From assembly GCA_947459205.1 (NCBI GenBank), contig CANHCR010000006.1, positions 1-64,000 on the forward strand: a DNA stretch of 64,000 nt, read 5' to 3'. Both the position numbers and the translations under genes were made by a program. This stretch comes from Caryophanales bacterium. GTDB taxonomy: Bacteria > Bacillota > Bacilli > Paenibacillales > CANHCR01. The notes under the pieces were generated by a model, which searched no databases, was not told the DNA's origin, and saw nothing but the letters and a program-made list of their open reading frames with translations. Below are positions 1-64,000 of the stretch, one piece after another (positions within the stretch are counted from its first letter, which is position 1; each line of letters starts with the position of its first letter).

Positions 1-513
1 CTAGAAAATCATGATCAACCACGAGCACGCCACCTTATCCCTGATATGGAGCGATTGCGCAACTGGACCGCTTTTCAATTTTTCGAAAAAGGAGTGGCGC
101 TACTCCACGCTGGTCAGGAGGCACTAAACATTCATACGCCAAGTCTGTTCGAGCGCGATCCGATTGATTGGCGAGTGGCGGAGCAATCGTTCACAGCGCT
201 CATACAAAGACTGATTGCAGTCAAGAAAAAAGACGTGTTCCGCCAAGGTATTTATGAACTAGCAGATGGTGGTGCTGATGGCGTGTTGGAGGCAAGTTAT
301 GAGTTCGATGGCGTGCTTGTGCTCGGCGTATTCAATGTCGAAGGGCGCCACGGCATGTACCGACTCAAGACCGAGCGTGTGCGCGAGCAAGCGCTTGATG
401 GCATGTTTGAAAACTGGTTGGACGGACAAGCGGTGCAGGTGGCGGATGGGAACATTACGCTTGGCGCCGAACCGCTGATTTTTCAAATTTCTTTACGATC
501 GGAAGGAGCATGA
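1..513 (+). CDS. GH13 alpha-amylase-family enzyme, 3' part only
   Basis: The reading frame is open from the first base, so the gene begins outside the window; 170 codons are visible. The first residues contain ENHDQPR, which matches conserved region IV of family GH13 (the transition-state Asp follows His). Next come a segment typical of the end of the (beta/alpha)8 barrel (LLHAGQEA) and a beta-sandwich C-terminal domain. A likely role is hydrolysis or transfer on alpha-glucans or malto-oligosaccharides; the subfamily cannot be fixed from this part. Its stop overlaps the ATG of the next GH13 gene (ATGA), so the two are co-transcribed and probably translationally coupled. Family assignment is secure; substrate is not. 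Confidence 0.8.
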   Translation, partial: LENHDQPRARHLIPDMERLRNWTAFQFFEKGVALLHAGQEALNIHTPSLFERDPIDWRVAEQSFTALIQRLIAVKKKDVFRQGIYELADGGADGVLEASYEFDGVLVLGVFNVEGRHGMYRLKTERVREQALDGMFENWLDGQAVQVADGNITLGAEPLIFQISLRSEGA

Positions 514-2393
514 AACAGATGACAGTAACACTGGATTTTGAACAACGATTGCGCCAATATCGCCCGCTTATTGAGAGTTATTTTTGGCAACTATATGAAA
601 AGAATGAGCGTAACGAGACGCTTTTGCTGCAACTGTTCGCCGAAATGCGCCACTCGTTCGAGACGCGAAAACCGCGGTTGCGCGAACTCGATCAACAACG
701 TTTAGCGCGCCCTGATTGGTATTTGGCATCGGACATGATTGGCGTAACATTGTACGTTGACTTGTTCGCCGAAACGCTTGATGGCGTACGTGACAAAATC
801 ATGTATTTTAAAGAACTGGGCATTACCTATATTCACTTGTTGCCGATTTTCAAAACCCGCCCCGGGCAAGATGACGGTGGCTATGCGGTCAGCAGTTTCG
901 TTGATGTGCATGAGCGTTTGGGGACGATGGCGGATTTGGAGCGCTTGATTGATGAGTTGCATGAGCATGGCATTTCCATCTGTCTTGATTTCATTATGAA
1001 TCATACGGCGAAGGAGCACGATTGGGCGCTAAGGGCGCGAGCCGGCGAACAAGAGTATATGGACATGTATTTCATGTATGATTCGTATGACATTCCGGCG
1101 GAGTTCGAGAAGACGTTACCCGATATTTTTCCGGACACGGCACCTGGTAACTTCACCTATTACGAAGATATCGACAAATGGGTGTTCACGACGTTTTATG
1201 AGTTCCAGTGGGATTTGAATTACAAAAACCCGCTGACGTTGATACGTATCATCGAGCAAATTTTGTGCTTGACCAATGTCGGCGTGGATGTGTTCCGCAT
1301 CGATGCAATCCGTCACATTTGGAAAGAAATCGGCACAGACTGTTCGAGTTTGCCGCAAACGTATGTGATGACCGACATGTTGAAGGCGTGTGTCTATGTG
1401 ACGAGTGCCGGCGTGTTGTTTCTTGGCGAGGCGACAACGACGCTCGATGAAGTCATTAAGTATATGGGCACGGAAGATAAAGGTTGTCAGTTGATGTATA
1501 ATGTGTCCTTCCTGACGGCGGTGTGGAATTCGTTGGCGACTGAGGATGCGCGCTACATGCGCGATCTGATTAAGGGAAGTCCGCAGTTGCCTGAGGGAAC
1601 GTGTTGGAAAAATTATTTGCGTTGCCACGATGACCTCGGTTTTGTGATGGATGGACGGTTCGCGACGCCACTCGGCATGAATCATGTGTTTCAAGAGACG
1701 ATGCTCGTCAGTTTTTACAAAGGGGACTTGCCAGCTAGTTTCTCTGCCGGCGAATTGTATTGCTTCGATCCGAAAACACGTGTCTCTCGCGTATCGGGGA
1801 CGCTCGCCTCATTCTGTGGGTTGGAAAAAGCGGTGGCGGCGGAAAATCCGTACATGGTCGATGAGTCGATTGAGCGGATGATGCTCATCTACAGCATGTT
1901 GTTTGCTTATGAAGGTTTGCCATTACTTTACGCCGGCGATGAAATTGCGCAACTGAACGACTACAGTTATAAAAATGATGCCGATAAACAGCCGGATACA
2001 CGCTGGTTGCATCGTTTCCCATATCGCTGGGACGATTGGCAGAAACGCCACAACGCCACCACCGTTGAGGGTAAAGTGTTTCAACGATTGCAGAAAATGA
2101 TTGCTGCGCGCAAGCAAGAGCCGCTGTTTGGCGCCACCTTTCGGTCCGAACCGTTCGACTGTGGTGTGGCGACGGTGTATGCGGCGATGAAGGGTGAGTT
2201 ACTCATACTGGCCAACTTTTCATATGATTATCAAGTGGTGACGGCAGAAGTGTTGAACCGGCAGTTATCGCTCGCAAGTGGCGGAACGGCGGCGCCACGC
2301 ATGGTGTTGCACGATTTGCTAAGCGGGGCAATGATCGATCTGGCGGTCGGTGACGTGCAGCTGAAACCGTATCAGTTTTTGTGGTTGAAGTAA
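510..2393 (+). CDS. Amylosucrase-like GH13 enzyme (GH13_4 type)
   Basis: This 627-residue protein has the usual amylosucrase length. Visible motifs are region II VDVFRIDAIRH (nucleophile Asp), FLGEA (acid/base Glu) and RCHDD (third acid). FIMNHTAKEHDWA, WDLNYKNP and TRWLHR are typical of the amylosucrase / sucrose-hydrolase subfamily. Such enzymes transfer glucose from sucrose to make alpha-1,4-glucan, or hydrolyse sucrose. There is no signal peptide, so it acts in the cytoplasm. The first ATG at 510 lies only 2 nt after GGAAGGAG (501-508); the ATG at 519 (residue 4) has 10-nt spacing and may be the real start. Sucrose phosphorylase-like or alpha-glucosidase activity cannot be excluded without active-site modelling. 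Confidence 0.78.
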   Translation: MKQMTVTLDFEQRLRQYRPLIESYFWQLYEKNERNETLLLQLFAEMRHSFETRKPRLRELDQQRLARPDWYLASDMIGVTLYVDLFAETLDGVRDKIMYFKELGITYIHLLPIFKTRPGQDDGGYAVSSFVDVHERLGTMADLERLIDELHEHGISICLDFIMNHTAKEHDWALRARAGEQEYMDMYFMYDSYDIPAEFEKTLPDIFPDTAPGNFTYYEDIDKWVFTTFYEFQWDLNYKNPLTLIRIIEQILCLTNVGVDVFRIDAIRHIWKEIGTDCSSLPQTYVMTDMLKACVYVTSAGVLFLGEATTTLDEVIKYMGTEDKGCQLMYNVSFLTAVWNSLATEDARYMRDLIKGSPQLPEGTCWKNYLRCHDDLGFVMDGRFATPLGMNHVFQETMLVSFYKGDLPASFSAGELYCFDPKTRVSRVSGTLASFCGLEKAVAAENPYMVDESIERMMLIYSMLFAYEGLPLLYAGDEIAQLNDYSYKNDADKQPDTRWLHRFPYRWDDWQKRHNATTVEGKVFQRLQKMIAARKQEPLFGATFRSEPFDCGVATVYAAMKGELLILANFSYDYQVVTAEVLNRQLSLASGGTAAPRMVLHDLLSGAMIDLAVGDVQLKPYQFLWLK

Positions 2394-2417
2394 TAAAAAA
2401 CGGCCGAAATTAACAAA

Positions 2418-2466
2418 AAAAGGGAACATCCACGGTCACAATGCAGTGCCGTAGATGTTCCCTTTT
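2418..2466. terminator. Bidirectional terminator between convergent GH13 genes
   Basis: A long inverted repeat (AAAAGGGAACATC...GATGTTCCCTTTT, one mismatch further in) has A/T tracts on both sides. It sits between the convergent amylosucrase-like and pullulanase genes and can terminate both. Confidence 0.85.
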
Positions 2467-2482
2467 GTATTTGAAGTGAAAA

Positions 2483-5400
2483 TTACTTACCTCGCGAACT
2501 GCGTCTTATGATAGCGATAAACAGTCCAAGCACGATGAGTGCAGTCACCGTCACGCCAATCATCATCCACATCACGACCGATGATCGCTCTTCTTCCGAA
2601 GAATCAGATTTGTTTCCTTCATTTTCGGTAATTGTTTGCTTGTCGTCATCTGCGACTGAAGCGTCGCTGTCTGTTCCTTCGGAGCCTCCATCAACTACAC
2701 CCGCACCATCTTCCGCACCTTCGCCCGCATCGCCACCACTATTATCGATCGAAGTGTTCGTATCCGTCTCGCTGCTCATCGAATCTGTCTTACTACCGGA
2801 ACTGACATCGGTCCTCGTGTACGTTGTGCCACTGTCCGTGTCTTGCTTGTCGCCACCTTTACTATCGCTATTGTCAGTCGATTCACCGCCATCTGTCGCT
2901 TGCTCGTCAGCGAGATACATAACGGTTGTGCTGAATCCACCTATCTCCACACGATTTCCTTCTACAGATTCAATCGTCTCAACGCCAGCTTGCTCGCCGT
3001 TAACCACGATATTCCATGAGCCCTTCACAGGCAACGTGACATTTTTCGCTTTGGAGTTTGCGTTGTGCACGACGGCAATCGTCTGCCAATCGTCACCGAG
3101 CGCTTTGCCGTTCAGAGTGTAGGCGATAACGCCCTCTTGGTCAGGCAAAAATTTCAGGTTGCTACGTATGTCCGCTGAATTCATCATGCGGAAGGCAGGA
3201 TGCTCTTTGCGCAACTGAATCAAGCCTTTGAAATAATCGACGACATCATTGTACTTATCTTTGCGCGCCCAATCCATCTTATTGACGCTATCTGGTGATT
3301 TGTACGAGTTGTGGTCGCCACCTTTTGTCCGCAGGAATTCTTGACCGGCATGAATGAATGCTACACCTTGAGCCGTCAAGGCAATCGAGGATGCCAGCTT
3401 GTGCATTTGTACACGCACTGGCTCTGGCAATTCGCCGCTCGTTTTCTCGAGTTTATCCCAAAGCGTCAAATTATCGTGTGCTTCGACGTAAGTGACTGAT
3501 TGGTCTGGCGTTTTTGCAAATTGCAAGGCGATTTCATTCATCTGAATGCCGCCAGCAATCCCGCCTTTCACTTTATCGAGTGCGGACAAGTTGCCGTTCA
3601 CCCAACCGCGGTCACCGTCGCTCCACACGCTTCCCTTTACACCGTCACGAATGTAGTCGTTAAAATGAGCGATGCCTGGCATGAGTGGCGCATTCATCTG
3701 ATTCGCTTTTAATTTATCATCGAGCGAGTTGCCCATCAACCAACCTTCACCGATGATGACGAAGTTCGGATCGATTTTCGTCATATCGGAACGCACCTTG
3801 TTCATCGTGCTAATGTCATGAATCCCCATCAAATCAAAGCGATAACCGTCCAATTTATATTCTTTTGCCCAGTAATTCGTTGAATCAACAATCAACTTGC
3901 GCATCATCGAGCGCTCTGAAGCAGTCTCGTTGCCAACACCCGTACCGTTCGCAGGTGATCCATCTTCTTTGTAGCGGAAATAATAACCTGGCACGATTTT
4001 ATTTACATTCGACGGATCGAGGTTATACACGTGATTGTAGACAACGTCCATGATGACACGAAGTCCGTTTGCGTGCATGCTTTGAATGGCTTGCTTCAAC
4101 TCTTTGATTCGCACTTCCGGTTTCGTTGGGTCTGTGGAGTACGAACCTTCCGGTGCATTCCAGTTTTTCGGGTCATAACCCCAGTTATATTGCTGCTGAT
4201 CCAACTTCGTCTCGTCGACCGTCGCGTAATCATAAATCGGCAACAACTGCACGTGCGTTACGCCCAAGTCTTTAATATAACTGATGCCGGTCGAAGTGCC
4301 GTTCGGCCCTTTCGTGTTTTGCTCGGTGAATGCGAGAAACTTCCCTTTATTCTTCATCCCGCTCTGTGGATGGATGGAAAAATCGCGCACATGAAGTTCA
4401 TAAATGACGGCATCGGTCGCATTGCCGAACGCCGGTTTTTTCTGCTCTAGCCAACCTTCCGGATTTGTGTCCGCGAGGTCGATAATCGCTCCTTTTTCGC
4501 CGTTTACCGACACCGCACGAGCGTACGGATCGACCGCTTCATTGGTGATGCCGTTAACAGTGACTTCAAACGTATAAAACTTGCCTTTCAAGTCGCCGTC
4601 CAACGTCTTCGTCCACGTGCCTTTCTCGGCTTTCGTCATTGCGTGTACGGTCGGTGTCACTTGGCTATACGTATCATAAATATTCAATTTCACATCAGTC
4701 GCCGTAGGAGCCCACAGACGGAACTTGCTGTTCGCCGCCGTGTAGTTGAGACCGAGGTCGCTACCTGTATACGTGAATTGCGTTTCGAACTCTTTGCTAC
4801 TAAAAATATTGCCCATGATGACTTTCGCTTCTTTATAGTCTGTGCGACTAAGCGTATAGTCGGTGTTCAAATCGAGTTTGTCTTTGGTCGTAACGGTCCC
4901 TTTGCGGGCATTGCCGTTCGCATCGGTCGCCGCCTCCACTGCAACAATCGGCAACACAGTGTCGCCGGCTTTTAGGACAAACCCTTGGTCACCACTACCG
5001 CTTGGTTTGAACGGCACATTCAATGAAAAACTGAGTTTGGTCGGAGCGTCAATCGCTGCTCGTGAGACACGCGGCGAAAGGTCGACTTCGGATGCGTTGT
5101 CATACACTTTTTCTTGGTCCTGCACCAACCAAATCTCGGCTTTACCATCCGCCGAAATTTGCGTGATGTAGCGGTCGCCGAATTCGCGGTCTTTCCACTC
5201 GTCACCGCCTGGTTGGCTATAGCGCACGATGAAACCGATTTTCGTGACATCTTTCATGTTCGGAAGCGTCAGCGAAGCAAGTTTGCCGTAAGAATCTTCC
5301 TGGCTGAATTGATAAGCCTTGCCTTCTTTTCCGTTCGGCCAAATCCACAAGTTCCAGCCTTCGTAACTTTTGTCAAAACGATGATAGTGGATTTTCAGTT

Positions 5401-5527
5401 CCACTTCGCTGTACGCAGTTGCAGCCTCCGTTTGTTGTGTCGTCCAAATCGACGTCAAGGCCACGCTAAGTACGGTGGTGAAGGCGAGCATCATCGCCAT
5501 CGTTATGTTGAACATTCGCTTGCTCAA
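2483..5527 (-). CDS. pulA: Type I pullulanase, cell-surface anchored
   Basis: This 1014-residue secreted debranching enzyme cleaves alpha-1,6 bonds in pullulan and starch. It has a signal peptide ending near the Ala-rich QTEAATA, an N-terminal CBM41-like module (about 40-140; WNLWIWPNG), CBM48/N domains, and a GH13_14 barrel. The hallmark YNWGYDP is present, together with DVVYNH, DGYRFDLMG (nucleophile), IIGEGW (acid/base) and EAHDN. A Ser/Thr/Asp/Gly-rich linker of about 90 residues then leads to a C-terminal hydrophobic helix and RRSSRGK, without LPXTG. The TTG at 5527 is chosen because GGAGGG (5535-5540) lies 8 nt upstream; an in-frame TTG at 5542 would place this Shine-Dalgarno inside the gene. 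The gene is monocistronic and ends at a shared terminator. Confidence 0.92.
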   Translation of the reverse strand: MSKRMFNITMAMMLAFTTVLSVALTSIWTTQQTEAATAYSEVELKIHYHRFDKSYEGWNLWIWPNGKEGKAYQFSQEDSYGKLASLTLPNMKDVTKIGFIVRYSQPGGDEWKDREFGDRYITQISADGKAEIWLVQDQEKVYDNASEVDLSPRVSRAAIDAPTKLSFSLNVPFKPSGSGDQGFVLKAGDTVLPIVAVEAATDANGNARKGTVTTKDKLDLNTDYTLSRTDYKEAKVIMGNIFSSKEFETQFTYTGSDLGLNYTAANSKFRLWAPTATDVKLNIYDTYSQVTPTVHAMTKAEKGTWTKTLDGDLKGKFYTFEVTVNGITNEAVDPYARAVSVNGEKGAIIDLADTNPEGWLEQKKPAFGNATDAVIYELHVRDFSIHPQSGMKNKGKFLAFTEQNTKGPNGTSTGISYIKDLGVTHVQLLPIYDYATVDETKLDQQQYNWGYDPKNWNAPEGSYSTDPTKPEVRIKELKQAIQSMHANGLRVIMDVVYNHVYNLDPSNVNKIVPGYYFRYKEDGSPANGTGVGNETASERSMMRKLIVDSTNYWAKEYKLDGYRFDLMGIHDISTMNKVRSDMTKIDPNFVIIGEGWLMGNSLDDKLKANQMNAPLMPGIAHFNDYIRDGVKGSVWSDGDRGWVNGNLSALDKVKGGIAGGIQMNEIALQFAKTPDQSVTYVEAHDNLTLWDKLEKTSGELPEPVRVQMHKLASSIALTAQGVAFIHAGQEFLRTKGGDHNSYKSPDSVNKMDWARKDKYNDVVDYFKGLIQLRKEHPAFRMMNSADIRSNLKFLPDQEGVIAYTLNGKALGDDWQTIAVVHNANSKAKNVTLPVKGSWNIVVNGEQAGVETIESVEGNRVEIGGFSTTVMYLADEQATDGGESTDNSDSKGGDKQDTDSGTTYTRTDVSSGSKTDSMSSETDTNTSIDNSGGDAGEGAEDGAGVVDGGSEGTDSDASVADDDKQTITENEGNKSDSSEEERSSVVMWMMIGVTVTALIVLGLFIAIIRRSSRGK

Positions 5528-5666
5528 AAGAGATCCCTCCAATAAAATATGTAAGCCTTTTCACAAAAGCCATACCATAAAGATATATGATATTCGGCAA
5601 AATTCCAACCTATTTTTTTAATGTGGATACAAAAAAGCGGGCGCATTAATCAGTGAAAACGTCACG

Positions 5667-5694
5667 ACTTAAGCGAGTGCAACGCCATATGATA
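5667..5694 (+). promoter_or_regulatory. Sigma-K-like promoter of the spore appendage gene
   Basis: AC at 5667-5668, a 17-nt spacer, then CATATGATA at 5686-5694. This fits the sigma-K consensus (AC, N16-17, CATANNNTA), the late mother-cell sigma factor. The position, about 30 nt before the Shine-Dalgarno AAGGAGG, agrees with expression of a spore-surface protein. Confidence 0.6.
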
Positions 5695-5726
5695 ACTCTG
5701 TAGTTCACAACAAGGAGGAAAAAACA

Positions 5727-6143
5727 ATGAGTTGTCAAACAAATTTCACTTGCGGCCCGAGCGTCGCATACGGCAGTCTAAATTGTAGCAATGCACCGAC
5801 TTATGTTCAGGATCAGGTATGTTCCGACATCAACATTACGCCAATCACAACAGGTGCATTCAGCACAGACATTTATCGTTCCAATTTGAATCCATCGCGT
5901 CTATACGTATCCGGGTTCATATCCATCACTGGTGCGCCTGCCACTCGTACGATTACAGTCAACTTCCGCTCGGGAGGTCCGACAGGTACAATCGTTGAAA
6001 CCGATACGATTTTGCCAGGCACGAGTTTAGTGTTCAACAAAACAGGGTTCGATACAATCGAGTTGCTCGTTGGTGCTGGTGACGATTTGACACCGAACGT
6101 AACTGGTCAAATTTGTGTGACTTCGCGCTACGCCGTAAATTAA
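5727..6143 (+). CDS. Endospore appendage (Ena) subunit, DUF3992 type
   Basis: A 138-residue protein resembling the S-type endospore appendage subunits of the Bacillus cereus group. It has a Cys-rich N-terminal connector (Cys3, Cys9, Cys20), then QDQVCSDINITP, a beta-rich jelly-roll core ending PGTSLVFNKTGFDTIEL, and a terminal GQICVTSRY strand with another Cys. In known Ena fibres these N-terminal cysteines cross-link stacked subunits by disulfides, which makes the fibre very stable. There is no signal peptide, as expected for assembly on the spore from the mother cell. The preceding AC-N17-CATATGATA element fits sigma-K control. A rho-independent terminator follows, then a second possible subunit. 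Assignment is from remembered family features, not a search. Confidence 0.8.
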   Translation: MSCQTNFTCGPSVAYGSLNCSNAPTYVQDQVCSDINITPITTGAFSTDIYRSNLNPSRLYVSGFISITGAPATRTITVNFRSGGPTGTIVETDTILPGTSLVFNKTGFDTIELLVGAGDDLTPNVTGQICVTSRYAVN

Positions 6144-6159
6144 CGATTGGTTTGCAACT

Positions 6160-6204
6160 GCCCGAGAAGTGACAAGGTATGTCTGTTGCTTTTCGGGCTT
6201 TTTT
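6160..6204 (+). terminator. Terminator after the Ena gene
   Basis: GCCCGAGAAG pairs with CTTTTCGGGC across an 18-19-nt loop and is followed by six T. Since no clear promoter is seen before the next gene, partial readthrough here may set a low level of the second subunit. Confidence 0.75.
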
Positions 6205-6251
6205 GATGAAACAAATTGTGATATGCAACCATACTGAGGAGGTTTTTTGTC

Positions 6252-6662
6252 TTGTCCAAAACGCTCTTGCTTCGCGCCAATTGCTTTGTTCGTGTGAAAG
6301 TCAAACGCAGCAAACGCTCATATCTGCGAAAACGTCATGTTCATCAATGTCAACATCGTCACCAAAATCGACCTTGTCAGCGTGTTTGTGGCATCATTTT
6401 TCAAGCGTGTGATGGCGATCGGCAAACGTATTTCACATCGCTAAAGCCCACTGGCTCGGCAGTTGTTCGCGTTCAGAACGATGCTCATTGTGAGATGAAA
6501 TTAGTGTTGGAGACGCGCTGTCGCGACTATGTGCAACCGATTGCCCAAGGACAGCAGGTAAGTGTAGCCGTCCCCTCTTTGCTCCGTCTTTCAATCGAAT
6601 GCGGCAATTGCGAAAGTGAAGGTGCGCCGTGTCGCGGACAGTATGAAGTACAGTGGCTTTGA
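6252..6662 (+). CDS. Probable second spore appendage-type protein, Cys- and Arg/His-rich N-terminus
   Basis: 136 residues. The start is TTG, chosen because GAGGAGG (6236-6242) lies 9 nt upstream. Residues 1-45 are very basic and rich in Arg, Lys, His, Gln and Cys. The rest looks like an Ena-type jelly-roll (CGIIFQACDGD, an even pattern of beta strands, then CRGQYEVQWL at the end), with 7-8 cysteines overall. Its position directly after an Ena subunit recalls the minor ena genes that accompany the major ones. The family is not certain: the core is divergent, and the basic tail could instead bind acidic spore polymers or nucleic acid. Confidence 0.55.
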   Translation: MSKTLLLRANCFVRVKVKRSKRSYLRKRHVHQCQHRHQNRPCQRVCGIIFQACDGDRQTYFTSLKPTGSAVVRVQNDAHCEMKLVLETRCRDYVQPIAQGQQVSVAVPSLLRLSIECGNCESEGAPCRGQYEVQWL

Positions 6663-6691
6663 CACTTAGGTGTCGGGCGCTACATAAAAAG

Positions 6692-6720
6692 TTGACACAT
6701 TTTGTCACAAAATATTTATA
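6692..6720 (+). promoter_or_regulatory. Sigma-A promoter upstream of the branching enzyme gene
   Basis: TTGACA at 6692-6697, a 17-nt spacer, then TTTATA at 6715-6720. The spacer contains TTGTCA, which forms a short inverted repeat with the -35 box (TGACA...TTGTCA) and could be an operator. Confidence 0.55.
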
Positions 6721-6748
6721 AATTGTTCAACATTGCGCCTAACTTTTC

Positions 6749-6758
6749 ATGTTATAAT
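6749..6758 (+). promoter_or_regulatory. Extended -10 promoter upstream of the branching enzyme gene
   Basis: TATAAT at 6753-6758 is preceded by TG with one base between (extended -10). No good -35 box lies at the normal distance. It is about 37 nt upstream of the start codon and may be a second start site for the branching-enzyme gene. Confidence 0.5.
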
Positions 6759-6794
6759 TTGGTCAGTACGAGAATCGGTTTACAGGGAGATGTG

Positions 6795-8795
6795 ATGGAA
6801 CTGAAAATTTTTGAAATTGATCCATACTTGCGACCGTACGCTGGCGACTTGCAAATGCGTATGAATCGTTATCATGGCATTCGACGCACACTGCTCGGCA
6901 AAGGACGTTCATTCAAGACGTTCGCAAACGGGCATCATTATTTTGGCTTTCACAAGAAAAAAGAGGGCTGGTATTATCGCGAGTGGGCGCCAGCTGCAGA
7001 TGCACTGTTTTTGATGGGTGATTTTAACGATTGGAATCCAGATTCGCATCCGTTACATAGAGGCGAGGATGGCTCTTGGGAACTTTTCTTGCCGGGTGCG
7101 AATGCATTGCAACACGAGCAGCGTGTGAAGGTGCGCGTCGTCACGGGCGAGCGTTCACAGGATCGAATTCCACTTTACATACGCAGGGCTGTGCAAGATC
7201 AAACGACTTGGGATTATGCAGGGCAAATTTGGGAACCGGAGCGCAAGTTCAAGTGGACGGACGAATCGTTCCGGATTGAGGACGAGCGACCGTTGCTCAT
7301 TTACGAAGCGCACGTCGGGATGGCGCAGGAGAAGTATGGCATCGGTACTTATACGGAGTTTAAGGAAACCGTGTTGCCGCGCGTGAAGAAGGCTGGCTAT
7401 AACACAATTCAGCTGATGGCGATCATGGAGCATCCGTATTATGCCTCGTTCGGATATCAGGTGTCGAATTTCTTTGCGGCCTCGTCGCGCTTCGGCACGC
7501 CAGATGAGTTAAAAGATCTCATCAATACGGCGCACTCACTTGGGATTGCGGTGCTGCTCGATATCGTCCATTCGCATGCGGTGAAAAATTTGAATGAGGG
7601 CATCAACGAGTTTGACGGCTCCGATCATCAGTTTTTTCACGCTGGCGCTCGCGGCAATCATCCGGCGTGGGACTCAAAACTTTTTAACTATGGCAAACAT
7701 GAAGTTTTACATTTCCTGCTCTCGAACGTTAAGTTTTGGCTAGAGGAATATCATTTTGACGGCTTCCGCTTTGATGGCGTGACGTCAATGTTGTATCACC
7801 ATAGCGGACTGGGCGTCGCTTTCAATGCATACGACAAATATTTCAGCATGGATACGGATCTCGACGCTGTTACTTATTTGCAGTTCGCGAATGAATTGAT
7901 CAAAGAAATTCGTCCCGATGCGATTTCCGTAGCTGAAGATATGAGCGGCATGCCTGGCATGTGTCTACCGATTGAGTATGGCGGCATCGGCTTCGATTAT
8001 CGCCTCTCGATGGGCGTGCCGGATATGTGGATCAAGACGCTCAAAGAAAAATCGGACGAGCAGTGGGACTTGTGGAGCATTTGGCACGAGTTGACGACGC
8101 GCCGTCCGCAAGAGAAAAATGTCGGTTATGCAGAATCGCATGATCAGGCGCTTGTTGGTGATAAGACGATCATGTTTTGGCTCGCCGACAAAGCGATGTA
8201 CTGGCATATGGCGAAAGACCAAAACAATATGGAGATTTACCGCGCGATTGCATTGCATAAGTTGATTCGCTTCCTCTCGCTGACATTGGCGGGCGAAGGC
8301 TATCTGAATTTTATGGGCAATGAGTTCGGTCATCCCGAGTGGATCGATTTTCCGCGGGAAGGCAACAACCATAGTTTCCATTATGCAAGACGTCAATGGG
8401 ACTTGGGCGATGCTGATTATTTGCAATATAGTTATCTGAAAGAATTTGACCGCGGCATGATTGAATTCGTCAAAGCGAATGGTGTCGTCGGTGCGCAAGA
8501 TTTGCAAAGTTTATGGATCGGTCAAAATGAGAAAGTGCTCGCATTCCGCAAGGGTGGTTTGGTGTTCGTCTTAAACTTGCATCCATACGAGTCGTATACG
8601 CAGTTTGCACTTCCAGTACCTGAAGGCGGACAATATCAGGTGGTGTTCCATTCCGACGAAACGGAATATGGCGGGAATTCACGAATCGATAAGTCTTATG
8701 TGTATCACACTGGTGTGTTGCAGGAACATTATGGTGCGCAAGGATTTCCCATCTACCTTCCGAGTCGAACGGCTGTAGTTTTGCAGCGGCTCTAG
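6795..8795 (+). CDS. 1,4-alpha-glucan branching enzyme, plant/animal type (GH13_8)
   Basis: 666 residues from ATG 6795 (GGGAGA just upstream; the frame stays open further 5' but without a ribosome site). The enzyme cuts alpha-1,4 chains and re-joins them as alpha-1,6 branches in glycogen-like polymers. An N-terminal CBM48-like module (YYREWAPAADALFLMGDFNDW) precedes the barrel. Motifs are LLDIVHSHAVKN, DGFRFDGVTSMLY (nucleophile), SVAEDMSGMP (acid/base) and YAESHDQALVGDKT, then GEGYLNFMGNEFGHPEW. These strings are nearly those of plant, fungal and human branching enzymes and differ from the usual bacterial GlgB (GH13_9). No glgC, glgA or glgP lies nearby; the amylosucrase-like enzyme could supply the linear chain, an inference. 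Confidence 0.93.
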   Translation: MELKIFEIDPYLRPYAGDLQMRMNRYHGIRRTLLGKGRSFKTFANGHHYFGFHKKKEGWYYREWAPAADALFLMGDFNDWNPDSHPLHRGEDGSWELFLPGANALQHEQRVKVRVVTGERSQDRIPLYIRRAVQDQTTWDYAGQIWEPERKFKWTDESFRIEDERPLLIYEAHVGMAQEKYGIGTYTEFKETVLPRVKKAGYNTIQLMAIMEHPYYASFGYQVSNFFAASSRFGTPDELKDLINTAHSLGIAVLLDIVHSHAVKNLNEGINEFDGSDHQFFHAGARGNHPAWDSKLFNYGKHEVLHFLLSNVKFWLEEYHFDGFRFDGVTSMLYHHSGLGVAFNAYDKYFSMDTDLDAVTYLQFANELIKEIRPDAISVAEDMSGMPGMCLPIEYGGIGFDYRLSMGVPDMWIKTLKEKSDEQWDLWSIWHELTTRRPQEKNVGYAESHDQALVGDKTIMFWLADKAMYWHMAKDQNNMEIYRAIALHKLIRFLSLTLAGEGYLNFMGNEFGHPEWIDFPREGNNHSFHYARRQWDLGDADYLQYSYLKEFDRGMIEFVKANGVVGAQDLQSLWIGQNEKVLAFRKGGLVFVLNLHPYESYTQFALPVPEGGQYQVVFHSDETEYGGNSRIDKSYVYHTGVLQEHYGAQGFPIYLPSRTAVVLQRL

Positions 8796-8818
8796 TGCGC
8801 TTCAAAAATGGATTGACG

Positions 8819-8849
8819 AAACCGTGCGCTTTGGTCGCGCGGTTTTTTT
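8819..8849 (+). terminator. Terminator after the branching enzyme gene
   Basis: AACCGTGCG pairs with CGCGCGGTT, followed by a run of T. Confidence 0.85.
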
Positions 8850-8913
8850 ATGATATGATAGGTTCGGTGCAGATGAAATAGATAAAGAATAGGCATGATG
8901 GAGGAATTGATCA

Positions 8914-10098
8914 ATGATCATTAAACCGAAAGTTCGCGGTTTTATTTGTACGACAGCGCATCCTGCGGGCTGTGAGCGACATGTGTTGGAGCAGATTGAA
9001 TATGTCAAAAGCCAAGGCAAGGTGGCAGGCGGACAGAACGTATTGGTTATCGGCGCTTCGACGGGCTACGGCTTGGCATCGCGGATTGTGTCAGCGTTCG
9101 GCAGTGGCGCGAAAACGATTGGCGTATTTTTTGAGCGTCCATCCGCGGATGAGCGTACGGCATCGGCTGGGTGGTACAATACGGTTGCATTTCATAAAGC
9201 GGCACAGGCAGAAGGGTTGCTGAGCATCAATATTAACGGGGATGCGTTCTCGAATGAGATTAAGCAGCAGACGTTGGCAGCCATTCGTGAGCATCTCGGC
9301 ACAGTGGATCTCGTCGTGTACAGTTTGGCATCACCGCGCCGCACGCATCCAGATAATGGTGAGACGTATAGTTCGGTGCTGAAACCGATTGGCGCTAAGT
9401 ATACGAATAAGACGATCAACTTTGCCAACGGAGTCGTTAGCGATATCTCGATTGAGCCTGCTAATGTGACGGAGATTGCGCATACGGTGGAAGTGATGGG
9501 TGGCGATGACTGGCAACGCTGGATTCAATTGCTCGATGAGGCCGGCGTGCTGGCGAACGGCGTGAAGACGGTGGCTTATTCGTACATCGGACCTCAAATC
9601 ACGCACGCGATTTATCGTGAGGGGACGATTGGCCGTGCGAAGGATCATTTGGAGGCGACTGCGCAGGCTTTGAATGGCTTGTTGCAAAAATATGAAGGTG
9701 AGGCGGTCGTTTCCGTCAATAAGGCGCTCGTGACGCAGGCAAGTTCGGCGATTCCGATTGTGCCGTTGTATATCTCCATTTTGTATAAAGTGATGAAAGA
9801 AAAGGGCTTGCACGAAGGGTGTATCGAGCAAATGTATCGTCTGTATCAAGATTGTTTGTTCGGCGCAGGGGATCGTCAGTTTGATGAAAAAGGGCGGATT
9901 CGTATCGATGATTGGGAGATGCAGGCAGATGTGCAGGCAGAAGTGACTGCCTTGTGGCAACAAATTGCGAGTGAGAACGTGGAGCAAATTAGCGACTTGG
10001 CTGGTTATCGTCGCGATTTCATGAAACTGTTCGGCTTTGATCTCGAGGGTGTCGACTACGAGGCGGACATTACGCTGAACGAGTGGGATGCAATATAA
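8914..10098 (+). CDS. fabV: Trans-2-enoyl-CoA/ACP reductase FabV
   Basis: 394 residues, the usual length for FabV, an NADH-dependent enoyl reductase of the SDR superfamily that completes the fatty acid elongation cycle and resists triclosan. Visible are the N-terminal KPKVRGFICTTAHP signature, the nucleotide-binding loop VIGASTGYGLASRI, the long active-site spacing Y-X8-K (around YIGPQITHAIYREGTIGRAK), and the C-terminal Phe/Asp-rich segment. The start ATG has GGAGG with good spacing. It is monocistronic, with a hairpin terminator just after the stop. FabV is more usual in Proteobacteria; whether FabI is also present cannot be seen here. Confidence 0.93.
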   Translation: MIIKPKVRGFICTTAHPAGCERHVLEQIEYVKSQGKVAGGQNVLVIGASTGYGLASRIVSAFGSGAKTIGVFFERPSADERTASAGWYNTVAFHKAAQAEGLLSININGDAFSNEIKQQTLAAIREHLGTVDLVVYSLASPRRTHPDNGETYSSVLKPIGAKYTNKTINFANGVVSDISIEPANVTEIAHTVEVMGGDDWQRWIQLLDEAGVLANGVKTVAYSYIGPQITHAIYREGTIGRAKDHLEATAQALNGLLQKYEGEAVVSVNKALVTQASSAIPIVPLYISILYKVMKEKGLHEGCIEQMYRLYQDCLFGAGDRQFDEKGRIRIDDWEMQADVQAEVTALWQQIASENVEQISDLAGYRRDFMKLFGFDLEGVDYEADITLNEWDAI

Positions 10099-10121
10099 AA
10101 AACGGGCAGGCTTGCCCGTTT
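10098..10121 (+). terminator. Hairpin after fabV
   Basis: AACGGGCA / TGCCCGTT stem with a short loop. The T tract is weak (TTTGT). Very similar CGGGC hairpins follow other genes in this window (near 21568 and 26395). Confidence 0.6.
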
Positions 10122-10123
10122 GT

Positions 10124-10206
10124 CGGCCAACCACTGGCAGAAATGAAAGTAACATTGCCCCACAGACTTTCAATTCTGCCGACCAAGGGCCAAACTTTCA
10201 TAAAAA
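10124..10206. repeat. Palindromic intergenic element, copy A
   Basis: About 83 bp. The left arm begins CGGCCAACCACTGGCAG, runs on to GAAAGT, and is matched by a right arm holding ACTTTCAATTCTGCC and GGGCC, so the element folds into a long imperfect hairpin. It ends GCCAAACTTTCATAAAA. A second copy with the same ends lies at 21592-21670. It codes for nothing visible and resembles a mobile or REP-like repeat. Confidence 0.7.
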
Positions 10207-10220
10207 ACGGGCAGGGCTAA

Positions 10221-10274
10221 TAAAAACCGGCTAGGTAACCGTCGTCAAAAAATGACAACGGCTACCGGCCGGTT
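10221..10274 (-). terminator. Terminator of the clpX-like operon
   Basis: Read on the minus strand, a long stem (AACCGGC, GGTA, CCGT, GTCA and their partners) closes on a T6 loop and is followed by TTTTTA. It lies just after the stop of the ClpX-like gene. Confidence 0.8.
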
Positions 10275-10285
10275 ATTTGTATTGG

Positions 10286-11596
10286 TTATGATACCGTTTT
10301 TCGTTTTGTGGCTCTTTTTTTGACCACAAGCAAATCAGCCTCTTCCATTGAGTTGATGTAAGATTCGGTCACTGTCACCGACTGTATCTTTTTGCCGGTG
10401 AAATTAAACACAATTGGTAACATCAACTGCTCAAAAATCGTGCTCAGACCGCGCGCCCCAGTACCAAACAAAATGGTTTGTCGCGCAATCGCGCTGATGG
10501 CCGCTGGTTCGAACTGCAATTCGATGCCGGAGATGGCGAGTGAGTGTTGGTGCTGCTTGACCAACGCATTTTTCGGTTTCGTCATGATGTATTCAAAATC
10601 TTGTTGTGTCAGGTCATCCAATTGGACAATGATTGGCACGCGTCCCATAAACTCGGGGATCATCCCGTACAAGATGAAATCTTCAACGGTCAGATTGCTG
10701 AAAAGCGCATGTTTTTTGATGACCGGTTCGACTTCCACACTGTCCTGCACTTCCTCGGTTGGAGTCAAGCCGAAGCCGATTGCTGGTTTACTCTCAATTT
10801 GTTTGACACGGTCCGGCTTGAGTTTTTCCATGTCGGAGAAGGCGCCTGCACAGATAAACAAAATGTTGCGCGTGTCTATTTTTGGCAGACCAGCACTGCG
10901 TGACGAGCTCGTCGTACGCCCCATATCAATGACGTCACCTTCTATCATTTTCAGAAGAGAGTGCTGCACCCCTTCGCCACCAACGTCGCGACCGCCGTAC
11001 ATACTTGATTTCTTCGCAATCTTATCAATCTCGTCAATGAACACAATGCCACGTTGAGCGCGCTCAATATCTTTGCCAGCCGCATGGTACAAATTCTTGA
11101 GAATCGATTCGACGTCATCACCGACGTAGCCTGCCTGCGTCAGCGAACTAGCGTCGACGGCCACGAACGGCACATCAAGCAATTTGGCTACCGTTTGCGC
11201 GAGCAACGTTTTACCGCTACCGGACGGACCGCAAATCATCACATTCGCCTTCTTCATCACCGTACCGTCTTTCATCTCACCAGAGTAAACGCGTTTGTAA
11301 TGTTGATATACGGCAACGGCGATCAACTTTTTCGCACGTTCTTGTCCGATGATGTACTCGTCAAGAAACGCTACGATTTGTTCCGGTAGCGGAACTTTGT
11401 CGAACAACTCTTGCAAATTCTTTTGTGTGCTTGGTTTCTTCTTGTTTCGACCGACTTTTTTCTGATAACTTTCAAACATTTGATTGCCTAACTGAATACA
11501 ATCAAAACAGATGTGAATGTTATCGGGTCCGCTGATTGCACTTTCCGTCACACTCGATTTACAAAAAGAACATTCCAATTGTTTAGCGTTTTTCAT
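10286..11596 (-). CDS. ClpX-like AAA+ unfoldase (paralogue)
   Basis: 436 residues, the length of ClpX. An N-terminal Cys4 zinc-binding domain (CSFC...CFDC) is followed by a full AAA+ module: Walker A GPSGSGKT, pore loop GYVGDD, Walker B IVFIDEID, RDVGGEGVQHSLLK, and sensor-2 GARGL. The IGF loop that docks ClpX on ClpP is intact (AIGFG). The RKH loop, which in ClpX helps recognise substrates, is replaced by a Ser-rich stretch (TSSSRSAG). So a ClpP partnership is likely but substrate choice is probably different. ATG 11596 is chosen because GGAGG (11605-11609) is 8 nt upstream; ATG 11602 is only 2 nt away. It is the last gene of a four-gene operon and overlaps the preceding gene. It is probably not the housekeeping clpX, which normally sits near tig, clpP and lon. 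Confidence 0.88.
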   Translation of the reverse strand: MKNAKQLECSFCKSSVTESAISGPDNIHICFDCIQLGNQMFESYQKKVGRNKKKPSTQKNLQELFDKVPLPEQIVAFLDEYIIGQERAKKLIAVAVYQHYKRVYSGEMKDGTVMKKANVMICGPSGSGKTLLAQTVAKLLDVPFVAVDASSLTQAGYVGDDVESILKNLYHAAGKDIERAQRGIVFIDEIDKIAKKSSMYGGRDVGGEGVQHSLLKMIEGDVIDMGRTTSSSRSAGLPKIDTRNILFICAGAFSDMEKLKPDRVKQIESKPAIGFGLTPTEEVQDSVEVEPVIKKHALFSNLTVEDFILYGMIPEFMGRVPIIVQLDDLTQQDFEYIMTKPKNALVKQHQHSLAISGIELQFEPAAISAIARQTILFGTGARGLSTIFEQLMLPIVFNFTGKKIQSVTVTESYINSMEEADLLVVKKRATKRKTVS

Positions 11597-12320
11597 TCGC
11601 ATAACCTCCAGATTTGATAGGTGTGTTCTCGTACAGCCATTTCCAATATTTGAGCCTAATTGTTTCGGCTAGCATCGCCGCAGCTGGCAACTTCCCTTTG
11701 TAATGCTTGTCCTCTCGTAAAAAGGTGACAATGTCTTTGTCAGCCAATTGGACGTTGTGTGCCAACTGCTCGATCAACTCTTTGAAAATGTCCGCCTCAA
11801 AACCAGGTGATGCTTGCCAAAACGAAGTATCGCCACTACTAATGTTTTTGGTACGATTTTTTTGTTCACCGTCCAAACGAATGCATTCATCTAAGGCGTC
11901 GCGAATTTCTTTGGCAATCCACGGTTTGAGTGCTTGCATCATTTTTTTTCTGGAATCAGAGAATCCGTAGCGATACTGCTCGATGTACAATTTCAATAGC
12001 GAACTATCAAAAAAACAGGCCAACGTCTTGCGTGATTGTACGACCGTCGCTTTCTCGGCAGGTGAGCATCGTGCAAACCCGTCTGGTGCAACCTTGTCGG
12101 CTTTCATTTTCTCCAATAAACAATCGATGCATATGTTCACTTTTGCCACCTTTAAGCGATTGATCGCGTGGTACAATGCAACTCGCTCCACTAGCCATTC
12201 ATTTTTAGCCTCATAGCCAATAAGCAAAGAGCGTGCATCGCAAACATCGCAACGCAACAACTCTTGGCTTGTTCGTTCAATCTCCGTCACGCGCGCACTC
12301 TTCTCGATTTGACTTGGCAA
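11583..12320 (-). CDS. Zinc-motif protein of the clpX-like operon (third gene)
   Basis: 245 residues, not recognised as any named family. An N-terminal Cys4 motif (Cys24-x2-Cys27 and Cys64-x2-Cys67, ICIDC) resembles the zinc domain of the ClpX-like protein encoded next. The C-terminal third (FWQASPGFEADIFKELIEQL, then a PAAAMLAETIR segment) is shared with the other two upstream proteins, so the three are paralogues. The start is TTG 12320, with GGAGGAG inside the end of the preceding gene and a 4-nt gap between stop and start. It overlaps the ClpX-like gene. The inferred role is an adaptor, partner or substrate-delivery factor for that unfoldase; no catalytic motif is visible. Confidence 0.75.
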   Translation of the reverse strand: MPSQIEKSARVTEIERTSQELLRCDVCDARSLLIGYEAKNEWLVERVALYHAINRLKVAKVNICIDCLLEKMKADKVAPDGFARCSPAEKATVVQSRKTLACFFDSSLLKLYIEQYRYGFSDSRKKMMQALKPWIAKEIRDALDECIRLDGEQKNRTKNISSGDTSFWQASPGFEADIFKELIEQLAHNVQLADKDIVTFLREDKHYKGKLPAAAMLAETIRLKYWKWLYENTPIKSGGYANEKR

Positions 12321-12324
12321 ATGA

Positions 12325-13056
12325 TTACTCTCCTCCTCGTTGTTGAGATAATTCTTGGAAATCGGCCAATTGTTTCATATATAAACTGCGGAACACTTCT
12401 GCTGTATGAATAGCGGGTGAAAGTTTGCCAACTTTTATGTCAGCTGTTCGCAACTGTTGCTCATATTCGGCAGAAATCTCGTGTTGTAAGAAGTAGCTTG
12501 GATCGTCCCACAGCCGTCGCAATGCTCGGATGAATATGTGCGCTTCAGCACCTGTGTAGCCTTGCCAAAATTTTTCGTGGCGGCTCAAATCCGCTCCGAG
12601 AACGGCCAGTTCACGATCGGATTTTTCGAATTGAACGAGCGCCTCGTACAATTCGACAGGCATGAATGTTTGTGCCGTCTCCAACAGGCGCGACGTTTCT
12701 TTTGTTGCACCAGACTGTTTGCGCGTCAATAAGCGCAAGGTGTACGGCATCAACTCAGGTATTTTGAACACGGTCTGCCATTTTTCAAGAAACAGTTGCT
12801 CATTCTCGTCTTGCCATTGCTCAAACAGTTTATCAACGCTAATGTACACCTTGGATTTTCCTTTGTGCATGTTGCTGCACGAAAAGGATTTCCAACGGTC
12901 ATGATGCAAGTCGTTGATTAACTGTACGCATATTGTGCGTTGTCCGGTCACCATGCACGTGTCAGTTGATACAAAATCAATGTTTTCACGATAGTAGTAA
13001 GGAATTTGTTGAATAAGCCATCCGCTCCTTTTACAATGAATAAAAATTCTCGGCAA
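12325..13056 (-). CDS. Paralogue in the clpX-like operon with a lost zinc motif (second gene)
   Basis: 243 residues, unknown family. The C-terminal part (FWQGYTGAEAHIFIRALRRL, then LSPAIHTAEVFRSLYMKQL) matches the proteins encoded on both sides. The N-terminal part lines up with their zinc domains, but the CxxC pairs are gone: CMVTG replaces the first and VYISVDKL the second, so it probably does not bind zinc there. The start is unclear. The TTG at 13056 has no ribosome site and overlaps the upstream gene by 26 nt, while a good AAGGAG follows the upstream stop (13031-13033) with no in-frame ATG, GTG or TTG at the right distance. An ATT start or a sequence error are possible. Confidence 0.65.
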   Translation of the reverse strand: MPRIFIHCKRSGWLIQQIPYYYRENIDFVSTDTCMVTGQRTICVQLINDLHHDRWKSFSCSNMHKGKSKVYISVDKLFEQWQDENEQLFLEKWQTVFKIPELMPYTLRLLTRKQSGATKETSRLLETAQTFMPVELYEALVQFEKSDRELAVLGADLSRHEKFWQGYTGAEAHIFIRALRRLWDDPSYFLQHEISAEYEQQLRTADIKVGKLSPAIHTAEVFRSLYMKQLADFQELSQQRGGE

Positions 13057-13678
13057 CTTGCAAAAAGTTGCATTTGTCGCGCTGTGCCATCATCGCTTTC
13101 AGATGACGTTGGCGATACCGTTCGGCCGCATGTACGGCTGGCGATAGCACAACATGGTCTGCGAGGTCACATTTCATTTTGACGAAAGACATCACATCGG
13201 TTTCGAGAAATGATTCTGGCGATTTGTACATGGCTTCAATCAATTTATAGTACAGATTGACATCATCACCAGTGGCGCCTTGCCACCATGCGGTCGTTGT
13301 TTCACATTCCAACCCGACCGATTTCAACTCGTTGTCTAGACGTTGCAAGACTTTTATTTCTTTGATTACATCTTGGGCGACATAAGCAACACTTTCTTTG
13401 TTGTCGTTGCACACACTTTCGATCAGTGACGGGAACAAGTACATTAGGTTCGTCTGGTTTTTTAATTTGCCGCCTTCCTCGTTAATAAAGGCTTCGATAC
13501 AGTCAAAACAAACGTGTAATTTGCTGGTATAATCTCGTAGCACCTTGTAGGCTTTCAATAGTTGAAGTTGTTCGTTCCAAATCACCGCTACACCCAAGTC
13601 GTCAAAAGAGCACACGCAGCACTCTTCGATGCTAATTCTACCTTGGATGAAAATTGTATCGCGGGTTAGATTTTGCAT
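13031..13678 (-). CDS. Zinc-motif protein of the clpX-like operon (first gene)
   Basis: 215 residues, unrecognised. Cys20/Cys21-Cys23 and Cys57-x2-Cys60 (HVCFDC) form a Cys4 motif whose second half is the same CFDC as in the ClpX-like protein. The C-terminal part WWQGATGDDVNLYYKLIEAM, then LSPAVHAAERYRQRHLKAM, defines the domain shared by the three upstream proteins. The ATG has GGAGGTG about 8 nt upstream. It is the first gene of the minus-strand operon, following the terminator of the alcohol dehydrogenase gene; a weak TATATT -10 box lies at 13701-13706. It is predicted cytoplasmic. A partner of the ClpX-like unfoldase is the simplest guess from context and the shared zinc motif. Confidence 0.75.
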   Translation of the reverse strand: MQNLTRDTIFIQGRISIEECCVCSFDDLGVAVIWNEQLQLLKAYKVLRDYTSKLHVCFDCIEAFINEEGGKLKNQTNLMYLFPSLIESVCNDNKESVAYVAQDVIKEIKVLQRLDNELKSVGLECETTTAWWQGATGDDVNLYYKLIEAMYKSPESFLETDVMSFVKMKCDLADHVVLSPAVHAAERYRQRHLKAMMAQRDKCNFLQVAENFYSL

Positions 13679-13750
13679 GAGTCACCACCTCCGACAATCC
13701 AATATACCGTGAGAATTGAAAATTGGAATGGTAGTTTGAAAGATTTTCAA

Positions 13751-13788
13751 AAAAAAAAAACGAGCATGGCTGCCCGTTTCGCTCGTTT
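13751..13788 (-). terminator. Terminator after the alcohol dehydrogenase gene
   Basis: On the minus strand AACGAGC pairs with GCTCGTT and is followed by about 12 T. It separates the dehydrogenase gene from the clpX-like operon downstream. Confidence 0.85.
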
Positions 13789-13800
13789 CTGTTAGATTGT

Positions 13801-14979
13801 TTATGATCGTTTGAAAATTTCAATGGCATCTGTTCGGTCGAGTGCAATGAAACGCCCGAACGGTCCGCGGCGCATCGTTCGTTCGGCAAGTTCTTCTAAG
13901 CGGTCGTGTGCGATGCCGTAATCGGCTAGCCGAGTCGGTGCACCGAGCGTTTGCCAAAACTGTTGTAAACGGTCGACTGCAGCATGTGCGCAGGCGAGCA
14001 GTTCCGTAGGTGTATCGGCGATAGGTTTGGGCAATCCAAACACATGGGTGCCTAGTTGAGCCAGTTTTTTGCTACCGATTCCCTGGTCGAGCGCATAGCG
14101 CATCCACTGAGGGAATAAAATCGCTAATCCGCCACCGTGCGGAATATCGTAGATTGCACTGACGGCATGTTCAAGGTTGTGTGTCGCCCAATCGCCGCGT
14201 ACGCCCATGCTGAGCAGGCCGTTTAACGCCATCGTGCCGCAATACATGATTTGCGCCCGTGCATCTACGTTGGTGGGGTTTTGAAGAGCAATCGGCGCTT
14301 GGTCGATGACTGTGCGCAGGAGCGTTTCGGCAAAACCGTCTTGTACTGGTGTTTGTTCCTGATGGTGCATGTACTGTTCCAAGATGTGCGACATGATATC
14401 GACGATTCCGTAAACCGTATGTTCCGCCGGTACTGAGCAAGTCGTTTGCGGATCTAGTATGGAGAAGCGTGGGTAGGTGAACGGCGAACTCCAACCGATT
14501 TTTTCATTTGTCTGCCAGTTGGTGATGACCGAGTTGCTGTTCATTTCTGAGCCAGTTGCGGCCAAGGTAAGTACGGTTCCGAGCGGCAAGGCTCCACTGA
14601 CTTTCACGTTGCCGACGACGATCTCCCAGACGTCCGCATGCATGGCTGCGGCTGCGCAAATGGCCTTGGCGCCATCAAGCACACTTCCGCCACCGACTGC
14701 AAGCACGCCATCTAGTTGTTGCTCATGACAGATTGTGACTGCTTTTTGCAAAGTGGTGTGGCGTGGATTCGGCTCGACTCCGCCAAACTCGACATAAGCG
14801 ACGCCAGCTTGTTTCAGTGCTGCAGTCACTTGCGCGTGCACACCATTTTTCAAAATACTTCCGCCACCATAAACCAATAAGAGACGGCGCCCTAATTGCG
14901 GTGCAAAATGTTGCAGTTCAGCAATCGCGCCGACACCGAATACGAGACGTGTTGGGTTGTGATATTGAAATGGTATCAT
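13801..14979 (-). CDS. Iron-containing alcohol dehydrogenase (YugJ/BdhA type)
   Basis: 392 residues from ATG 14979, which has AGGAGG at the right distance; the longer frame upstream lacks a ribosome site. It is a group III metal-dependent dehydrogenase reducing aldehydes such as butyraldehyde with NAD(P)H. It shows GGGSVLDGAK (nucleotide binding), ATGSEMN, and metal ligands in IVDIMSH, HNLEHAVSA and IPHG. This pattern is that of YugJ/YugK and clostridial butanol dehydrogenases. It is divergent from the ADP-ribosylglycohydrolase gene with a 63-bp gap. Its natural substrate cannot be told from sequence. Confidence 0.9.
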   Translation of the reverse strand: MIPFQYHNPTRLVFGVGAIAELQHFAPQLGRRLLLVYGGGSILKNGVHAQVTAALKQAGVAYVEFGGVEPNPRHTTLQKAVTICHEQQLDGVLAVGGGSVLDGAKAICAAAAMHADVWEIVVGNVKVSGALPLGTVLTLAATGSEMNSNSVITNWQTNEKIGWSSPFTYPRFSILDPQTTCSVPAEHTVYGIVDIMSHILEQYMHHQEQTPVQDGFAETLLRTVIDQAPIALQNPTNVDARAQIMYCGTMALNGLLSMGVRGDWATHNLEHAVSAIYDIPHGGGLAILFPQWMRYALDQGIGSKKLAQLGTHVFGLPKPIADTPTELLACAHAAVDRLQQFWQTLGAPTRLADYGIAHDRLEELAERTMRRGPFGRFIALDRTDAIEIFKRS

Positions 14980-15042
14980 CGGTATTCCTCCTAAATTCAA
15001 GGTATAATATATGAGAATGAAGAGGGGGTGCATGTTAGTATC

Positions 15043-15969
15043 ATGAATATCATACCACATTTGAAAGCTGCAATATTAGGGTTGGTAACGGCGGACGCAT
15101 TGGGCGTACCGGTCGAGTTTACGAATCGAGAAGCGCGGCTGCAAGACCCAGTTAACGAAATGCGTGGTTTCGGTACCTTTCATCAACCAGCGGGAACTTG
15201 GTCCGATGACAGTTCGCTGACATTGTGCTTATTAGACAGTTTCGTCGACGGCTACAATATCGATAACCTCGCCACCAAATTTGTACAGTGGCTCGATCAT
15301 GGATTGTGGACTGCGCATGGTGATGTGTTTGATGTCGGCGGAACAACACGCGCATCGATACGCCGATTTGCGAAAGGTACAGCGGCCGCCGAATGTGGTG
15401 GAGCGACAGAGTGGGACAATGGCAACGGTGCGTTGATGCGCATTTTGCCGCTGTTGTTTTATACGAGGCATTACTCAGATTCGGAGCGTATAAGGATTAT
15501 CAACGAGGTCGCTGCAATCACGCACCGCCACGCTAGGTCGAATATGGCGTGTCACATCTATATTGATTTCGCACGCCATATTTTAGCCGGGCATTCGCCG
15601 CAGGACAGTTATCGACTGCTCGTGCAAGACGCCGATCGCTACCGTCAAGCGAATGCGGAAGCGACTCATTTCGAGCGGATATTGAGGGGTCAATTGCTTC
15701 GTTTAGATGTCTCAACCATTCGTTCCAGCGTATATGTGGTGGATACACTGGAAGCGGCGCTCTGGTGCATCCTGCATACAAACACGTATCGTGAAGCGGT
15801 GTTACGCGCTGTCAACCTAGGGGGCGACACAGATACGATTGCCGCCATTGCTGGTGGCGTGGCGGGATTATGCTACGGTCTCGAGCAAATACCTGAAGAG
15901 TGGTTGCAAACGATTGCGCGCCGTTCTGACATTGAGTCGCTTTGTGAACGGGCAGCCGCAAATATTTAA
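15043..15969 (+). CDS. ADP-ribosylglycohydrolase family protein (DraG type)
   Basis: 308 residues. Family enzymes use two Mg ions to remove ADP-ribose from proteins or small molecules. The metal-binding motifs are present: WSDDSSLT near the N-terminus and LGGDTDTIAAIAGG near the C-terminus, plus GNGALMRILPL. ATG 15043 is preferred although its spacing from AGAGGGGG (15021-15028) is long, about 14 nt; a GTG at 15028 overlaps that site. TATAAT at 15003-15008 may be the -10 box. The stop codon shares bases with the stop of the convergent GH31 gene. No ADP-ribosyltransferase or toxin gene is adjacent, so the target is unknown. Confidence 0.85.
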   Translation: MNIIPHLKAAILGLVTADALGVPVEFTNREARLQDPVNEMRGFGTFHQPAGTWSDDSSLTLCLLDSFVDGYNIDNLATKFVQWLDHGLWTAHGDVFDVGGTTRASIRRFAKGTAAAECGGATEWDNGNGALMRILPLLFYTRHYSDSERIRIINEVAAITHRHARSNMACHIYIDFARHILAGHSPQDSYRLLVQDADRYRQANAEATHFERILRGQLLRLDVSTIRSSVYVVDTLEAALWCILHTNTYREAVLRAVNLGGDTDTIAAIAGGVAGLCYGLEQIPEEWLQTIARRSDIESLCERAAANI

Positions 15970-18338
15970 GGAACGTCAATGAGCACGACAAGTGCGTGGG
16001 CAGATTGCTGAAACTCCGCCACAACGCCATTGACTGTTACTCGGGTGGTGGATGTGTCATAAATCCGCCACTCTATTTTTTTGTAACCGATGCTAGTCGT
16101 TTCCGCCCAATTTGCATCAGGCGACTGTTTCGTGAGTTCGAGACGAATTTCCGAATCGTTGCAAGTGGCGGAAAACTGCCAAAGATGATATTGCCCGTTC
16201 TGGTAGGCGAACGTTTCACCGTCGTCTTGCAAGTGTTCGTAGGATGATGTGGCGCCGCTATAATCAGGAAAATATTCGATGATTAGATGCTGTCCATCGC
16301 CGTCACCGATAAACTGTTGCGGCGGATTGTTCGGTAGCAAACTGCCCGCTTTCACGTAGATTGGACATTCGTCGAGTTCCGCGTGTTGCAAAATATAGGC
16401 ACCACCACTATGGACTTGTTTGCTCCAATAATCGAACCACGTTCCTTGTGGTAAATAGACTTGGCGAACGGTTTGCCCTTGCTGCACGATTGGCGCCACC
16501 ATAACGGCGTCACCGCAAAGGAATTGATCATTTAGGTTGTGCGTAAGTTGGTCCTCTTGGTAGTGAAGCATTAATGGACGAATGAGTGGCAGACCGGTCT
16601 TCTCACTCCGCCACAGTTGATCGTAAATGTACGGCAAGATGCGATATCGTAATTGGATGTATTTGCGGTTGATATGTTCTGTCCGTTCGTCGAACGTCCA
16701 AGGTTCTTGATCGCGTGTGTTGGCGGCGGAGTGGTTGCGGAATAGTGGCGTGAAGCATCCGACTTGTACCCACCGTGATAGCAATTCGCCAGTGCAGTCG
16801 AAACTGAACCCGCCAACGTCGGTGCCAACGAACGCCATCCCGCTCAACCCGAGATTGCTCAACATCGGAATCGACATCCGCAAGTGCTCCCAAAAACTTT
16901 GGTTGTCGCCTGTCCAAATGGTGGAGTACTTTTGCGTACCAGCGTAGCACGCGCGTGTGATGACAAACGGTCGTTTGCCCGTCCATTTCTTAATGCCATC
17001 ATAGGTGGCACGCGCCATCATACTGCCATATACATTATGAGCTTCACGGTGGTCTGTCGGATATCCGTCATTTCGAAACTGCACATCATCTGGCAACGGT
17101 CCGTTGAAACTTGCAGGTTCATTCATGTCTGTCCAAATACCCGCCACACCAAGTTCAAGTAGCGACTGGTGTTGATCACCCCACCAAGAGCGGACGGTGG
17201 CGGAAGTGAAATCTGGATATACCGAATCGCCTGGCCAGACGCGATTGACATACGTTACGCCATCGGCATCGGTGGCGTAATAACCGTTCGCCAACCCTTG
17301 TTCATAGACATCATAACCGCGGTCTTTTTTCACGCCGGGATCGATAATGGTAACCACTTTAAACCCTTGCGCGGCCAGTTCGGTAATCAAACCTTGCGGA
17401 TCGGGAAACGTCTCGCGGTTCCAAGTAAAAACGCGATAGCCGTCCATGTAGTCAATATCCAAATAAATCACATCGCACGGAATGTTGCGACTGCGGAATT
17501 GCGTGGCGATTTCTTTTACGCGCTCTGCAGACGGATAACTCCAGCGACATTGCTGGTAACCGAGCGTCCATTTTTGGGGGAGCGGAGTCGTGCCAGTCAA
17601 CGAAGTATAATGCCCAATCACATCCGCCACTTGCGGACCATACATGAAGTAATAGTCTAAATTGCCGTCGTTGGCGGCAAAATAATAGTAGTTGTCATTT
17701 TCTTTGCCGAAGTCAAAAAACGTTTCATACGTATTGTCAAAAAAGATGCCGAACGCTTTTTTGTCAGTCAAAGTGATAAAGAACGGGATTGACTTGTACA
17801 ACGTCTCGTAACTTTCAACGTGTGGATGCGGGTCATCCGTATTCCAGTTGCGGTAAAAACATCCGCGTTTATTGAGGTGCCCAGGTCGTTCACCGAGCCC
17901 ATAAAACGCTTCATCGCCATTCATCTGCTTGATAATCGTCGTTCTGTATTGGCGCGCTTCCTCAATGACAGCGTGTCCTTCTTCCTTCGCCAATTCGCTG
18001 TTGCCACGGCGCACGAACGGCAATCGTTGCTCATTATAGTCGGCGCACAGCAAATCGCCTTCACTAGTATAGACATCAATTTGCAAATCATCTTTCACGC
18101 GGACGATTAGACTTGCCGTTATGATTTCAATATATTTGCCGACGCTTTGCACATTTAAACATTGCAAACGAGTTTCAGGCAAACGGTCAATCGCTCGTGA
18201 AAAAAACACATCCCTTTTAAGAGGTGCGAACACGCGAAACAACGAATCGTGTAGGAAAAGTAAACTCGCACTTGCATGCTGAAATTGAATTGAGACTGTC
18301 TTATCGGTTTGTTGCCAACTGACGATTGTTCCGAACAT
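15966..18338 (-). CDS. Alpha-glucosidase, family GH31
   Basis: 790 residues, cytoplasmic (no signal peptide). It hydrolyses terminal alpha-glucosyl residues of maltose or malto-oligosaccharides. The GH31 signatures are clear: the catalytic nucleophile in GIWTDMNEPASF, the acid/base region in WTGDNQSFWEHL, VGGF, and the HRxYxxLxN-like LFRNHSA. An N-terminal beta-sandwich and C-terminal beta domains flank the barrel. ATG 18338 has GGGAG 8 nt upstream. It is divergent from the purine permease and its last bases overlap the ADP-ribosylglycohydrolase stop. It would process products of pullulanase or branching activity encoded in the same window. Isomaltase or xylosidase specificity cannot be ruled out. 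Confidence 0.9.
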   Translation of the reverse strand: MFGTIVSWQQTDKTVSIQFQHASASLLFLHDSLFRVFAPLKRDVFFSRAIDRLPETRLQCLNVQSVGKYIEIITASLIVRVKDDLQIDVYTSEGDLLCADYNEQRLPFVRRGNSELAKEEGHAVIEEARQYRTTIIKQMNGDEAFYGLGERPGHLNKRGCFYRNWNTDDPHPHVESYETLYKSIPFFITLTDKKAFGIFFDNTYETFFDFGKENDNYYYFAANDGNLDYYFMYGPQVADVIGHYTSLTGTTPLPQKWTLGYQQCRWSYPSAERVKEIATQFRSRNIPCDVIYLDIDYMDGYRVFTWNRETFPDPQGLITELAAQGFKVVTIIDPGVKKDRGYDVYEQGLANGYYATDADGVTYVNRVWPGDSVYPDFTSATVRSWWGDQHQSLLELGVAGIWTDMNEPASFNGPLPDDVQFRNDGYPTDHREAHNVYGSMMARATYDGIKKWTGKRPFVITRACYAGTQKYSTIWTGDNQSFWEHLRMSIPMLSNLGLSGMAFVGTDVGGFSFDCTGELLSRWVQVGCFTPLFRNHSAANTRDQEPWTFDERTEHINRKYIQLRYRILPYIYDQLWRSEKTGLPLIRPLMLHYQEDQLTHNLNDQFLCGDAVMVAPIVQQGQTVRQVYLPQGTWFDYWSKQVHSGGAYILQHAELDECPIYVKAGSLLPNNPPQQFIGDGDGQHLIIEYFPDYSGATSSYEHLQDDGETFAYQNGQYHLWQFSATCNDSEIRLELTKQSPDANWAETTSIGYKKIEWRIYDTSTTRVTVNGVVAEFQQSAHALVVLIDVP

Positions 18339-18461
18339 TAGATCTACTCCCGTTACGTTTTTGTTTGTGACCGTAACTTATACGCACAAATTAAGTATAA
18401 GTATTAAAATTTGCTTTGCAAATGATGAATGGGTCTGAAAAATTGTAAAGGAGAGGATTCA

Positions 18462-19808
18462 ATGAGTAAGCAAACGGAAACAGGATTGGCCAAGTATTTT
18501 GAGTTTCAAAAGCACGGCACAACGTACCGCAAAGAGTTTTTTGCAGGGTTGACGACATTTTTGGCGATGGCATATATACTAGCCGTCAATCCAATCACGT
18601 TGTCGGCGGCAGGCATGGAGTTCAATGCCGTATTCATGGCTACCGCAATTGCGGCAATTGTCGGTTCTCTGTTGATGGGCTTTTGGGCGAAATACCCGAT
18701 TGCACTTGCACCTGGAATGGGGCTGAACGCATTCTTCGCGTTTACCGTCGTCTTGGGCTATAAAGTGCCGTGGGAAGTCGCGCTTGGCGGGGTACTCATT
18801 TCGGGAATCATCTTCCTTATTCTCGCCGTATCAGGCGTACGCGAGACGATCATCAATGCGATACCTGAAGGTTTGAAGTATGCGGTCGCAGCCGGTATCG
18901 GCTTGTTCATCGCATTAATCGGTTTAAAAAATGCAGGCATTGTCGTGTCGAATCCAGCAACAATCGTCGGACTCGGTGACTTCACGAATCCGGGCGTGCT
19001 CCTAGCGATTGCAGGCATCGTCATCACCGCGTTATTACTCGTTCGCAAAGTAGTTGGTGCGGTGTTTTACGGAATCATTATTACCGCTGTAGTCGGCATG
19101 ATTTTTCAAATTATTCCATTGCCAGATGGCATCGTTAGCGCACCACCGAACCCTTCTGCTTTGGGCGAGGCATTCGTTGTGTTTACAGATCCATCAGTTT
19201 GGTCGTGGCAACTTGTGATGATTATTTTTACATTTTTATTCGTTGACTTTTTTGATACAGCAGGGACGTTGGTCTCGGTAGCAAATCAAGCTGGATTCAT
19301 TAAAGATAACAAGTTGCCGCGCGCAGGACGTGCGTTGGCTGCCGATTCAGCAGCGACGATTGCAGGTGCGGTAGCAGGCACATCGACTACTACATCATAT
19401 ATCGAGTCTTCGGCGGGCGTTGCTGTCGGGGGACGGACTGGGTTTACCGCGGTAGTCACTGCAGGATTTTTCCTGCTTGCGATTTTCTTCGTTCCATTAC
19501 TTGAGGTTATCTCGAGTCCGGTGACAGCGGCAAAGGTGACGCCAGTCACTTCGGCGGCACTAGTAATCGTAGGTGTGCTTATGTGTTCAGCGCTTGCGAA
19601 AATTGCATGGGACAAACTCGAAGAGGCCATTCCAGCCTTTTTGACGATGATCATGATGCCACTCTCATTCAGTATTGCAACTGGAATCGCACTCGGTTTT
19701 GTGCTTTATCCATTGGCTAAATTGGTGAAAGGCGAAGGCAAACAAGTTCACTGGATTATGTACGTGCTGTGCGTCGTGTTTATTTTATATCTTGCTTTCC
19801 ATTATTGA
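18462..19808 (+). CDS. NCS2 purine permease (AzgA/PbuG type)
   Basis: 448 residues with about 12-14 hydrophobic segments. An importer for hypoxanthine, guanine or adenine, driven by protons. It starts MSKQTETGLAKYFEF and carries the family strings FLAMAYILAVNP, LAPGMGLNAFFAF, FVDFFDTAGTL, and TSTTTSYIESSAGVAVGGRTG. ATG 18462 has AAAGGAGAGG upstream. I looked for a purine riboswitch in the 120 bp before the gene and saw none. It is followed by a large hairpin that overlaps the ribosome site of the next gene. Confidence 0.9.
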   Translation: MSKQTETGLAKYFEFQKHGTTYRKEFFAGLTTFLAMAYILAVNPITLSAAGMEFNAVFMATAIAAIVGSLLMGFWAKYPIALAPGMGLNAFFAFTVVLGYKVPWEVALGGVLISGIIFLILAVSGVRETIINAIPEGLKYAVAAGIGLFIALIGLKNAGIVVSNPATIVGLGDFTNPGVLLAIAGIVITALLLVRKVVGAVFYGIIITAVVGMIFQIIPLPDGIVSAPPNPSALGEAFVVFTDPSVWSWQLVMIIFTFLFVDFFDTAGTLVSVANQAGFIKDNKLPRAGRALAADSAATIAGAVAGTSTTTSYIESSAGVAVGGRTGFTAVVTAGFFLLAIFFVPLLEVISSPVTAAKVTPVTSAALVIVGVLMCSALAKIAWDKLEEAIPAFLTMIMMPLSFSIATGIALGFVLYPLAKLVKGEGKQVHWIMYVLCVVFILYLAFHY

Positions 19809-19826
19809 TTTCCACGATTTAACGCG

Positions 19827-19900
19827 AATAACACCTCCTTGGGTGCGAACAATAAGCCTGCAATGCAGGAAGTTCGAGAATCCCAGGGAGGTGTTTTTTT
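19827..19900 (+). terminator. Large terminator hairpin that buries the next gene's ribosome binding site
   Basis: AACACCTCC...GGAGGTGTT stem with inner GGG/CCC and further pairing (GCCTGC/GCAGG), followed by seven T. The 3' arm contains the GGGAGG Shine-Dalgarno of the NlpC/P60 gene, whose TTG start is immediately after the T tract. Folded, the RNA would both end the permease transcript and block translation of any readthrough. Confidence 0.8.
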
Positions 19901-20486
19901 GAGTGTCACACAGAAAGTGAGTTTGTGGATGGTTGTTGCTTTGTTACTTATTGCTACACTCGTTGGATGCAATCGCGCGTCGCAAGACCGAGACGGTGTG
20001 CGCATGCAGGCAACTCAGCAAGTGCCGATTGCCGCCAATGCTACACCTGAGGCGCAAAAGGTAATCGCGGCTGGTAGCAAGTACCTCGGAGTTCCTTATG
20101 AATTCGGTTCCGACCGAAAAACGACGACGACATTCGATTGCTCTGATTTTGTTCGCACAGCATTTTGGGATGGTCTGCGATTGAAGTTGCCATTTGACTC
20201 GCGGACACAAGCTGATTATGTGCGAAAAGTGGGTCGAACGAATACAGATTGGCGCTCCTTGCAACCGGGTGACGTTATGTTCTTCATGTCATATCGCGGT
20301 TCGAAAGCCGGTAGTTACAGTGGAATCAACAAATCGGCGCAACGAATTACACATGACGGCATTTACTTAGGAAATGGCAAAATGCTTCACACGTACTCAA
20401 AAGAATCTGGAGGAGTACGCGTAGACAACATTGCAGGCAAACATTGGGAGTATCGCTTCATCTTTGGTGGTAGTGCAATCAGATAA
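19899..20486 (+). CDS. NlpC/P60 lipoprotein, cell-wall peptidase
   Basis: 195 residues from TTG 19899. The N-terminus is a lipoprotein signal: KVSLW, a hydrophobic stretch, then the lipobox LVGC. The mature part is an NlpC/P60 domain with the catalytic Cys in TFDCSDFV, the His in THDGIYLGNGKML and a second His in LHTYSKE. Such proteins cleave the peptide stems of peptidoglycan (usually D-Glu-meso-DAP bonds). It would be attached to the outer face of the membrane. Its Shine-Dalgarno GGGAGG lies in the 3' arm of the preceding terminator hairpin, so expression needs a transcript that starts within or opens that hairpin. Confidence 0.85.
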   Translation: MSVTQKVSLWMVVALLLIATLVGCNRASQDRDGVRMQATQQVPIAANATPEAQKVIAAGSKYLGVPYEFGSDRKTTTTFDCSDFVRTAFWDGLRLKLPFDSRTQADYVRKVGRTNTDWRSLQPGDVMFFMSYRGSKAGSYSGINKSAQRITHDGIYLGNGKMLHTYSKESGGVRVDNIAGKHWEYRFIFGGSAIR

Positions 20487-20491
20487 GCGGA

Positions 20492-20528
20492 GGTATGCAT
20501 TCCTATTTCGGAGTGCATATCTTTTTTT
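20492..20528 (+). terminator. Terminator after the NlpC/P60 gene
   Basis: GGTATGCATTCC pairs with GGAGTGCATATC and is followed by seven T. Confidence 0.85.
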
Positions 20529-20582
20529 GATGTGATAAGATATTCACTAGTAAATACGAGCATCTACAAGGAGGTCGTCCTG

Positions 20583-21566
20583 ATGATTGTTAGCAAAACT
20601 AATAGAATAGTTATCATCATACTTTCGTTTCTACTCATATTTTCGTTATGTTCCGCCACCACAATGATTACCCCGAATGCCCACGCCAACAACCGTGATA
20701 TTTCGCTGTTCATTGACCATCGCCAAGTACAAGCCAGTGTTCCGCCACAAATGTTTAGCGGCAGAACCGTGGCGCCCGTGCGTATCATTTTCGAACGATT
20801 AGGTGCAAAAGTTACTTGGGATGCGAGTTCCGGAACGATTTCGGCAAAACGCGGCACCACAACAATTACAATGAAAAGGAATCAATCCACAGCTATGCTC
20901 AATGGGAAGTCTGTGAAACTCGACGTTCCTGCAGTGTCTATTCGTGGTAGCGTAATGGTGCCACTGCGATTCGTCGCGGACGCTCTCAATGCTGAAACGC
21001 AGTGGGATTCCGCAAAACGTGTCGTCAATGTATATAGCCAGAAATTACCGCTTGTTACGATTGAAATGCAAGATGGTAAAAAGATTTCGCTAGAATTATA
21101 TCCGAAGATAACGCCAAATACCGTCAACAACTTCATTTCGCTTGTCAGGAAAGGATTTTATGACGGCATCATCTTCCACAGAATCATTCCAGGATTTATG
21201 ATTCAAGGTGGCGATCCGCTTGGACAAGGGTTTGGTGGTCCAGGATATAGTATCAAGGGTGAATTCTCTGCAAACAAGATAGAAAATCCATTGCTCCATA
21301 CCCGTGGCGTACTTTCAATGGCGCGTTCACGTTCGAATGATTCCGCTGGTTCACAATTTTTTATCATGGTGGCAGATACGCCGTATTTAGACGGGTCATA
21401 TGCCGCATTTGGTAAGGTGCGTAGCGGTATGCATCATGTTGATGCGATTGTTTCACTTCCGGCGGATGCTGACACGGATCGTCCGTTTACGCCACCTGTG
21501 ATGAAGAAAGTGACGGTGCAAACATTCGGTGTGGCGTATCCCGAACCGGTGAAAGTGGCGCCATAA
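20583..21566 (+). CDS. Secreted cyclophilin peptidyl-prolyl isomerase with copper-amine-oxidase-like N-domain
   Basis: 327 residues from ATG 20583 (AAGGAGG 8 nt upstream). A signal peptide ends near NAHA. Residues about 35-150 form a copper amine oxidase N-terminal-like domain, often found in exported proteins of Bacilli and Clostridia (VPPQMFSGRTVAPVRIIFERLGA, VPLRFVADALNA). The rest is a bacterial cyclophilin: FHRIIPGFMIQGGDP, SNDSAGSQFFIM, LDGSYAAFGKV. It would help exported proteins fold at the cell surface by proline isomerisation. A weak hairpin and then repeat element copy B follow the gene. Confidence 0.9.
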   Translation: MIVSKTNRIVIIILSFLLIFSLCSATTMITPNAHANNRDISLFIDHRQVQASVPPQMFSGRTVAPVRIIFERLGAKVTWDASSGTISAKRGTTTITMKRNQSTAMLNGKSVKLDVPAVSIRGSVMVPLRFVADALNAETQWDSAKRVVNVYSQKLPLVTIEMQDGKKISLELYPKITPNTVNNFISLVRKGFYDGIIFHRIIPGFMIQGGDPLGQGFGGPGYSIKGEFSANKIENPLLHTRGVLSMARSRSNDSAGSQFFIMVADTPYLDGSYAAFGKVRSGMHHVDAIVSLPADADTDRPFTPPVMKKVTVQTFGVAYPEPVKVAP

Positions 21567-21567
21567 A

Positions 21568-21588
21568 AAACGGGCGTGATTGTCCGTT
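21568..21588 (+). terminator. Weak hairpin after the cyclophilin gene
   Basis: AACGGGC...GTCCGTT with a 6-nt loop and no good T tract. It is a degraded form of the CGGGC hairpin seen after fabV and sits, as there, directly before the repeat element. Confidence 0.4.
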
Positions 21589-21591
21589 AGA

Positions 21592-21670
21592 CGGCCAATC
21601 ACTGGCAGAAATGAAAGTGGGACAGCATATCCTTTCTTTTCTGCTGACGAAGTGCCAAACTTTCATAAAA
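21592..21670. repeat. Palindromic intergenic element, copy B
   Basis: About 79 bp, with the same ends as copy A at 10124-10206: the left arm matches at all but one of the first 27 bases and the right end GCCAAACTTTCATAAAA is identical. The middle differs in sequence but keeps the pairing potential (CTTTC, TTCTGCTGAC). Confidence 0.7.
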
Positions 21671-21694
21671 CAGGTATAGCAATTTATTTAAATT

Positions 21695-21703
21695 TGGTAT
21701 AAA
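21695..21703 (+). promoter_or_regulatory. Extended -10 promoter of the RacA-like gene
   Basis: TATAAA at 21698-21703, preceded by TGG (extended -10). No clear -35 box is seen. Confidence 0.4.
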
Positions 21704-21769
21704 ATTGAATTCTCATTATTCCGCTGGTTGTGGCGGAGCTGTGGCATGTACATAAGGAGGTACCGGTTT

Positions 21770-22828
21770 GTGATAGAGGAATGGAAAAGCATAAATAAGA
21801 TTATGGTCGATGTGGCGATTGCTGAAACGACAGCGCGTCGATACTTATCGACATTCAGCGAGTTTTTCGTCGTAAAGCAGTTTAATAAAGTCAAAAAATA
21901 TCGAGAGGATTCTGGGGCAATTTTGCGGCGTATCGCTGATTTGTATGAGGAAAAAAAGTCGACGAGTGAAATTCGTGCGATTTTAAAAGCAGAAGGTTAC
22001 CCGCGAAAAAGCACGGGCCACTCTTCTGCTAGTAGTTCTTCATCTTCACGGCGCTCGGTAAAAGATGAAGTGAAACGTGTAGAGGCCGAATTGCACCATA
22101 CGCCGGCGCCCATGAATGGCGTTGACATAGAGACTTTATCTCAACAAAACCTGGTGATCATGGCTACTTTGCAAGAGTTGGCAGCAGGTATCAAGATGAT
22201 CAATAATCAGCGTGAAGAAATTGCATTGCTCAAGAGAGAAATCACAGAATTAAGACTACAACTCGTTTCGATTGCGGCAAATACGGGAAGTGGATATACA
22301 GGTCGTCGGAACAGTTCGCCTTCTGTTGTTGTAGGAGACGATATTGCACAAGATGCGAATGAGACGTCTGAACACATCGATGAAGTGGTGCCGAATGAAC
22401 CAGTTGTTTTGCCGAGCACGGTGGATCGTCAGCAATTGGCAGATATTATTGCAGAATTACGGGCAAATGAACCTGCAACGCCTGCTAAAGTTACGCCGCC
22501 ACCGGCACCACCACAAGCACCACCGACAGCCCCGCCACAAGCGCCACCGACAGAACCATCAGTTTCGCCAGAACCGCCTACAGTGACACCGATTATTCAC
22601 ACGTTTCCAACTGAAACGGCGGCGCCACCTGATACGGTCGAGCCGAGCGACATTCCTGATGTTTTTCAGACATTTAATGTCAATGATTCTGAGGCATCGA
22701 TATTGCTAGATAAATCATATACGCCACCAACATCTCCCGAAGATACTTCTAACTTGTCCAGAGTAAATAGTCGCGGGGTTTCACGTAACGGACAAGAAAA
22801 CAAAAAATGGTGGCAATTTTGGAAATAA
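21770..22828 (+). CDS. RacA-like MerR-type helix-turn-helix / coiled-coil protein
   Basis: 352 residues from GTG 21770 (AAGGAGG about 9 nt upstream). Layout: a MerR-like HTH (residues 1-75, TARRYLSTFSE...ILRRIADLYEEKKS), a Ser-rich linker, a coiled coil around residues 125-170 (MINNQREEIALLKREITEL), a Pro/Ala-rich stretch of repeated PPQAPPT units, and a basic-aromatic end KKWWQFWK. This resembles RacA-like and phage or plasmid HTH proteins, in which the end may touch the membrane. It could be a DNA-binding protein with a structural role in chromosome or sporulation biology. No target is visible. Confidence 0.65.
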   Translation: MIEEWKSINKIMVDVAIAETTARRYLSTFSEFFVVKQFNKVKKYREDSGAILRRIADLYEEKKSTSEIRAILKAEGYPRKSTGHSSASSSSSSRRSVKDEVKRVEAELHHTPAPMNGVDIETLSQQNLVIMATLQELAAGIKMINNQREEIALLKREITELRLQLVSIAANTGSGYTGRRNSSPSVVVGDDIAQDANETSEHIDEVVPNEPVVLPSTVDRQQLADIIAELRANEPATPAKVTPPPAPPQAPPTAPPQAPPTEPSVSPEPPTVTPIIHTFPTETAAPPDTVEPSDIPDVFQTFNVNDSEASILLDKSYTPPTSPEDTSNLSRVNSRGVSRNGQENKKWWQFWK

Positions 22829-22835
22829 CACTTGA

Positions 22836-23816
22836 TTAAGTGAACAACGATCTCCATTGCGCGTAGCCTTCTTTTTCGAGATCGGCAAGCGGTATGAACC
22901 GCAAAGCAGCTGAATTAATACAATATCTGAGGCCGCCTCGTTCAACCGGACCGTCATGAAACACGTGTCCTAAGTGCGAGTCGGCTTTTTTGCTGCGAAC
23001 TTCCGTGCGTATCATTCCATGTGAAAAATCCGTTTTTTCTGTCACAGACTTATCCACCACCGGCTTACTGAAACTAGGCCACCCGCAACCGGAATCGAAC
23101 TTATCCAACGAACTGAACAGCGCTTCTCCTGAGATGATGTCTACATATATGCCAGTTTCCTTGTGATCCCAAAATTCATTGCGGAAAGGCGGTTCCGTGC
23201 CATTTTCGCAAGTGACATGGTATTGCATAGGGGTTAGTCGCGTGCGTAGTTGTTCGTCGCGCTTTTGAGATCGAGCGCTACCTGACCATACTGTTTTGAT
23301 AAAGTTTGCGCGACCGGAACCACGCTTATACATTTCATAGCGCAACGGATGCTTGCGATAGTAATCCTGATGATATTCTTCGGCAGGCCAAAACGTGGAT
23401 GCCTCGATGAATTGCACGGCAATTGGACGATTGAACAATCCACTTGCTTGCAACTCCCGTTTGGAGGCTTCCGCCGCTTGATATTGTTCCTTCGAATGAT
23501 AAAAAATCGCCGGTCGATACGAACTTCCGCGATCATTAAATTGTCCGCCTCCATCTGTCGGATCAATTTGCCGCCAAAAAATCTCGAGCAACTCCTCGTA
23601 TGACACTTTTTTTGCATCGTACTCAATTTGGACGGCTTCGTAATGACCCGTCGTCTCCGAGCATACATCTTCGTAAGAAGGGCGATCTGTATGTCCGCCA
23701 GTGTAGCCACTTATGACGCGTTCGACACCATCCAATTCCGCAAAAGGTCCCACCATACACCAGAAACATCCGCCGGCAAACGTTGCCTTTTCTAACATTG
23801 TATCCGAATGATTCAA
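22836..23816 (-). CDS. msrAB: Peptide methionine sulfoxide reductase MsrA-MsrB fusion
   Basis: 326 residues. The N-terminal MsrA domain has the catalytic GGCFWC motif and GYTGG; the C-terminal MsrB domain has [17 protein letters not shown] and the catalytic Cys in [11 protein letters not shown]. The fusion repairs both S- and R-methionine sulfoxide. MsrB lacks the CxxC zinc pairs found in many homologues. TTG 23816 is preferred because GAGGGGG lies just upstream; ATG 23843 has no ribosome site. No export signal. It is convergent with the RacA-like gene, with only 7 bp between the stop codons. Confidence 0.92.
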
Positions 23817-23979
23817 ACTCGCTACCCCCTCGTTAATAATCATTTATATTTTATACCGTTTTTGCCGAAATAAAAAATGTAAACGAATTCATGAAGAAAA
23901 AAAGGATTTTCATCTGATTTGTTGAATACTACATGTGGGTTATTGTGTCTTCATCTGTATATGAAAGTGAGATGCGACT

Positions 23980-26376
23980 ATGTTTCAAGAATTGGACAAC
24001 GATTTATTAACGAAAGCTTACGAACTGGCACAACAGGGCAAAGTCGAAGCGGCTTTGTCTAGTTATGACGAAATTTTAAGTCATAAAGACCAGTTTTATT
24101 CGCATGCAGTCATACAAAAAGTCCAATTGCTTGAGCAGAGTGGTAAATATGATGAGGCGGTCGATGTATGTGACAGTGCATTGTTGCATGAGACGTATTA
24201 CAAGTATTTCGAATTAAAAGGCGACATATTCAAGCATGCCTTTGACCGAGTGGTCGAGGCCGAATCACTATACAAACAGGCACTAGCCTCACTGAAACAA
24301 TTACTTAACGAAAAAGAAAACTTGACGAACGTATTTTTATATATCGAAAAAGGAAATTTATTAATTAAATTAAACCAACATTTAGAAGCGATCGATGTAT
24401 TGACAACGGCCGAACAGTTAACAACAAATGTCGATGAACTCGCCGAAGTGTTTTTTAGTAAAGGGCTTTGTTATGAAGCGTGGGCGTCATTAATTGACGA
24501 CATGAATATTTATGAAAAAGCGCTCGAGGCATTTGAAAAAGCCCGCCGCCACGGCAAAACAGCCACGCAATATATCGAAGAACTGACGAATTTCATTCGC
24601 GTGCAGAAAAAGTTGCAGCAGCTTGAAAAGAAAATAGCCGAACACCCAGAAGTCGCAAAACATTATTTCGAGAAGGCGCAATTGCTATGGGAGATGCCGA
24701 ACGGCCTCAAACAGTATTATGAAATTGTGCAATTGCTAGATTTGGCCGAGCGACTCTCGAAATCTAACAAAGAAAAAGGCGACATTTGTTATTTGAGTTA
24801 TATGTATTTTAAGAAGAAAAAGGAATTGGATGCTGGACACAGTTTCTTTGATGATAAGGATACGCTGTCGAAGAAAATTGATTTGCTCAAAAAGGCCTTC
24901 AATTATTATAAACTTTGCAACAAAAAGGACAACGTCTCCTACGATACGGCGTACATTGCCAAACTATTAGCGAATTACTACGCACAGCTTGGTGATGAGA
25001 CGTTCAATTTGTATTTTTACAAACTGGCTCTCGACCATTACATTTTTGCTCGCGAACATTCGCTCGATCCGTTTTACGGGAACATTTTCAAAGATAGCGA
25101 GAGCGGCATTCGTGAAATGAAAGAAAAACTCGAGGGTTCAGAGTACGGTGAAGATGACCGCGACGCTCGTACTGTAGAGGGCATCCTTTATCAGTCCGTC
25201 GAGGAAGCGAATCAAGCGCGCAAAGAACTTGCTAGCGTAGAGCGTATTCGAGTCAGCATGAATCCTTCCAACTATGATAGTTTGATGAAAGCACTTGAGG
25301 CAGCGCAACAACTTACGCTAGAGACAAATGCCGGGCAAAAACTGCTCAAGGAAATTCAAACGAAGATTGATGAAATCGATCGCAAACGGACGCAACAAAA
25401 CAACGTCTTGCCGCAACTGGCTGACTTGGAAGATGAAGATTATTTCACTGCTGATGACGATGAACCGGACGTACACTACGATTTAGATTGGTCATATCCG
25501 GTTGACGATGACGATCGTTTTAGCGACGATGATTTTGAGGAAAATAGCATCATTGAAGACAATGACCAAGTCACCGATTATAATCAGAATCTGCAAATTC
25601 CGATGATTGAGGATGACGAATACGAGCGTTTCATCATCGATGAAAATAATCCGCTTATTCAAGAGGATTTGACCGCTATCGCACAAGTGTTACAAGGTGA
25701 GGAGTATAAACGAAACGAAGCCGTGGCGATTCGTTGCTTGAACCAATTGAGAATGATGAGTTTCAATACGCCAATCGGTGCGCAGTTTATCCACATACTA
25801 GAGCGAATCGTTGCTGATTTCGATTTGCGAGCACGAACGGTAAACGATATTATTTACGGCTCGCGTTATGAGGCACAGGAAATCATCGATGAAATGCTTG
25901 ACGGCCATCTTTGCGATTCGGAAATGGAGTTGCGCGAAGTGTTGCGTTTCCACGAGGTTGTCAATCGAGCGAAGCGCAGTCGACTTGATAACATCACACT
26001 ATTGAATACGATCGTCCCTGAATTAAATCGACTGAAGTTTAATAAAGAACTGTTAAAGCCATATCTCATTTCTTTGTTGGATGATAAAGGCAAGCGCGAG
26101 TTGCTCAGTCAGTTGTATAACCAGCAGGAGCGAGCCGAAATGAAAATGTCGACACAGATTGTTTTGTGGGCGCTGTTTTTCACGTTAAGTGTCGTACTCA
26201 TCACATTCTTTACCTTTATTGGATTGGTGCTTGTTGCGTTTGCTTATCCGTTTTACTTGTATATTCGTCGCGGTCAAGAGTATATGTGGAAATTTTTCAC
26301 CAACAATGGCACGATACCGGTAAGCAAATATGATGAATACTTTGCGCGACCGACGATTCGCTTCAAAAAATATTGA
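23980..26376 (+). CDS. Large TPR protein with acidic linker and C-terminal membrane segments
   Basis: 798 residues, not recognised as a named family. Residues 1-400 are helical with TPR-like repeats (AYELAQQGKVEAALSSYDEI, LLEQSGKYDEAVDVCDSAL, YEKALEAFEKA). A coiled-coil-like part follows, then a strongly acidic region around 480-560 (DDDEP, DDDDRFSDDDFEEN). A second helical region precedes two close hydrophobic segments near 725-765 (VLWALFFTLSVVLITFFTF and VLVAFAYPFYLYI), with about 35 residues after them. No signal peptide, so the large N-terminal part is cytoplasmic. It may be a scaffold at the membrane. The Shine-Dalgarno (GTGAG) is weak. A terminator follows. Confidence 0.75.
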   Translation: MFQELDNDLLTKAYELAQQGKVEAALSSYDEILSHKDQFYSHAVIQKVQLLEQSGKYDEAVDVCDSALLHETYYKYFELKGDIFKHAFDRVVEAESLYKQALASLKQLLNEKENLTNVFLYIEKGNLLIKLNQHLEAIDVLTTAEQLTTNVDELAEVFFSKGLCYEAWASLIDDMNIYEKALEAFEKARRHGKTATQYIEELTNFIRVQKKLQQLEKKIAEHPEVAKHYFEKAQLLWEMPNGLKQYYEIVQLLDLAERLSKSNKEKGDICYLSYMYFKKKKELDAGHSFFDDKDTLSKKIDLLKKAFNYYKLCNKKDNVSYDTAYIAKLLANYYAQLGDETFNLYFYKLALDHYIFAREHSLDPFYGNIFKDSESGIREMKEKLEGSEYGEDDRDARTVEGILYQSVEEANQARKELASVERIRVSMNPSNYDSLMKALEAAQQLTLETNAGQKLLKEIQTKIDEIDRKRTQQNNVLPQLADLEDEDYFTADDDEPDVHYDLDWSYPVDDDDRFSDDDFEENSIIEDNDQVTDYNQNLQIPMIEDDEYERFIIDENNPLIQEDLTAIAQVLQGEEYKRNEAVAIRCLNQLRMMSFNTPIGAQFIHILERIVADFDLRARTVNDIIYGSRYEAQEIIDEMLDGHLCDSEMELREVLRFHEVVNRAKRSRLDNITLLNTIVPELNRLKFNKELLKPYLISLLDDKGKRELLSQLYNQQERAEMKMSTQIVLWALFFTLSVVLITFFTFIGLVLVAFAYPFYLYIRRGQEYMWKFFTNNGTIPVSKYDEYFARPTIRFKKY

Positions 26377-26394
26377 TAAAATTTTGATAATAGC

Positions 26395-26419
26395 AAACGG
26401 GCATGATTGCCCGTTTTTT
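26395..26419 (+). terminator. Terminator after the TPR protein gene
   Basis: AAACGGGC / GCCCGTTT stem with a 6-nt loop and six T. Confidence 0.88.
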
Positions 26420-26455
26420 ATTTGTGAACATTTTGTGTCAATTGTTCTTAAATCA

Positions 26456-26485
26456 TTGAAATCGCTTACTCATTTGATTTACAAT
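26456..26485 (+). promoter_or_regulatory. Sigma-A promoter of the S-layer-type gene
   Basis: TTGAAA at 26456-26461, an 18-nt spacer, TACAAT at 26480-26485. Confidence 0.5.
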
Positions 26486-26551
26486 GTATCGTAGACTGCT
26501 ATATGTATCTACATATGAGGCTTTCACTTTATCGAAGGAGTGGTTTTTAGA

Positions 26552-29500
26552 ATGGCAAAATGGAAAGCGCACTGCGCTAGATGGCTCGCAGTACTTATGG
26601 TACTGAACCTTTTGCTTGTACCGGGCGTGTCAGCGAATACTGGAAGTTTTTCGCACACGATCGACATGACAAAGAACGACAATGATTTTAATGCTGAAAA
26701 GACGGCGGGTAACACTGCGAACGAAACGTTCAGCACATCGACTGCCAATAACTTCGCCTATGTGACATGGGATGCGACTAATATCTATTTGGGGTATGCC
26801 TCTCCTGATATCTCACATGTGAATAACAGCAATGCATCAGATAAGTGGGTCATTGCTTATTTTGGTGTGCCTGGTGCAACCGGCACAACGACTACGGGTA
26901 TTAACTATAAAGGTCAGCAACCTGGTTTGCCTTTTGAAGCGAAATATCATCTTCGTTTTAAAACTGGAAACAACAATTACACTTCTTTAGAGATCTATAA
27001 CGGCACTACTTGGACATTTTCAAAAGAGTATAAGTGGACGACCGACATGCAACGTAACACTACGTCTAGTCCAACTTTTTGGAAAATCAAAATTCCGCGT
27101 GCTGATTTGGGCTTAACTTCTGCAAAATCGTTTCAATTCGCAATGAGCATGTTGTTCGAGGTTAACAATGGTGGCTCGATGTGGGGCGCTTTGCCAAGTG
27201 ATAGTTTTGCGAATGCCGATAGTACAAAAAACGGTGATGGATTCGATCGCGACTTCGCTTCATTCTATGAATTCGATTTGCAGTCAGTGAATACAGCAGC
27301 TGCAGGACAAGTCTATGCTTATAATTTCAAGGCTACCAGTGCTACGTTCGAGACGGCTTCCTTCTCGTTTGCAGAACAGACAGGTGCTACTTCAGTTGCC
27401 ATTCAACAGTCTATCGATAACGGTGTGACATGGACACCTTCTACTACATCAAGCGCTCTCGATGCAACTTCCAAGACAGCGACAGTCACTGGTTTGAACG
27501 AATCGACGAAATATAAATTTCGTCTTGTTGTGACTGGCGGGTCGACAGCGGGTTCATCGACGATTGCAAATGTGACGACAGTTGCTGCGCCGCCGGATAC
27601 GGTTGCTCCATCGGTACCAGCCGGTGTTACTGCTAATTCGGTAACGGCAACAAGTGCGGTCATTACATGGACGCCGTCGACAGATAATCGGGCAGTTAAG
27701 GAATATGAAGTATATAACGGGAATACGTTGCTTGGCACGGTGTCTAGCGCAAGCTATACGATGTCAGGCTTAACTGAGTTCAGTTCTTATAGCGTGACCG
27801 TAAAAGCGAAGGATGCGGCTGGTAACACTTCGGCTGCTAGCACTGCGCTTAGTTTCAAAACGAAAGATGTGACTGCACCTTCGGTTCCATCGAATGTGAC
27901 GAGTGCAGATTTGACAGCAACCGGGTTTGAAATTGCATGGACCGCATCTACGGATAATGATGCTGTGGCAGGTTACGAAGTGTCGCTCAACGATACGGTC
28001 GTTGCAACAGTGACGAATACATCCTATGTATTCACAGGTCTAACACCTGCAACTTCTTATTCTGTGAGTGTGAAAGCAAAGGATGCAGCAGGCAATATAT
28101 CAGCGGCGACTTCTGCATTGACAGTATCGACACCGGCGCAAGAAGAAACGGAAGCGCCGACAGCACCGACGAATCTAGGATCTTCTGATAAGACAACAAC
28201 TGGATTCAAAGTAACGTGGACATCGTCGACTGATAATGTTGGAGTTACTGCTTACGAAGTTTATAATGATGGAGTGCTTGTCACAAAAACGCCTGAAACG
28301 TCATACGTTTTCTCGGGGTTAAAAGACAGCACAGCATACAAAATTACGGTGAAAGCAAGAGATGCAGCAGGTAATGTGTCTGTTGCAAGTTCAGAATTAA
28401 GTGTATCCACAAACGATGGTACGGTGCCAACAGTGCCAGTTGGTGTGGCGTCTTCCGCTGTGACAGCGACTGGATTTGGCATCTCATGGACCGCTTCGAC
28501 AGACAACGTCGGCGTGACTGGTTACGAAATTTACAAAAATGGGACGCTCGTAGATACTGTTTTTGCTACAACGTACTCTTTCACGGGTCTAACCGATGCA
28601 ACGAAATATACAATTACGATCAAGGCTAAAGATGCTGACGGCAACGTGTCTGGCGCAAGTACTGCACTTGATGTGACGACACTCGATGCTACACCTCCTG
28701 CATCACCAACTCAATTGGTATCATCAGATATCAGTTCGAATGGCTTTAAAGTAAGTTGGAAAGCAGCAACTGATAATGTAGCTGTTAGCGGATATGAAAT
28801 TTTGCAAAACGGCACGAAAGTAGCAGAGAGCAAATCGCTTGCTTACACATTTAGTGGATTGGCTAAAGGCACCGCATACGATGTGACAGTCGTCGCGGTG
28901 GATGCGGCTGGTAACAAGTCTGCACCAAGCACAGCTTTGTCCGTTGCGACAGAAAACAAAAACGAAGTCATTATTTTCTATAAAAAAGGTTTGGAAAATC
29001 CTTATATCCACTATCAACCAGAAGGTGGAAGTTGGACAACGGCTCCGGGGATTAAAATTCCGCACAGCGGGGTCGCTGGCTACCACAAAATTAAGATTGA
29101 TTTAGGTGCTGCTAGTAAAATGACAGCAGTGTTCAATAACAACGGGGCTGATTGGGATAATAATGCAGGGAAGAACTACTCGTTCAATACGGGCACGTAC
29201 ACGTTTGTTCCTGCTGTTGGTGGTGGCACGATTACTGCCGGAGAACCTGATCTGAGTGCGTTTAACTGGGTCACGATTTACTACAAGAAAGGATTCAGCA
29301 CACCATTTATTCACTTCCAACCTGAGAAAGGTACTTGGACTACATCGCCAGGAGAACAGTTGGTTGAGAGTGAATTCAAAAATCATAACAAGATTGTCAT
29401 TCCAGTTAGTAAAGAAGCGACGAAGTTAACTGCTGCATTTAATAATGGTGGCACGACATGGGATAGCAATAGCGAGAAAAATTACTCGTTTGATTGGGGC

Positions 29501-32500
29501 ACAAAAACAAATCCAGTATTCACCTACGTAGCAGGTCAAAATAATCAAGCCGGTACGATGACTGCAGAAGCGCCGGACAGTGTTCCGCCATCTGTTCCGT
29601 CAGGATTTGTTTCCTCGGCTGTACAAAAAAATGCATTCACTGTGACTTGGACAGCTGCAACGGACAACTCAGGCAAAATAGCTGGTTATGATGTATATCT
29701 TGATGGTGCAAAAGTTGCCACATCAACGATACCAACTTATTCGTTTACAGGACTATCGGATAGCACTGCATATAACGTTCAAGTTGCTGCTGTAGATGAG
29801 AACGGCAATACTTCAGCGCTTAGCGCACCGTTCGAAACGGTAACAGCGGACATTAAAGCGCCGACTACACCGACTGCATTGAAAGCATCAGATATTAAAG
29901 TGGATGGATTTACAGTAACTTGGACAGCGTCTACGGATAATATCAAAGTAGCCGAGTACGAAGTGTATCGTGATAGCACACTTGTCGATAAAACAGCGAC
30001 TGCTAGTTACACTTTAACTTCACTTGCTCAAAATATAACGTACCAAATTACGGTTGTGGCTGTAGACTTGGCCGGCAACAAATCTCCTGCGAGTGTGGCT
30101 CTTTCGGTCAAGACATCGGAAACGACACCTCCGACTGTTCCTAGCGAATTATCATCAAGTCAGATCAAAACGACCTCTTTCGTACTAAGTTGGACGAAGT
30201 CGACCGATAACGCTGCTGTGAAAGAATACGAACTATATTTGAATGACGTAAAGGTAGCGACTGTAGTAGCAGAATCTTATGCATATATTGGTTTAAATCC
30301 GGATACAACGTACTCAGTTGCGGTAAAAGCAATCGACGTGAACGGTAATGTCTCAGCGCTCAGCGATGCGCTTAATGTGAAGACAATCGCTTCCGTTGAA
30401 ACAATTCCTCCTAGTGTGCCAACAGCGGTTCAAGCGAGCAATGTTACCACAACATCGTTAAACGTAACGTGGACTGCCTCGACCGACAATGTAGGCGTAA
30501 CGGGCTATGAAGTTTATGTAGATGGCAAATTGGTCGGTAGCAGTGCAACGACTGTATTCAATGTGACTGGATTGAAACAAAATACGGTATATGCGATAAC
30601 AGTCATCGCGATTGATGACGCTGGCAATCGCTCAGTGGCTAGCACACCTATCAACGTGACAACGGCTGACGGTGAAGCGCCGACGGCACCAACCGGCATG
30701 AAATCATCAGCGATTACGAACAATAGTTTCAAAGTAGAGTGGACAGCTGCAACGGATAATGTTGCTGTAAAAGAATATGAAGTTTATCGTAGCGGTCAAT
30801 TGCTGACGAAAACAACAGCGACAGAATATGAATTCGTGGGCTTGGTAAGTAATGTCACCTTCGCGATTACTGTGATTGCAGTTGATGCAGCAGGTAATAA
30901 GTCTGTGGCTAGTGAACCGTTAGCTGTGAAAACATTAGGCAACAAAACGTATGCCAATACCATCTCGTTTGCCGATAATAAGAATACATTCTTCTTAGAC
31001 GATCATCCGGATAAATCGAAAAATGAAACGTTCCGTCACCCGGGCGATAAAACAGTCGGTCATATTACATGGGACGACAATTTCATCTATCTCGGTTATC
31101 AATCCGATGATCTGGCTCATGTTAGTAGTGCGACAGAGAGTAAGTGGCTAATCGCTTACTTTGGTGTTCCAGGTGTCAAAGGTACATTTAACGGTGTTGA
31201 ATATACTGGTCAACAACCGAAACTTCCGTTCGAAGCCAAATATCATTTCCGTTTCCAAGCAGGCAATCAAAATTACTCCTCGCTTGAAGTGTATGATGGC
31301 TCCGAGTGGAAACGTTCAAAAGTTCTGAACTGGAATACCAACATCATTCGCGATGCGTTGGCGAAACCGGTATTTGTAAAAGTGAGAATTGCGCGTGCGG
31401 ATTTGGGCTTGACGGAAGGCACTACGTTGCAAGCAGTCATGGGTATGGTGTATGAGGCGCCGACCAATGGTTCCATGTGGGGTTCTGTACCGTCCGATGC
31501 GATTCCAACTGCTGGATTTGATAAAGATTTTGAAACGTTCTACGAGTTCGATTTGACATCGGAAAAATCGGCACCAGCAGCACAGGTGTTCAACTATGGT
31601 TTGAAAGTAACGAATGCAGCAGCTACGACAGCAACGTTTGCATTCAACGCTTCGACCGGAGCGACTTCGATTCAGTTGCATTACTCATCTGATTTGGGCA
31701 AAACTTGGATTATTGGTACCTTGAGTCAGCCGTTAAATGCTAATTCGACGGTTGCAACGGTAACTGGTTTGACACCAGAAACGAACTATCGCTTCAGAAT
31801 GGTCGTAGTTGGCGGTGTCAATGAAGGTTCTTCCGCCGTAGTAGCGCTCAAAACAAACGTGGCGCCAGATGAGCAACCGCCGTCAGCACCATCAGAGTTG
31901 GCAGCTAATGAGATCACACAAACTTCGATTAAACTAAGTTGGACCGAGCCATCCGATAACGTTGGCGTTGCAAAATATGAAATTTTCAATGGGGGCGTAA
32001 AAGTCGGCGAGAGCACGACAAATTCGTTCGCAGTTTCTGGTTTGACGGAAAATACGGAGTATAGTTTCACGATTGTCGCATTTGATGCAGCGGGCAACAA
32101 ATCGGCAAACAGTGAAATTTTAAAAGTGAAGACGCTCGCAGCTCCTGCAACCGTCCTTATTTTCTACAAAAAAGGATTCAGTTCGCCGTATATCTCTTAT
32201 AAAATTGGCGATGCTCCACGCATTGAATCTCCAGGTCTTGCATTAACAACGAGCGATCTATACAACGGCTATTCGACGATTACGGTTCTCCTAGGTGAAT
32301 CGGTCTCGCTGAATGCAATGTTCAATAACGGCACTGGTGATGTAACGAAGTGGGACAGCAATAGTAACAACGGCTACACGTTCACAAAAGGAACGTACAC
32401 CTTTGTACCAAACGAGAATGGTGGCGCTGGAACAATCATAACGGGCATACCAGACATCGAAGCCCCTATTTCACCGGTTGATTTGGAAGTTGAAACTCGC

Positions 32501-33976
32501 ACAGAAAATTCGCTGAAGTTAAAATGGAAAGCAGCTACCGACAATGTGGCAGTTACCTCTTACGTCGTATACCGAGACAATGTGAAAATTGCTACGGTCA
32601 ACGAACCATCATTTACAGACACTAGTTTGGTGAAAGATACGTATTACTCCTATAAGATTATTGCGCGTGACGCGATGTACAATGCTTCGCCACCGAGCAA
32701 GGAGCTGCGCGTGTCGATGAACGATTCGTTGTTCGAAAAAATCGATCGGACTACGCAACTTACTTCGACGACAGCGATCTTCGATAGTGCGAAATTGATT
32801 GAAAAAATGGACAAAGAATCAATCACGGTTGCTTTGACTGAAGAAAAACCGGTCGTTCGTCAAATCCGTTTTGAAATTCCGGCGCTAGCGCTACAAACAA
32901 TCGCTGCAAAAAATCCAGACCGTGTGCTTACTTTGCAAACTAGTTTTGGAACGATGCAGTTGCCAGTAAGTGCGTTGCAATTGTCATCAATCGCTGGTCG
33001 TGTCGGTACGTTGGTGAAAAATCTTAAAATTGTGGTCATCATCAAGCGCACAGATCTCACGGTGAACAATGAATTGAAATCAATGTTGGCTACGCAAGGT
33101 TCGACGATGGTTATCGATTCTGTAGAGTACAGATTATTCGGTGAATCGACAGACATCAATAAAAAACCGTTCGAAATTATGGACTTCCCAATGGTTAAAA
33201 AGTTGTCCACTGATCCGCAACAATACCATTACTTGACGCGTGAGATTGAGTTGCCGCGTGATGTTGTATTATCGAGAGCAACAGTACTTGCATACAATCC
33301 ATTGAGCAAGAAGACCCAGTTCGTACCAGCTGTGTTCGAAAAACGTGCAGATTTGCAAGTAGTTGTAATCAAAGCGCCAATCAACATGGTATTCGCCGTC
33401 GTGGAGACGAGAAGAACATTTAGAGACGTCATTCGTGATAAAGCGGATATCGAAATGCTTGCTAACAAAGGCATTGTTCGCGGTACGACAGATACGACAT
33501 TCAGCCCTACTGTAACGGTAAAACGCGGACAGTTTGCAGCACTCCTTGTACGCGCGCTTGGTTTGGAAGAAGATGCGAAAGCGGCAAACTTCAAAGATGT
33601 TGCAGTGAATCATCCGTTCGCAGGTGTGATCGGAACGGCATCGAAGACAGGACTTGTAAAAGGCTCGACAGACGGAAGATTCAATCCGAATGCAGAAATT
33701 ACAAACTCAGAGATGGCAATCATGCTTGAGCGTGCTGCAACGTATGCAGGTAAACCGATTTCTGTAACACCTGTTCGAATCAGTCAATTGTTGGCAGGCT
33801 TCGCTGATCGCAATTTGATTCAGTCGTGGGCGACTACATCCGTGGCGAAAGCGATGGAAGCAGGCATCGTCAAACCTGCAGTACGTTTCAATCCGACTGC
33901 GAAAGTAACGCGCGCTGAGGCAACAATTATGCTCAAACGTATGCTGGAGTACATTGACTTTATTAATAAGCCTTAA
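26552..33976 (+). CDS. Giant S-layer-anchored protein with FN3 repeats and starch-binding-like modules
   Basis: 2474 residues from ATG 26552 (GAAGGAG upstream). A signal peptide ends near GVSA. Order: a CBM9/DOMON-like beta domain (about 30-247), a divergent FN3, five FN3 domains, two CBM25/26-like starch-binding modules (about 805-1008; IYYKKG, PGEQL, FNNGG, WDSNS), five FN3, a second CBM9/DOMON-like domain (1467-1670), a divergent FN3, one FN3, a third starch-binding-like module, one FN3, a linker, and three SLH domains (2287-2473). SLH domains hold proteins on pyruvylated cell-wall polymers. No catalytic domain is visible, so it may catch starch or glucan at the surface for enzymes such as the pullulanase. 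The whole module set looks duplicated inside the gene. Confidence 0.88.
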   Translation: MAKWKAHCARWLAVLMVLNLLLVPGVSANTGSFSHTIDMTKNDNDFNAEKTAGNTANETFSTSTANNFAYVTWDATNIYLGYASPDISHVNNSNASDKWVIAYFGVPGATGTTTTGINYKGQQPGLPFEAKYHLRFKTGNNNYTSLEIYNGTTWTFSKEYKWTTDMQRNTTSSPTFWKIKIPRADLGLTSAKSFQFAMSMLFEVNNGGSMWGALPSDSFANADSTKNGDGFDRDFASFYEFDLQSVNTAAAGQVYAYNFKATSATFETASFSFAEQTGATSVAIQQSIDNGVTWTPSTTSSALDATSKTATVTGLNESTKYKFRLVVTGGSTAGSSTIANVTTVAAPPDTVAPSVPAGVTANSVTATSAVITWTPSTDNRAVKEYEVYNGNTLLGTVSSASYTMSGLTEFSSYSVTVKAKDAAGNTSAASTALSFKTKDVTAPSVPSNVTSADLTATGFEIAWTASTDNDAVAGYEVSLNDTVVATVTNTSYVFTGLTPATSYSVSVKAKDAAGNISAATSALTVSTPAQEETEAPTAPTNLGSSDKTTTGFKVTWTSSTDNVGVTAYEVYNDGVLVTKTPETSYVFSGLKDSTAYKITVKARDAAGNVSVASSELSVSTNDGTVPTVPVGVASSAVTATGFGISWTASTDNVGVTGYEIYKNGTLVDTVFATTYSFTGLTDATKYTITIKAKDADGNVSGASTALDVTTLDATPPASPTQLVSSDISSNGFKVSWKAATDNVAVSGYEILQNGTKVAESKSLAYTFSGLAKGTAYDVTVVAVDAAGNKSAPSTALSVATENKNEVIIFYKKGLENPYIHYQPEGGSWTTAPGIKIPHSGVAGYHKIKIDLGAASKMTAVFNNNGADWDNNAGKNYSFNTGTYTFVPAVGGGTITAGEPDLSAFNWVTIYYKKGFSTPFIHFQPEKGTWTTSPGEQLVESEFKNHNKIVIPVSKEATKLTAAFNNGGTTWDSNSEKNYSFDWGTKTNPVFTYVAGQNNQAGTMTAEAPDSVPPSVPSGFVSSAVQKNAFTVTWTAATDNSGKIAGYDVYLDGAKVATSTIPTYSFTGLSDSTAYNVQVAAVDENGNTSALSAPFETVTADIKAPTTPTALKASDIKVDGFTVTWTASTDNIKVAEYEVYRDSTLVDKTATASYTLTSLAQNITYQITVVAVDLAGNKSPASVALSVKTSETTPPTVPSELSSSQIKTTSFVLSWTKSTDNAAVKEYELYLNDVKVATVVAESYAYIGLNPDTTYSVAVKAIDVNGNVSALSDALNVKTIASVETIPPSVPTAVQASNVTTTSLNVTWTASTDNVGVTGYEVYVDGKLVGSSATTVFNVTGLKQNTVYAITVIAIDDAGNRSVASTPINVTTADGEAPTAPTGMKSSAITNNSFKVEWTAATDNVAVKEYEVYRSGQLLTKTTATEYEFVGLVSNVTFAITVIAVDAAGNKSVASEPLAVKTLGNKTYANTISFADNKNTFFLDDHPDKSKNETFRHPGDKTVGHITWDDNFIYLGYQSDDLAHVSSATESKWLIAYFGVPGVKGTFNGVEYTGQQPKLPFEAKYHFRFQAGNQNYSSLEVYDGSEWKRSKVLNWNTNIIRDALAKPVFVKVRIARADLGLTEGTTLQAVMGMVYEAPTNGSMWGSVPSDAIPTAGFDKDFETFYEFDLTSEKSAPAAQVFNYGLKVTNAAATTATFAFNASTGATSIQLHYSSDLGKTWIIGTLSQPLNANSTVATVTGLTPETNYRFRMVVVGGVNEGSSAVVALKTNVAPDEQPPSAPSELAANEITQTSIKLSWTEPSDNVGVAKYEIFNGGVKVGESTTNSFAVSGLTENTEYSFTIVAFDAAGNKSANSEILKVKTLAAPATVLIFYKKGFSSPYISYKIGDAPRIESPGLALTTSDLYNGYSTITVLLGESVSLNAMFNNGTGDVTKWDSNSNNGYTFTKGTYTFVPNENGGAGTIITGIPDIEAPISPVDLEVETRTENSLKLKWKAATDNVAVTSYVVYRDNVKIATVNEPSFTDTSLVKDTYYSYKIIARDAMYNASPPSKELRVSMNDSLFEKIDRTTQLTSTTAIFDSAKLIEKMDKESITVALTEEKPVVRQIRFEIPALALQTIAAKNPDRVLTLQTSFGTMQLPVSALQLSSIAGRVGTLVKNLKIVVIIKRTDLTVNNELKSMLATQGSTMVIDSVEYRLFGESTDINKKPFEIMDFPMVKKLSTDPQQYHYLTREIELPRDVVLSRATVLAYNPLSKKTQFVPAVFEKRADLQVVVIKAPINMVFAVVETRRTFRDVIRDKADIEMLANKGIVRGTTDTTFSPTVTVKRGQFAALLVRALGLEEDAKAANFKDVAVNHPFAGVIGTASKTGLVKGSTDGRFNPNAEITNSEMAIMLERAATYAGKPISVTPVRISQLLAGFADRNLIQSWATTSVAKAMEAGIVKPAVRFNPTAKVTRAEATIMLKRMLEYIDFINKP
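28966..29575 (+). other. Tandem CBM25/26-like starch-binding modules 1 and 2
   Basis: Two adjacent repeats inside the S-layer-type gene, each with YKKG, a P(Y/F)IH(Y/F)QP strand, WTT(A/S)PG, FNN(N/G)G, a WD-Asn pair, and a KNYSF strand. These are the marks of CBM25/26-type starch-binding modules. Confidence 0.65.
32150..32450 (+). other. CBM25/26-like starch-binding module 3
   Basis: A third copy in the same gene (FYKKGFSSPYISY, SPGLALT, FNNGTGD, WDSNSNNGYTF). It lacks the Trp-Thr-Thr of the first two copies. Confidence 0.6.
33410..33970 (+). other. Three SLH domains
   Basis: Three S-layer homology repeats at the C-terminus: FRDVIRDKADIEMLANKGIVRGTTD, FKDVAVNHPFAGVIGTASKTGLVKGSTD and a third, more divergent one (FADRNLIQSWATTSVAKAMEAG), with the typical Phe-x-Pro and RAE/RGQ elements. 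Confidence 0.88.
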
Positions 33977-34001
33977 TCATTGATAGAAGGGGAGGATCGA
34001 A

Positions 34002-34352
34002 ATGTCAGTCAACATTAAAGAATTGCTTACGATTGATGATTGGGCTGCTTGTTTGGAAGATTCTTATGAATCCCCGCAGTTGCTTATCAAACATAGTACG
34101 GCCTGCCCGATTAGTGCAGAAGCGCTGAAAGAATTTAAAATCTATACGCAACAAGCGAAGCGTTCACTGCAGTTCGCGCTCGTCATGGTCATCGAGACGC
34201 GTCCAGTTTCGAATGAGATTGCGGCGGAAACACATGTGAAGCATGAATCCCCACAAGTGTTGTTGATTCGAGACCAAGAAGTACTATGGCACACTTCCCA
34301 CTGGAATATTACAGTGGAGAAGCTGGAGCAGGAGATTAACTCTAGAATTTAA
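34002..34352 (+). CDS. ytxJ: YtxJ-type bacillithiol system protein
   Basis: 116 residues, a thioredoxin-like monothiol protein. KHSTACPIS holds the single active Cys; VIETRPVSNEIA, HESPQVLLI and SHWNIT complete the YtxJ (DUF2847) signature. YtxJ-type proteins are thought to remove bacillithiol from mixed disulfides, a bacilliredoxin-like function. The start ATG has GGGGAGG upstream. It lies 25 bp after the S-layer-type gene and may be co-transcribed with it. A terminator follows. Its presence implies that the cell makes bacillithiol. Confidence 0.88.
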   Translation: MSVNIKELLTIDDWAACLEDSYESPQLLIKHSTACPISAEALKEFKIYTQQAKRSLQFALVMVIETRPVSNEIAAETHVKHESPQVLLIRDQEVLWHTSHWNITVEKLEQEINSRI

Positions 34353-34372
34353 TAAGGTAGCACGAAATAGCG

Positions 34373-34407
34373 AAAACCCGGAGCGCGATTATGCACTCCG
34401 GGTTTTT
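34373..34407. terminator. Bidirectional terminator between ytxJ and the carotenoid locus
   Basis: AAAACCCGGAG pairs with CTCCGGGTTTT, with A/T tracts on both sides, between convergent genes. Confidence 0.88.
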
Positions 34408-34423
34408 GTATGGCATGTATGAC

Positions 34424-35923
34424 TTATGCGTTTTTAATGGACTGATTTTTCAAATCATTTTTGATCAAGTCAGCGGTCAATTGGCCCGATAATGTGACCA
34501 TCGGTACGCCGCCGCCAGGATGCGTCGATCCGCCGACAAAGTATAAATTGCTTAGCAGCGCGCTGCGACTCGGGATTTTGAAACCGCCATTCCGTTTTTT
34601 ATCGGCCGCTACACCATATATCGAGCCACCATTGGAACCGTATAAACTTTGCAAATCGTCTGGGATGAACTGATATTCAAAGACGATATGTTTACGTAAT
34701 TCGGAAGCGCCCATCCGCTCCAATTTGTCGAGCACCAATTCGCGATAACGAGTTCGGTGTTGCTCCCAACTCTCGCCACTCTTCAGCGGAGGTACGTGCG
34801 TCAAGATAAACCAATTCTCACAACCTTCAGGCGCTTGGCTCGGATCAGATTTAGAGGAAATGCCTACATACACGGTCGGATCATCGGCAGGCACTTCTTC
34901 GTCATAAATTTGGCTGAACTCGAGTTGTGGATTTCGTGAGAAAAAGAAATTGTGATGCGTGAACTGCGAATACTCACGATCGACGCCAAGCAGCATTACC
35001 AATCCCGAAACAGTCGGGTTAAACTTCTCTAACTTCTTCGTTTCTTGTTTGGCTTGTGGAACATCGGCAAGCACACTCTGATAGGCCGGTATCGCTTCAA
35101 GATTGCTCACAATAAGGTCGGCGTATACCGTTTCACCAGATTCTAGCGTTAAGCCAGTCGCTTTGCCATTCGTATGCTCGATTTTCGCGACTTTGGCATT
35201 CGTCTGCACCGGCACCTCAAGTTCTTCGAGCAAACGCAACATACCGCGCGCAATGTTGTACATGCCGCCTTTCACGTAGTAGATGCCTAGACCCATTTGC
35301 ACATGTGCAAGTTGCGACAAAATAGCAGGTGAATGGTACGGCGAAGAACCGACATACATGACAAGAAAATCGAACATTTGCTGGATTCGTGCGTCATCAA
35401 AAAAACTTTTCGTGGCCTGATTCACCGTCTTCAGCGGATCCATCGCCAACAACTCGCGTAGTGAATGATGACTGCGCAATTCAGACAGACCAGATATACT
35501 TTTTGCATAGAAACTCTTCATACATAGTTCGTATTGCTTATAGGAGTAACTTAAGTAGTCGAACAATGCAGCACTGTCATTGTGTGATATTTTCTCTAAC
35601 TCGGCAACCATCGTTGGCAAATCACCGCTCATATCAATCGTTGTGCCGTCTTCAAAAATCGAGCGCCACTGTGGCTCGACGCGCATAATTTCAACATAAT
35701 CCGACAACTTTCTGCCAGCCGAGGCAAATAATTTTTCCAGCACCCACGGCATCGTTAAGATGGACGGCCCCGTATCGAACGAATACCCGTTGCCTTCACG
35801 GATGTTCAACTTTCCACCAGCTCGTTCGTTTTTTTCATACACCGTCACATTGTGTCCGTCTGCACGCAAACGAATGGCCGCCGATAAACCTGCCAGTCCA
35901 CCGCCAACTACTGCAACTTTCAT
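34424..35923 (-). CDS. CrtP/CrtNb-type carotenoid oxidase (CrtI family), paralogue 1
   Basis: 499 residues. An FAD-dependent enzyme of the CrtI/CrtN family: N-terminal VVGGGLAGLSAAIRL dinucleotide fold with YEKNERAGGKL, and C-terminal FVGGSTHPGGGVPMV. YVGSSPYHSPA in the middle is shared with the fourth paralogue (45187-46686) and recalls CrtP/CrtNb, which oxidise the end methyl group of diaponeurosporene to an aldehyde. ATG 35923 has AAGGAGG 8 nt upstream. It is the second gene of a minus-strand operon with the methyltransferase. Whether it is an oxygenase or a desaturase needs assay. Confidence 0.85.
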   Translation of the reverse strand: MKVAVVGGGLAGLSAAIRLRADGHNVTVYEKNERAGGKLNIREGNGYSFDTGPSILTMPWVLEKLFASAGRKLSDYVEIMRVEPQWRSIFEDGTTIDMSGDLPTMVAELEKISHNDSAALFDYLSYSYKQYELCMKSFYAKSISGLSELRSHHSLRELLAMDPLKTVNQATKSFFDDARIQQMFDFLVMYVGSSPYHSPAILSQLAHVQMGLGIYYVKGGMYNIARGMLRLLEELEVPVQTNAKVAKIEHTNGKATGLTLESGETVYADLIVSNLEAIPAYQSVLADVPQAKQETKKLEKFNPTVSGLVMLLGVDREYSQFTHHNFFFSRNPQLEFSQIYDEEVPADDPTVYVGISSKSDPSQAPEGCENWFILTHVPPLKSGESWEQHRTRYRELVLDKLERMGASELRKHIVFEYQFIPDDLQSLYGSNGGSIYGVAADKKRNGGFKIPSRSALLSNLYFVGGSTHPGGGVPMVTLSGQLTADLIKNDLKNQSIKNA

Positions 35924-35947
35924 GTGCTCAACCTCCTTAAATTTGCA

Positions 35948-36502
35948 TTAATATAAAAACGGAATGAGGCGTCGGCGTTTTTTTAGCCATAGTGCATACG
36001 AATCACCGAATTGTGCCAACATTGCGCGTTCTTCCAAACGAATTCGCACCATCAAAACAGGGAGCATGAGTAACCAGACAGAGACCAGCCCTAGCCATGT
36101 GTTTAGGCAAAGGGCGATGCCGGATAAACTAAGTAAAATGCCGAAGTAGAGCGGATGCGCTAATAAACGATACGGACCACTGGATACAAGCTGCGTATGA
36201 TCGCTGACTTTAATGTGGCGGGAGAAGTTGTTGCCTAGTTCATGGATGCCCCACCAACGCAGCATAACACCGCTGGCATAAATGATAAGTCCGAGGAATG
36301 GCAACCAAGTACTTTTGTGTTGAATAGAGGTAAGTTGGTAATGAGATGAGATTGCCGAAATGGTGATGCTTACTATGAGTGAACACCAAATGAGCAGGAG
36401 ACTTCGACGTTCGACGACGCCTTCTTTGCTGCGATCGGGACGATGAATGATTAACTCGAGCAACCAAAAGAAAGTGATGAGAGAGAATATTAGGGTGAAC
36501 AT
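35948..36502 (-). CDS. Isoprenylcysteine carboxyl methyltransferase (ICMT)-like membrane protein
   Basis: 184 residues with four or five hydrophobic segments. The C-terminal signature of the ICMT/PEMT membrane methyltransferases is clear: LVSSGPYRLLAHPLYFG, then RIRLEERAML and FGDSYALWLKKRRRLIPFL, which bind S-adenosylmethionine. ATG 36502 is chosen because GGAAGGTG lies just upstream; the GTG at 36511 overlaps that site. It precedes a carotenoid oxidase gene and starts beside the 11-bp repeat array. In this place it might methylate a carotenoid carboxylate, a methyl ester found in some bacillus apocarotenoids. That is an inference. Confidence 0.8.
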   Translation of the reverse strand: MFTLIFSLITFFWLLELIIHRPDRSKEGVVERRSLLLIWCSLIVSITISAISSHYQLTSIQHKSTWLPFLGLIIYASGVMLRWWGIHELGNNFSRHIKVSDHTQLVSSGPYRLLAHPLYFGILLSLSGIALCLNTWLGLVSVWLLMLPVLMVRIRLEERAMLAQFGDSYALWLKKRRRLIPFLY

Positions 36503-36523
36503 GAGGAACACCTTCCCACGATT

Positions 36524-36562
36524 TATATAAGTATTGTATAATAGTTATATCAGTTTTGTATA
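36524..36562. promoter_or_regulatory. 11-bp repeat array, probable CarH/LitR-type operator (array 1)
   Basis: TATATA, TGTATA, TATATC and TGTATA begin at 36524, 36535, 36546 and 36557, exactly 11 bp apart. The array lies between the divergent methyltransferase and aldehyde dehydrogenase genes. CarH-type MerR regulators bind tandem 11-bp repeats with a TGTA-like core over the -35 box of carotenoid genes. No such regulator is in the window. Confidence 0.65.
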
Positions 36563-36586
36563 GATTTATTTTGGAGATGAGCGTCA

Positions 36587-38005
36587 ATGAACATGACAGC
36601 GGAACATATTCAGCAAAAAATGACTCTTGCTCGTGAGGCGCAGCGTGTATGGCGGACATTTTCTGTCAAACAACGTCTGCAATTGATTAAGCAATTGCGC
36701 ATCAAAGTCGTTGCAGCATCGAATGATTGGGTTGAGATTTTTGCCGAGGAGACGAACAAAACGCCGACCGATACGTTGTCCGGCGACGTCTTTATGATTG
36801 CCGGTGCATGCAAATTTTATGAAAAACATGCGGTATCGATGCTTCGACCACAAAGCAAACGTACACCGCTCGAATTTTTCGGACAAACATCGTATGTAAC
36901 CTACGATCCGCTCGGTGTCGTGCTCGTCATTGCGCCTTGGAATTTCCCGCTACAACTAAGTCTCATACCATTAATAAGTGCAATGATTGCCGGCAATGCA
37001 GTCATTCTCAAACCGTCCGAACATACGCCGCGCATTAACGCTCGAATCGAAGAACTATTACTGTCATGCGGCTTTCCGCAGCACTTGGTACAGCTGATTC
37101 ACGGTGACGGCGCTGTCGGCGAGATGTTGATTGACGCGCGACCAGATAAAGTGTTCTTCACTGGTGGCGGATTTGTCGGGCAAAAAGTGTACGAGCGCGC
37201 AGCACGACATATGATTCCGTGTGATCTCGAATTGGGCGGCAATGATGCAATGATTGTCGCGGCTGACGCCAATTTGGAGCGTGCGGCCAAAGCGACTGTC
37301 TGGGGAGCCTTCATGAATTCAGGTCAAGTTTGTATCGGTGTTGAGCGTGTGTACGTTCATCGCACACTTTACGAACCGTTTGTCGAGCGTGTAGTACAAC
37401 TTGCGCAACAGTTAAGACAAGGTACAAGTGCGGAACATGATGTGGGCGGCATGAGCACGCACACTGGATTCGAAAAAGTGAGGTCTGTCGTTGAACTTGC
37501 GGTTCAACAGGGAGCTAAAGTGTTGCTAGGTGGTTATCGTAACGATGTGCAGGCACCGTATTTCCCGCCGACCGTTTTGGTAGATGTGAATGAGCAAATG
37601 AATGTAGTCAAAGAGGAAACGTTTGGCCCCGTGCTGTCCATCATGCGAGTAGACAGTGAAGAGGAAGCGGTGGCTCGCATTAACGCCGGACGTTACGGCT
37701 TAAACAGTTACATATTTAGCTGTAATCTTACCCGAGCCCGCAGACTGGCAGAACAACTGCAAACAGGCAATTGCTATATCAACGACGTCATCACGAACAT
37801 CGGTAACATGCATTTGCCGTTCGGCGGCGTAAAAGCGAGCGGACTCGGGCGCTATCATGGTGCAGAAGGGCTCTACACATTTTGCAATAGCAAATCGGTA
37901 ATGGTCGATAAAGGGCGGTCAAATAGTAAATTCAACTGGTTTCCGTATAGTGCGAAACGCTTATCGTGGTTTCAAAAAATGCTCAATTGGCTGTACGGTC
38001 GCTGA
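36587..38005 (+). CDS. Carotenoid aldehyde dehydrogenase (AldH/CrtNc type)
   Basis: 472 residues, an NAD(P)-dependent aldehyde dehydrogenase. Catalytic Cys in NSGQVCIGVER, general base Glu in LELGGNDAM, cofactor site PWNFPLQL and FTGGGFVG. In staphyloxanthin-like pathways such an enzyme (AldH) oxidises 4,4'-diaponeurosporenal to the acid, and in bacilli CrtNc does so. GGAGATG precedes the ATG. It is transcribed away from the methyltransferase through repeat array 1 and ends 6 bp before the stop of the peroxidase gene. The family is certain; the carotenoid substrate is inferred from context. Confidence 0.85.
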   Translation: MNMTAEHIQQKMTLAREAQRVWRTFSVKQRLQLIKQLRIKVVAASNDWVEIFAEETNKTPTDTLSGDVFMIAGACKFYEKHAVSMLRPQSKRTPLEFFGQTSYVTYDPLGVVLVIAPWNFPLQLSLIPLISAMIAGNAVILKPSEHTPRINARIEELLLSCGFPQHLVQLIHGDGAVGEMLIDARPDKVFFTGGGFVGQKVYERAARHMIPCDLELGGNDAMIVAADANLERAAKATVWGAFMNSGQVCIGVERVYVHRTLYEPFVERVVQLAQQLRQGTSAEHDVGGMSTHTGFEKVRSVVELAVQQGAKVLLGGYRNDVQAPYFPPTVLVDVNEQMNVVKEETFGPVLSIMRVDSEEEAVARINAGRYGLNSYIFSCNLTRARRLAEQLQTGNCYINDVITNIGNMHLPFGGVKASGLGRYHGAEGLYTFCNSKSVMVDKGRSNSKFNWFPYSAKRLSWFQKMLNWLYGR

Positions 38006-38011
38006 ACCGCC

Positions 38012-38488
38012 CTACAACAACTTTTGCAGTTCTTCGCTGATTTTTTCTGGCGTGTCCGTAGGTGCGAAACGTTTGATGACGTTTCCCTCGCGGTTGACAA
38101 GGAACTTCGTAAAATTCCACTTGATTGCTTCCGTTCCGAACAAGCCTGGCGCCTCTTTTTTTAAGAATTTGAACAGTGGGTCGGCATGCTCACCGTTCAC
38201 ATCAATCTTGGCAAACATCGGGAACGACACATCATATTTTAACGAACAAAAGTTGCGAATCTCCTCCTCGGAACCCGGTTCCTGTGCGCCGAACTGGTTG
38301 CATGGAAATCCCAAAACTTCTACGCCTTGCGTTTGTAAGTTGCTGTACAGTTTTTGCAAACCTGCATACTGCGGCGTGAATCCACACTTGCTCGCTGTAT
38401 TCACAATCAGGAGCACCTTGTTTTTGTAGGCGTCGAGCTTAATTGCTTGGCCATCGATGGTCTCGACAGAGAAATCGTAGATTGACAT
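38012..38488 (-). CDS. Glutathione peroxidase family protein (BsaA type)
   Basis: 158 residues. Thiol peroxidase of the GPx family with Cys in place of selenocysteine: [15 protein letters not shown], then [14 protein letters not shown] and IKWNFTKFL. Bacillary members use thioredoxin rather than glutathione and remove peroxides including lipid hydroperoxides. ATG 38488 has GAGGTG upstream; the longer frame has no ribosome site. It is transcribed divergently from the crtN operon through repeat array 2, which suggests co-regulation with carotenoid synthesis as a response to light-generated oxidants. Confidence 0.92.
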
Positions 38489-38536
38489 TGATACACCTCT
38501 TCTTTTAAATTTTCTGTTGCTTAAAACCATGGTTGG

Positions 38537-38576
38537 TGTATAATTATTGTATAATATTTGTATAGATAAGTATAGT
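38537..38576. promoter_or_regulatory. 11-bp repeat array overlapping the crtN promoter (array 2)
   Basis: Three perfect TGTATA cores start at 38537, 38548 and 38559 (period exactly 11), with a fourth weaker GTATAG at 38570. A promoter of TTGTAT (38547-38552), an 18-nt spacer and TATAGT (38571-38576) lies within it, so the array covers the -35 box as CarH operators do. It is shared by the divergent peroxidase gene. Confidence 0.7.
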
Positions 38577-38603
38577 TTCGAAAAAATATAAGGGGGAAGG
38601 CGC

Positions 38604-40085
38604 ATGGAACATCAACCGTCGGTCGCAATCATCGGCGCCGGACCAGGTGGCTTGGCTGCAGCGATGTTGCTTGCCGCCAATGGCTACAAAGTACAAGTGT
38701 TTGAAAAACATCATCAGGTCGGGGGACGGACATCACGGGTACGACTGGGCGAATACCTTTTTGACCGCGGTCCGACTTTTTTTATGATGCCACATTTGCT
38801 CGAGGAAATATTCCATAGTAGCGGACGTAACTTAAGCGATTATGTGAAGTTGACGAAACTTGATCCGCTTTATCGATTGAAGTTCGGCAATCGTGAATTT
38901 TTACCAACGCAAGACCGTGAACAGATGAAACACCGGTTGGAGGCACTGTTTCCTGGGAGTGCGGCAGGTTATGAACGGTTCATGGATGATCACGAGAAGA
39001 AGTTCGCGCATATTGTTCCGTTATTGCAGCGACCGTTTGCGCAATTGACTGATTATTTGCGTTGGTCGGTGATGAAAGCCCTCCCTTATCTTCACCTTCA
39101 TGAGACAGTTTATGATCACTTGTCTCGATATTTCAAATATGAAGAACTGAAATATGCATTCGCTTTTCAGGCCAAATATTTAGGGATGTCTGCTTGGGAT
39201 TGTCCCGGAACGTTTTCGATTCTTTCTTACCAAGAGCACAAATACGGTTTGTTTCATGTCGAAGGCGGACTAAATCGATTGTGCGCGGCAATGGCGCAAG
39301 TGGTGGAAGAACTGGGCGGCGAGGTGCAGCTGAATGCGCCGGTAGAAGAAGTGGTGGTGGAACGTGGCAAAGCGGTCGCGCTCAAATTGACCGACGGTAC
39401 ATCGGTGGCGGCGGACGAGATCGTCATCAATGCCGACTTCAGCACTGCTGCAAGCAACTTGTTTGCTCCAGGTGTATTGAAAAAGTACAGCGCGGAAAAG
39501 GTTGCGAATAAAAAATATTCCTGCTCCACCTTTATGATGTACCTAGGTGTGAAGCGGACATTTGATATTCCCCATCACAATATATATTTCGCCGGCGATT
39601 ATAAACGAAATGTGGATGAGATGACCAAGCACAAGGTGTTATCTGAGGATGCCTCTTATTATGTTCACAATCCGAGCACTATTGATTCTACTTTGGCGCC
39701 ACAAGGTAAGTCGGCGTTGTACGTTTTGATGCCGGTGCCAAATTTGCAGGCGGATGTAGATTGGAATGAGCATAAGCAGGCATTTCGCGATTCGTTCATT
39801 GCGCGTATGGAACAACAACCAGAGTTTGCTGGTCTATCGCAAGACATTGAGGAAGAAATGGTACTTACGCCACATGATTGGATGGCGGAACATGATGTGT
39901 ACCGTGGCGCCACATTCAGCATGGCACATTCGCTCGATCAGATGATGTATTTTCGACCGCATAACCGCTTCGAAGAACTTTCGAATGTGTATCTCGTTGG
40001 TGGTGGAACACATCCCGGCAGCGGTTTGCCGACCATTTTTGAATCAGCAAAAATTAGTACGCAATTGATTCTTCAAAAGCAATGA
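38604..40085 (+). CDS. crtN: Diapophytoene (or phytoene) desaturase
   Basis: 493 residues, the paralogue closest to classical CrtN/CrtI. FAD fold [19 protein letters not shown] with [16 protein letters not shown], and the C-terminal signature [19 protein letters not shown]...[18 protein letters not shown]. It introduces double bonds into diapophytoene (C30) or phytoene (C40) to give the coloured chain; chain length cannot be told. GGGGGAAGG precedes the ATG. It is the first gene of a seven-gene operon (38604-46686) with 16 bp or less between genes, most of which overlap, so translation is coupled. Transcription starts in repeat array 2. Confidence 0.9.
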
Positions 40086-40101
40086 CTTGGTGGTGTGGAA
40101 G

Positions 40102-41580
40102 ATGAGGAATCAAAGTGAAATCGATGTAGCGATTGTCGGTGGCGGAATTGGCGGCATGGTAGCGGCGTTACTGTTGCGGAACAAAGGCTGCAGTGTCACG
40201 ATTTATGAAAAAGAGTCGCGTTTAGGTGGCAGGTTAGCTTTCCATCGACATGATGAGTGGCGGATTGACCAAGGCCCGACGGTCGTACTCCTACCGCAGA
40301 TGATTCTGTCTATCTTGGAGGGAGCAGGCGTTGATTGCACAAAACTTAAGAAGCAATTGACGCTGTGTGAACCTATGGCGCGCATCCATTTTGCTGATGG
40401 TACGGTGTTTCATAAGTATCATGATGTGGCGCAACAAATGGCGGAAATCGAGCGCGCATCACCTGGTGAGTCAGTGAATTTCCAAGCATACATGACAGAC
40501 CTCAAAAAAATGTATGATGATGCAAAACCAGTGTTTCTCGACCGTGCCTTTCTCCGCAAACGAAATGTACTTTCATGGCGTACTTTGTCTACCTTGTGGC
40601 GTGCAAAAGCACATCTGTCAGTGGAACAATTGGCACGCAAATATTTTCGAGATGAGCGACTGCGTCATGCATTTTCGTTGCAGACGCTATATATCGGTGG
40701 CGCTCCAAAAGGTACGCCAGGCCTGTACAGTCTCATTCCTTATGCCGAGCAAGCTTTCGGTATTTGGTATTTGCAAGGAGGATACGCCACGCTAGCCGAA
40801 ATGCTAACGGAAGCTTTAGAAGCATGTGGCGTGAATGTTCGCTGTGGATATCCTGTGGAACGGTTACTCGTCACAGGTAGTCGCTGTGAAGGCGTGGTGG
40901 TGGGTGGCCAAGCTTACAATCATGATGTCGTTGTATACAATGGCGATTATCCGAATTTGCAAAAAGTTGCAGGTGTGGCGGAACATGATCGAGATCAACG
41001 CCAGTGGCAACCTTCATCCGGTTGTGTACTGCTTTACTTGATGGCGGATTGCAGATGGGAGCAGTTGACGACGCATCAGTTTTTCTTGCCATCACAGTTT
41101 GATGAACAACTAGATACCATTTTTAAGCAAAGCAAAGTACCGTCACATCCTGCATATTACGTGTTTCAACCGCAAACGATTGATGAGACAGTGGCGCCAT
41201 CAGGGAAGACGCTATTGTATGTGTTAATCCCGGTGCCTACGAAGATTGATGGACAATGGAGCGAAGTGGCGGAACAATTATCTGAGCAAGTACTGCTTGA
41301 TTTGCAAACTCGTGCATTGCCAGGTTTGATGGAACACATCGAGTGGCTAGACATTCGCACCCCTGCTGATGCGCAGTCGTTCGGACTGTATGGTGGCGGA
41401 AGTTTCGGATTGGCGCCAACTTGGTCGCAATCAGCCATATTTCGTCCGCAAATTAAACATCGAGAGATCGAAGGATTATATGCAGTGGGAGCTTCAGTAC
41501 ACCCAGGCGGCGGCATACCGATTGTCATGCAAGGTGCAAAACTGATGGCGGAGCATCTACTGAAGGAGATGAGAGTATGA
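40102..41580 (+). CDS. CrtI/CrtN-family carotenoid desaturase, paralogue 3
   Basis: 492 residues from ATG 40102 (GGTGGTG upstream; the TTG at 40087 is an alternative). FAD fold VAIVGGGIGGMVAALLLRNKG, then DQGPTVVLLP; the C-terminal SQSAIFRPQIKHREIEGLY and GASVHPGGGIPIV are CrtN-like. It is more divergent than the previous gene and has lost the HSLDQ part of the signature. It may do a further desaturation step or form a heteromer with CrtN. It begins 16 bp after crtN and overlaps crtM by ATGA. Confidence 0.82.
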   Translation: MRNQSEIDVAIVGGGIGGMVAALLLRNKGCSVTIYEKESRLGGRLAFHRHDEWRIDQGPTVVLLPQMILSILEGAGVDCTKLKKQLTLCEPMARIHFADGTVFHKYHDVAQQMAEIERASPGESVNFQAYMTDLKKMYDDAKPVFLDRAFLRKRNVLSWRTLSTLWRAKAHLSVEQLARKYFRDERLRHAFSLQTLYIGGAPKGTPGLYSLIPYAEQAFGIWYLQGGYATLAEMLTEALEACGVNVRCGYPVERLLVTGSRCEGVVVGGQAYNHDVVVYNGDYPNLQKVAGVAEHDRDQRQWQPSSGCVLLYLMADCRWEQLTTHQFFLPSQFDEQLDTIFKQSKVPSHPAYYVFQPQTIDETVAPSGKTLLYVLIPVPTKIDGQWSEVAEQLSEQVLLDLQTRALPGLMEHIEWLDIRTPADAQSFGLYGGGSFGLAPTWSQSAIFRPQIKHREIEGLYAVGASVHPGGGIPIVMQGAKLMAEHLLKEMRV

Positions 41581-42452
41581 GTATTCAAAAGCATCTGCAG
41601 GAATGTGAGAAGATGATTAGCGTCGGTTCCACCACGTTTTATCATGCCTTTTCATCGTTGCCTAGTCCGCGACGTGAGGCGGTGTATGTCATTTATTCGT
41701 TTTGCCGAATGATTGATGATGCTGTTGATGAACCGGACAAATCACAATACACACTCGAGCAACTGCGCGACTTGTTCGATCGTTTGGAAACGGCGGAAGG
41801 TCATTTTATCTGGCCTTCTTTACGCTGGTTGTTCGAGCGTTTCCCGATTAGTAAGCACCCATACTATAGTCAGATGGAGGGTCAAGCGCGCGACCGTTAT
41901 CTTCTTCATTATGAAACGTTAGAACAATTTGAAGAGTATTGCTATTTGGTGGCGGGAACCGTTGGTGAAATGCTGTTGCCAGTGTTGCATGATACGCCAA
42001 CAGATGAAGTCGCACAAGCCGGTATTTATTTAGGCAAAGCGATGCAAATCGTTAATATTATTCGAGATGTCGGCGAAGACCAACTGCGTGGACGACGCTA
42101 TTTGCCTCTAGAGGTGATGAGGCGCCATCAATATACGGAAGAAGACTTTGCAACTGGCCGAATCAACCAAGCGTTTCAAGATGTGGTGGAGGATTTAGCG
42201 AACATGGCGGGACAATGGTTTGTCCGTGGTCTTCATCATTTGGAGACGTATCCGCTGAACAGTGCCTTCTGTATTCGTTTGGCCGCGGAAGGTTATGGCG
42301 CCATTCTCGACGTTGTACGTGCGAACGGATACGATGTGTACAACAAACGGGCAATCGTGCCAGATTCAGTGAAAAAGCAATTGGTGCTCAAACTGTCAAA
42401 AGAGTGGGCGCAATCCAAGCAAGTTGCGCAGGAAGGCAGTGAAGTCTCTTGA
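41577..42452 (+). CDS. crtM: Squalene/phytoene synthase family, probable diapophytoene synthase
   Basis: 291 residues. Condenses two prenyl diphosphates (FPP to 4,4'-diapophytoene, or GGPP to phytoene), the first committed carotenoid step. Both Asp-rich motifs are present: RMIDDAVDEPD and RDVGEDQLRGRRYLP, plus SFCRMIDDAVD and IVNIIRD. The length and the CrtN/CrtP/AldH neighbours favour the C30 type, and no GGPP synthase is nearby. ATGA overlap with the preceding gene and TTGA overlap with the next. Confidence 0.9.
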   Translation: MSIQKHLQECEKMISVGSTTFYHAFSSLPSPRREAVYVIYSFCRMIDDAVDEPDKSQYTLEQLRDLFDRLETAEGHFIWPSLRWLFERFPISKHPYYSQMEGQARDRYLLHYETLEQFEEYCYLVAGTVGEMLLPVLHDTPTDEVAQAGIYLGKAMQIVNIIRDVGEDQLRGRRYLPLEVMRRHQYTEEDFATGRINQAFQDVVEDLANMAGQWFVRGLHHLETYPLNSAFCIRLAAEGYGAILDVVRANGYDVYNKRAIVPDSVKKQLVLKLSKEWAQSKQVAQEGSEVS

Positions 42453-43225
42453 TTTGGATCACGCGACTATTTTGGTTTTGGTATCTAGTCGGTTTCATAC
42501 TCATGGTATTCTGGCAGGTGCCGGATGCATTGCTGTTTTCCAAAAGTTTATTCTTTTTGTTTTTTGCAACGTATGCGTTCTCATTGCTCATTAAAGATTG
42601 GACACCGAGTTTGATGCAAATGGCGTGGATCATCATCCCCGTTGGATTTTTATCGCTTTGGATTGAAGCGATCGGCACAGCAACTGGGTGGCCATTTGGT
42701 CACTATACATATGGCGAGTCAATTGGATGGAAAATCCTCGATGTGCCGATTACGATTAGCTTCGCGTGGCTTGCAATCATGACGACAGTTATCTTGTTTT
42801 CGACAAGCGGTCCCCGGTGGTTGCGCGCCTTCGAAGCGGGCATTTGGGCGATGTGTTTCGATTTGGTGCTTGACCCAGCTGCAGTGGTGGAAGGCTTTTG
42901 GCACTGGCATGCAGTGACGGTAAGCGCTGACCGTTCGTTACTTGAGATTTTATGGTCAAGCGCGGCGTTTTATGGGATACCGTTCAGTAATTTTGTTTCT
43001 TGGTTCGCCGTTGCATTCGTATTATCTTGGTTCTATCCGGTGCAAGAAACAGGGCAAAAGATGAAAATTCGAGCGCTTCGTTTATATCAAGCGATGATCA
43101 TCATGTTCGCTGCGTTGTGCGTGAAAGGCGGCCTCTTTTGGCCGGTCGTATTGGCGATTTTGATTATTGTCGCGAGTGAATGGAGGGTGCGCCATGATTC
43201 GCGCGGCGGAGAGCAAGTGGTTTAA
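42449..43225 (+). CDS. Carotenoid biosynthesis membrane protein (CruF/DUF422 type)
   Basis: 258 residues with about seven membrane segments. The DUF422 motifs can be seen: EAIGTATGWPFGHYTYGES, FDLVLDPAAVVEGFWHWH, and GIPFSNFVSWF. Members include CruF, which hydrates the end of gamma-carotene or lycopene-like chains, and the bacterioruberin hydratase. In this operon it may add water to an acyclic end group. TTG start, overlapping the crtM stop (TTGA); AGGAAGG lies 12 nt upstream. The next gene overlaps it by 32 nt. Confidence 0.82.
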   Translation: MIWITRLFWFWYLVGFILMVFWQVPDALLFSKSLFFLFFATYAFSLLIKDWTPSLMQMAWIIIPVGFLSLWIEAIGTATGWPFGHYTYGESIGWKILDVPITISFAWLAIMTTVILFSTSGPRWLRAFEAGIWAMCFDLVLDPAAVVEGFWHWHAVTVSADRSLLEILWSSAAFYGIPFSNFVSWFAVAFVLSWFYPVQETGQKMKIRALRLYQAMIIMFAALCVKGGLFWPVVLAILIIVASEWRVRHDSRGGEQVV

Positions 43226-44012
43226 GCGAGTTTGGTATCTTTATGTGCGCTACTATTTACTGTGGCGCCATTTTTCTATTTTGCGCTTAAAAGGCAAGAT
43301 TGACCCGCCAACAATGATTACAAGCGGAGACGGGGGGAGACAACGACCGGTCATCTATATTGCAAACCATTCGAACTGGTGGGATGGTTTGTTGGCGTTC
43401 GATGCGTACTTGCCACGCACTACATATAAACATTTCGTGATGATGGATGAAAAGCAGTTGCGCCACTACCGGTTTTTCACGAAGCTTGGCGTTTTTTCGA
43501 TTGATAAAACAAAACCGTCTGCGGTGGTGGAGTCATTGCAATACGCCGCGGAGTTGCTGCGCAAGCAATATGCAGTCTGGATTTTTCCACAAGGAGATAT
43601 TGAACATTTGGAAAAGCGCCCAATCCGTTTTTTCTCTGGCGTGGCGTATTTATTACAGCAATGTCCCGATGCAGTGGTGGTGCCAGTGACGATGTATTAC
43701 TCATTTTGTCACCGGCAAAGACCGGAAGCTAGTATCTGGTTTGGCGATGCGGCGTCGCAACCTTGGCAACAATGGGAGCGAAAAGTGACGACTGCGCACT
43801 TGCGAGATTTGTTGCAAACACAACTTGATGAACATCGCAACTTCTATATGGATGGCGTACTGGGTGGACCGGAAGAACAGGCAGAGCACGCGGAGCAAGT
43901 AGAGCAAACGGTTCATGGATTTGAAACAACGCTCCGTGTAAGGACGACGGACGAGTGGTTTGTCCAATTCAAAAGGTGGGTGAAATCGTGGTTTATGCGC
44001 TCACGACGATAG
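43194..44012 (+). CDS. PlsC-type acyltransferase of the carotenoid operon
   Basis: 272 residues from ATG 43194 (GGAGGG upstream). A 1-acyl-glycerol-phosphate-acyltransferase fold: HSNWWD is the HX4D catalytic motif and FPQGD stands for the usual FPEG. In bacillary carotenoid clusters such an enzyme attaches a fatty acid to the sugar of the glycosyl carotenoid; the staphylococcal counterpart is CrtO. No signal peptide; membrane-associated. It overlaps both neighbours. The family is sure; the acceptor is inferred. Confidence 0.85.
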   Translation: MIRAAESKWFKRVWYLYVRYYLLWRHFSILRLKGKIDPPTMITSGDGGRQRPVIYIANHSNWWDGLLAFDAYLPRTTYKHFVMMDEKQLRHYRFFTKLGVFSIDKTKPSAVVESLQYAAELLRKQYAVWIFPQGDIEHLEKRPIRFFSGVAYLLQQCPDAVVVPVTMYYSFCHRQRPEASIWFGDAASQPWQQWERKVTTAHLRDLLQTQLDEHRNFYMDGVLGGPEEQAEHAEQVEQTVHGFETTLRVRTTDEWFVQFKRWVKSWFMRSRR

Positions 44013-45190
44013 TCGTATTGCTGGTTTTGCAATGGTTGTTCGTGGTGTGGAATCTCGCCCACTTACGTTCGTTGCCACCGGTGAGTGGTAAACGAATCGT
44101 ATATGAGGGAGACCGACCGCTTCTTAGTCTGCTCATTCCGGCACGGAATGAGGAGCGCAACATTGAAGCGTGTCTAGATTGTGTGCTTGCTGCGGTCGAG
44201 CGAGCAGTGGCGAGTGGCGCCGAGATCGAGGTGCTCGTACTCGATGACCGCTCCGAGGACGCGACAGCGCAGCTCGTGGCGCCGCGCGCCGCCGCGCACC
44301 CCCGCCTGCGGCTGCTGGCGGGGGACGACTTGCCCCCCGGCTGGATGGGCAAGTCGTGGGCGTGCCACCAACTCGCGCGGCACGCCCGCGGGCGGCGCCT
44401 GCTGTTTCTCGACGCGGACGCACGCCTCGAGCCGGATGCGCTCGTCCGCGTCTGCGAAACAGGCGCACCACTTGAGCGCGGCATGATCACCGGGTTCCCG
44501 CGCCAAGTGGTGCGCGGCGCCATGGAGCGGCTCGTGGTGCCGCTCATGGCGTTCACCATCGCTTGCCATCTGCCGCTTCGCTTCGTCAGCCGTTCGGCAG
44601 ACGCGAAATTCGCGGCGGCACATGGCGCCTTCATTCTTATCGCGCGCGACACCTACGACGCATGTGGCGGACATGAACAGTTCCGCCACCACTTGGTCGA
44701 TGATGTGATGCTCGCTCGTGCCGTCAAGCGCGTCGGTCATCCGTTAGAGCTAATCGACGTGACCGACCTCATCAATATGCGGATGTACGAGACGGCGGGT
44801 GAAGTGTGGCGTGGTTACAAAAAAAACATATTCCCCGGTATGGGGCGCAACCATCTCGTATTTTTGCTCATTTTTCTTCTATACGCCGCCATGTACATTG
44901 CACCATTTATCGTTTTCATATATAGTTTGCTATCTTACACTGTATTTCCTGAGACAGCATCCATCGTGGCACAAGCGCCAATCGCCAACACCATACTCAT
45001 ATGGAGTGGCGGCGCCTATTTGCTCGGCGTCCTCATCAAAGCAATCATCGATTACAAGAACCGAATCGCTTGGTGGCATGCTTTCTTCTTGCCTGTCGCA
45101 ATTTTGATGATGCTACTTATAATGCTCGATTCGTGGCGCACTTCGATTAGCGGTCAAAAGTATGAATGGAAGGGGCGACATTACTCATGA
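43988..45190 (+). CDS. Family 2 glycosyltransferase of the carotenoid operon (CrtQ type)
   Basis: 400 residues from GTG 43988 (AAGGTGGGTG upstream). An N-terminal membrane helix, then a GT-A fold: LLIPARNEERNIEACL, VLVLDDRSEDAT, FLDADARLEPDAL (DxD-like metal site), HHLVDDVMLARAVK, and two or three helices at the C-terminus. CrtQ-type enzymes glucosylate the carotenoid acid. Bases 44221-44580, coding for residues about 79-198, are near 72% GC by hand count, while the bases after 44880 are below 40%. The reading frame is intact across both edges. It overlaps the next gene by ATGA. Confidence 0.85.
   Translation: MVYALTTIVVLLVLQWLFVVWNLAHLRSLPPVSGKRIVYEGDRPLLSLLIPARNEERNIEACLDCVLAAVERAVASGAEIEVLVLDDRSEDATAQLVAPRAAAHPRLRLLAGDDLPPGWMGKSWACHQLARHARGRRLLFLDADARLEPDALVRVCETGAPLERGMITGFPRQVVRGAMERLVVPLMAFTIACHLPLRFVSRSADAKFAAAHGAFILIARDTYDACGGHEQFRHHLVDDVMLARAVKRVGHPLELIDVTDLINMRMYETAGEVWRGYKKNIFPGMGRNHLVFLLIFLLYAAMYIAPFIVFIYSLLSYTVFPETASIVAQAPIANTILIWSGGAYLLGVLIKAIIDYKNRIAWWHAFFLPVAILMMLLIMLDSWRTSISGQKYEWKGRHYS
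44221..44580. other. GC-rich island inside the glycosyltransferase gene
   Basis: By hand count A and T make up 99 of 360 bases here, so about 72% GC, with 87% in 44281-44340. Flanking genes are much lower (44881-44940 is 37%). Third codon positions are almost all G or C. This is a sharp local change, not a gene-wide one. Confidence 0.9.
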
Positions 45191-46686
45191 AGTCAGCGGT
45201 CATCATCGGTGGCGGCATCGGCGGTTTATCTTGCGCTATCCGATTGGCGGGTGCCGGCGTGCGCGTCACCTTGCTTGAACAGCAGGCGACGCTTGGCGGC
45301 AAACTTCAACGCGTGCAACTCGGAAGTTATCAATTTGACCGTGGACCGAGTACCATCACGATGCTCGAGTCATTCGCGAAAATTTTTAAAAGTGTCGGGC
45401 GCCACATCGACGATTACATCCATTTCTATCCGCTTACGCCACTTGCACGTAACGTGTTTGCTGATGGTCACACTGTCGATTTGACGACCTCAATAGAGGC
45501 GATGCAACAGCAGATCGCTGCCTTCGCTCCGCAGGATGCTGCCAATTATCCGCAGTTCATGGCGGAGGCGCGCAAATTATACGCCATTTCAAAAAAAGCA
45601 TTTCTTCATCAGTTGATGCTTGGTTGGCACGATAAACTGAAACCGTCACTTGCCGTTTCGTTTCTGCAAATTCATCCATTCACCACGCTGCAAAAACTAT
45701 TGCTACGATACTTCAAACATCCCAACACGTTAGCGCTCTTCGGTAGATACGCCACCTATGTTGGCTCATCGCCATACGAGGCGCCGGCTATTTTTGCGAT
45801 GATGGCTAGTCTAGAAGCGGAGGAAGGAATTTATGGCGTCTACGGCGGGACGTATGAAATCGTTTGCGGTTTGGAAAAACTAGCAATAGAACTAGGAGTC
45901 GAAATCCATAAATCTTGCCGAGTGCAGCGAATCATCATTGAGCATAAATGCGCCACTGGCGTGGAAAGTTCTGCTGGCACATTTCAAGCTGATGTCGTCG
46001 TTGCAAATGCAGACGCGCTGACGGTATACGCCACAATGATCGAAGAGCGCCATCGTCCCGCCATGTCTGATAAGAAAATCGCAAGTTATGAACCATCATT
46101 ATCGGGCTATGTCGTGTTAGCTGGCGTGAATAAAGTGTATCCGCAACTACTCCACCACAATGTCTACTTCCCGCCTAATTATGAACAGGAATTCAAGCAA
46201 CTTTTCAAAGAGAAAACACCGCTGACCGAACCGACCATCTATATATGCTACAACGGACACGACGATCGCGAGGTTGCGCCACAAGACTCGAGCAATCTTT
46301 TTATTCTCGTCAATGCGCCGTCACTACCGGAATCAACAGGATTTCAATATAACGGACCGTTTACAGAGTCATTTTCCGAGCAATATGGCGAACATGTGTT
46401 GCAAATGCTCGAAAAGCGTGGCTTAAACGATTTACGATCATCGCTACAAGTTCAAGCAACGTTCACACCGGTTGACCTTCATCAGCAAACGGGCGCACAC
46501 CGCGGCGCCATCTACGGCATTTCTTCCAATCGTGCGCAGCAAACCTTCTTCCGCCCAGGCAACCGTGCGCAAGACATCGACAACTTGTGGTTCGTTGGTG
46601 GCACCACGCATCCAGGTGGCGGCACACCGATTGTTGCACTTTCTGGACAACTGGTGGCGGAGCGCTTGTTGTTGAACTTGCATTAA
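45187..46686 (+). CDS. CrtP/CrtNb-type carotenoid oxidase (CrtI family), paralogue 4
   Basis: 499 residues from ATG 45187 (ATGA overlap with the glycosyltransferase gene). FAD fold VIIGGGIGGLSCAIRL, GGKLQRVQ, DRGPSTITM; the YVGSSPYEAPAIF segment and FVGGTTHPGGGTPIVALSGQ show it is closer to the 34424-35923 paralogue than to crtN. Two CrtP-like enzymes might oxidise both ends of a diapolycopene, or one may be a desaturase with another specificity. It is the last gene of the seven-gene operon. No terminator is seen before glnS. Confidence 0.85.
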   Translation: MKSAVIIGGGIGGLSCAIRLAGAGVRVTLLEQQATLGGKLQRVQLGSYQFDRGPSTITMLESFAKIFKSVGRHIDDYIHFYPLTPLARNVFADGHTVDLTTSIEAMQQQIAAFAPQDAANYPQFMAEARKLYAISKKAFLHQLMLGWHDKLKPSLAVSFLQIHPFTTLQKLLLRYFKHPNTLALFGRYATYVGSSPYEAPAIFAMMASLEAEEGIYGVYGGTYEIVCGLEKLAIELGVEIHKSCRVQRIIIEHKCATGVESSAGTFQADVVVANADALTVYATMIEERHRPAMSDKKIASYEPSLSGYVVLAGVNKVYPQLLHHNVYFPPNYEQEFKQLFKEKTPLTEPTIYICYNGHDDREVAPQDSSNLFILVNAPSLPESTGFQYNGPFTESFSEQYGEHVLQMLEKRGLNDLRSSLQVQATFTPVDLHQQTGAHRGAIYGISSNRAQQTFFRPGNRAQDIDNLWFVGGTTHPGGGTPIVALSGQLVAERLLLNLH

Positions 46687-46743
46687 ATGTTCGTTATTAT
46701 GGAAGCATACTGAAATTTGATGCGTGAAAGGTAGATTTCGTAA

Positions 46744-48405
46744 ATGGACACGACTCACTCAACAAGCAATCATTTCATCAAAAACATTGTCAGTGACGAC
46801 TTGGCAAATGGCCGTGTGGAGCAAATCATCACACGTTTTCCGCCAGAACCAAATGGCTATTTGCACATCGGACACGCCAAATCCATCTGTCTCAATTTTG
46901 AGTTGGCGGATGAGTTCGGCGGGCGCACCCATTTGCGCATGGACGACACGAATCCTTCGAAAGAAGACGTGGAGTACGTTGAATCGATCAAAGAGGACGT
47001 GCGTTGGCTCGGCTTTGAGTGGGACGGCTACTTCTATGCTTCTGACTTTTTCGAGCAAATGTATGCTTGTGCTGAACTTTTAATCCGAAAAAATCTCGCT
47101 TATGTTTGCGACTTAAATGCTGAGCAAATACGCGAGACACGTGGCACGCTGACCGAGCCTGGTCAGGAGTCGCCTTATCGCAATCGCTCGATTGAAGAAA
47201 ATGCCGACTTGTTCCGGCGCATGAGAGCAGGTGAGTTTGCCGACGGTGAGAAGGTGCTGCGTGCAAAAATCGACATGGGTTCGCCTAACATCAACTTGCG
47301 CGATCCGGTCATTTATCGTATTGCGCATGTGGAGCATCATAACACAGGCAATCAATGGTGCATTTATCCGATGTACGGTTATGCTCATCCGCTGGAGGAT
47401 GCTTTTGAAGGGGTCACGCACTCGATTTGCACCTTGGAATTCGAGGATCAACGACCGCTTTATGACTGGGTAATCGAACATTGCGAGACACCGGCTAAGC
47501 CGAAACAATATGAGTTTGCGCGACTTAACATGACCAATACCGTGATGAGCAAGCGCAAACTAAAGAAGCTCGTTGACGAAGCGGTGGTCGATGGTTGGGA
47601 CGATCCGCGCATGCCGACGATCAGCGGATTACGCCGTCGCGGCTTTACGGCGGAAGCGATTCGCAACTTTGTCCGCGAAATTGGTGTGGCAAAAAGTAAC
47701 AGCACGGTCGATGCGCGCATGCTTGAACATTTCATCCGCGAAGACCTCAAACTAAAGGCGCCACGTACGATGGCCGTCGTTAGGCCACTCAAAGTCGTCA
47801 TTACCAACTATCCAGAGGGACAAGTGGAGTGGCTAACTGCCGAGAATAACTCGGAAAATCCGGAACTGGGTGAACGCCAAATTCCGTTCTCGCGTGAAAT
47901 CTACATCGAGCAGGACGATTTTATGGAGAATCCGCCGAACAAATATTTTCGGTTGTTCCCGGGCAACGAAGTGCGGCTCAAACATGCCTACTTTATCGTT
48001 TGTCAGGAAGTCATCAAAAATGATACCGGTGAAGTGGTGGAGCTGCGGTGTAAATACGATCCGCTAACGAAAAGCGGCAGTGGTTTTAACGAGCGTAAAG
48101 TGAAGGGTACGATTCATTGGGTGGACGCCGCGCAAGCAGTGCCGGCGGAGTTCCGCATGTACGAACCGCTCATTTTGGACGAACAACATGAAGAGGGCGA
48201 AACCTTCCTCGACCATATCAACTCGAACTCGCTTGAGATTTTGCATGGTTACGTTGAACCGAACATGGCCAACGTTCAGGTGCAAGACAAATTCCAGTTT
48301 TTCCGCCACGGCTATTTTAACGTCGACTCCAAACATACAACAAATGAACGCAAGGTGTTCAATCTCGTTGTTTCATTGAAAAGTTCGTTTGATGCTACCA
48401 AATAA
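46744..48405 (+). CDS. glnS: Glutaminyl-tRNA synthetase
   Basis: 553 residues, the length of bacterial GlnRS. Class I synthetase motifs: [15 protein letters not shown] (HIGH) and MSKRK. The catalytic core has [10 protein letters not shown], and the C-terminal anticodon-binding beta-barrels look typical. It charges tRNA-Gln directly. Most Bacilli have no GlnRS and make Gln-tRNA by GluRS plus the GatCAB amidotransferase, so its presence is unusual and suggests horizontal transfer. GAAAGG upstream of the ATG is a moderate ribosome site. A strong terminator follows. Confidence 0.95.
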
Positions 48406-48434
48406 TCGAACATATCATAATCTGTATTAGAACC

Positions 48435-48473
48435 ACAAAAACCCGGTTTCGTCACTGACGATGCCGGGTTTTC
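48435..48473 (+). terminator. Terminator after glnS
   Basis: AAAACCCGG pairs with CCGGGTTTT, with an inner TCGTC/GACGA stem, then a T-rich tail. Confidence 0.88.
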
Positions 48474-48491
48474 TATTATTGGAGAAAAAGG

Positions 48492-48520
48492 TTGCCAAAA
48501 AATAGATAGAGTTGTATAAT
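48492..48520 (+). promoter_or_regulatory. Sigma-A promoter of the 66-residue protein gene
   Basis: TTGCCA at 48492-48497, a 17-nt spacer, TATAAT at 48515-48520. Downstream CGCGG...CCGCG (about 48529-48555) can form a leader hairpin or an operator. Confidence 0.65.
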
Positions 48521-48574
48521 GATTTTCCGCGGTGATTTTGTATATCCGCGAAATCTAAACACAGGGGTGTTTCA

Positions 48575-48775
48575 ATGGGCAATAACCAAAACGTTTCATG
48601 GGTGGACGCTTACTATTATCGCAAAGCTGTAGATGATGGCGAGGCAATAGAGGCAGAAGATAAAAACTTTCCTGCACTCCAAGAAATACTGAACCAATTA
48701 AACAAGCAAACTTGGCTCGATGATACGGGGGCTGACGACGAAAGTTCGGACCCCGATCTCGACGAAGTATCATAA
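48575..48775 (+). CDS. Small acidic protein of unknown function
   Basis: 66 residues, strongly acidic toward the end (DDTGADDESSDPDLDE). The N-terminus NNQNVSWVDAYYYRKAVDDG is polar and aromatic. It has its own consensus-like promoter, an AGGGGTG ribosome site and a strong terminator, which argue that it is real and well expressed. No family recognised and no membrane segment or signal. Confidence 0.6.
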   Translation: MGNNQNVSWVDAYYYRKAVDDGEAIEAEDKNFPALQEILNQLNKQTWLDDTGADDESSDPDLDEVS

Positions 48776-48784
48776 TATAAATCA

Positions 48785-48816
48785 TCCCCTCCGCGGACTT
48801 CTGCGGAGGGGTTTTT
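48785..48816 (+). terminator. Terminator after the small acidic protein gene
   Basis: CCCCTCCGC pairs with GCGGAGGGG, then five T. It may also serve the convergent ferritin-like gene. Confidence 0.88.
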
Positions 48817-48820
48817 GCAT

Positions 48821-49348
48821 TCATAGATTATAGCTAAAGGCAAAGGTGGTGGCGTGCTCGATTTCATCATTCATCGCGAACGCAAAGGTGTCGATGATCA
48901 GCTGATCCGTCGTAGAGAGCGTCATGTCACGGTAGTAACTATGTGCTTCCAATTCATCTTTCATCGCGTATAACAAGCCTTCTTTGTATGATTTAAATTG
49001 CACTGGCTGAATCCGATATTGCGGCATTTGACCTGTTAAGTAGACGTACAGTTTGCTGAATGCGTTGAGATGTTTTTGCTCATCAAGCCAGGCGTCTTCG
49101 ATAAAAGCGCGCTGCAACTCGTTGGGTGCTTCTTTGATCAGACGTCCGTAAAAGTCGATGGCGGTCGCTTCGCCGATGATCGCTTTCATCACTGCTTGCA
49201 CCATATTGGCGTGGGAAAGATTGCCGAGCAACGGCAACATCGGCGTTTTCACTTGTTCTTGCATATGATACGGGTCGTTCGCTTCCGGCATCGGCATCGG
49301 CATCGGTGCAGCGATTGGATAAGCCTGGTCGAGCGGGGGATAATACAT
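48821..49348 (-). CDS. Ferritin-like (rubrerythrin-type) diiron protein
   Basis: 175 residues. A Pro/Met-rich N-terminal tail (APMPMPMPEA) is followed by a four-helix ferritin-like bundle with metal-ligand pairs: GEATAIDFY, DEQKHLNAF, KDELEAHSYY and NDEIEHATTF. Spacing suits a diiron centre. Bacillus has similar proteins (YhjR-like) linked with spores or peroxide stress, but I cannot fix the function. ATG 49348 has AAGGAGG upstream. Confidence 0.72.
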   Translation of the reverse strand: MYYPPLDQAYPIAAPMPMPMPEANDPYHMQEQVKTPMLPLLGNLSHANMVQAVMKAIIGEATAIDFYGRLIKEAPNELQRAFIEDAWLDEQKHLNAFSKLYVYLTGQMPQYRIQPVQFKSYKEGLLYAMKDELEAHSYYRDMTLSTTDQLIIDTFAFAMNDEIEHATTFAFSYNL

Positions 49349-49471
49349 TGATGTACCTCCTTGAGTGATATGTTACAGTCTATGCGTTCGCCCATTTGAA
49401 CGTGACTGAATTTTAATATTGTTGTATGCTTGAAGTACAAATCTTGAATCCAATTCAAGGGAGGAACGCGC

Positions 49472-50419
49472 ATGTCAGCGGGTACGATTGAAGTGTATGA
49501 TTTGCAAAAGACGTTCAAAGGGGATGTGCAAGCGTTAAAAGGCGTGTCGTTGTCAGTGGGAAAAGGTGAGTTTTTCGCGTTTCTGGGACCGAACGGCGCC
49601 GGCAAGTCGACGACGATTCAAATTTTGACGACGCTCATCAGTCCCACATCGGGAAGAGCACTGGTTTCCGGGTACGACGTATTGACGCAACCTGAACAGG
49701 TTCGTTTGGAAATCGGGGTGGCACTGCAGGAGACCGGCATCGATCCGGCGCTGACGGGCCGTGAGTTGTTGGAGATTCAAGCGCGCCATTTTGGCATGTC
49801 GAGTGTGGCGGCAAAAAAGCGAGCCGTTGAATTGCTGGAAAAGATTAATTTGACTGAGGATGCGAATCGGCGTTGCGGTAATTATTCCGGGGGGATGAGA
49901 AGGCGCCTCGATTTGGCGCTCAGTCTGGTGCACCGGCCGAACATTTTGTTTTTGGATGAGCCAACGACCGGCCTCGATCCCGTCAATCGCATCGCCATTT
50001 GGGAGGAGATTCGCAATCTCAATCAGCAACTGGGCACGACGATTTTCTTGACGACGCAATATCTTGAGGAAGCTGACCAGTTGGCAGAGCGCATCAGCAT
50101 TATCGACAAGGGACAAATCGTGATTAGCGGTACGCCGAAGGAATTGAAGCGGCGAATCGGCATGGATGTGATTGAGATGCATTTCGCCGATGAAGCGGCG
50201 GCAACACGGGGGGCGCAGTTGCTTGCGGGACTTTGCAAACAGCATACACAGCAACGGGAAATCGTCAAATGTTTTGTGGAAGACGGCACGCGACGTTTGC
50301 CCGATTTTGTGCGCACGCTCGACGCCGAGTCGCTGCAAATCCATTCGCTCAATTTGGCACCGCCGACGCTCGACGACGTATTCATTCAAGTGACCGGCAA
50401 AAAGGAGGGGACGGCGTGA
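49472..50419 (+). CDS. ABC exporter ATP-binding protein (DrrA type)
   Basis: 315 residues. Walker A GPNGAGKST, signature YSGGMRRRLDLA, Walker B NILFLDEPTTGLDP, then a C-terminal regulatory domain, as in DrrA-type subunits. With the next gene it forms an export pump for drugs, lipids or other hydrophobic substances. AGGGAGG precedes the ATG. Its stop TGA overlaps the ATG of the permease gene by one base (TGATG). Confidence 0.92.
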   Translation: MSAGTIEVYDLQKTFKGDVQALKGVSLSVGKGEFFAFLGPNGAGKSTTIQILTTLISPTSGRALVSGYDVLTQPEQVRLEIGVALQETGIDPALTGRELLEIQARHFGMSSVAAKKRAVELLEKINLTEDANRRCGNYSGGMRRRLDLALSLVHRPNILFLDEPTTGLDPVNRIAIWEEIRNLNQQLGTTIFLTTQYLEEADQLAERISIIDKGQIVISGTPKELKRRIGMDVIEMHFADEAAATRGAQLLAGLCKQHTQQREIVKCFVEDGTRRLPDFVRTLDAESLQIHSLNLAPPTLDDVFIQVTGKKEGTA

Positions 50420-51192
50420 TGACTCGTTTTTTTATTGATACATGGGTGCAGACGGTGCGTCATCTGCTCGTCATTATGCGCAATCCGTTTATCTTTTTGC
50501 CGAATATAATGATCAGTCTGTTCTTTTTGTTCGTCTATCAGGGTGGATTGAGCAGTGTTGCCAACTTGCCGGGGTTTGAGGGCAGTTATTTGGCGTTCAT
50601 TTTGCCGGTATCGATTGTCAGTGCGGCGATCGGCGGTTCTGGCGGTGCGGGGCAGTCGCTCGTACGTGATTTGGAGAATGGCTACTTCTCGCGTTTGCTG
50701 CTCACGCCTGCGACGCGCATCTCGATTGTGCTTGGACCGATGATTGCCGGGATGATTCAGTTGCTCGTGCAGACGGTGCTGATACTCATCGTTGCTTTGT
50801 TTCTCGGACTCGATTCGGCGAGTGGGATACTAGGGTTCGTCGTCGTCATCGCACTGGCTGCTGGCTTCGGTTTGGCGTTTGCTGGCTACAGCGTGGGCGT
50901 CTCGCTGCGTGCCAAAAATGCGCAGGCATCGCAGGCAGGGACGTTCATTTTCTTTCCTTTGATTTTCCTCAGTTCGACGTTCGTGCCGCTCGAATTTATT
51001 GAAGCAGAGTGGCTAAAATGGGTGGCGACGATCAACCCGACGACTTATATTTTCGAAGGGATGCGCGCCGTGCTCATCGAAGGTTGGCAGTGGGCGCCGA
51101 TTCTTCAAGGATTGCTGGCGATTTCTATCATGTGTGCACTGACGATTACGTTTGCGTCGATGAGTGCGCGCAAGGCATTGAACCGCGATTGA
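50419..51192 (+). CDS. ABC-2 type permease (DrrB type)
   Basis: 257 residues, six membrane segments in the ABC-2 layout. It has an EN-GYFSRLLLTPATR motif following segment 2 and TFVPLEFIEAEWLKWVATINP near the last loop. ATG 50419 is chosen because AAAGGAGGGG (50401-50410) is 8 nt upstream. It partners the ATPase encoded just before; the substrate is unknown. It ends 43 bp before mutS2. Confidence 0.9.
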   Translation: MTRFFIDTWVQTVRHLLVIMRNPFIFLPNIMISLFFLFVYQGGLSSVANLPGFEGSYLAFILPVSIVSAAIGGSGGAGQSLVRDLENGYFSRLLLTPATRISIVLGPMIAGMIQLLVQTVLILIVALFLGLDSASGILGFVVVIALAAGFGLAFAGYSVGVSLRAKNAQASQAGTFIFFPLIFLSSTFVPLEFIEAEWLKWVATINPTTYIFEGMRAVLIEGWQWAPILQGLLAISIMCALTITFASMSARKALNRD

Positions 51193-51235
51193 GGCGGTTG
51201 GAATGGTTGATTTTTACTTTAGGTAGGTGTGTTGT

Positions 51236-53629
51236 TTGCAAGCGAAGATCGGATTATTGCTTGAGTTTGATAAAATTACACGTCAGTTAGCGGAATGTGC
51301 GGTCACTTCGATGGCGAAGCGACTGGCGGAAGAATTGGCACCGGCGACTGTGCTCGATGAAGTGCAAATACGCTTGCGTGCGACTGATGAGGCATGCAAA
51401 GTCGAGCGTATCAAGGGCGGCGTCTCGTTCTCGGGGATTAGCGATAGTAGCGAGGCGTTAAAACGGTCGTTGATCGGGGCGATGCTGAGCACGCAAGAAT
51501 TGTATGCGGTGGCGCAAAATTGCGATGGCGCCCGTCGGTTGCGTCGCCAATTGTGCGAATTTCATGAGGAGCATGTGATTGCGTTGCTGGCGCATTTGGC
51601 TGAGCAAATGGTGGGCTACAAGGAACTGTCGCTAGCGATTCGCGCTTGCATCGATGAGCACGGACAGGTGCTCGATCAGGCGAGCGTTGAGTTGACGCGA
51701 ATTCGTCAAGAAATACGGGCGGCGGAATCGCGCGTTCGCGAGAAGTTGGAGCAGATGATTCGCAGCAGTTCGGTGCAAAAAATGTTGCAGGACGTGTTGG
51801 TAACAATTCGCAATGAGCGCTATGTGCTGCCAGTTAAAGCGGAATATCGCTCGTCGCTGAACGGGATTATTCATGATCAATCGGCTTCGGGGGCGACGCT
51901 GTTCATCGAGCCAGAAGCGGTCGTGCAGCTCAACAATCGCATGAAGGAACTGAAACTACGCGAGGAGCGCGAAATTGAGGTTATTCTTTACCGCTTGTCG
52001 GCACTCGTAGCAGACGTCGCGAGCGATTTGGAGATTGAACTTGACATTCTTGCACAACTCGATTTCATGTTTGCGAAGGCGAAGTTGGCCGCCAAACACA
52101 AAGCTAGTTTGCCGCTCATGAACGACGTTGGCTGGTTGCGCCTGCGCAAAGCACGCCACCCGCTGTTGAACGCCTCGCATGTAGTGCCACTCGACATTCA
52201 GCTTGGCCGTGAATTTCGCGGCATCGTTGTAACCGGCCCGAATACTGGGGGTAAAACGGTCGCGCTGAAAACGGTCGGCTTGCTGACGCTGATGGCGTTG
52301 AGCGGATTGTTCGTACCTGCCGAGGATGGCACGGAGCTCGCGGTTTTTCACGACATTTTCGCTGATATTGGCGATGAGCAAAGCATCGAGCAAAATCTGA
52401 GTACGTTTTCTGGGCATATGAAAAATATGATTGCCATTTTGCGTGATGTGGATGAACGCAGTTTGGTGTTGTTAGACGAGATGGGCGCTGGCACCGATCC
52501 TACGGAAGGGGCCGCTTTGGCAGTCGCAATTTTGGACTATTTGCAGCAGCGCACTTGCCGGTTTATCGCGACTACGCACTATAGTAGCCTCAAAGCGTAC
52601 GCCGAAGAGCAGTCAAATATCGTAAATGCGAGCGTCGAATTTGATGTGCAGACGTTGCAACCGACGTATCGCATGCTCATCGGTGTGCCTGGTCGAAGCA
52701 ATGCGCTAGCAATCGCTGAACGACTCGGGTTGCCCGATTACATTTTGGCGACCGCACGCCAGCAATTGAGTGAAGATGAGCAACGAGTTGATCGGATGCT
52801 CGGGTCGCTGGAGCAGCAACGAGTGCTTTTGGAGCAACAACAGCGTGAGTTCAGCGATTTACAGCAAAAGACGGCGCACATAAGAAGCGAGCTGGAATCG
52901 GAGCAGCAGCGCTTGCACAGTGAGCGCGAACGGATGCTTGAGAAAGCGCGCAACGATGCGAAAAGTATGCTTCATCAAGCGAAAGCGGAAGCAGAGCAAA
53001 TTATTACTGATTTACGCAAATTAGCGGCGCAGCAGCGCACCGCTGCGAGCGCGCCGATCAAAGAGCATCAATGGATCGAAGAGCGGCGTCGGCTCGACCA
53101 GCTTGAACAAAAATTCCAAGCGAATGACGAGCAGCCACAAGCACAGGCGAATGTCGATCAGTCGCCGCTTGCTGTAGGCGACGAAGTGTTTGTCAGTTCT
53201 TTTGGACAAAAAGGCATCGTCGCCGAACTCATCAATGAGCGCGAACTGGTTGTGCAGATCGGATCGATGCGATCGCGCGTGAAACGATCAGCGATTCAAA
53301 AATTGCGCAGCGCTACTCCGCCACATCGGCAGAAACCGTCACTTGCGCAATCTGGTGTGACGATTCAACGGAGCGCACAAGCACCAGTCAAGTTAGAACT
53401 GGATGTGCGTGGTATGACATTGGACGATGCCTTGATGGAAGTAGACCGCTATTTGTCGGACGTTGTGCTGGCGGGACTTTCGCAAGTGTTCATCATTCAC
53501 GGCGTCGGCACAGGCGTACTGCGAAAAGGGATTCAGCAACATTTAAAAAACCACCGCCACATCAAAAGCCAGCGTCCCGGCCGATACGGCGAGGGTGACT
53601 TGGGTGTGACAGTGGTGGAAATGAAGTAA
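51236..53629 (+). CDS. mutS2: MutS2 family ATPase/endonuclease
   Basis: 797 residues. MutS core and ATPase: GPNTGGKTVALK (Walker A), LVLLDEMGAGTDP (Walker B), STFSGHM and TTHY. A long coiled coil follows (about 510-620), then the KOW-like VGDEVFVSSFGQKG and a C-terminal Smr domain (LDVRGM, HGVGTGVLRKGI). In Bacillus MutS2 acts on collided ribosomes and limits recombination rather than mismatch repair. TTG 51236 is preferred since AGGTAGG is 8 nt upstream; GTG 51227 overlaps it. Confidence 0.94.
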   Translation: MQAKIGLLLEFDKITRQLAECAVTSMAKRLAEELAPATVLDEVQIRLRATDEACKVERIKGGVSFSGISDSSEALKRSLIGAMLSTQELYAVAQNCDGARRLRRQLCEFHEEHVIALLAHLAEQMVGYKELSLAIRACIDEHGQVLDQASVELTRIRQEIRAAESRVREKLEQMIRSSSVQKMLQDVLVTIRNERYVLPVKAEYRSSLNGIIHDQSASGATLFIEPEAVVQLNNRMKELKLREEREIEVILYRLSALVADVASDLEIELDILAQLDFMFAKAKLAAKHKASLPLMNDVGWLRLRKARHPLLNASHVVPLDIQLGREFRGIVVTGPNTGGKTVALKTVGLLTLMALSGLFVPAEDGTELAVFHDIFADIGDEQSIEQNLSTFSGHMKNMIAILRDVDERSLVLLDEMGAGTDPTEGAALAVAILDYLQQRTCRFIATTHYSSLKAYAEEQSNIVNASVEFDVQTLQPTYRMLIGVPGRSNALAIAERLGLPDYILATARQQLSEDEQRVDRMLGSLEQQRVLLEQQQREFSDLQQKTAHIRSELESEQQRLHSERERMLEKARNDAKSMLHQAKAEAEQIITDLRKLAAQQRTAASAPIKEHQWIEERRRLDQLEQKFQANDEQPQAQANVDQSPLAVGDEVFVSSFGQKGIVAELINERELVVQIGSMRSRVKRSAIQKLRSATPPHRQKPSLAQSGVTIQRSAQAPVKLELDVRGMTLDDALMEVDRYLSDVVLAGLSQVFIIHGVGTGVLRKGIQQHLKNHRHIKSQRPGRYGEGDLGVTVVEMK

Positions 53630-53645
53630 TCGTTTGACGCGCCAA

Positions 53646-54128
53646 TTATTGCGAGCAGAGGCGATAGACTTCGTCTAACATTTCCTCTTGTGTTTGCGGA
53701 TGTAGCGCCTTGTACGCGCGAATGATGCGCAATTCGTTTTCGCTGATTTTGTCATGAAAGGCCAGCTCAGATAATTGCGGGAAACCGATTTGATCGACGT
53801 CCAAAAAACCGATCAGCAGATCGTTGTTGTCGGCAAGGCGCACATAGATTTGCAGACCGATTACGCGCGGATAAAGCGCGGAAACAAATTCTTGTTTGAA
53901 ATACAAACTGCTGCGGCCAGCATCCAAAATCAACGGATTGGGCACTTCAGTTTCAATAAAATAAATCATGTGATCCAGCGAATAATGCAATTCTGACTCG
54001 TTCAAATTGAGTTTTTCGAGAATGCGCAACGCTTTATACCTCACACCTCTATAGTAAAAGAGACGTGCGGCCAGCAAACTAACAAATAAATACAACAGCA
54101 CGTTCACGGCAAAAATCAAATAGACCAC
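53646..54128 (-). CDS. Small membrane-anchored protein coupled to the GGDEF gene
   Basis: 160 residues, not recognised. One N-terminal membrane helix (LIFAVNVLLYLFVSLLAARLF), then a cytoplasmic part with mixed alpha/beta character (ISENELRIIRAYKALHP, EMLDEVYRLC). GTG 54128 has GAGGAGG upstream. It overlaps the end of the diguanylate cyclase gene by 13 nt and is co-transcribed with it, so it may take part in the same membrane signalling. Confidence 0.7.
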   Translation of the reverse strand: MVYLIFAVNVLLYLFVSLLAARLFYYRGVRYKALRILEKLNLNESELHYSLDHMIYFIETEVPNPLILDAGRSSLYFKQEFVSALYPRVIGLQIYVRLADNNDLLIGFLDVDQIGFPQLSELAFHDKISENELRIIRAYKALHPQTQEEMLDEVYRLCSQ

Positions 54129-55657
54129 GGTGCACCCTCCTCGTAACCGACGACCTGGTTGCGTCCACGCTTTTTCGCTTCGTAGAGCGCCGAATCGGCC
54201 GCTGCGAACAACTCTCGAGGTCTGCTCTTGTCGTCGGGGAATGACGATACTCCGATACTAACCGTCAGTTGTTGGTTCGGTTGCGTCTCCTCGTACGGAA
54301 ACACCGTCGCTTCAATTTGTTGGCGGATCTTTTCGGCGATTCGCAGTGCATCGGCTTTTGTTGTCGAACTAAGCAACACGACGAACTCCTCGCCGCCGAA
54401 ACGGAACGTCAAGTCTTCTTTGCGAACCGACTGTTTCAACAAACCGGCCAATTGAATGAGCAAATCGTTGCCCGCTAGATGACCGTTCGTGTCGTTATAA
54501 TTTTTAAAAAAGTCGATGTCAATCACCAACATCGAAAGCGGCATCTGGTGTTTGCGCGTGCTGTTATAAATCGTGTTGAGCATCTCTTCGAAAAAGCGCT
54601 GGTTGTGGAGTCCAGTCAAACCGTCGGTAATCGCCATCTCCTGCGTTTTGTGATACAGATTGGCATTGTAAATGGCCATCGCCGCTTGGTTAGCAAGCGG
54701 TAAAATTCGCTGCAAATCGCCAATCCCAAACGACTGACTGCTTACGTGATTATCGACCACAATGACGCCAATCGCTTCGCCGTGATTCAACAAAGGAACG
54801 ATGCCCAGTTCAGCAATGTCGAGCTGATCACCGAATCGCTGATTGAGCATACGCACATCATGCTCAGTGTTGAGCACGACCGGTTTGCAATGACGTAGCG
54901 CCTCATCGAGCACCGGGTGCTCATCTAGAGCAATTTCTAGTCCGCGAATGAATTCAATCAGTTCCTGATTTGTTTTGTCTGCACCTTTTTGCTGCTCGAT
55001 ATAATCTTCCATTGTCATCCGCTCACGCGTCGTAATTTTCCAAATGTGGATGACGTCCTCTGCCCGCAGTGAACCGATGGCAGCCTGTCCTTGCAACGAT
55101 TTGCCGTCAGCAGATAACAAAAATAGCATCGCGCGGTTGTAACCGAGCCCGTGCCCCGCCGTAATGCCAGTCAAAATAATGTGCAATATGCGGTCCAGTT
55201 CCAGCGTCCCTTGCAGCGCCGAGCCGATACTGCGGACGATGTTCAATTCTTTGGCTTGCCTAAACAATTGAGTTTGCCAAGCAATTCCGCGCTCTGTTTC
55301 CTTCGCTAAGAAACGTGCATAGTTGCTACTCAAAATGCCGACAGCGGCGTAACCGGCGAACAGAATGATATAGTCTTGTGTATGCAAACTAGGCGACAAC
55401 AACATCACGGCAATGAGCGCGACGACGGCAGCTGTGACGCCTCCGATGGTTGCAAATGAGAAGGCGCTGACGACGACGAAAATGAACAATGCCAAGGAGA
55501 GCCACTGGTCATTGATTAAAAGTGCACTGACGATGATAACGGACAGCAAAGATATGCAAAACAGCGCGCGGTTCCATGCTGGACTCAACATGAAACGCAC
55601 GCCATTGATGACCATGATGAAGATGAATGTGATACTGAGGGCGAGCAAAAGATTCAT
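54116..55657 (-). CDS. Diguanylate cyclase: membrane, GAF and GGDEF domains
   Basis: 513 residues. About four membrane helices (1-110), a GAF domain (about 140-330), then a GGDEF domain with the active-site FGGEEF and the product-inhibition I-site RKED five residues upstream. It is thus predicted to make cyclic di-GMP from two GTP and to be feedback-inhibited. Lacks an EAL domain. AGGAG precedes the ATG. It is divergent from the pseudouridine synthase gene. The GAF ligand is not known. Confidence 0.9.
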   Translation of the reverse strand: MNLLLALSITFIFIMVINGVRFMLSPAWNRALFCISLLSVIIVSALLINDQWLSLALFIFVVVSAFSFATIGGVTAAVVALIAVMLLSPSLHTQDYIILFAGYAAVGILSSNYARFLAKETERGIAWQTQLFRQAKELNIVRSIGSALQGTLELDRILHIILTGITAGHGLGYNRAMLFLLSADGKSLQGQAAIGSLRAEDVIHIWKITTRERMTMEDYIEQQKGADKTNQELIEFIRGLEIALDEHPVLDEALRHCKPVVLNTEHDVRMLNQRFGDQLDIAELGIVPLLNHGEAIGVIVVDNHVSSQSFGIGDLQRILPLANQAAMAIYNANLYHKTQEMAITDGLTGLHNQRFFEEMLNTIYNSTRKHQMPLSMLVIDIDFFKNYNDTNGHLAGNDLLIQLAGLLKQSVRKEDLTFRFGGEEFVVLLSSTTKADALRIAEKIRQQIEATVFPYEETQPNQQLTVSIGVSSFPDDKSRPRELFAAADSALYEAKKRGRNQVVGYEEGAPWSI

Positions 55658-55748
55658 CCGCGACGACTCCTAAAATTGCTTGATAAAGACATTATAAATT
55701 ATCATAAGAAAGAATTCATCTAAGTTTACAAAAAAAGGGGATATGTTC

Positions 55749-56513
55749 ATGCGAATTAATAAATTTTTGGCGGAGTCAGGCGTTGCTTCACGGCGTCAAG
55801 CGGATGAAATGATTGCGACCGGCAGAGTGACCATCAACGGTCAGCATGCCCAGCTCGGCAGCGTAGTCACAGACGCAGATATCGTTGCACTCGACGGCAA
55901 ACCGTTGCAGCAGAAACCCGCCAAACTCTATATCGCATTGAACAAACCAGTCGGCATCACCTGCACGACGGAGCATAAAGTGCGCGGCAACATCGTCGAC
56001 TTTGTCAACCATCCGCAGCGCATTTTTCCGATTGGCCGGCTCGATAAAGATTCGGAAGGCTTGATTTTGCTAACCAATGACGGCGACATCGTCAATTCGA
56101 TTTTACGCGCCGAACAGCGCAAAGAAAAAGAGTACATCGTCACGGTGGATCGGGAATTAACGGAAGCATGTTTGCAAGGGCTGGCAAGCGGCGTGAAAAT
56201 TCTCGGGCGAATGACGTTGCCGTGTGAAGTCGAGCAGTTGGCGCCGAACCGCTTTCGCATCATTTTGACGCAAGGGTTGAATCGCCAAATTCGCCGCATG
56301 TGTGAAGCGTGGGGCTACCACGTCAAGCGTCTGCGACGTGTGCGCATCATGAATATTGAACTGGGTGATTTGCCTGTCGGTCAGTGGCGGCCGCTCAGCA
56401 AACGCGAGCTTTCCGAGATGTTCGCGCTTTTGAAAAAAACCGATACTTTCGGTACAATAAATAAGAGTCAACAGGTAAATCAATCGAAACGTGAAAGGCG
56501 GGGACATAAGTAA
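55749..56513 (+). CDS. rluF: RluF-type pseudouridine synthase
   Basis: 254 residues from ATG 55749 (AAGGGG 8 nt upstream; ATG 55743 is too close). An N-terminal S4 RNA-binding domain (RINKFLAESGVASRRQADEMI) and an RsuA/RluB/E/F-type catalytic domain with catalytic Asp in IGRLDKDSEGL and the signature TQGLNRQIRRMCE. GNIVDFVNHPQRIFP favours RluF, which modifies U2604 of 23S rRNA in E. coli. One nt separates its stop from the ATG of ywhD. Confidence 0.9.
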   Translation: MRINKFLAESGVASRRQADEMIATGRVTINGQHAQLGSVVTDADIVALDGKPLQQKPAKLYIALNKPVGITCTTEHKVRGNIVDFVNHPQRIFPIGRLDKDSEGLILLTNDGDIVNSILRAEQRKEKEYIVTVDRELTEACLQGLASGVKILGRMTLPCEVEQLAPNRFRIILTQGLNRQIRRMCEAWGYHVKRLRRVRIMNIELGDLPVGQWRPLSKRELSEMFALLKKTDTFGTINKSQQVNQSKRERRGHK

Positions 56514-56514
56514 G

Positions 56515-57018
56515 ATGGAGCAACAAGACGCGAAGAAGAAATTGAATGCGCTGACAGTCGTCAGCAACAAGGAACATAAAGGATTTGGCGCGGGGGCGCT
56601 TGATTTAAGCAAACTTTCGAGCGTCATCATTGACGGTGCCGAAGCTTATATCGATATGGGTGCGATCCATGCCAAAAGCAAAATTGAAAAAGGCATCAAG
56701 TTCACGACGAACCGTGAAGATACGCCGAATGGACGCAAATGTTGGATCGTTTGGGTCGTTGTCGGACGCGATGAGCAGGACAACAAATTTTATGCCGGCG
56801 TGACCGTCTGTGAAATGGCTATCGATAGTGAAGCACGTCGTGGCTTCAAAATTCTTGCCGATCACGTCAACCGAATGGACTATGCGCTGAAAGGGCGCTT
56901 GATGCTAGACGGTTTGGACGATGTCGAAAAAGCCGCGCTTCGCAAAGTTCTGATCGACAATAGTCCGGACATGTGGGAGCATTCTTCAGACACTTTGAAA
57001 AACGGCCTGCAGTCGTAA
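56515..57018 (+). CDS. ywhD: YwhD family protein
   Basis: 167 residues from ATG 56515, with AAAGGCGGGG about 12 nt upstream. Conserved YwhD of Bacilli: LSKLSSVIIDGAEAYIDMGAIHAKS, KCWIVWVVVGR and DHVNRMDYALKGR. The function is not known. Beside a class A PBP, speE and speB as in Bacillus subtilis (ywhD-pbpG-speE-speB), which supports the call. It is co-transcribed with rluF. Confidence 0.88.
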   Translation: MEQQDAKKKLNALTVVSNKEHKGFGAGALDLSKLSSVIIDGAEAYIDMGAIHAKSKIEKGIKFTTNREDTPNGRKCWIVWVVVGRDEQDNKFYAGVTVCEMAIDSEARRGFKILADHVNRMDYALKGRLMLDGLDDVEKAALRKVLIDNSPDMWEHSSDTLKNGLQS

Positions 57019-57027
57019 ATGTTTAGG

Positions 57028-59013
57028 TTATTCTTCGCTCCACCATATACGCAATTTTTCCAGCCATGACTTTTCGATGGCTTGCTCATCCGGAAGCGAA
57101 ACGCTTGGCAACGGCGCTGCTTCCGGTTCGGTGACGCCCGCACAAAACTCAGCGGGTTCACTTCCTTTCAAAAAATGTTCAAGCCGTTGTCGACCGCACC
57201 CTTCACCGCCCAACTTTCCGCTTTGTTCTTCCACGTACACACTGACAACAGAATCCGGCAGATTGAACATTTTCGGCGGCACATGTGAAAGTGCGCGCTC
57301 TGTGAATGTGGCGAAAATCGGCGCGGCCATATACGTTTCGCTAGTGCTGATTTGTCTGCCTTGATCGTGCCCGATCCAGACGACGGTTACCAATTCCGGC
57401 GTATATCCGACCATCCACGCATCGGTATTGGTTGTGCCCGTCTTTCCCGCGACCGGTCGTTTCAATAGATGCGCCACACGATGCGCAGTCCCTCCCTCTG
57501 CAAACACACCTTCCAACATTTTCGTCAGCACAGCAGCCGTACCACTAGGAACGACTTGCTTTTGCAGCGGCTTATGCTTATAAATCGTCCGCCCACGGTG
57601 ATCGGTGATGTGCGTGATCGCGGTCGCTTGATTCAAGTAGCCGCCGTTCGCCAACACCCCGTATGCTTGCGCCAATTCGAGCGGACTGATTGGAAATGCG
57701 CCCAAAGCCAATGACGGCAACGGTTGCATCGGCGAATCGATGCCCAGTTTGTGCGCCACATCAATCACTCGCTCGGGACCGACTTCGAGCAGCGTTTTGA
57801 CCGCATAAATGTTATCCGACTGGGCAATCGCGCGCCGCATATCAATCCAATCGTGAGCGTAGTGGCCGCCAAAGTTTTTCGGTTCGTACGTCCGTTTGCC
57901 TTTGTCAAAATAAAACACTGCCGGTTCGCTACGATGCTTCGTTACCGCCGTCGCCCCATTCATGAGCGCGCTCAAATAAACGATCGGTTTGAAAGCCGAT
58001 CCAGGCTGTCTTTTGCTGGACAACACACGGTTGAACTGACTTTTGCGATAATCGCGCCCGCCGATCATTGCCTTGATATACCCATTGCGCGGATCGAGCG
58101 CCACCAGTGCAATTTGCAAATCCGGATACTCAGTTAGCAGTCGACGACTGGTTTCCTCTGCTTGTCGTTGCATATCGGAGTCTAACGTGGTGTGAATCGC
58201 ATGACCATGTGCCAACGTTTTTTGTCGACGAACAAAATCACTGAAATACGGAGCACTTGATGCGAGTTCGAGATTCCCACGTCGCAGGCTTAATCGCTCA
58301 TTTGCTGCTCGCTCCGCTTCCTTCGGGGACAGCGCCCCAGTTTCAACCATTGCGTTCAGCACTTGCTGCTGTCGATTTTTCGCTTGTTGCTCGTCGATTA
58401 GTGGCGAATAATATTTCGGTCCTTTCGGTATCCCAGCAATCATCGCACTCTCTGCCAACGTCAAATCGCGCGCACGCTTGTCAAAAAACGTTCGTGCCGC
58501 AGCCTCTACGCCGTATGCACCATGTCCGTAGTAAATACGGTTTAAATAACTCGTCAAAATTTTCTGTTTGCTCCACTGATGTTCCAATTGGAGCGTATAC
58601 ATCGCCTCAAGCCCTTTGCGACGCCACGTTTTCTCGTGCGACAAAAATAAATTGCGCGCCAATTGTTGCGTGATCGTGCTCGCCCCTTGCGATTTCTGGC
58701 GCTCCGAGATGTTGACCTTCACCGCGCGCGCAATTCCGCGCCAATCGAAGCCGGGATGCTCGAAAAACCGCCGGTCTTCAATCGCCAGCGTCGCATCGAT
58801 CAATGATTTCGGGACATCAGTCATTTTTAATGGTCGCGATCGCATCGAGACGTTTTGCGGCGCAAATACTTGACCACTATCATCAAGCAGCACACTTGCC
58901 TCACCTTCTTGGACTGCAGGCAACGGAATGCGCGCCGCCCACATCGTGCCACCCACCCCAACTCCTACGAAAAGTAACAAACCTAGGCAGGTCATGAGCC
59001 AATAACGTCGCAC
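57028..59013 (-). CDS. pbpG: Class A penicillin-binding protein (PbpG/PBP2d-like)
   Basis: 661 residues. An N-terminal membrane helix, a GT51 glycosyltransferase domain (EDRRFFEHPGFD with catalytic Glu; GASTITQQLARNLFL), and a transpeptidase with active-site Ser in SAFKP, SDN and KTGT. It polymerises and cross-links peptidoglycan outside the membrane. Gene order next to ywhD and speE favours PbpG (YwhE), a sporulation-linked PBP. Start GTG 59013 with GAGGTG upstream. Confidence 0.92.
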   Translation of the reverse strand: MRRYWLMTCLGLLLFVGVGVGGTMWAARIPLPAVQEGEASVLLDDSGQVFAPQNVSMRSRPLKMTDVPKSLIDATLAIEDRRFFEHPGFDWRGIARAVKVNISERQKSQGASTITQQLARNLFLSHEKTWRRKGLEAMYTLQLEHQWSKQKILTSYLNRIYYGHGAYGVEAAARTFFDKRARDLTLAESAMIAGIPKGPKYYSPLIDEQQAKNRQQQVLNAMVETGALSPKEAERAANERLSLRRGNLELASSAPYFSDFVRRQKTLAHGHAIHTTLDSDMQRQAEETSRRLLTEYPDLQIALVALDPRNGYIKAMIGGRDYRKSQFNRVLSSKRQPGSAFKPIVYLSALMNGATAVTKHRSEPAVFYFDKGKRTYEPKNFGGHYAHDWIDMRRAIAQSDNIYAVKTLLEVGPERVIDVAHKLGIDSPMQPLPSLALGAFPISPLELAQAYGVLANGGYLNQATAITHITDHRGRTIYKHKPLQKQVVPSGTAAVLTKMLEGVFAEGGTAHRVAHLLKRPVAGKTGTTNTDAWMVGYTPELVTVVWIGHDQGRQISTSETYMAAPIFATFTERALSHVPPKMFNLPDSVVSVYVEEQSGKLGGEGCGRQRLEHFLKGSEPAEFCAGVTEPEAAPLPSVSLPDEQAIEKSWLEKLRIWWSEE

Positions 59014-59101
59014 ATCATCACCTCACGTTCACAATCAATCATCCATATTATGCGAACTGCCCTAAAACCTTATGCGCGACCACACTACTCGAGGCGATAC
59101 A

Positions 59102-59129
59102 TTGCTTTTTTTCTGCAATCTAATATAAT
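59102..59129 (+). promoter_or_regulatory. Sigma-A promoter of speE-speB-ywiB
   Basis: TTGCTT at 59102-59107, a 16-nt spacer, TATAAT at 59124-59129, about 33 nt before the start codon. Confidence 0.6.
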
Positions 59130-59162
59130 CAATTTGTGATAATGGATGAGGAGGAACAAGAG

Positions 59163-59993
59163 ATGGAATTATGGTATACAGAGAAACAGACAGAACATTT
59201 CGGCATCACCGCAAAAATTAAGCGCACGTTTGTCAATGAAAAAACAGACTTTCAAGATTTGGCGATGATCGAGACAGAGGAATTCGGGCGCATGCTCGTA
59301 CTTGACGGCATGGTGATGACGACGATTAAAGATGAGTTTGTGTACCACGAAATGGTTGCGCATCCGGCTCTTTCGACCCATCCGAATCCGCGTCATGTAC
59401 TGGTCGTTGGTGGCGGCGATGGCGGCGTCATCCGCGAAGTTTTGAAACATAAAAGTGTAGAAAAGGCTGTGCTCGTCGAAATCGACGGCAAAGTGATCGA
59501 ATATTCGAAACAATTTTTACCGGAAATCGCTGGCAAACTTGACGACCCGCGCGTAGAAGTCATCGTTAACGACGGTTTCATGCACATTCATCAACATAAA
59601 AACGCATACGACGTGATCATGGTCGACTCTACCGAACCAGTCGGACCAGCGGCGCCATTGTTCGAAAGAGGATTCTATCAAGGGATTTTCGAAGCGTTAA
59701 AAGAAGAAGGCATTTTCGTCGCACAAACCGACAATCCGTGGTTCAAAGCGGACCTCATTCAGAAGGTGAACCGCGATGTCCGCGAAATTTTCCCGATTAC
59801 ACGCGTTTATGCAGCCAACATTCCAACATATCCGAGCGGTATGTGGACGTTCACGATGGGAAGCAAAAAGTACGATCCGCTCGAAGTAGCAGAGACAACG
59901 ATTGCCGACTTGGAGACGAAGTACTACTCGCCGCGCTTGCACAAAGCAGCATTCGTCTTGCCACGCTTTGTCGAGCAATTGACACAGGGGTGA
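59163..59993 (+). CDS. speE: Spermidine synthase
   Basis: 276 residues. Transfers an aminopropyl group from decarboxylated SAM to putrescine. Motifs: [36 protein letters not shown] and the catalytic Asp in [13 protein letters not shown] 59163 follows GAGGAGG. First gene of speE-speB-ywiB; speB begins 5 nt after its stop. Confidence 0.95.
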
Positions 59994-59998
59994 GATCG

Positions 59999-60868
59999 AT
60001 GAGATTTGATGAAAAATATTCAGGCAACGTGTTTATCGCGAGCAGTGCCGAATACCAAACGGCGCAAGCGGTACTCTACGGCATGCCGATGGACTATACA
60101 GTCAGTTTCCGGCCAGGCGCTCGATTCGGTCCGACGCGCATCCGAGAAGTATCAATCGGACTTGAAGAATACAGTCCTTACTTGGATCGCTCGCTCGATG
60201 AAATCAGTTATTTTGACGCTGGCGACTTGCCGTTGCCATTCGGTAACGCAGCCCGTAGCTTGGAGATGATTGGCGAGTACGTCCGTTCGCTGTTAGCGGA
60301 CAAAAAATTCCCGCTTGGCATGGGTGGTGAGCACCTTGTTTCTTGGCCGGTCATTCGCGAGATTGCCGCACGCTATCCGGATTTGGCGCTCATTCATATT
60401 GATGCGCATGCCGATTTGCGCGAGCAGTACGAGGGTGAACCGCTCTCACACTCCACGCCGATTCGCAAAGCCGCCGATTTGATTGGTGGTGTCAATGTTT
60501 ATCAGTTCGGCATTCGCTCGGGCACGAAGGAAGAATTCCGCTACGCCCGCGAGAATATTAACTTGTACCCATTTGAGGTGCTCGAACCGTTGCAAAAAGT
60601 ATTGCCGTCTCTCGGCAATCGTCCTGTATATGTCACCATCGACATCGATGTGCTCGATCCATCCGCGGCTCCAGGTACTGGAACCGCTGAAGCAGGTGGC
60701 ATCACCTCGAAAGAGTTGCTAGCTGCGATTCATGCGATTGCGCGTTCGGAAGTAAACGTCGTTGGCGCCGATTTGGTGGAAGTGGCACCGATTTATGATC
60801 CAAGCGAACAGACACAAATTACCGCTGCCAAATGCATTCGCGAGATGCTGCTGGGATTTGTGAAATAA
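59999..60868 (+). CDS. speB: Agmatinase
   Basis: 289 residues from ATG 59999. An ureohydrolase with the Mn ligands in GGEHLVSW, HIDAHADLR and DIDVLDPSAAPGTGT. It hydrolyses agmatine to putrescine and urea, providing the substrate of SpeE. The frame is open far into speE, but only this ATG has a ribosome site (GGGGTGAG) and matches the family's N-terminus. Confidence 0.94.
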   Translation: MRFDEKYSGNVFIASSAEYQTAQAVLYGMPMDYTVSFRPGARFGPTRIREVSIGLEEYSPYLDRSLDEISYFDAGDLPLPFGNAARSLEMIGEYVRSLLADKKFPLGMGGEHLVSWPVIREIAARYPDLALIHIDAHADLREQYEGEPLSHSTPIRKAADLIGGVNVYQFGIRSGTKEEFRYARENINLYPFEVLEPLQKVLPSLGNRPVYVTIDIDVLDPSAAPGTGTAEAGGITSKELLAAIHAIARSEVNVVGADLVEVAPIYDPSEQTQITAAKCIREMLLGFVK

Positions 60869-60870
60869 AG

Positions 60871-61275
60871 ATGAAACATGCAGTGGCAATCGAACTGATC
60901 CATCACGGCCAGACAGACCGGCTGCAAGTAACCGCTCAAGGTGAATACTATGAAGTGGCGCCGCTCGGTTATTTGCGCTATATCGAGCATGACGAACAAA
61001 ACGGAGAGACAGCTACGACCATTCGTTTATTGCCCGATGAACTGCGCATCCAACGGCGTGGAGCGGTAGAAAGCCAACTCACCCTTAAACCGGCAGAACG
61101 AACGGCAATCCAGTATCGGATGGGCGGACTCAATCTTCAATTGATCGCGTACACAAAAAGACTCGAATTTCATTGGACTGGATGCGAGGGGAACATCGTT
61201 TGTCACTACGAGTTATGGCAGCATGATGAACGACTTGACAGCATAAGATTAACGCTCAACGTCAGCCTCATTTGA
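60871..61275 (+). CDS. ywiB: YwiB/DUF1934 beta-barrel protein
   Basis: 134 residues. DUF1934: a small calycin-like beta-barrel of unknown function in Bacilli (YLRYIEHDE, TIRLLPDELRIQRRG, HYEL). ATG 60871 begins 2 nt after the speB stop, with a poor ribosome site, so translation may be coupled. Gene order matches Bacillus, where ywiB precedes rpoE closely. Confidence 0.82.
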   Translation: MKHAVAIELIHHGQTDRLQVTAQGEYYEVAPLGYLRYIEHDEQNGETATTIRLLPDELRIQRRGAVESQLTLKPAERTAIQYRMGGLNLQLIAYTKRLEFHWTGCEGNIVCHYELWQHDERLDSIRLTLNVSLI

Positions 61276-61299
61276 CAAGTCATTTATTTACAGTACAAT
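61272..61299 (+). promoter_or_regulatory. Sigma-A promoter of rpoE
   Basis: TTGACA at 61272-61277, a 16-nt spacer, TACAAT at 61294-61299. The -35 box is a perfect consensus. Confidence 0.75.
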
Positions 61300-61340
61300 G
61301 TTATTACTAAATCATTGTGTTTGGGAAAGGTGTGTTTTCA

Positions 61341-61907
61341 TTGAGAACGTACGAATGTAGTTTTGCACCGGAAGAGGCGCGCGAAATGCCGATGGTGGAG
61401 GTCGCTTACGAAATTTTGAAGACGACGACTCCAGAAGAATCGACGTATCCGTTTCGCGATTTGATGCAAGCAGTAATCCAAGTCAAACAACTCGAATTGA
61501 CTCAAGAACAGTTCGTCAAACTGTCCTCGCATCTATATACTGATTTGAACATCGATGGTCGCTTCGCCAGCACGCAAAACAGAACTTGGGGACTCAAAAG
61601 TTGGAAGACAATCACCACCGACAATTACTTAGATATCGATGACTCCGTCGATGAAGAAGAAGATGTTGAAATCACGGAATTGGGAGAAGATCTTGGCATC
61701 CCGAAACTGGCCAGCAAAGATTATGAAGAGCCGAGATTCGGCGGTGGCGACGATGGTTTTGGTCAGGAAGAAGACATAGATAATAAGACGGCGGACGACG
61801 AACTTGACCCGATTCCGACATTGGCGGGCGAAGAAGCACTGTCAATCGAAGACTTGAAAATCAAAGAAGATGAGCCGTCAGATGACGATTCGGATGATGA
61901 CGAATAA
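61341..61907 (+). CDS. rpoE: RNA polymerase delta subunit
   Basis: 188 residues from TTG 61341 (AAAGGTG 8 nt upstream). An N-terminal HARE-HTH domain (about 10-85; MVEVAYEILK, YPFRDLMQAV, DLNIDGRFAS, WGLKSW) and a long acidic tail (DEEEDVE, DDDSDDDE). The delta subunit helps RNA polymerase recycle and respond to initiating NTP levels in Firmicutes. Its own promoter is close upstream. Confidence 0.93.
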   Translation: MRTYECSFAPEEAREMPMVEVAYEILKTTTPEESTYPFRDLMQAVIQVKQLELTQEQFVKLSSHLYTDLNIDGRFASTQNRTWGLKSWKTITTDNYLDIDDSVDEEEDVEITELGEDLGIPKLASKDYEEPRFGGGDDGFGQEEDIDNKTADDELDPIPTLAGEEALSIEDLKIKEDEPSDDDSDDDE

Positions 61908-61920
61908 TCGCCTGCAATTC

Positions 61921-61962
61921 TTGACACTGACTATCAATAAATAGTAAACTATCTTTTGGGCT
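61921..61962 (+). promoter_or_regulatory. pyrG promoter with GGGCT start
   Basis: TTGACA at 61921-61926, an 18-nt spacer, TAAACT at 61945-61950, and GGGCT beginning at 61958, 7 nt further. In Bacillus subtilis the pyrG transcript starts GGGC and when CTP is low RNA polymerase adds extra G residues at that point. Confidence 0.72.
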
Positions 61963-61990
61963 GAATGAATGTTTTTCCATGTTAAAAACA

Positions 61991-62026
61991 AGAGTGCCCC
62001 CGTATTTTTCGGGTGCACTTTTTTTA
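61991..62026 (+). terminator. pyrG attenuator hairpin
   Basis: AGTGCCCCCG pairs with CGGGTGCACT and is followed by seven T, about 33 nt into the pyrG leader. The 5' arm holds CCCCC (61997-62001), which a 5' poly-G tail could pair with, blocking the terminator as known for Bacillus pyrG. It may also end rpoE transcripts. Confidence 0.8.
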
Positions 62027-62067
62027 TTTTTTATTTAACTTGGTCATCTAGAGCATGAGCAAAATGA

Positions 62068-63681
<1,614 letters not shown>

Positions 63682-63689
63682 TCGACACC

Positions 63690-64000
63690 ATGAATCGGCA
63701 TGTACTCATCGTAGACGACCAGGCGGGCATTCGACTATTGTTGCAAGAAGTTTTGGAAGCGGAAGGGTTTACAGTCACCTTGGCTGCTGATGGCCTGCGT
63801 GCCGCTGCACTGCTCGAAGAGATTCGACCTGATCTTATCTTGCTTGACATGAAAATGCCGGGCATGAATGGTCTTGAGCTCATGCGCTTGATTCATGATC
63901 GCGGGTTGCAGTTGAACGTGATGATGATGACCGCTTATGCAGAACTGGAAATGATGGAACAGGCTCGACAACTCGGGGCGCTCGGTCATTTCGGCAAGCC
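63690..64000 (+). CDS. spo0F: Sporulation response regulator Spo0F, 5' part
   Basis: 103 codons, cut by the window end. A single receiver domain close to Bacillus subtilis Spo0F: acidic pair in LIVDDQAGIR, phosphorylated Asp in LILLDMKMPGMNG, Thr in MMTAYAELEM and Lys in GHFGKP. It relays phosphate from sensor kinases to Spo0B and Spo0A. It starts 8 nt after the pyrG stop, with AAGGG upstream, as in Bacillus gene order. Confidence 0.93.
   Translation, partial: MNRHVLIVDDQAGIRLLLQEVLEAEGFTVTLAADGLRAAALLEEIRPDLILLDMKMPGMNGLELMRLIHDRGLQLNVMMMTAYAELEMMEQARQLGALGHFGK

Follow-up and report, generated by a model that had tools for sequence, protein, structure and literature searches.

A minus-strand operon of four genes was found to encode a divergent paralogue of the unfoldase ClpX (P0004, here ClpX2) together with three proteins (P0001, P0002 and P0003; proteins 1–3) that are related to one another through a common C-terminal domain and have no significant match in the libraries searched. 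It lies in the window, the whole stretch of 64,000 nt that was analysed, which corresponds to contig C6 of a genome of 2.52 Mb (73 contigs, estimated to be ~99.5% complete). By sequence, ClpX2 retains the motor motifs and the ClpP-docking loop of ClpX and has lost its substrate recognition loop. We tentatively favour, at less than even confidence, a reading in which ClpX2 is a specialised unfoldase, working with or without the resident ClpP proteins, and the three proteins are its cognate adaptors or regulators.

Organisation of the operon

The operon is situated between fabV (8914–10098, plus strand) and a gene for an iron-type alcohol dehydrogenase (13801–15060, minus strand) (Table 1). A four-gene minus-strand operon had been placed here in the first-pass annotation, and its ORFs were confirmed as listed, with an overlap of 26 nt between genes 1 and 2, a gap of 4 nt between genes 2 and 3 and an overlap of 20 nt between gene 3 and clpX2. 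Good to strong SD sequences were identified for genes 1, 3 and 4 (clpX2). The start of gene 2 is uncertain (TTG 13056, which has no SD sequence, or ATT 13014) and that of clpX2 is likely ATG 11596, with an SD sequence (GGAGG) 8 nt upstream; the overlaps would therefore be smaller than listed. The four packed genes and the terminator that follows them constitute a real operon.

Table 1 Features of the clpX2 operon and of its upstream border
Feature	Position	Strand	Description
Gene 1 (P0001)	13031..13678	-	215 aa; SD GGAGG ahead of ATG 13678
Gene 2 (P0002)	12325..13056	-	up to 243 aa; FWQ-x3-G C-terminal domain
Gene 3 (P0003)	11583..12320	-	245 aa; SD GGAGGAG ahead of TTG 12320
clpX2 (P0004)	10286..11602	-	436-438 aa; divergent ClpX unfoldase (predicted)
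Zinc-binding domain of ClpX2 (Cys4, C11/C14/C32/C35)	11471..11575	-	PF06689 matches
Altered loop of ClpX2 at the RKH-loop site, MGRTTSSSRSAGLPKIDT	10871..10924	-	residues 227-244; canonical sequence VPPQGGRKHPHQEFIQVDT
IGF (ClpP-docking) loop of ClpX2, KQIESKPAIGFGLT	10763..10804	-	residues 267-280; AIGFGL
Intrinsic terminator at operon end	10225..10274	-	strong; dG -35.9 kcal/mol, z -8.4
Terminator-like hairpin of the upstream alcohol dehydrogenase gene	13757..13780	-	parts that gene from the operon

ClpX2, a divergent ClpX

P0004 scores above the cut-offs of the NCBIfam ClpX equivalog models NF003745 (438 bits, cut-off 359) and TIGR00382 (399.4 bits, cut-off 370.75). Its zinc-binding domain is a normal Cys4 domain with cysteine pairs 17 residues apart, matching PF06689 at 28.7 bits (cut-off 27) and at 31.5 bits in a search of its own genome. 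The motif table shows that Walker A (GPSGSGKT), Walker B (FIDEIDK), the pore loops (pore-1, GYVG; pore-2 region, RDV-GEG), the arginine finger (EFMGRVP) and sensor 2 (TGAR) have all been kept. By these curated models and motifs, P0004 is a true member of the ClpX unfoldase family. Its first-pass description as a ClpX paralogue is borne out by the resident clpX of the same genome, which is located elsewhere in a complete, standard tig-clpP-clpX cluster, separate from clpX2. A second, ordinary clpP adjoins rapZ-yvcK-whiA. A housekeeping machine as well as free ClpP would thus be supplied by this genome.

The RKH substrate loop (GGRKH) is gone from ClpX2, with GRTTSSSRSAG occurring instead; the segment reads VPPQGGRKHPHQEF in the resident ClpX and MGRTTSSSRSAGLPK in ClpX2. 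It has been described for E. coli ClpX that changes to RKH impair substrate recognition and the degradation of ssrA-tagged proteins, while ATP hydrolysis becomes faster (PMC7112951). ClpX2 is nevertheless read here as a variant of ClpX, since RKH-less paralogues are counted as ClpX (PMC11423568). The segment ahead of the IGF loop is longer than in canonical ClpX, with the loop itself present. To our knowledge, nearly all ClpX proteins have the IGF loop, and finding it in ClpX2 therefore indicates no more than that docking has not been given up. No single observation says more about function than this retention of motor and docking loop alongside loss of the recognition loop, and a docking loop kept while RKH is lost agrees with a specialised machine.

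ClpX2 is ~45% identical to the resident ClpX and 43–47% identical to ClpX of the other searched genomes of the order, and no genome among 150 others of the order matched P0004 a second time at E ≤ 1e-60. Among 399 Bacillota genomes, its best non-self matches had 47–48% identity, the range of canonical ClpX. In a tree of 48 ClpX proteins, P0004 formed the longest end branch (1.74) and took no supported position; it fell weakly beside phage sequences (47/65), and a phage origin was rejected as a conclusion from this tree, the position being unsupported and flagged as a long-branch join. AU tests rejected the grouping of ClpX2 with its own ClpX (p 0.0004) and with ClpX of the order (p 0.003), while rejection of a position inside the Bacillota set was only marginal (p 0.03). 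The former two values reject an origin of ClpX2 by recent duplication of the resident ClpX, barring evolution fast enough to defeat the model.

Comparison with canonical ClpX (TIGR00382/NF003745) shows that ClpX2 is likewise full-length, with zinc domain, AAA+ module, catalytic motifs and IGF loop, but differs in its sequence (~45% identity), in its replaced RKH loop and in being encoded with three orphan proteins rather than with clpP. ClpX3 of Myxococcus xanthus (43.5% identity to E. coli ClpX) is, like ClpX2, an extra divergent ClpX without the RKH motif alongside a resident tig-clpP-clpX; however, it is devoid of the N-terminal zinc domain and is encoded by an isolated gene, whereas ClpX2 possesses the zinc domain and three co-encoded partners (PMC11423568). 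Another RKH-less ClpX, which has a zinc domain and is without partners, is encoded at a Myxococcota locus (L117). The ClpX-like proteins of large phages (e.g. gp258 of Bacillus phage G; IMG/VR loci L027–L106) are similarly divergent, with a zinc domain and an often altered RKH loop, but they are ~38–44% identical to ClpX2, show no specific kinship with it and have no partner homologues alongside. The libraries and literature searched yielded no other ClpX paralogue encoded together with three paralogous unplaced proteins. What is new therefore appears to be the three-partner operon, divergent RKH-less ClpX paralogues being already known.

The three partner proteins

The C-terminal domain common to proteins 1–3 is ~110 residues long. 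P0001 and P0002, the closest pair, gave a local score of 122 (1000 shuffles, 31.5 ± 4.9), and the more distant P0003 scored 64 with P0001 and 62 with P0002 (shuffle means ~32.5, maxima 58 and 59). As none of the 1000 shuffles reached any of these pair scores, the domain reported in the first-pass annotation is upheld: the likeness is beyond chance, and the three proteins are paralogous through this domain. Invariant residues include W-Q-x3-G and A-x3-AE-x2-R; the core is WWQ-x3-G in P0001 (followed by PA-x3-AE-x-YR) and FWQ-x3-G in P0002 and P0003. The N-terminal regions have no clear mutual similarity over their whole length.

Searches of P0001–P0003 against Pfam, NCBIfam, PHROGs, PADLOC and PDB sequences returned sub-threshold chance matches only, in keeping with the earlier statement that the motif of their C-terminal domain could not be placed in any known family. 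With the PADLOC anti-phage defence models, the three proteins had no match and P0004 had generic AAA matches only. The pLDDT of the full-length model was 43.7, and the fold search was therefore performed on the model of the C-terminal domain only. This model, made from the three sequences, is all-helical and of modest to low confidence (mean pLDDT 65), and its fold search gave no significant match (best E 0.59, viral; 2.4, PDB). A match to RcdA (E 4.7), a ClpXP adaptor of Caulobacter, was not counted as evidence. A likeness of the WQG region to WXG100, seen by eye, was dropped, as the spacing differs and no Pfam match occurred at E 10.

P0001 possesses a Cys4 motif (C20-x2-C23-x33-C57-x2-C60, with HVCFDCIE), as does P0003 (C24-x2-C27-x36-C64-x2-C67), the distance of 33 and 36 residues between their CxxC pairs being about twice the 17 of ClpX2. 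P0002 retains one of the four cysteines, with a degenerate ISVDKLFE against VCFDCIEA and ICIDCLLE in the others. Neither P0001 nor P0003 matched PF06689 (zf-C4_ClpX), be it in the search of their own genome or by hmmscan to E 10, and the second knuckle alone aligned with the ClpX zinc-domain profile (hhalign probability 60%, 17 columns). The proposal that two partners carry a ClpX-like zinc motif can thus be kept for the presence of the Cys4 motifs and of the CFDC string common to P0001 and ClpX2, but the resemblance to ClpX is confined to one knuckle. The best match of the gene 1 knuckle among 149 ClpX zinc domains was that of ClpX2 (score 49, median 29), and CFDC occurs in two of the 149. 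This likeness is suggestive of common origin or coevolution, yet it is short enough for convergence, and short Cys4 motifs arise often.

Distribution of the partner family

The host, a bacterium of a spore-former lineage, was placed in the Bacillota on the basis of its gene content and of a homologue of Spo0A in its genome. The relatives drawn for comparison belong without exception to families of the order other than its own. In overlapping draws from the order (399 genomes), the class (400) and the phylum (399), a profile built from proteins 1–3 gave a clear match in the home genome alone, and it had no match in 37 further genomes or virus records (a scan without a positive control). Weak matches of the profile in Bacillota loci L005–L009 (17–19 bits) were discarded as not significant over 399 genomes. 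No relatives of protein 3 were found in plasmids, phages, IMG/VR or 84,980 GTDB species, and none of proteins 1 and 2 in IMG/VR; the IMG/VR and GTDB scans require exact eight-residue matches, by which close relatives only are detectable. Partner-like small Cys4 proteins were absent from the other ClpX loci, bar one low-complexity artefact. As far as searched, the partner family is lineage-restricted. The first-pass view of the operon as a dedicated system is supported in part: a true ClpX paralogue, unplaced related partners and an RKH loop lost with IGF kept agree with it, but it rests on one locus because partner homologues were found in the home genome only.

Possible function of the operon

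We infer an adaptor function for the three proteins. ClpX2 would assemble into a hexamer, powered by ATP, that could dock on either or both of the resident ClpPs; lacking RKH, it would recognise ssrA-type tags poorly and would receive its clients from the three partners. Their N-terminal regions, two of which are zinc-knuckle-like, may contact the zinc domain of ClpX2, while the shared helical C-terminal domain may bind clients or fellow partners. The three paralogues could provide three specificities or form a hetero-oligomeric gate. SspB and RssB are known adaptors of ClpX, and the proposed mode is similar in that a separate protein brings clients via the zinc domain of ClpX, but for proteins 1–3 no homology was detected, either to curated families or to solved structures. 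The zinc domains of ClpX form dimers and are required for its interactions with adaptors (PMC9035409). We favour the adaptor function, which explains at once the operon arrangement, the loss of RKH from a ClpX that keeps its zinc domain, and the likeness between the knuckles. Our confidence in it stays short of even in view of the single genome, the short and statistically weak zinc link, a protein 2 without the cysteines and the low-confidence C-terminal model. A further-reaching version, which we regard as rather unlikely, is that ClpX2 has no general tag recognition and works only via a hetero-oligomer of three zinc-knuckle adaptors, which would have arisen by duplication within the operon, their N-terminal part perhaps copied from the zinc domain of ClpX2.

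The main rival reading, itself somewhat doubtful, is that the three proteins are clients, forming a hetero-oligomer via the C-terminal domain that is disassembled or remodelled by a dedicated ClpX2, with or without ClpP. ClpX acts in this way on MuA. Three paralogues that have a domain in common and are encoded with one unfoldase resemble the subunits of a complex as much as adaptors. The lost RKH loop would suit a single fixed client as well as a dependence on adaptors; the operon and the loss of this loop are explained equally well by both readings. However, no such complex is known, and the likeness of the knuckles of two partners to the ClpX zinc domain would be left unexplained. Unlikely, in our estimation, is a loose association of a general-stress ClpX paralogue, such as ClpX3 of Myxococcus, with three orphan proteins, acting in regulation or binding, that make no contact with it. 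Partnerless RKH-less ClpX paralogues do exist (M. xanthus ClpX3 and that of Myxococcota locus L117) and short Cys4 motifs are frequent, but the near-zero spacing of all four genes, their single terminator and the CFDC common to gene 1 and ClpX2 argue otherwise. Descent from a phage or mobile element, with the operon as its domesticated remnant and the orphan genes as fast-evolving phage genes, is improbable: many large phages encode a divergent ClpX, commonly with an altered RKH loop, P0004 lies weakly beside phage sequences and the GC content of the operon genes is slightly lower than that of adjoining genes (0.43–0.47 versus ~0.48–0.52), but that tree position was flagged as long-branch attraction, neither an integrase nor a structural or other phage gene was recognised near the operon, whose flanking genes are metabolic, and partner homologues were absent in the phage and plasmid scan (protein 3) and the IMG/VR scan (proteins 1–3).

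The specificity of ClpX has usually been studied as that of one ClpX serving many adaptors. If the three proteins are indeed cognate adaptors of ClpX2, the operon would be a self-contained and testable example of a machine that has lost its own tag-recognition loop and is served by recognition subunits dedicated to it. It would bear on the source of ClpX specificity and on the joint evolution of adaptors and unfoldases, and may offer a tool for orthogonal protein degradation.

Translation start of gene 2

The start region of gene 2, the second gene of the clpX2 operon, has an unusual layout. The ATG that follows its Shine-Dalgarno sequence (AGGAG) is out of frame and reaches a stop after 11 codons, and the only in-frame options are an ATT, 10 nt from the Shine-Dalgarno sequence, and a TTG without one. 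Starting at the ATT gives the same distance to the first cysteine as in gene 1, the upstream neighbour. A rare start codon, a frameshift or a sequencing error are possible explanations.

Coordinates of the features described
Feature	Position	Strand
Gene 2 start region	12986-13056	minus
Gene 2 ribosome-binding site, AGGAG	13029-13025	minus
Gene 2 ATT	13014	minus
Gene 2 TTG	13056	minus
Secreted repeat protein	26540-33976	
Carotenoid-type gene cluster	34424-46686	
L117 ClpX paralogue	L117:5983-7203	
L117 upstream gene	L117:2678-3934	

Other genes of the window

Inspection by eye points to a secreted protein of 2,478 residues with numerous repeats resembling fibronectin type III and, at its C-terminal end, what look like S-layer homology repeats, as well as a long carotenoid-type cluster comprising several phytoene-desaturase-like genes, one phytoene-synthase-like gene, a glycosyltransferase, an acyltransferase and an aldehyde dehydrogenase.

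ClpX proteins of other loci

A Myxococcota MAG (locus L117) encodes a divergent ClpX paralogue in which the RKH (substrate-recognition) motif is absent and the zinc domain and an MGF docking loop are present; a gene upstream of it encodes an unusual repeat protein with numerous CxxC zinc-like repeats. RKH loops are strongly changed (for example, ASKKMVVSD) in large-phage ClpX proteins from the viral_contigs loci L032, L034, L036, L039, L066, L092 and L094. Two of these (L066 and L094) also lack the ClpP-docking IGF motif and may be ClpP-independent.

Follow-up and report, generated by a model that had tools for sequence, protein, structure and literature searches.

The three TGTATA cores upstream of the crtN carotenoid operon, in a 64,000-nucleotide stretch of Caryophanales DNA (hereafter, the window), represent, with a probability that we put at about 90%, an operator of CarH (LitR), at which repression would depend on AdoB12 and be released by light; the same regulator would act at no fewer than eight promoters of the genome. 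By analogy with the CarH family, binding, repression and a response to light and B12 are most likely. In the dark, AdoB12-loaded CarH oligomers would bind the tandem 11-bp repeats and, by covering the crtN operon promoter, would block RNA polymerase. Light would cleave the Co-C bond, whereupon CarH would release the operator and the carotenoid genes would be transcribed. The same regulator, probably in the form of both paralogues, would govern its own genes, aldH, a photolyase, folE and two further genes.

Such a system would constitute a candidate B12-light regulon in a Gram-positive lineage, in which photolyase, folate synthesis and carotenoids are tied to one operator sequence, and would offer a natural pair of CarH sensors together with a set of graded operators. 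A literature search yielded nothing specific to this lineage and, with subscription journals mostly outside its reach, no publications on this regulon in the relatives of Paenibacillus.

The array at the crtN promoter

The crtN operon (38604..46686, + strand; annotated with Pfam and NCBIfam) encodes three CrtI-family desaturases/oxidases (starts at 38604, 40087 and 45166), a squalene/phytoene synthase (41577), a CruF-like protein (42449), an acyltransferase (43167) and a glycosyltransferase (43955), all on the + strand. Divergent from it, across the array, is a glutathione peroxidase gene (38012..38488, - strand, with the ATG at 38488 assigned in this analysis), a homologue of which, 53% identical, lies directly downstream of carH in one relative (L059).

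The predicted operator occupies 38537..38564 (+ strand) and consists of three perfect TGTATA cores with 11-bp spacing, at 38537, 38548 and 38559, exactly where the earlier note on this DNA had placed them. These are the only TGTATA hexamers in the 115-bp, A-T-rich intergenic region. The CarH operator type calls for three or more direct repeats of 11 bp in tandem, and the array has them. Read on the minus strand, the cores are TATACA, that is, TnnACA; this motif is found on the antisense strand only, the sense TGTATA carrying one mismatch per unit. Among 210 units from relatives, which had been picked for their likeness to TGTATA, positions 1 to 3 are T, G and T at frequencies of 0.93, 0.93 and 0.95. 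With up to three mismatches allowed, the three-unit pattern finds three matches in the window, whereas 100 shuffles give 0.02 on average. A weaker fourth unit had also been proposed. A similar hexamer, AGTATA, does exist at 38569, but it follows after 10 rather than 11 bases and is out of register; together with the proposed -10 element, TATAGT at 38571, it spans 38569..38576 (+ strand), one base off register. The hexamer in register, at 38570, is GTATAG, which does not match, and the fourth unit was rejected as a member of the array.

Any overlap of the operator with a -35 or -10 element is putative, and two promoter alignments compete at crtN. The pair favoured previously, TTGTAT (38547) and TATAGT (38571), is present with its 18-nt spacer and agrees at 8 of 12 positions. 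It was set aside as the preferred promoter in view of an alternative with 9 of 12 matches, TTGCTT-16 nt-TATAAT (38517..38544, + strand), which places the -10 inside repeat 1; the proposed overlap with a -35 box is not established. The 9/12 match does not itself beat shuffled flanks. Of 15 crtN promoters, 14 from relatives and one from the window, 13 have an in-register -10 within a repeat as part of their best-scoring -35/-10 pair; L087 and L045 do not fit this pattern. Because the repeat contains TATAAT, an in-register -10 is favoured by construction, and the flanks were therefore shuffled as a null. The summed promoter score of the crtN set, which includes near relatives, is 141 and exceeds all 500 shuffled-flank nulls (maximum 137); for the eight promoters of the window's own genome, the summed score is reached by 3.6% of the nulls. 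These comparisons suggest that in relatives a repeat usually encloses the -10 of the crtN promoter.

Eight arrays and two CarH paralogues in one genome

In the 2.52-Mb, 73-contig assembly the exact three-unit pattern has a single match, the crtN array. Relaxing the pattern to two mismatches yields eight matches (none in the reversed control), and to three mismatches 13 matches (one in the control). With the two-unit pattern TTGTATAANNNTTGTATAA and at most one mismatch there are 11 matches against 0+1 in the reversed control; all 11 lie inside eight arrays, and two adjacent good units occur nowhere else in the assembly. According to the earlier note, many hits unlinked to pigment or stress genes would have spoken against a regulon, and these 11 matches bear its expectation out. 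Each of the eight arrays closely precedes a start codon, at a distance of some 20-70 bp (starts assigned here from sequence). The targets, named by Pfam and NCBIfam, are the crtN operon, aldH, carH1 (contig C13), carH2 (C21), a cupredoxin-domain lipoprotein (C18), an ABC1/UbiB-family kinase and, read on the other strand, a photolyase (both C53), and folE (C55). Carotenoid, photolyase, folE and carH genes make up most of this list; the place of the kinase and the cupredoxin in it is less obvious, and we know of no light role for either type of protein. Several arrays stand between genes that diverge: besides those of crtN and aldH, the carH1 array also faces a second photolyase gene in addition to a small gene, and the folE array an FAD-binding protein.

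The aldH array corresponds to what had been described as an independent copy at the other carotenoid promoter. A copy does exist at 36524..36562 (+ strand), yet it is degenerate, reading TATATA, TGTATA, TATATC and TGTATA in 11-bp steps. Beside it is a promoter match, TTCCCA-18-TATAAT, at 36513-36542. The aldehyde dehydrogenase gene follows at 36587..38005 (+ strand), and on the divergent side an ICMT-type methyltransferase gene (35948-36502, - strand) is paired with one for a CrtI-family protein (34424-35923, - strand), the pair spanning 34424..36502. Scored with R1, a sequence model of the eight arrays, the aldH array reaches 13-14 bits, whereas the seven better ones reach 22-30 bits. Those seven stand at E<5e-4, well separated from a weak tail, while aldH, at 0.16 and 0.30, is not. 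Since the model was built from the same arrays, its scores serve to rank them and are no proof.

The idea of a small regulon of carotenoid promoters thus holds as far as the shared array is concerned and, in the light of the eight-array genome scan and of the order-wide recurrence at carH and crtN described below, extends beyond the two promoters originally envisaged to at least eight, two of them those of carH. That the array belongs to a regulator common to carotenoid promoters, plausibly a light- and cobalamin-dependent one, is well supported by the sequence comparisons.

Several weaker sites were noted in the same scans. Three-mismatch matches on C33, C41 and C67 were too weak to be counted as arrays, and the R1 tail (C66, C5, C12, C50 and C2) was likewise not counted. 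Close to the end of contig C46 (L168:1468-1525) begins an ORF that by eye resembles uvrB. It follows GGTATA-N5-TGTACA; any third unit would fall past the contig end, and the site is a possible ninth promoter. On C67 (L028, near 1918-1971), two TATACA units are followed by two TGTATA units on a minus-strand reading. These two sets of direct repeats mirror one another and precede a small ORF whose N-terminus is hydrophobic. On C13, the second photolyase and a 160-residue ORF without a Pfam match (L022:1141-3020) lie divergent from carH1, and a further weak array, with three mismatches, is found at C13:15979.

The two CarH paralogues, CarH1 (L022:3086-3979) and CarH2 (L024:3239-4159), are unlinked to the window. 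Each combines MerR, B12-binding_2 and B12-binding domains, has Thermus CarH (5c8d, 3whp) as its best sequence match in the PDB, retains the AdoB12 motifs Wx9EH and ExHxxG, and is preceded directly by an array with one mismatch. The NCBIfam model NF052513 (TransRegCarH) scores the two at 140 and 150 bits, below its curated cut-off of 400, which is a database equivalog threshold rather than a biological definition; homology is clear despite it (E = 7.8e-41 and 8.4e-44). The genome also encodes a PduO-type ATP:cobalamin adenosyltransferase. The paralogues differ at the position of Thermus His132, the upper B12 ligand of the light state (PMC10442372), where CarH2 has His and CarH1 has Glu. Among the order relatives 27 of 29 have Glu at this position (of the two His matches one, L090, is spurious), as do 53 of the 58 named Bacillota with a motif match, the two sets overlapping. 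By contrast, His occurs in 9 of 13 matches at the remaining loci, mostly Chloroflexota. In all, 9 of 109 loci gave no motif match. Judged by this residue, most Bacillota CarHs could not form a bis-His state.

Recurrence across the order and competing explanations

The survey of relatives covered 296 genomes of the order of Paenibacillus, including the window's own, which alone represents its genus. Exact TGTAYAx3 occurs 20 times, in 16 of these genomes, and 7 times in the reversed control. Outside the window's genome there are 17, 10 of which (in 8 of 15 genomes) stand beside carH, mostly between carH and crtN. The other seven, in seven genomes, have no full-length regulon homologue nearby (one has a 44-residue CarH-like fragment) and are about as many as the reversed control gives. 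CarH2 homologues (E<=1e-20) occur in 121 of the 296 genomes. Among 30 carH loci, the best-scoring of these 121 genomes and not independent of one another, an array with up to three mismatches lies within the flanking 350-420 bp at 22 (21 of 29 without the window's own genome), counting either side, where shuffles reach even four mismatches in 2-3%. Two of the eight loci that lack a flanking array have a one-mismatch array upstream of a folE gene adjoining carH; 6 of the 29 other loci show none, whether close to carH or in front of a neighbouring folE. A TGTAYA array with up to two mismatches is present at 26 of 80 named loci. The arrangement carH-array-crtN is conserved across the order; in the window's genome, linkage of carH to crtN is absent. 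In another family of the order (G010, L066:116-1383), a homologue of the FAD-binding protein, an array, folE and carH follow in a row, and this combination of folE with an FAD-binding neighbour resembles the folE locus of the window's genome.

An A-T-rich intergenic region, and a repeat that itself contains TATAAT, might suggest that the cores are chance repeats, TGTATAAT units arising from resemblance to a -10 box. This is scarcely credible, as the scans of the genome and of the order already contradict it: the 11 two-unit matches stand against 0+1 in the control, and in other genera arrays recur in front of the orthologues. Moreover, none of 20,000 mononucleotide shuffles of the crtN intergenic region reaches the array's score, the best, obtained once, having two mismatches where the real array has none. 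It is very unlikely, too, that the operator belongs to a different regulator, for example another MerR-family protein. CarH binding is a prediction, and three of the five MerR_1 matches in the genome are not CarH; against this stand the arrays at both carH promoters and beside carH in many relatives, as well as the 11-bp tandem layout, which is that of published CarH operators, direct repeats placed across -35/-10 elements (PMC9304148, PMC8156234).

It is very unlikely, in our estimate, that CarH activates these promoters instead of repressing them, by acting in MerR fashion from within a long -35/-10 spacer. CarH does belong to the MerR family, classical members of which activate at promoters with such spacers, and some of the promoter alignments here have spacers of 18 nt. 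Set against this, the arrays of relatives extend over the probable -10 and the sequence beyond it, and described CarH proteins repress from sites over -35/-10 (PMC9304148). Repression by CarH remains the reading that we prefer.

Polarity of the repeats and known systems

In Thermus thermophilus and Bacillus megaterium, the CarH operators comprise three and four tandem 11-bp direct repeats with the consensus nnnnTnnACAn (PMC9304148, PMC8156234). Compared with these, the crtN array has its TnnACA on the strand opposite to transcription, and one of its repeats carries TATAAT. The CarH/CarA operators of Myxococcales, arranged as DR1-dr2-DR3-DR4-dr5, have sense-strand TnnACA and the -35 element TTGACA inside DR4 (PMC9304148). 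Like them, the arrays described here mix good and degenerate 11-bp repeats and may hold a promoter hexamer inside a repeat; unlike them, they have the reverse polarity, and in relatives the enclosed hexamer would mostly be the -10.

The class II LitR regulon of Pseudomonas PplR/PmlR is LOV-dependent, includes phrB, folE, cryB and ufaM, and uses the site T(G/A)TACA-N12-TGTA(C/T)A (PMC9758184). In both systems, in the present one by prediction, a single light regulon takes in photolyase, folE and the gene of the regulator itself, and the half-site letters are very similar. The present one differs from what is described there in its 11-bp direct repeats and in CarHs that keep the AdoB12 motifs; the crtN repeats, direct and 11 bp apart, do not match TRTACA-N12-TGTAYA.

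Polarity appears to vary with lineage, a difference that bears on how CarH blocks transcription. For arrays with at most one mismatch upstream of carH, the first 20 named loci (mostly Paenibacillus) give 14 antisense and no sense arrays, the next 36 (mostly other Bacillota) 8 sense and 6 antisense, with two loci counted in both, and the last 24 (Bacillota mixed with Chloroflexota) 3 sense and no antisense, whereas shuffles give fewer than 0.1 per group. A tentative extension, which we regard as possible but doubtful, is that the CarH operator of the Paenibacillus order has been turned round with respect to transcription, each repeat (TTGTATAAT) doubling as a possible -10, and that two sensors, CarH1 with Glu and CarH2 with His, read the same eight operators by different photochemistry, so that the response to light and oxygen would be graded. 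If this were true, the repressor site and the site of promoter melting would be one sequence. A carH promoter of Priestia aryabhattai carries four TnnACA units on the sense strand, of which the fourth was recognised by eye.
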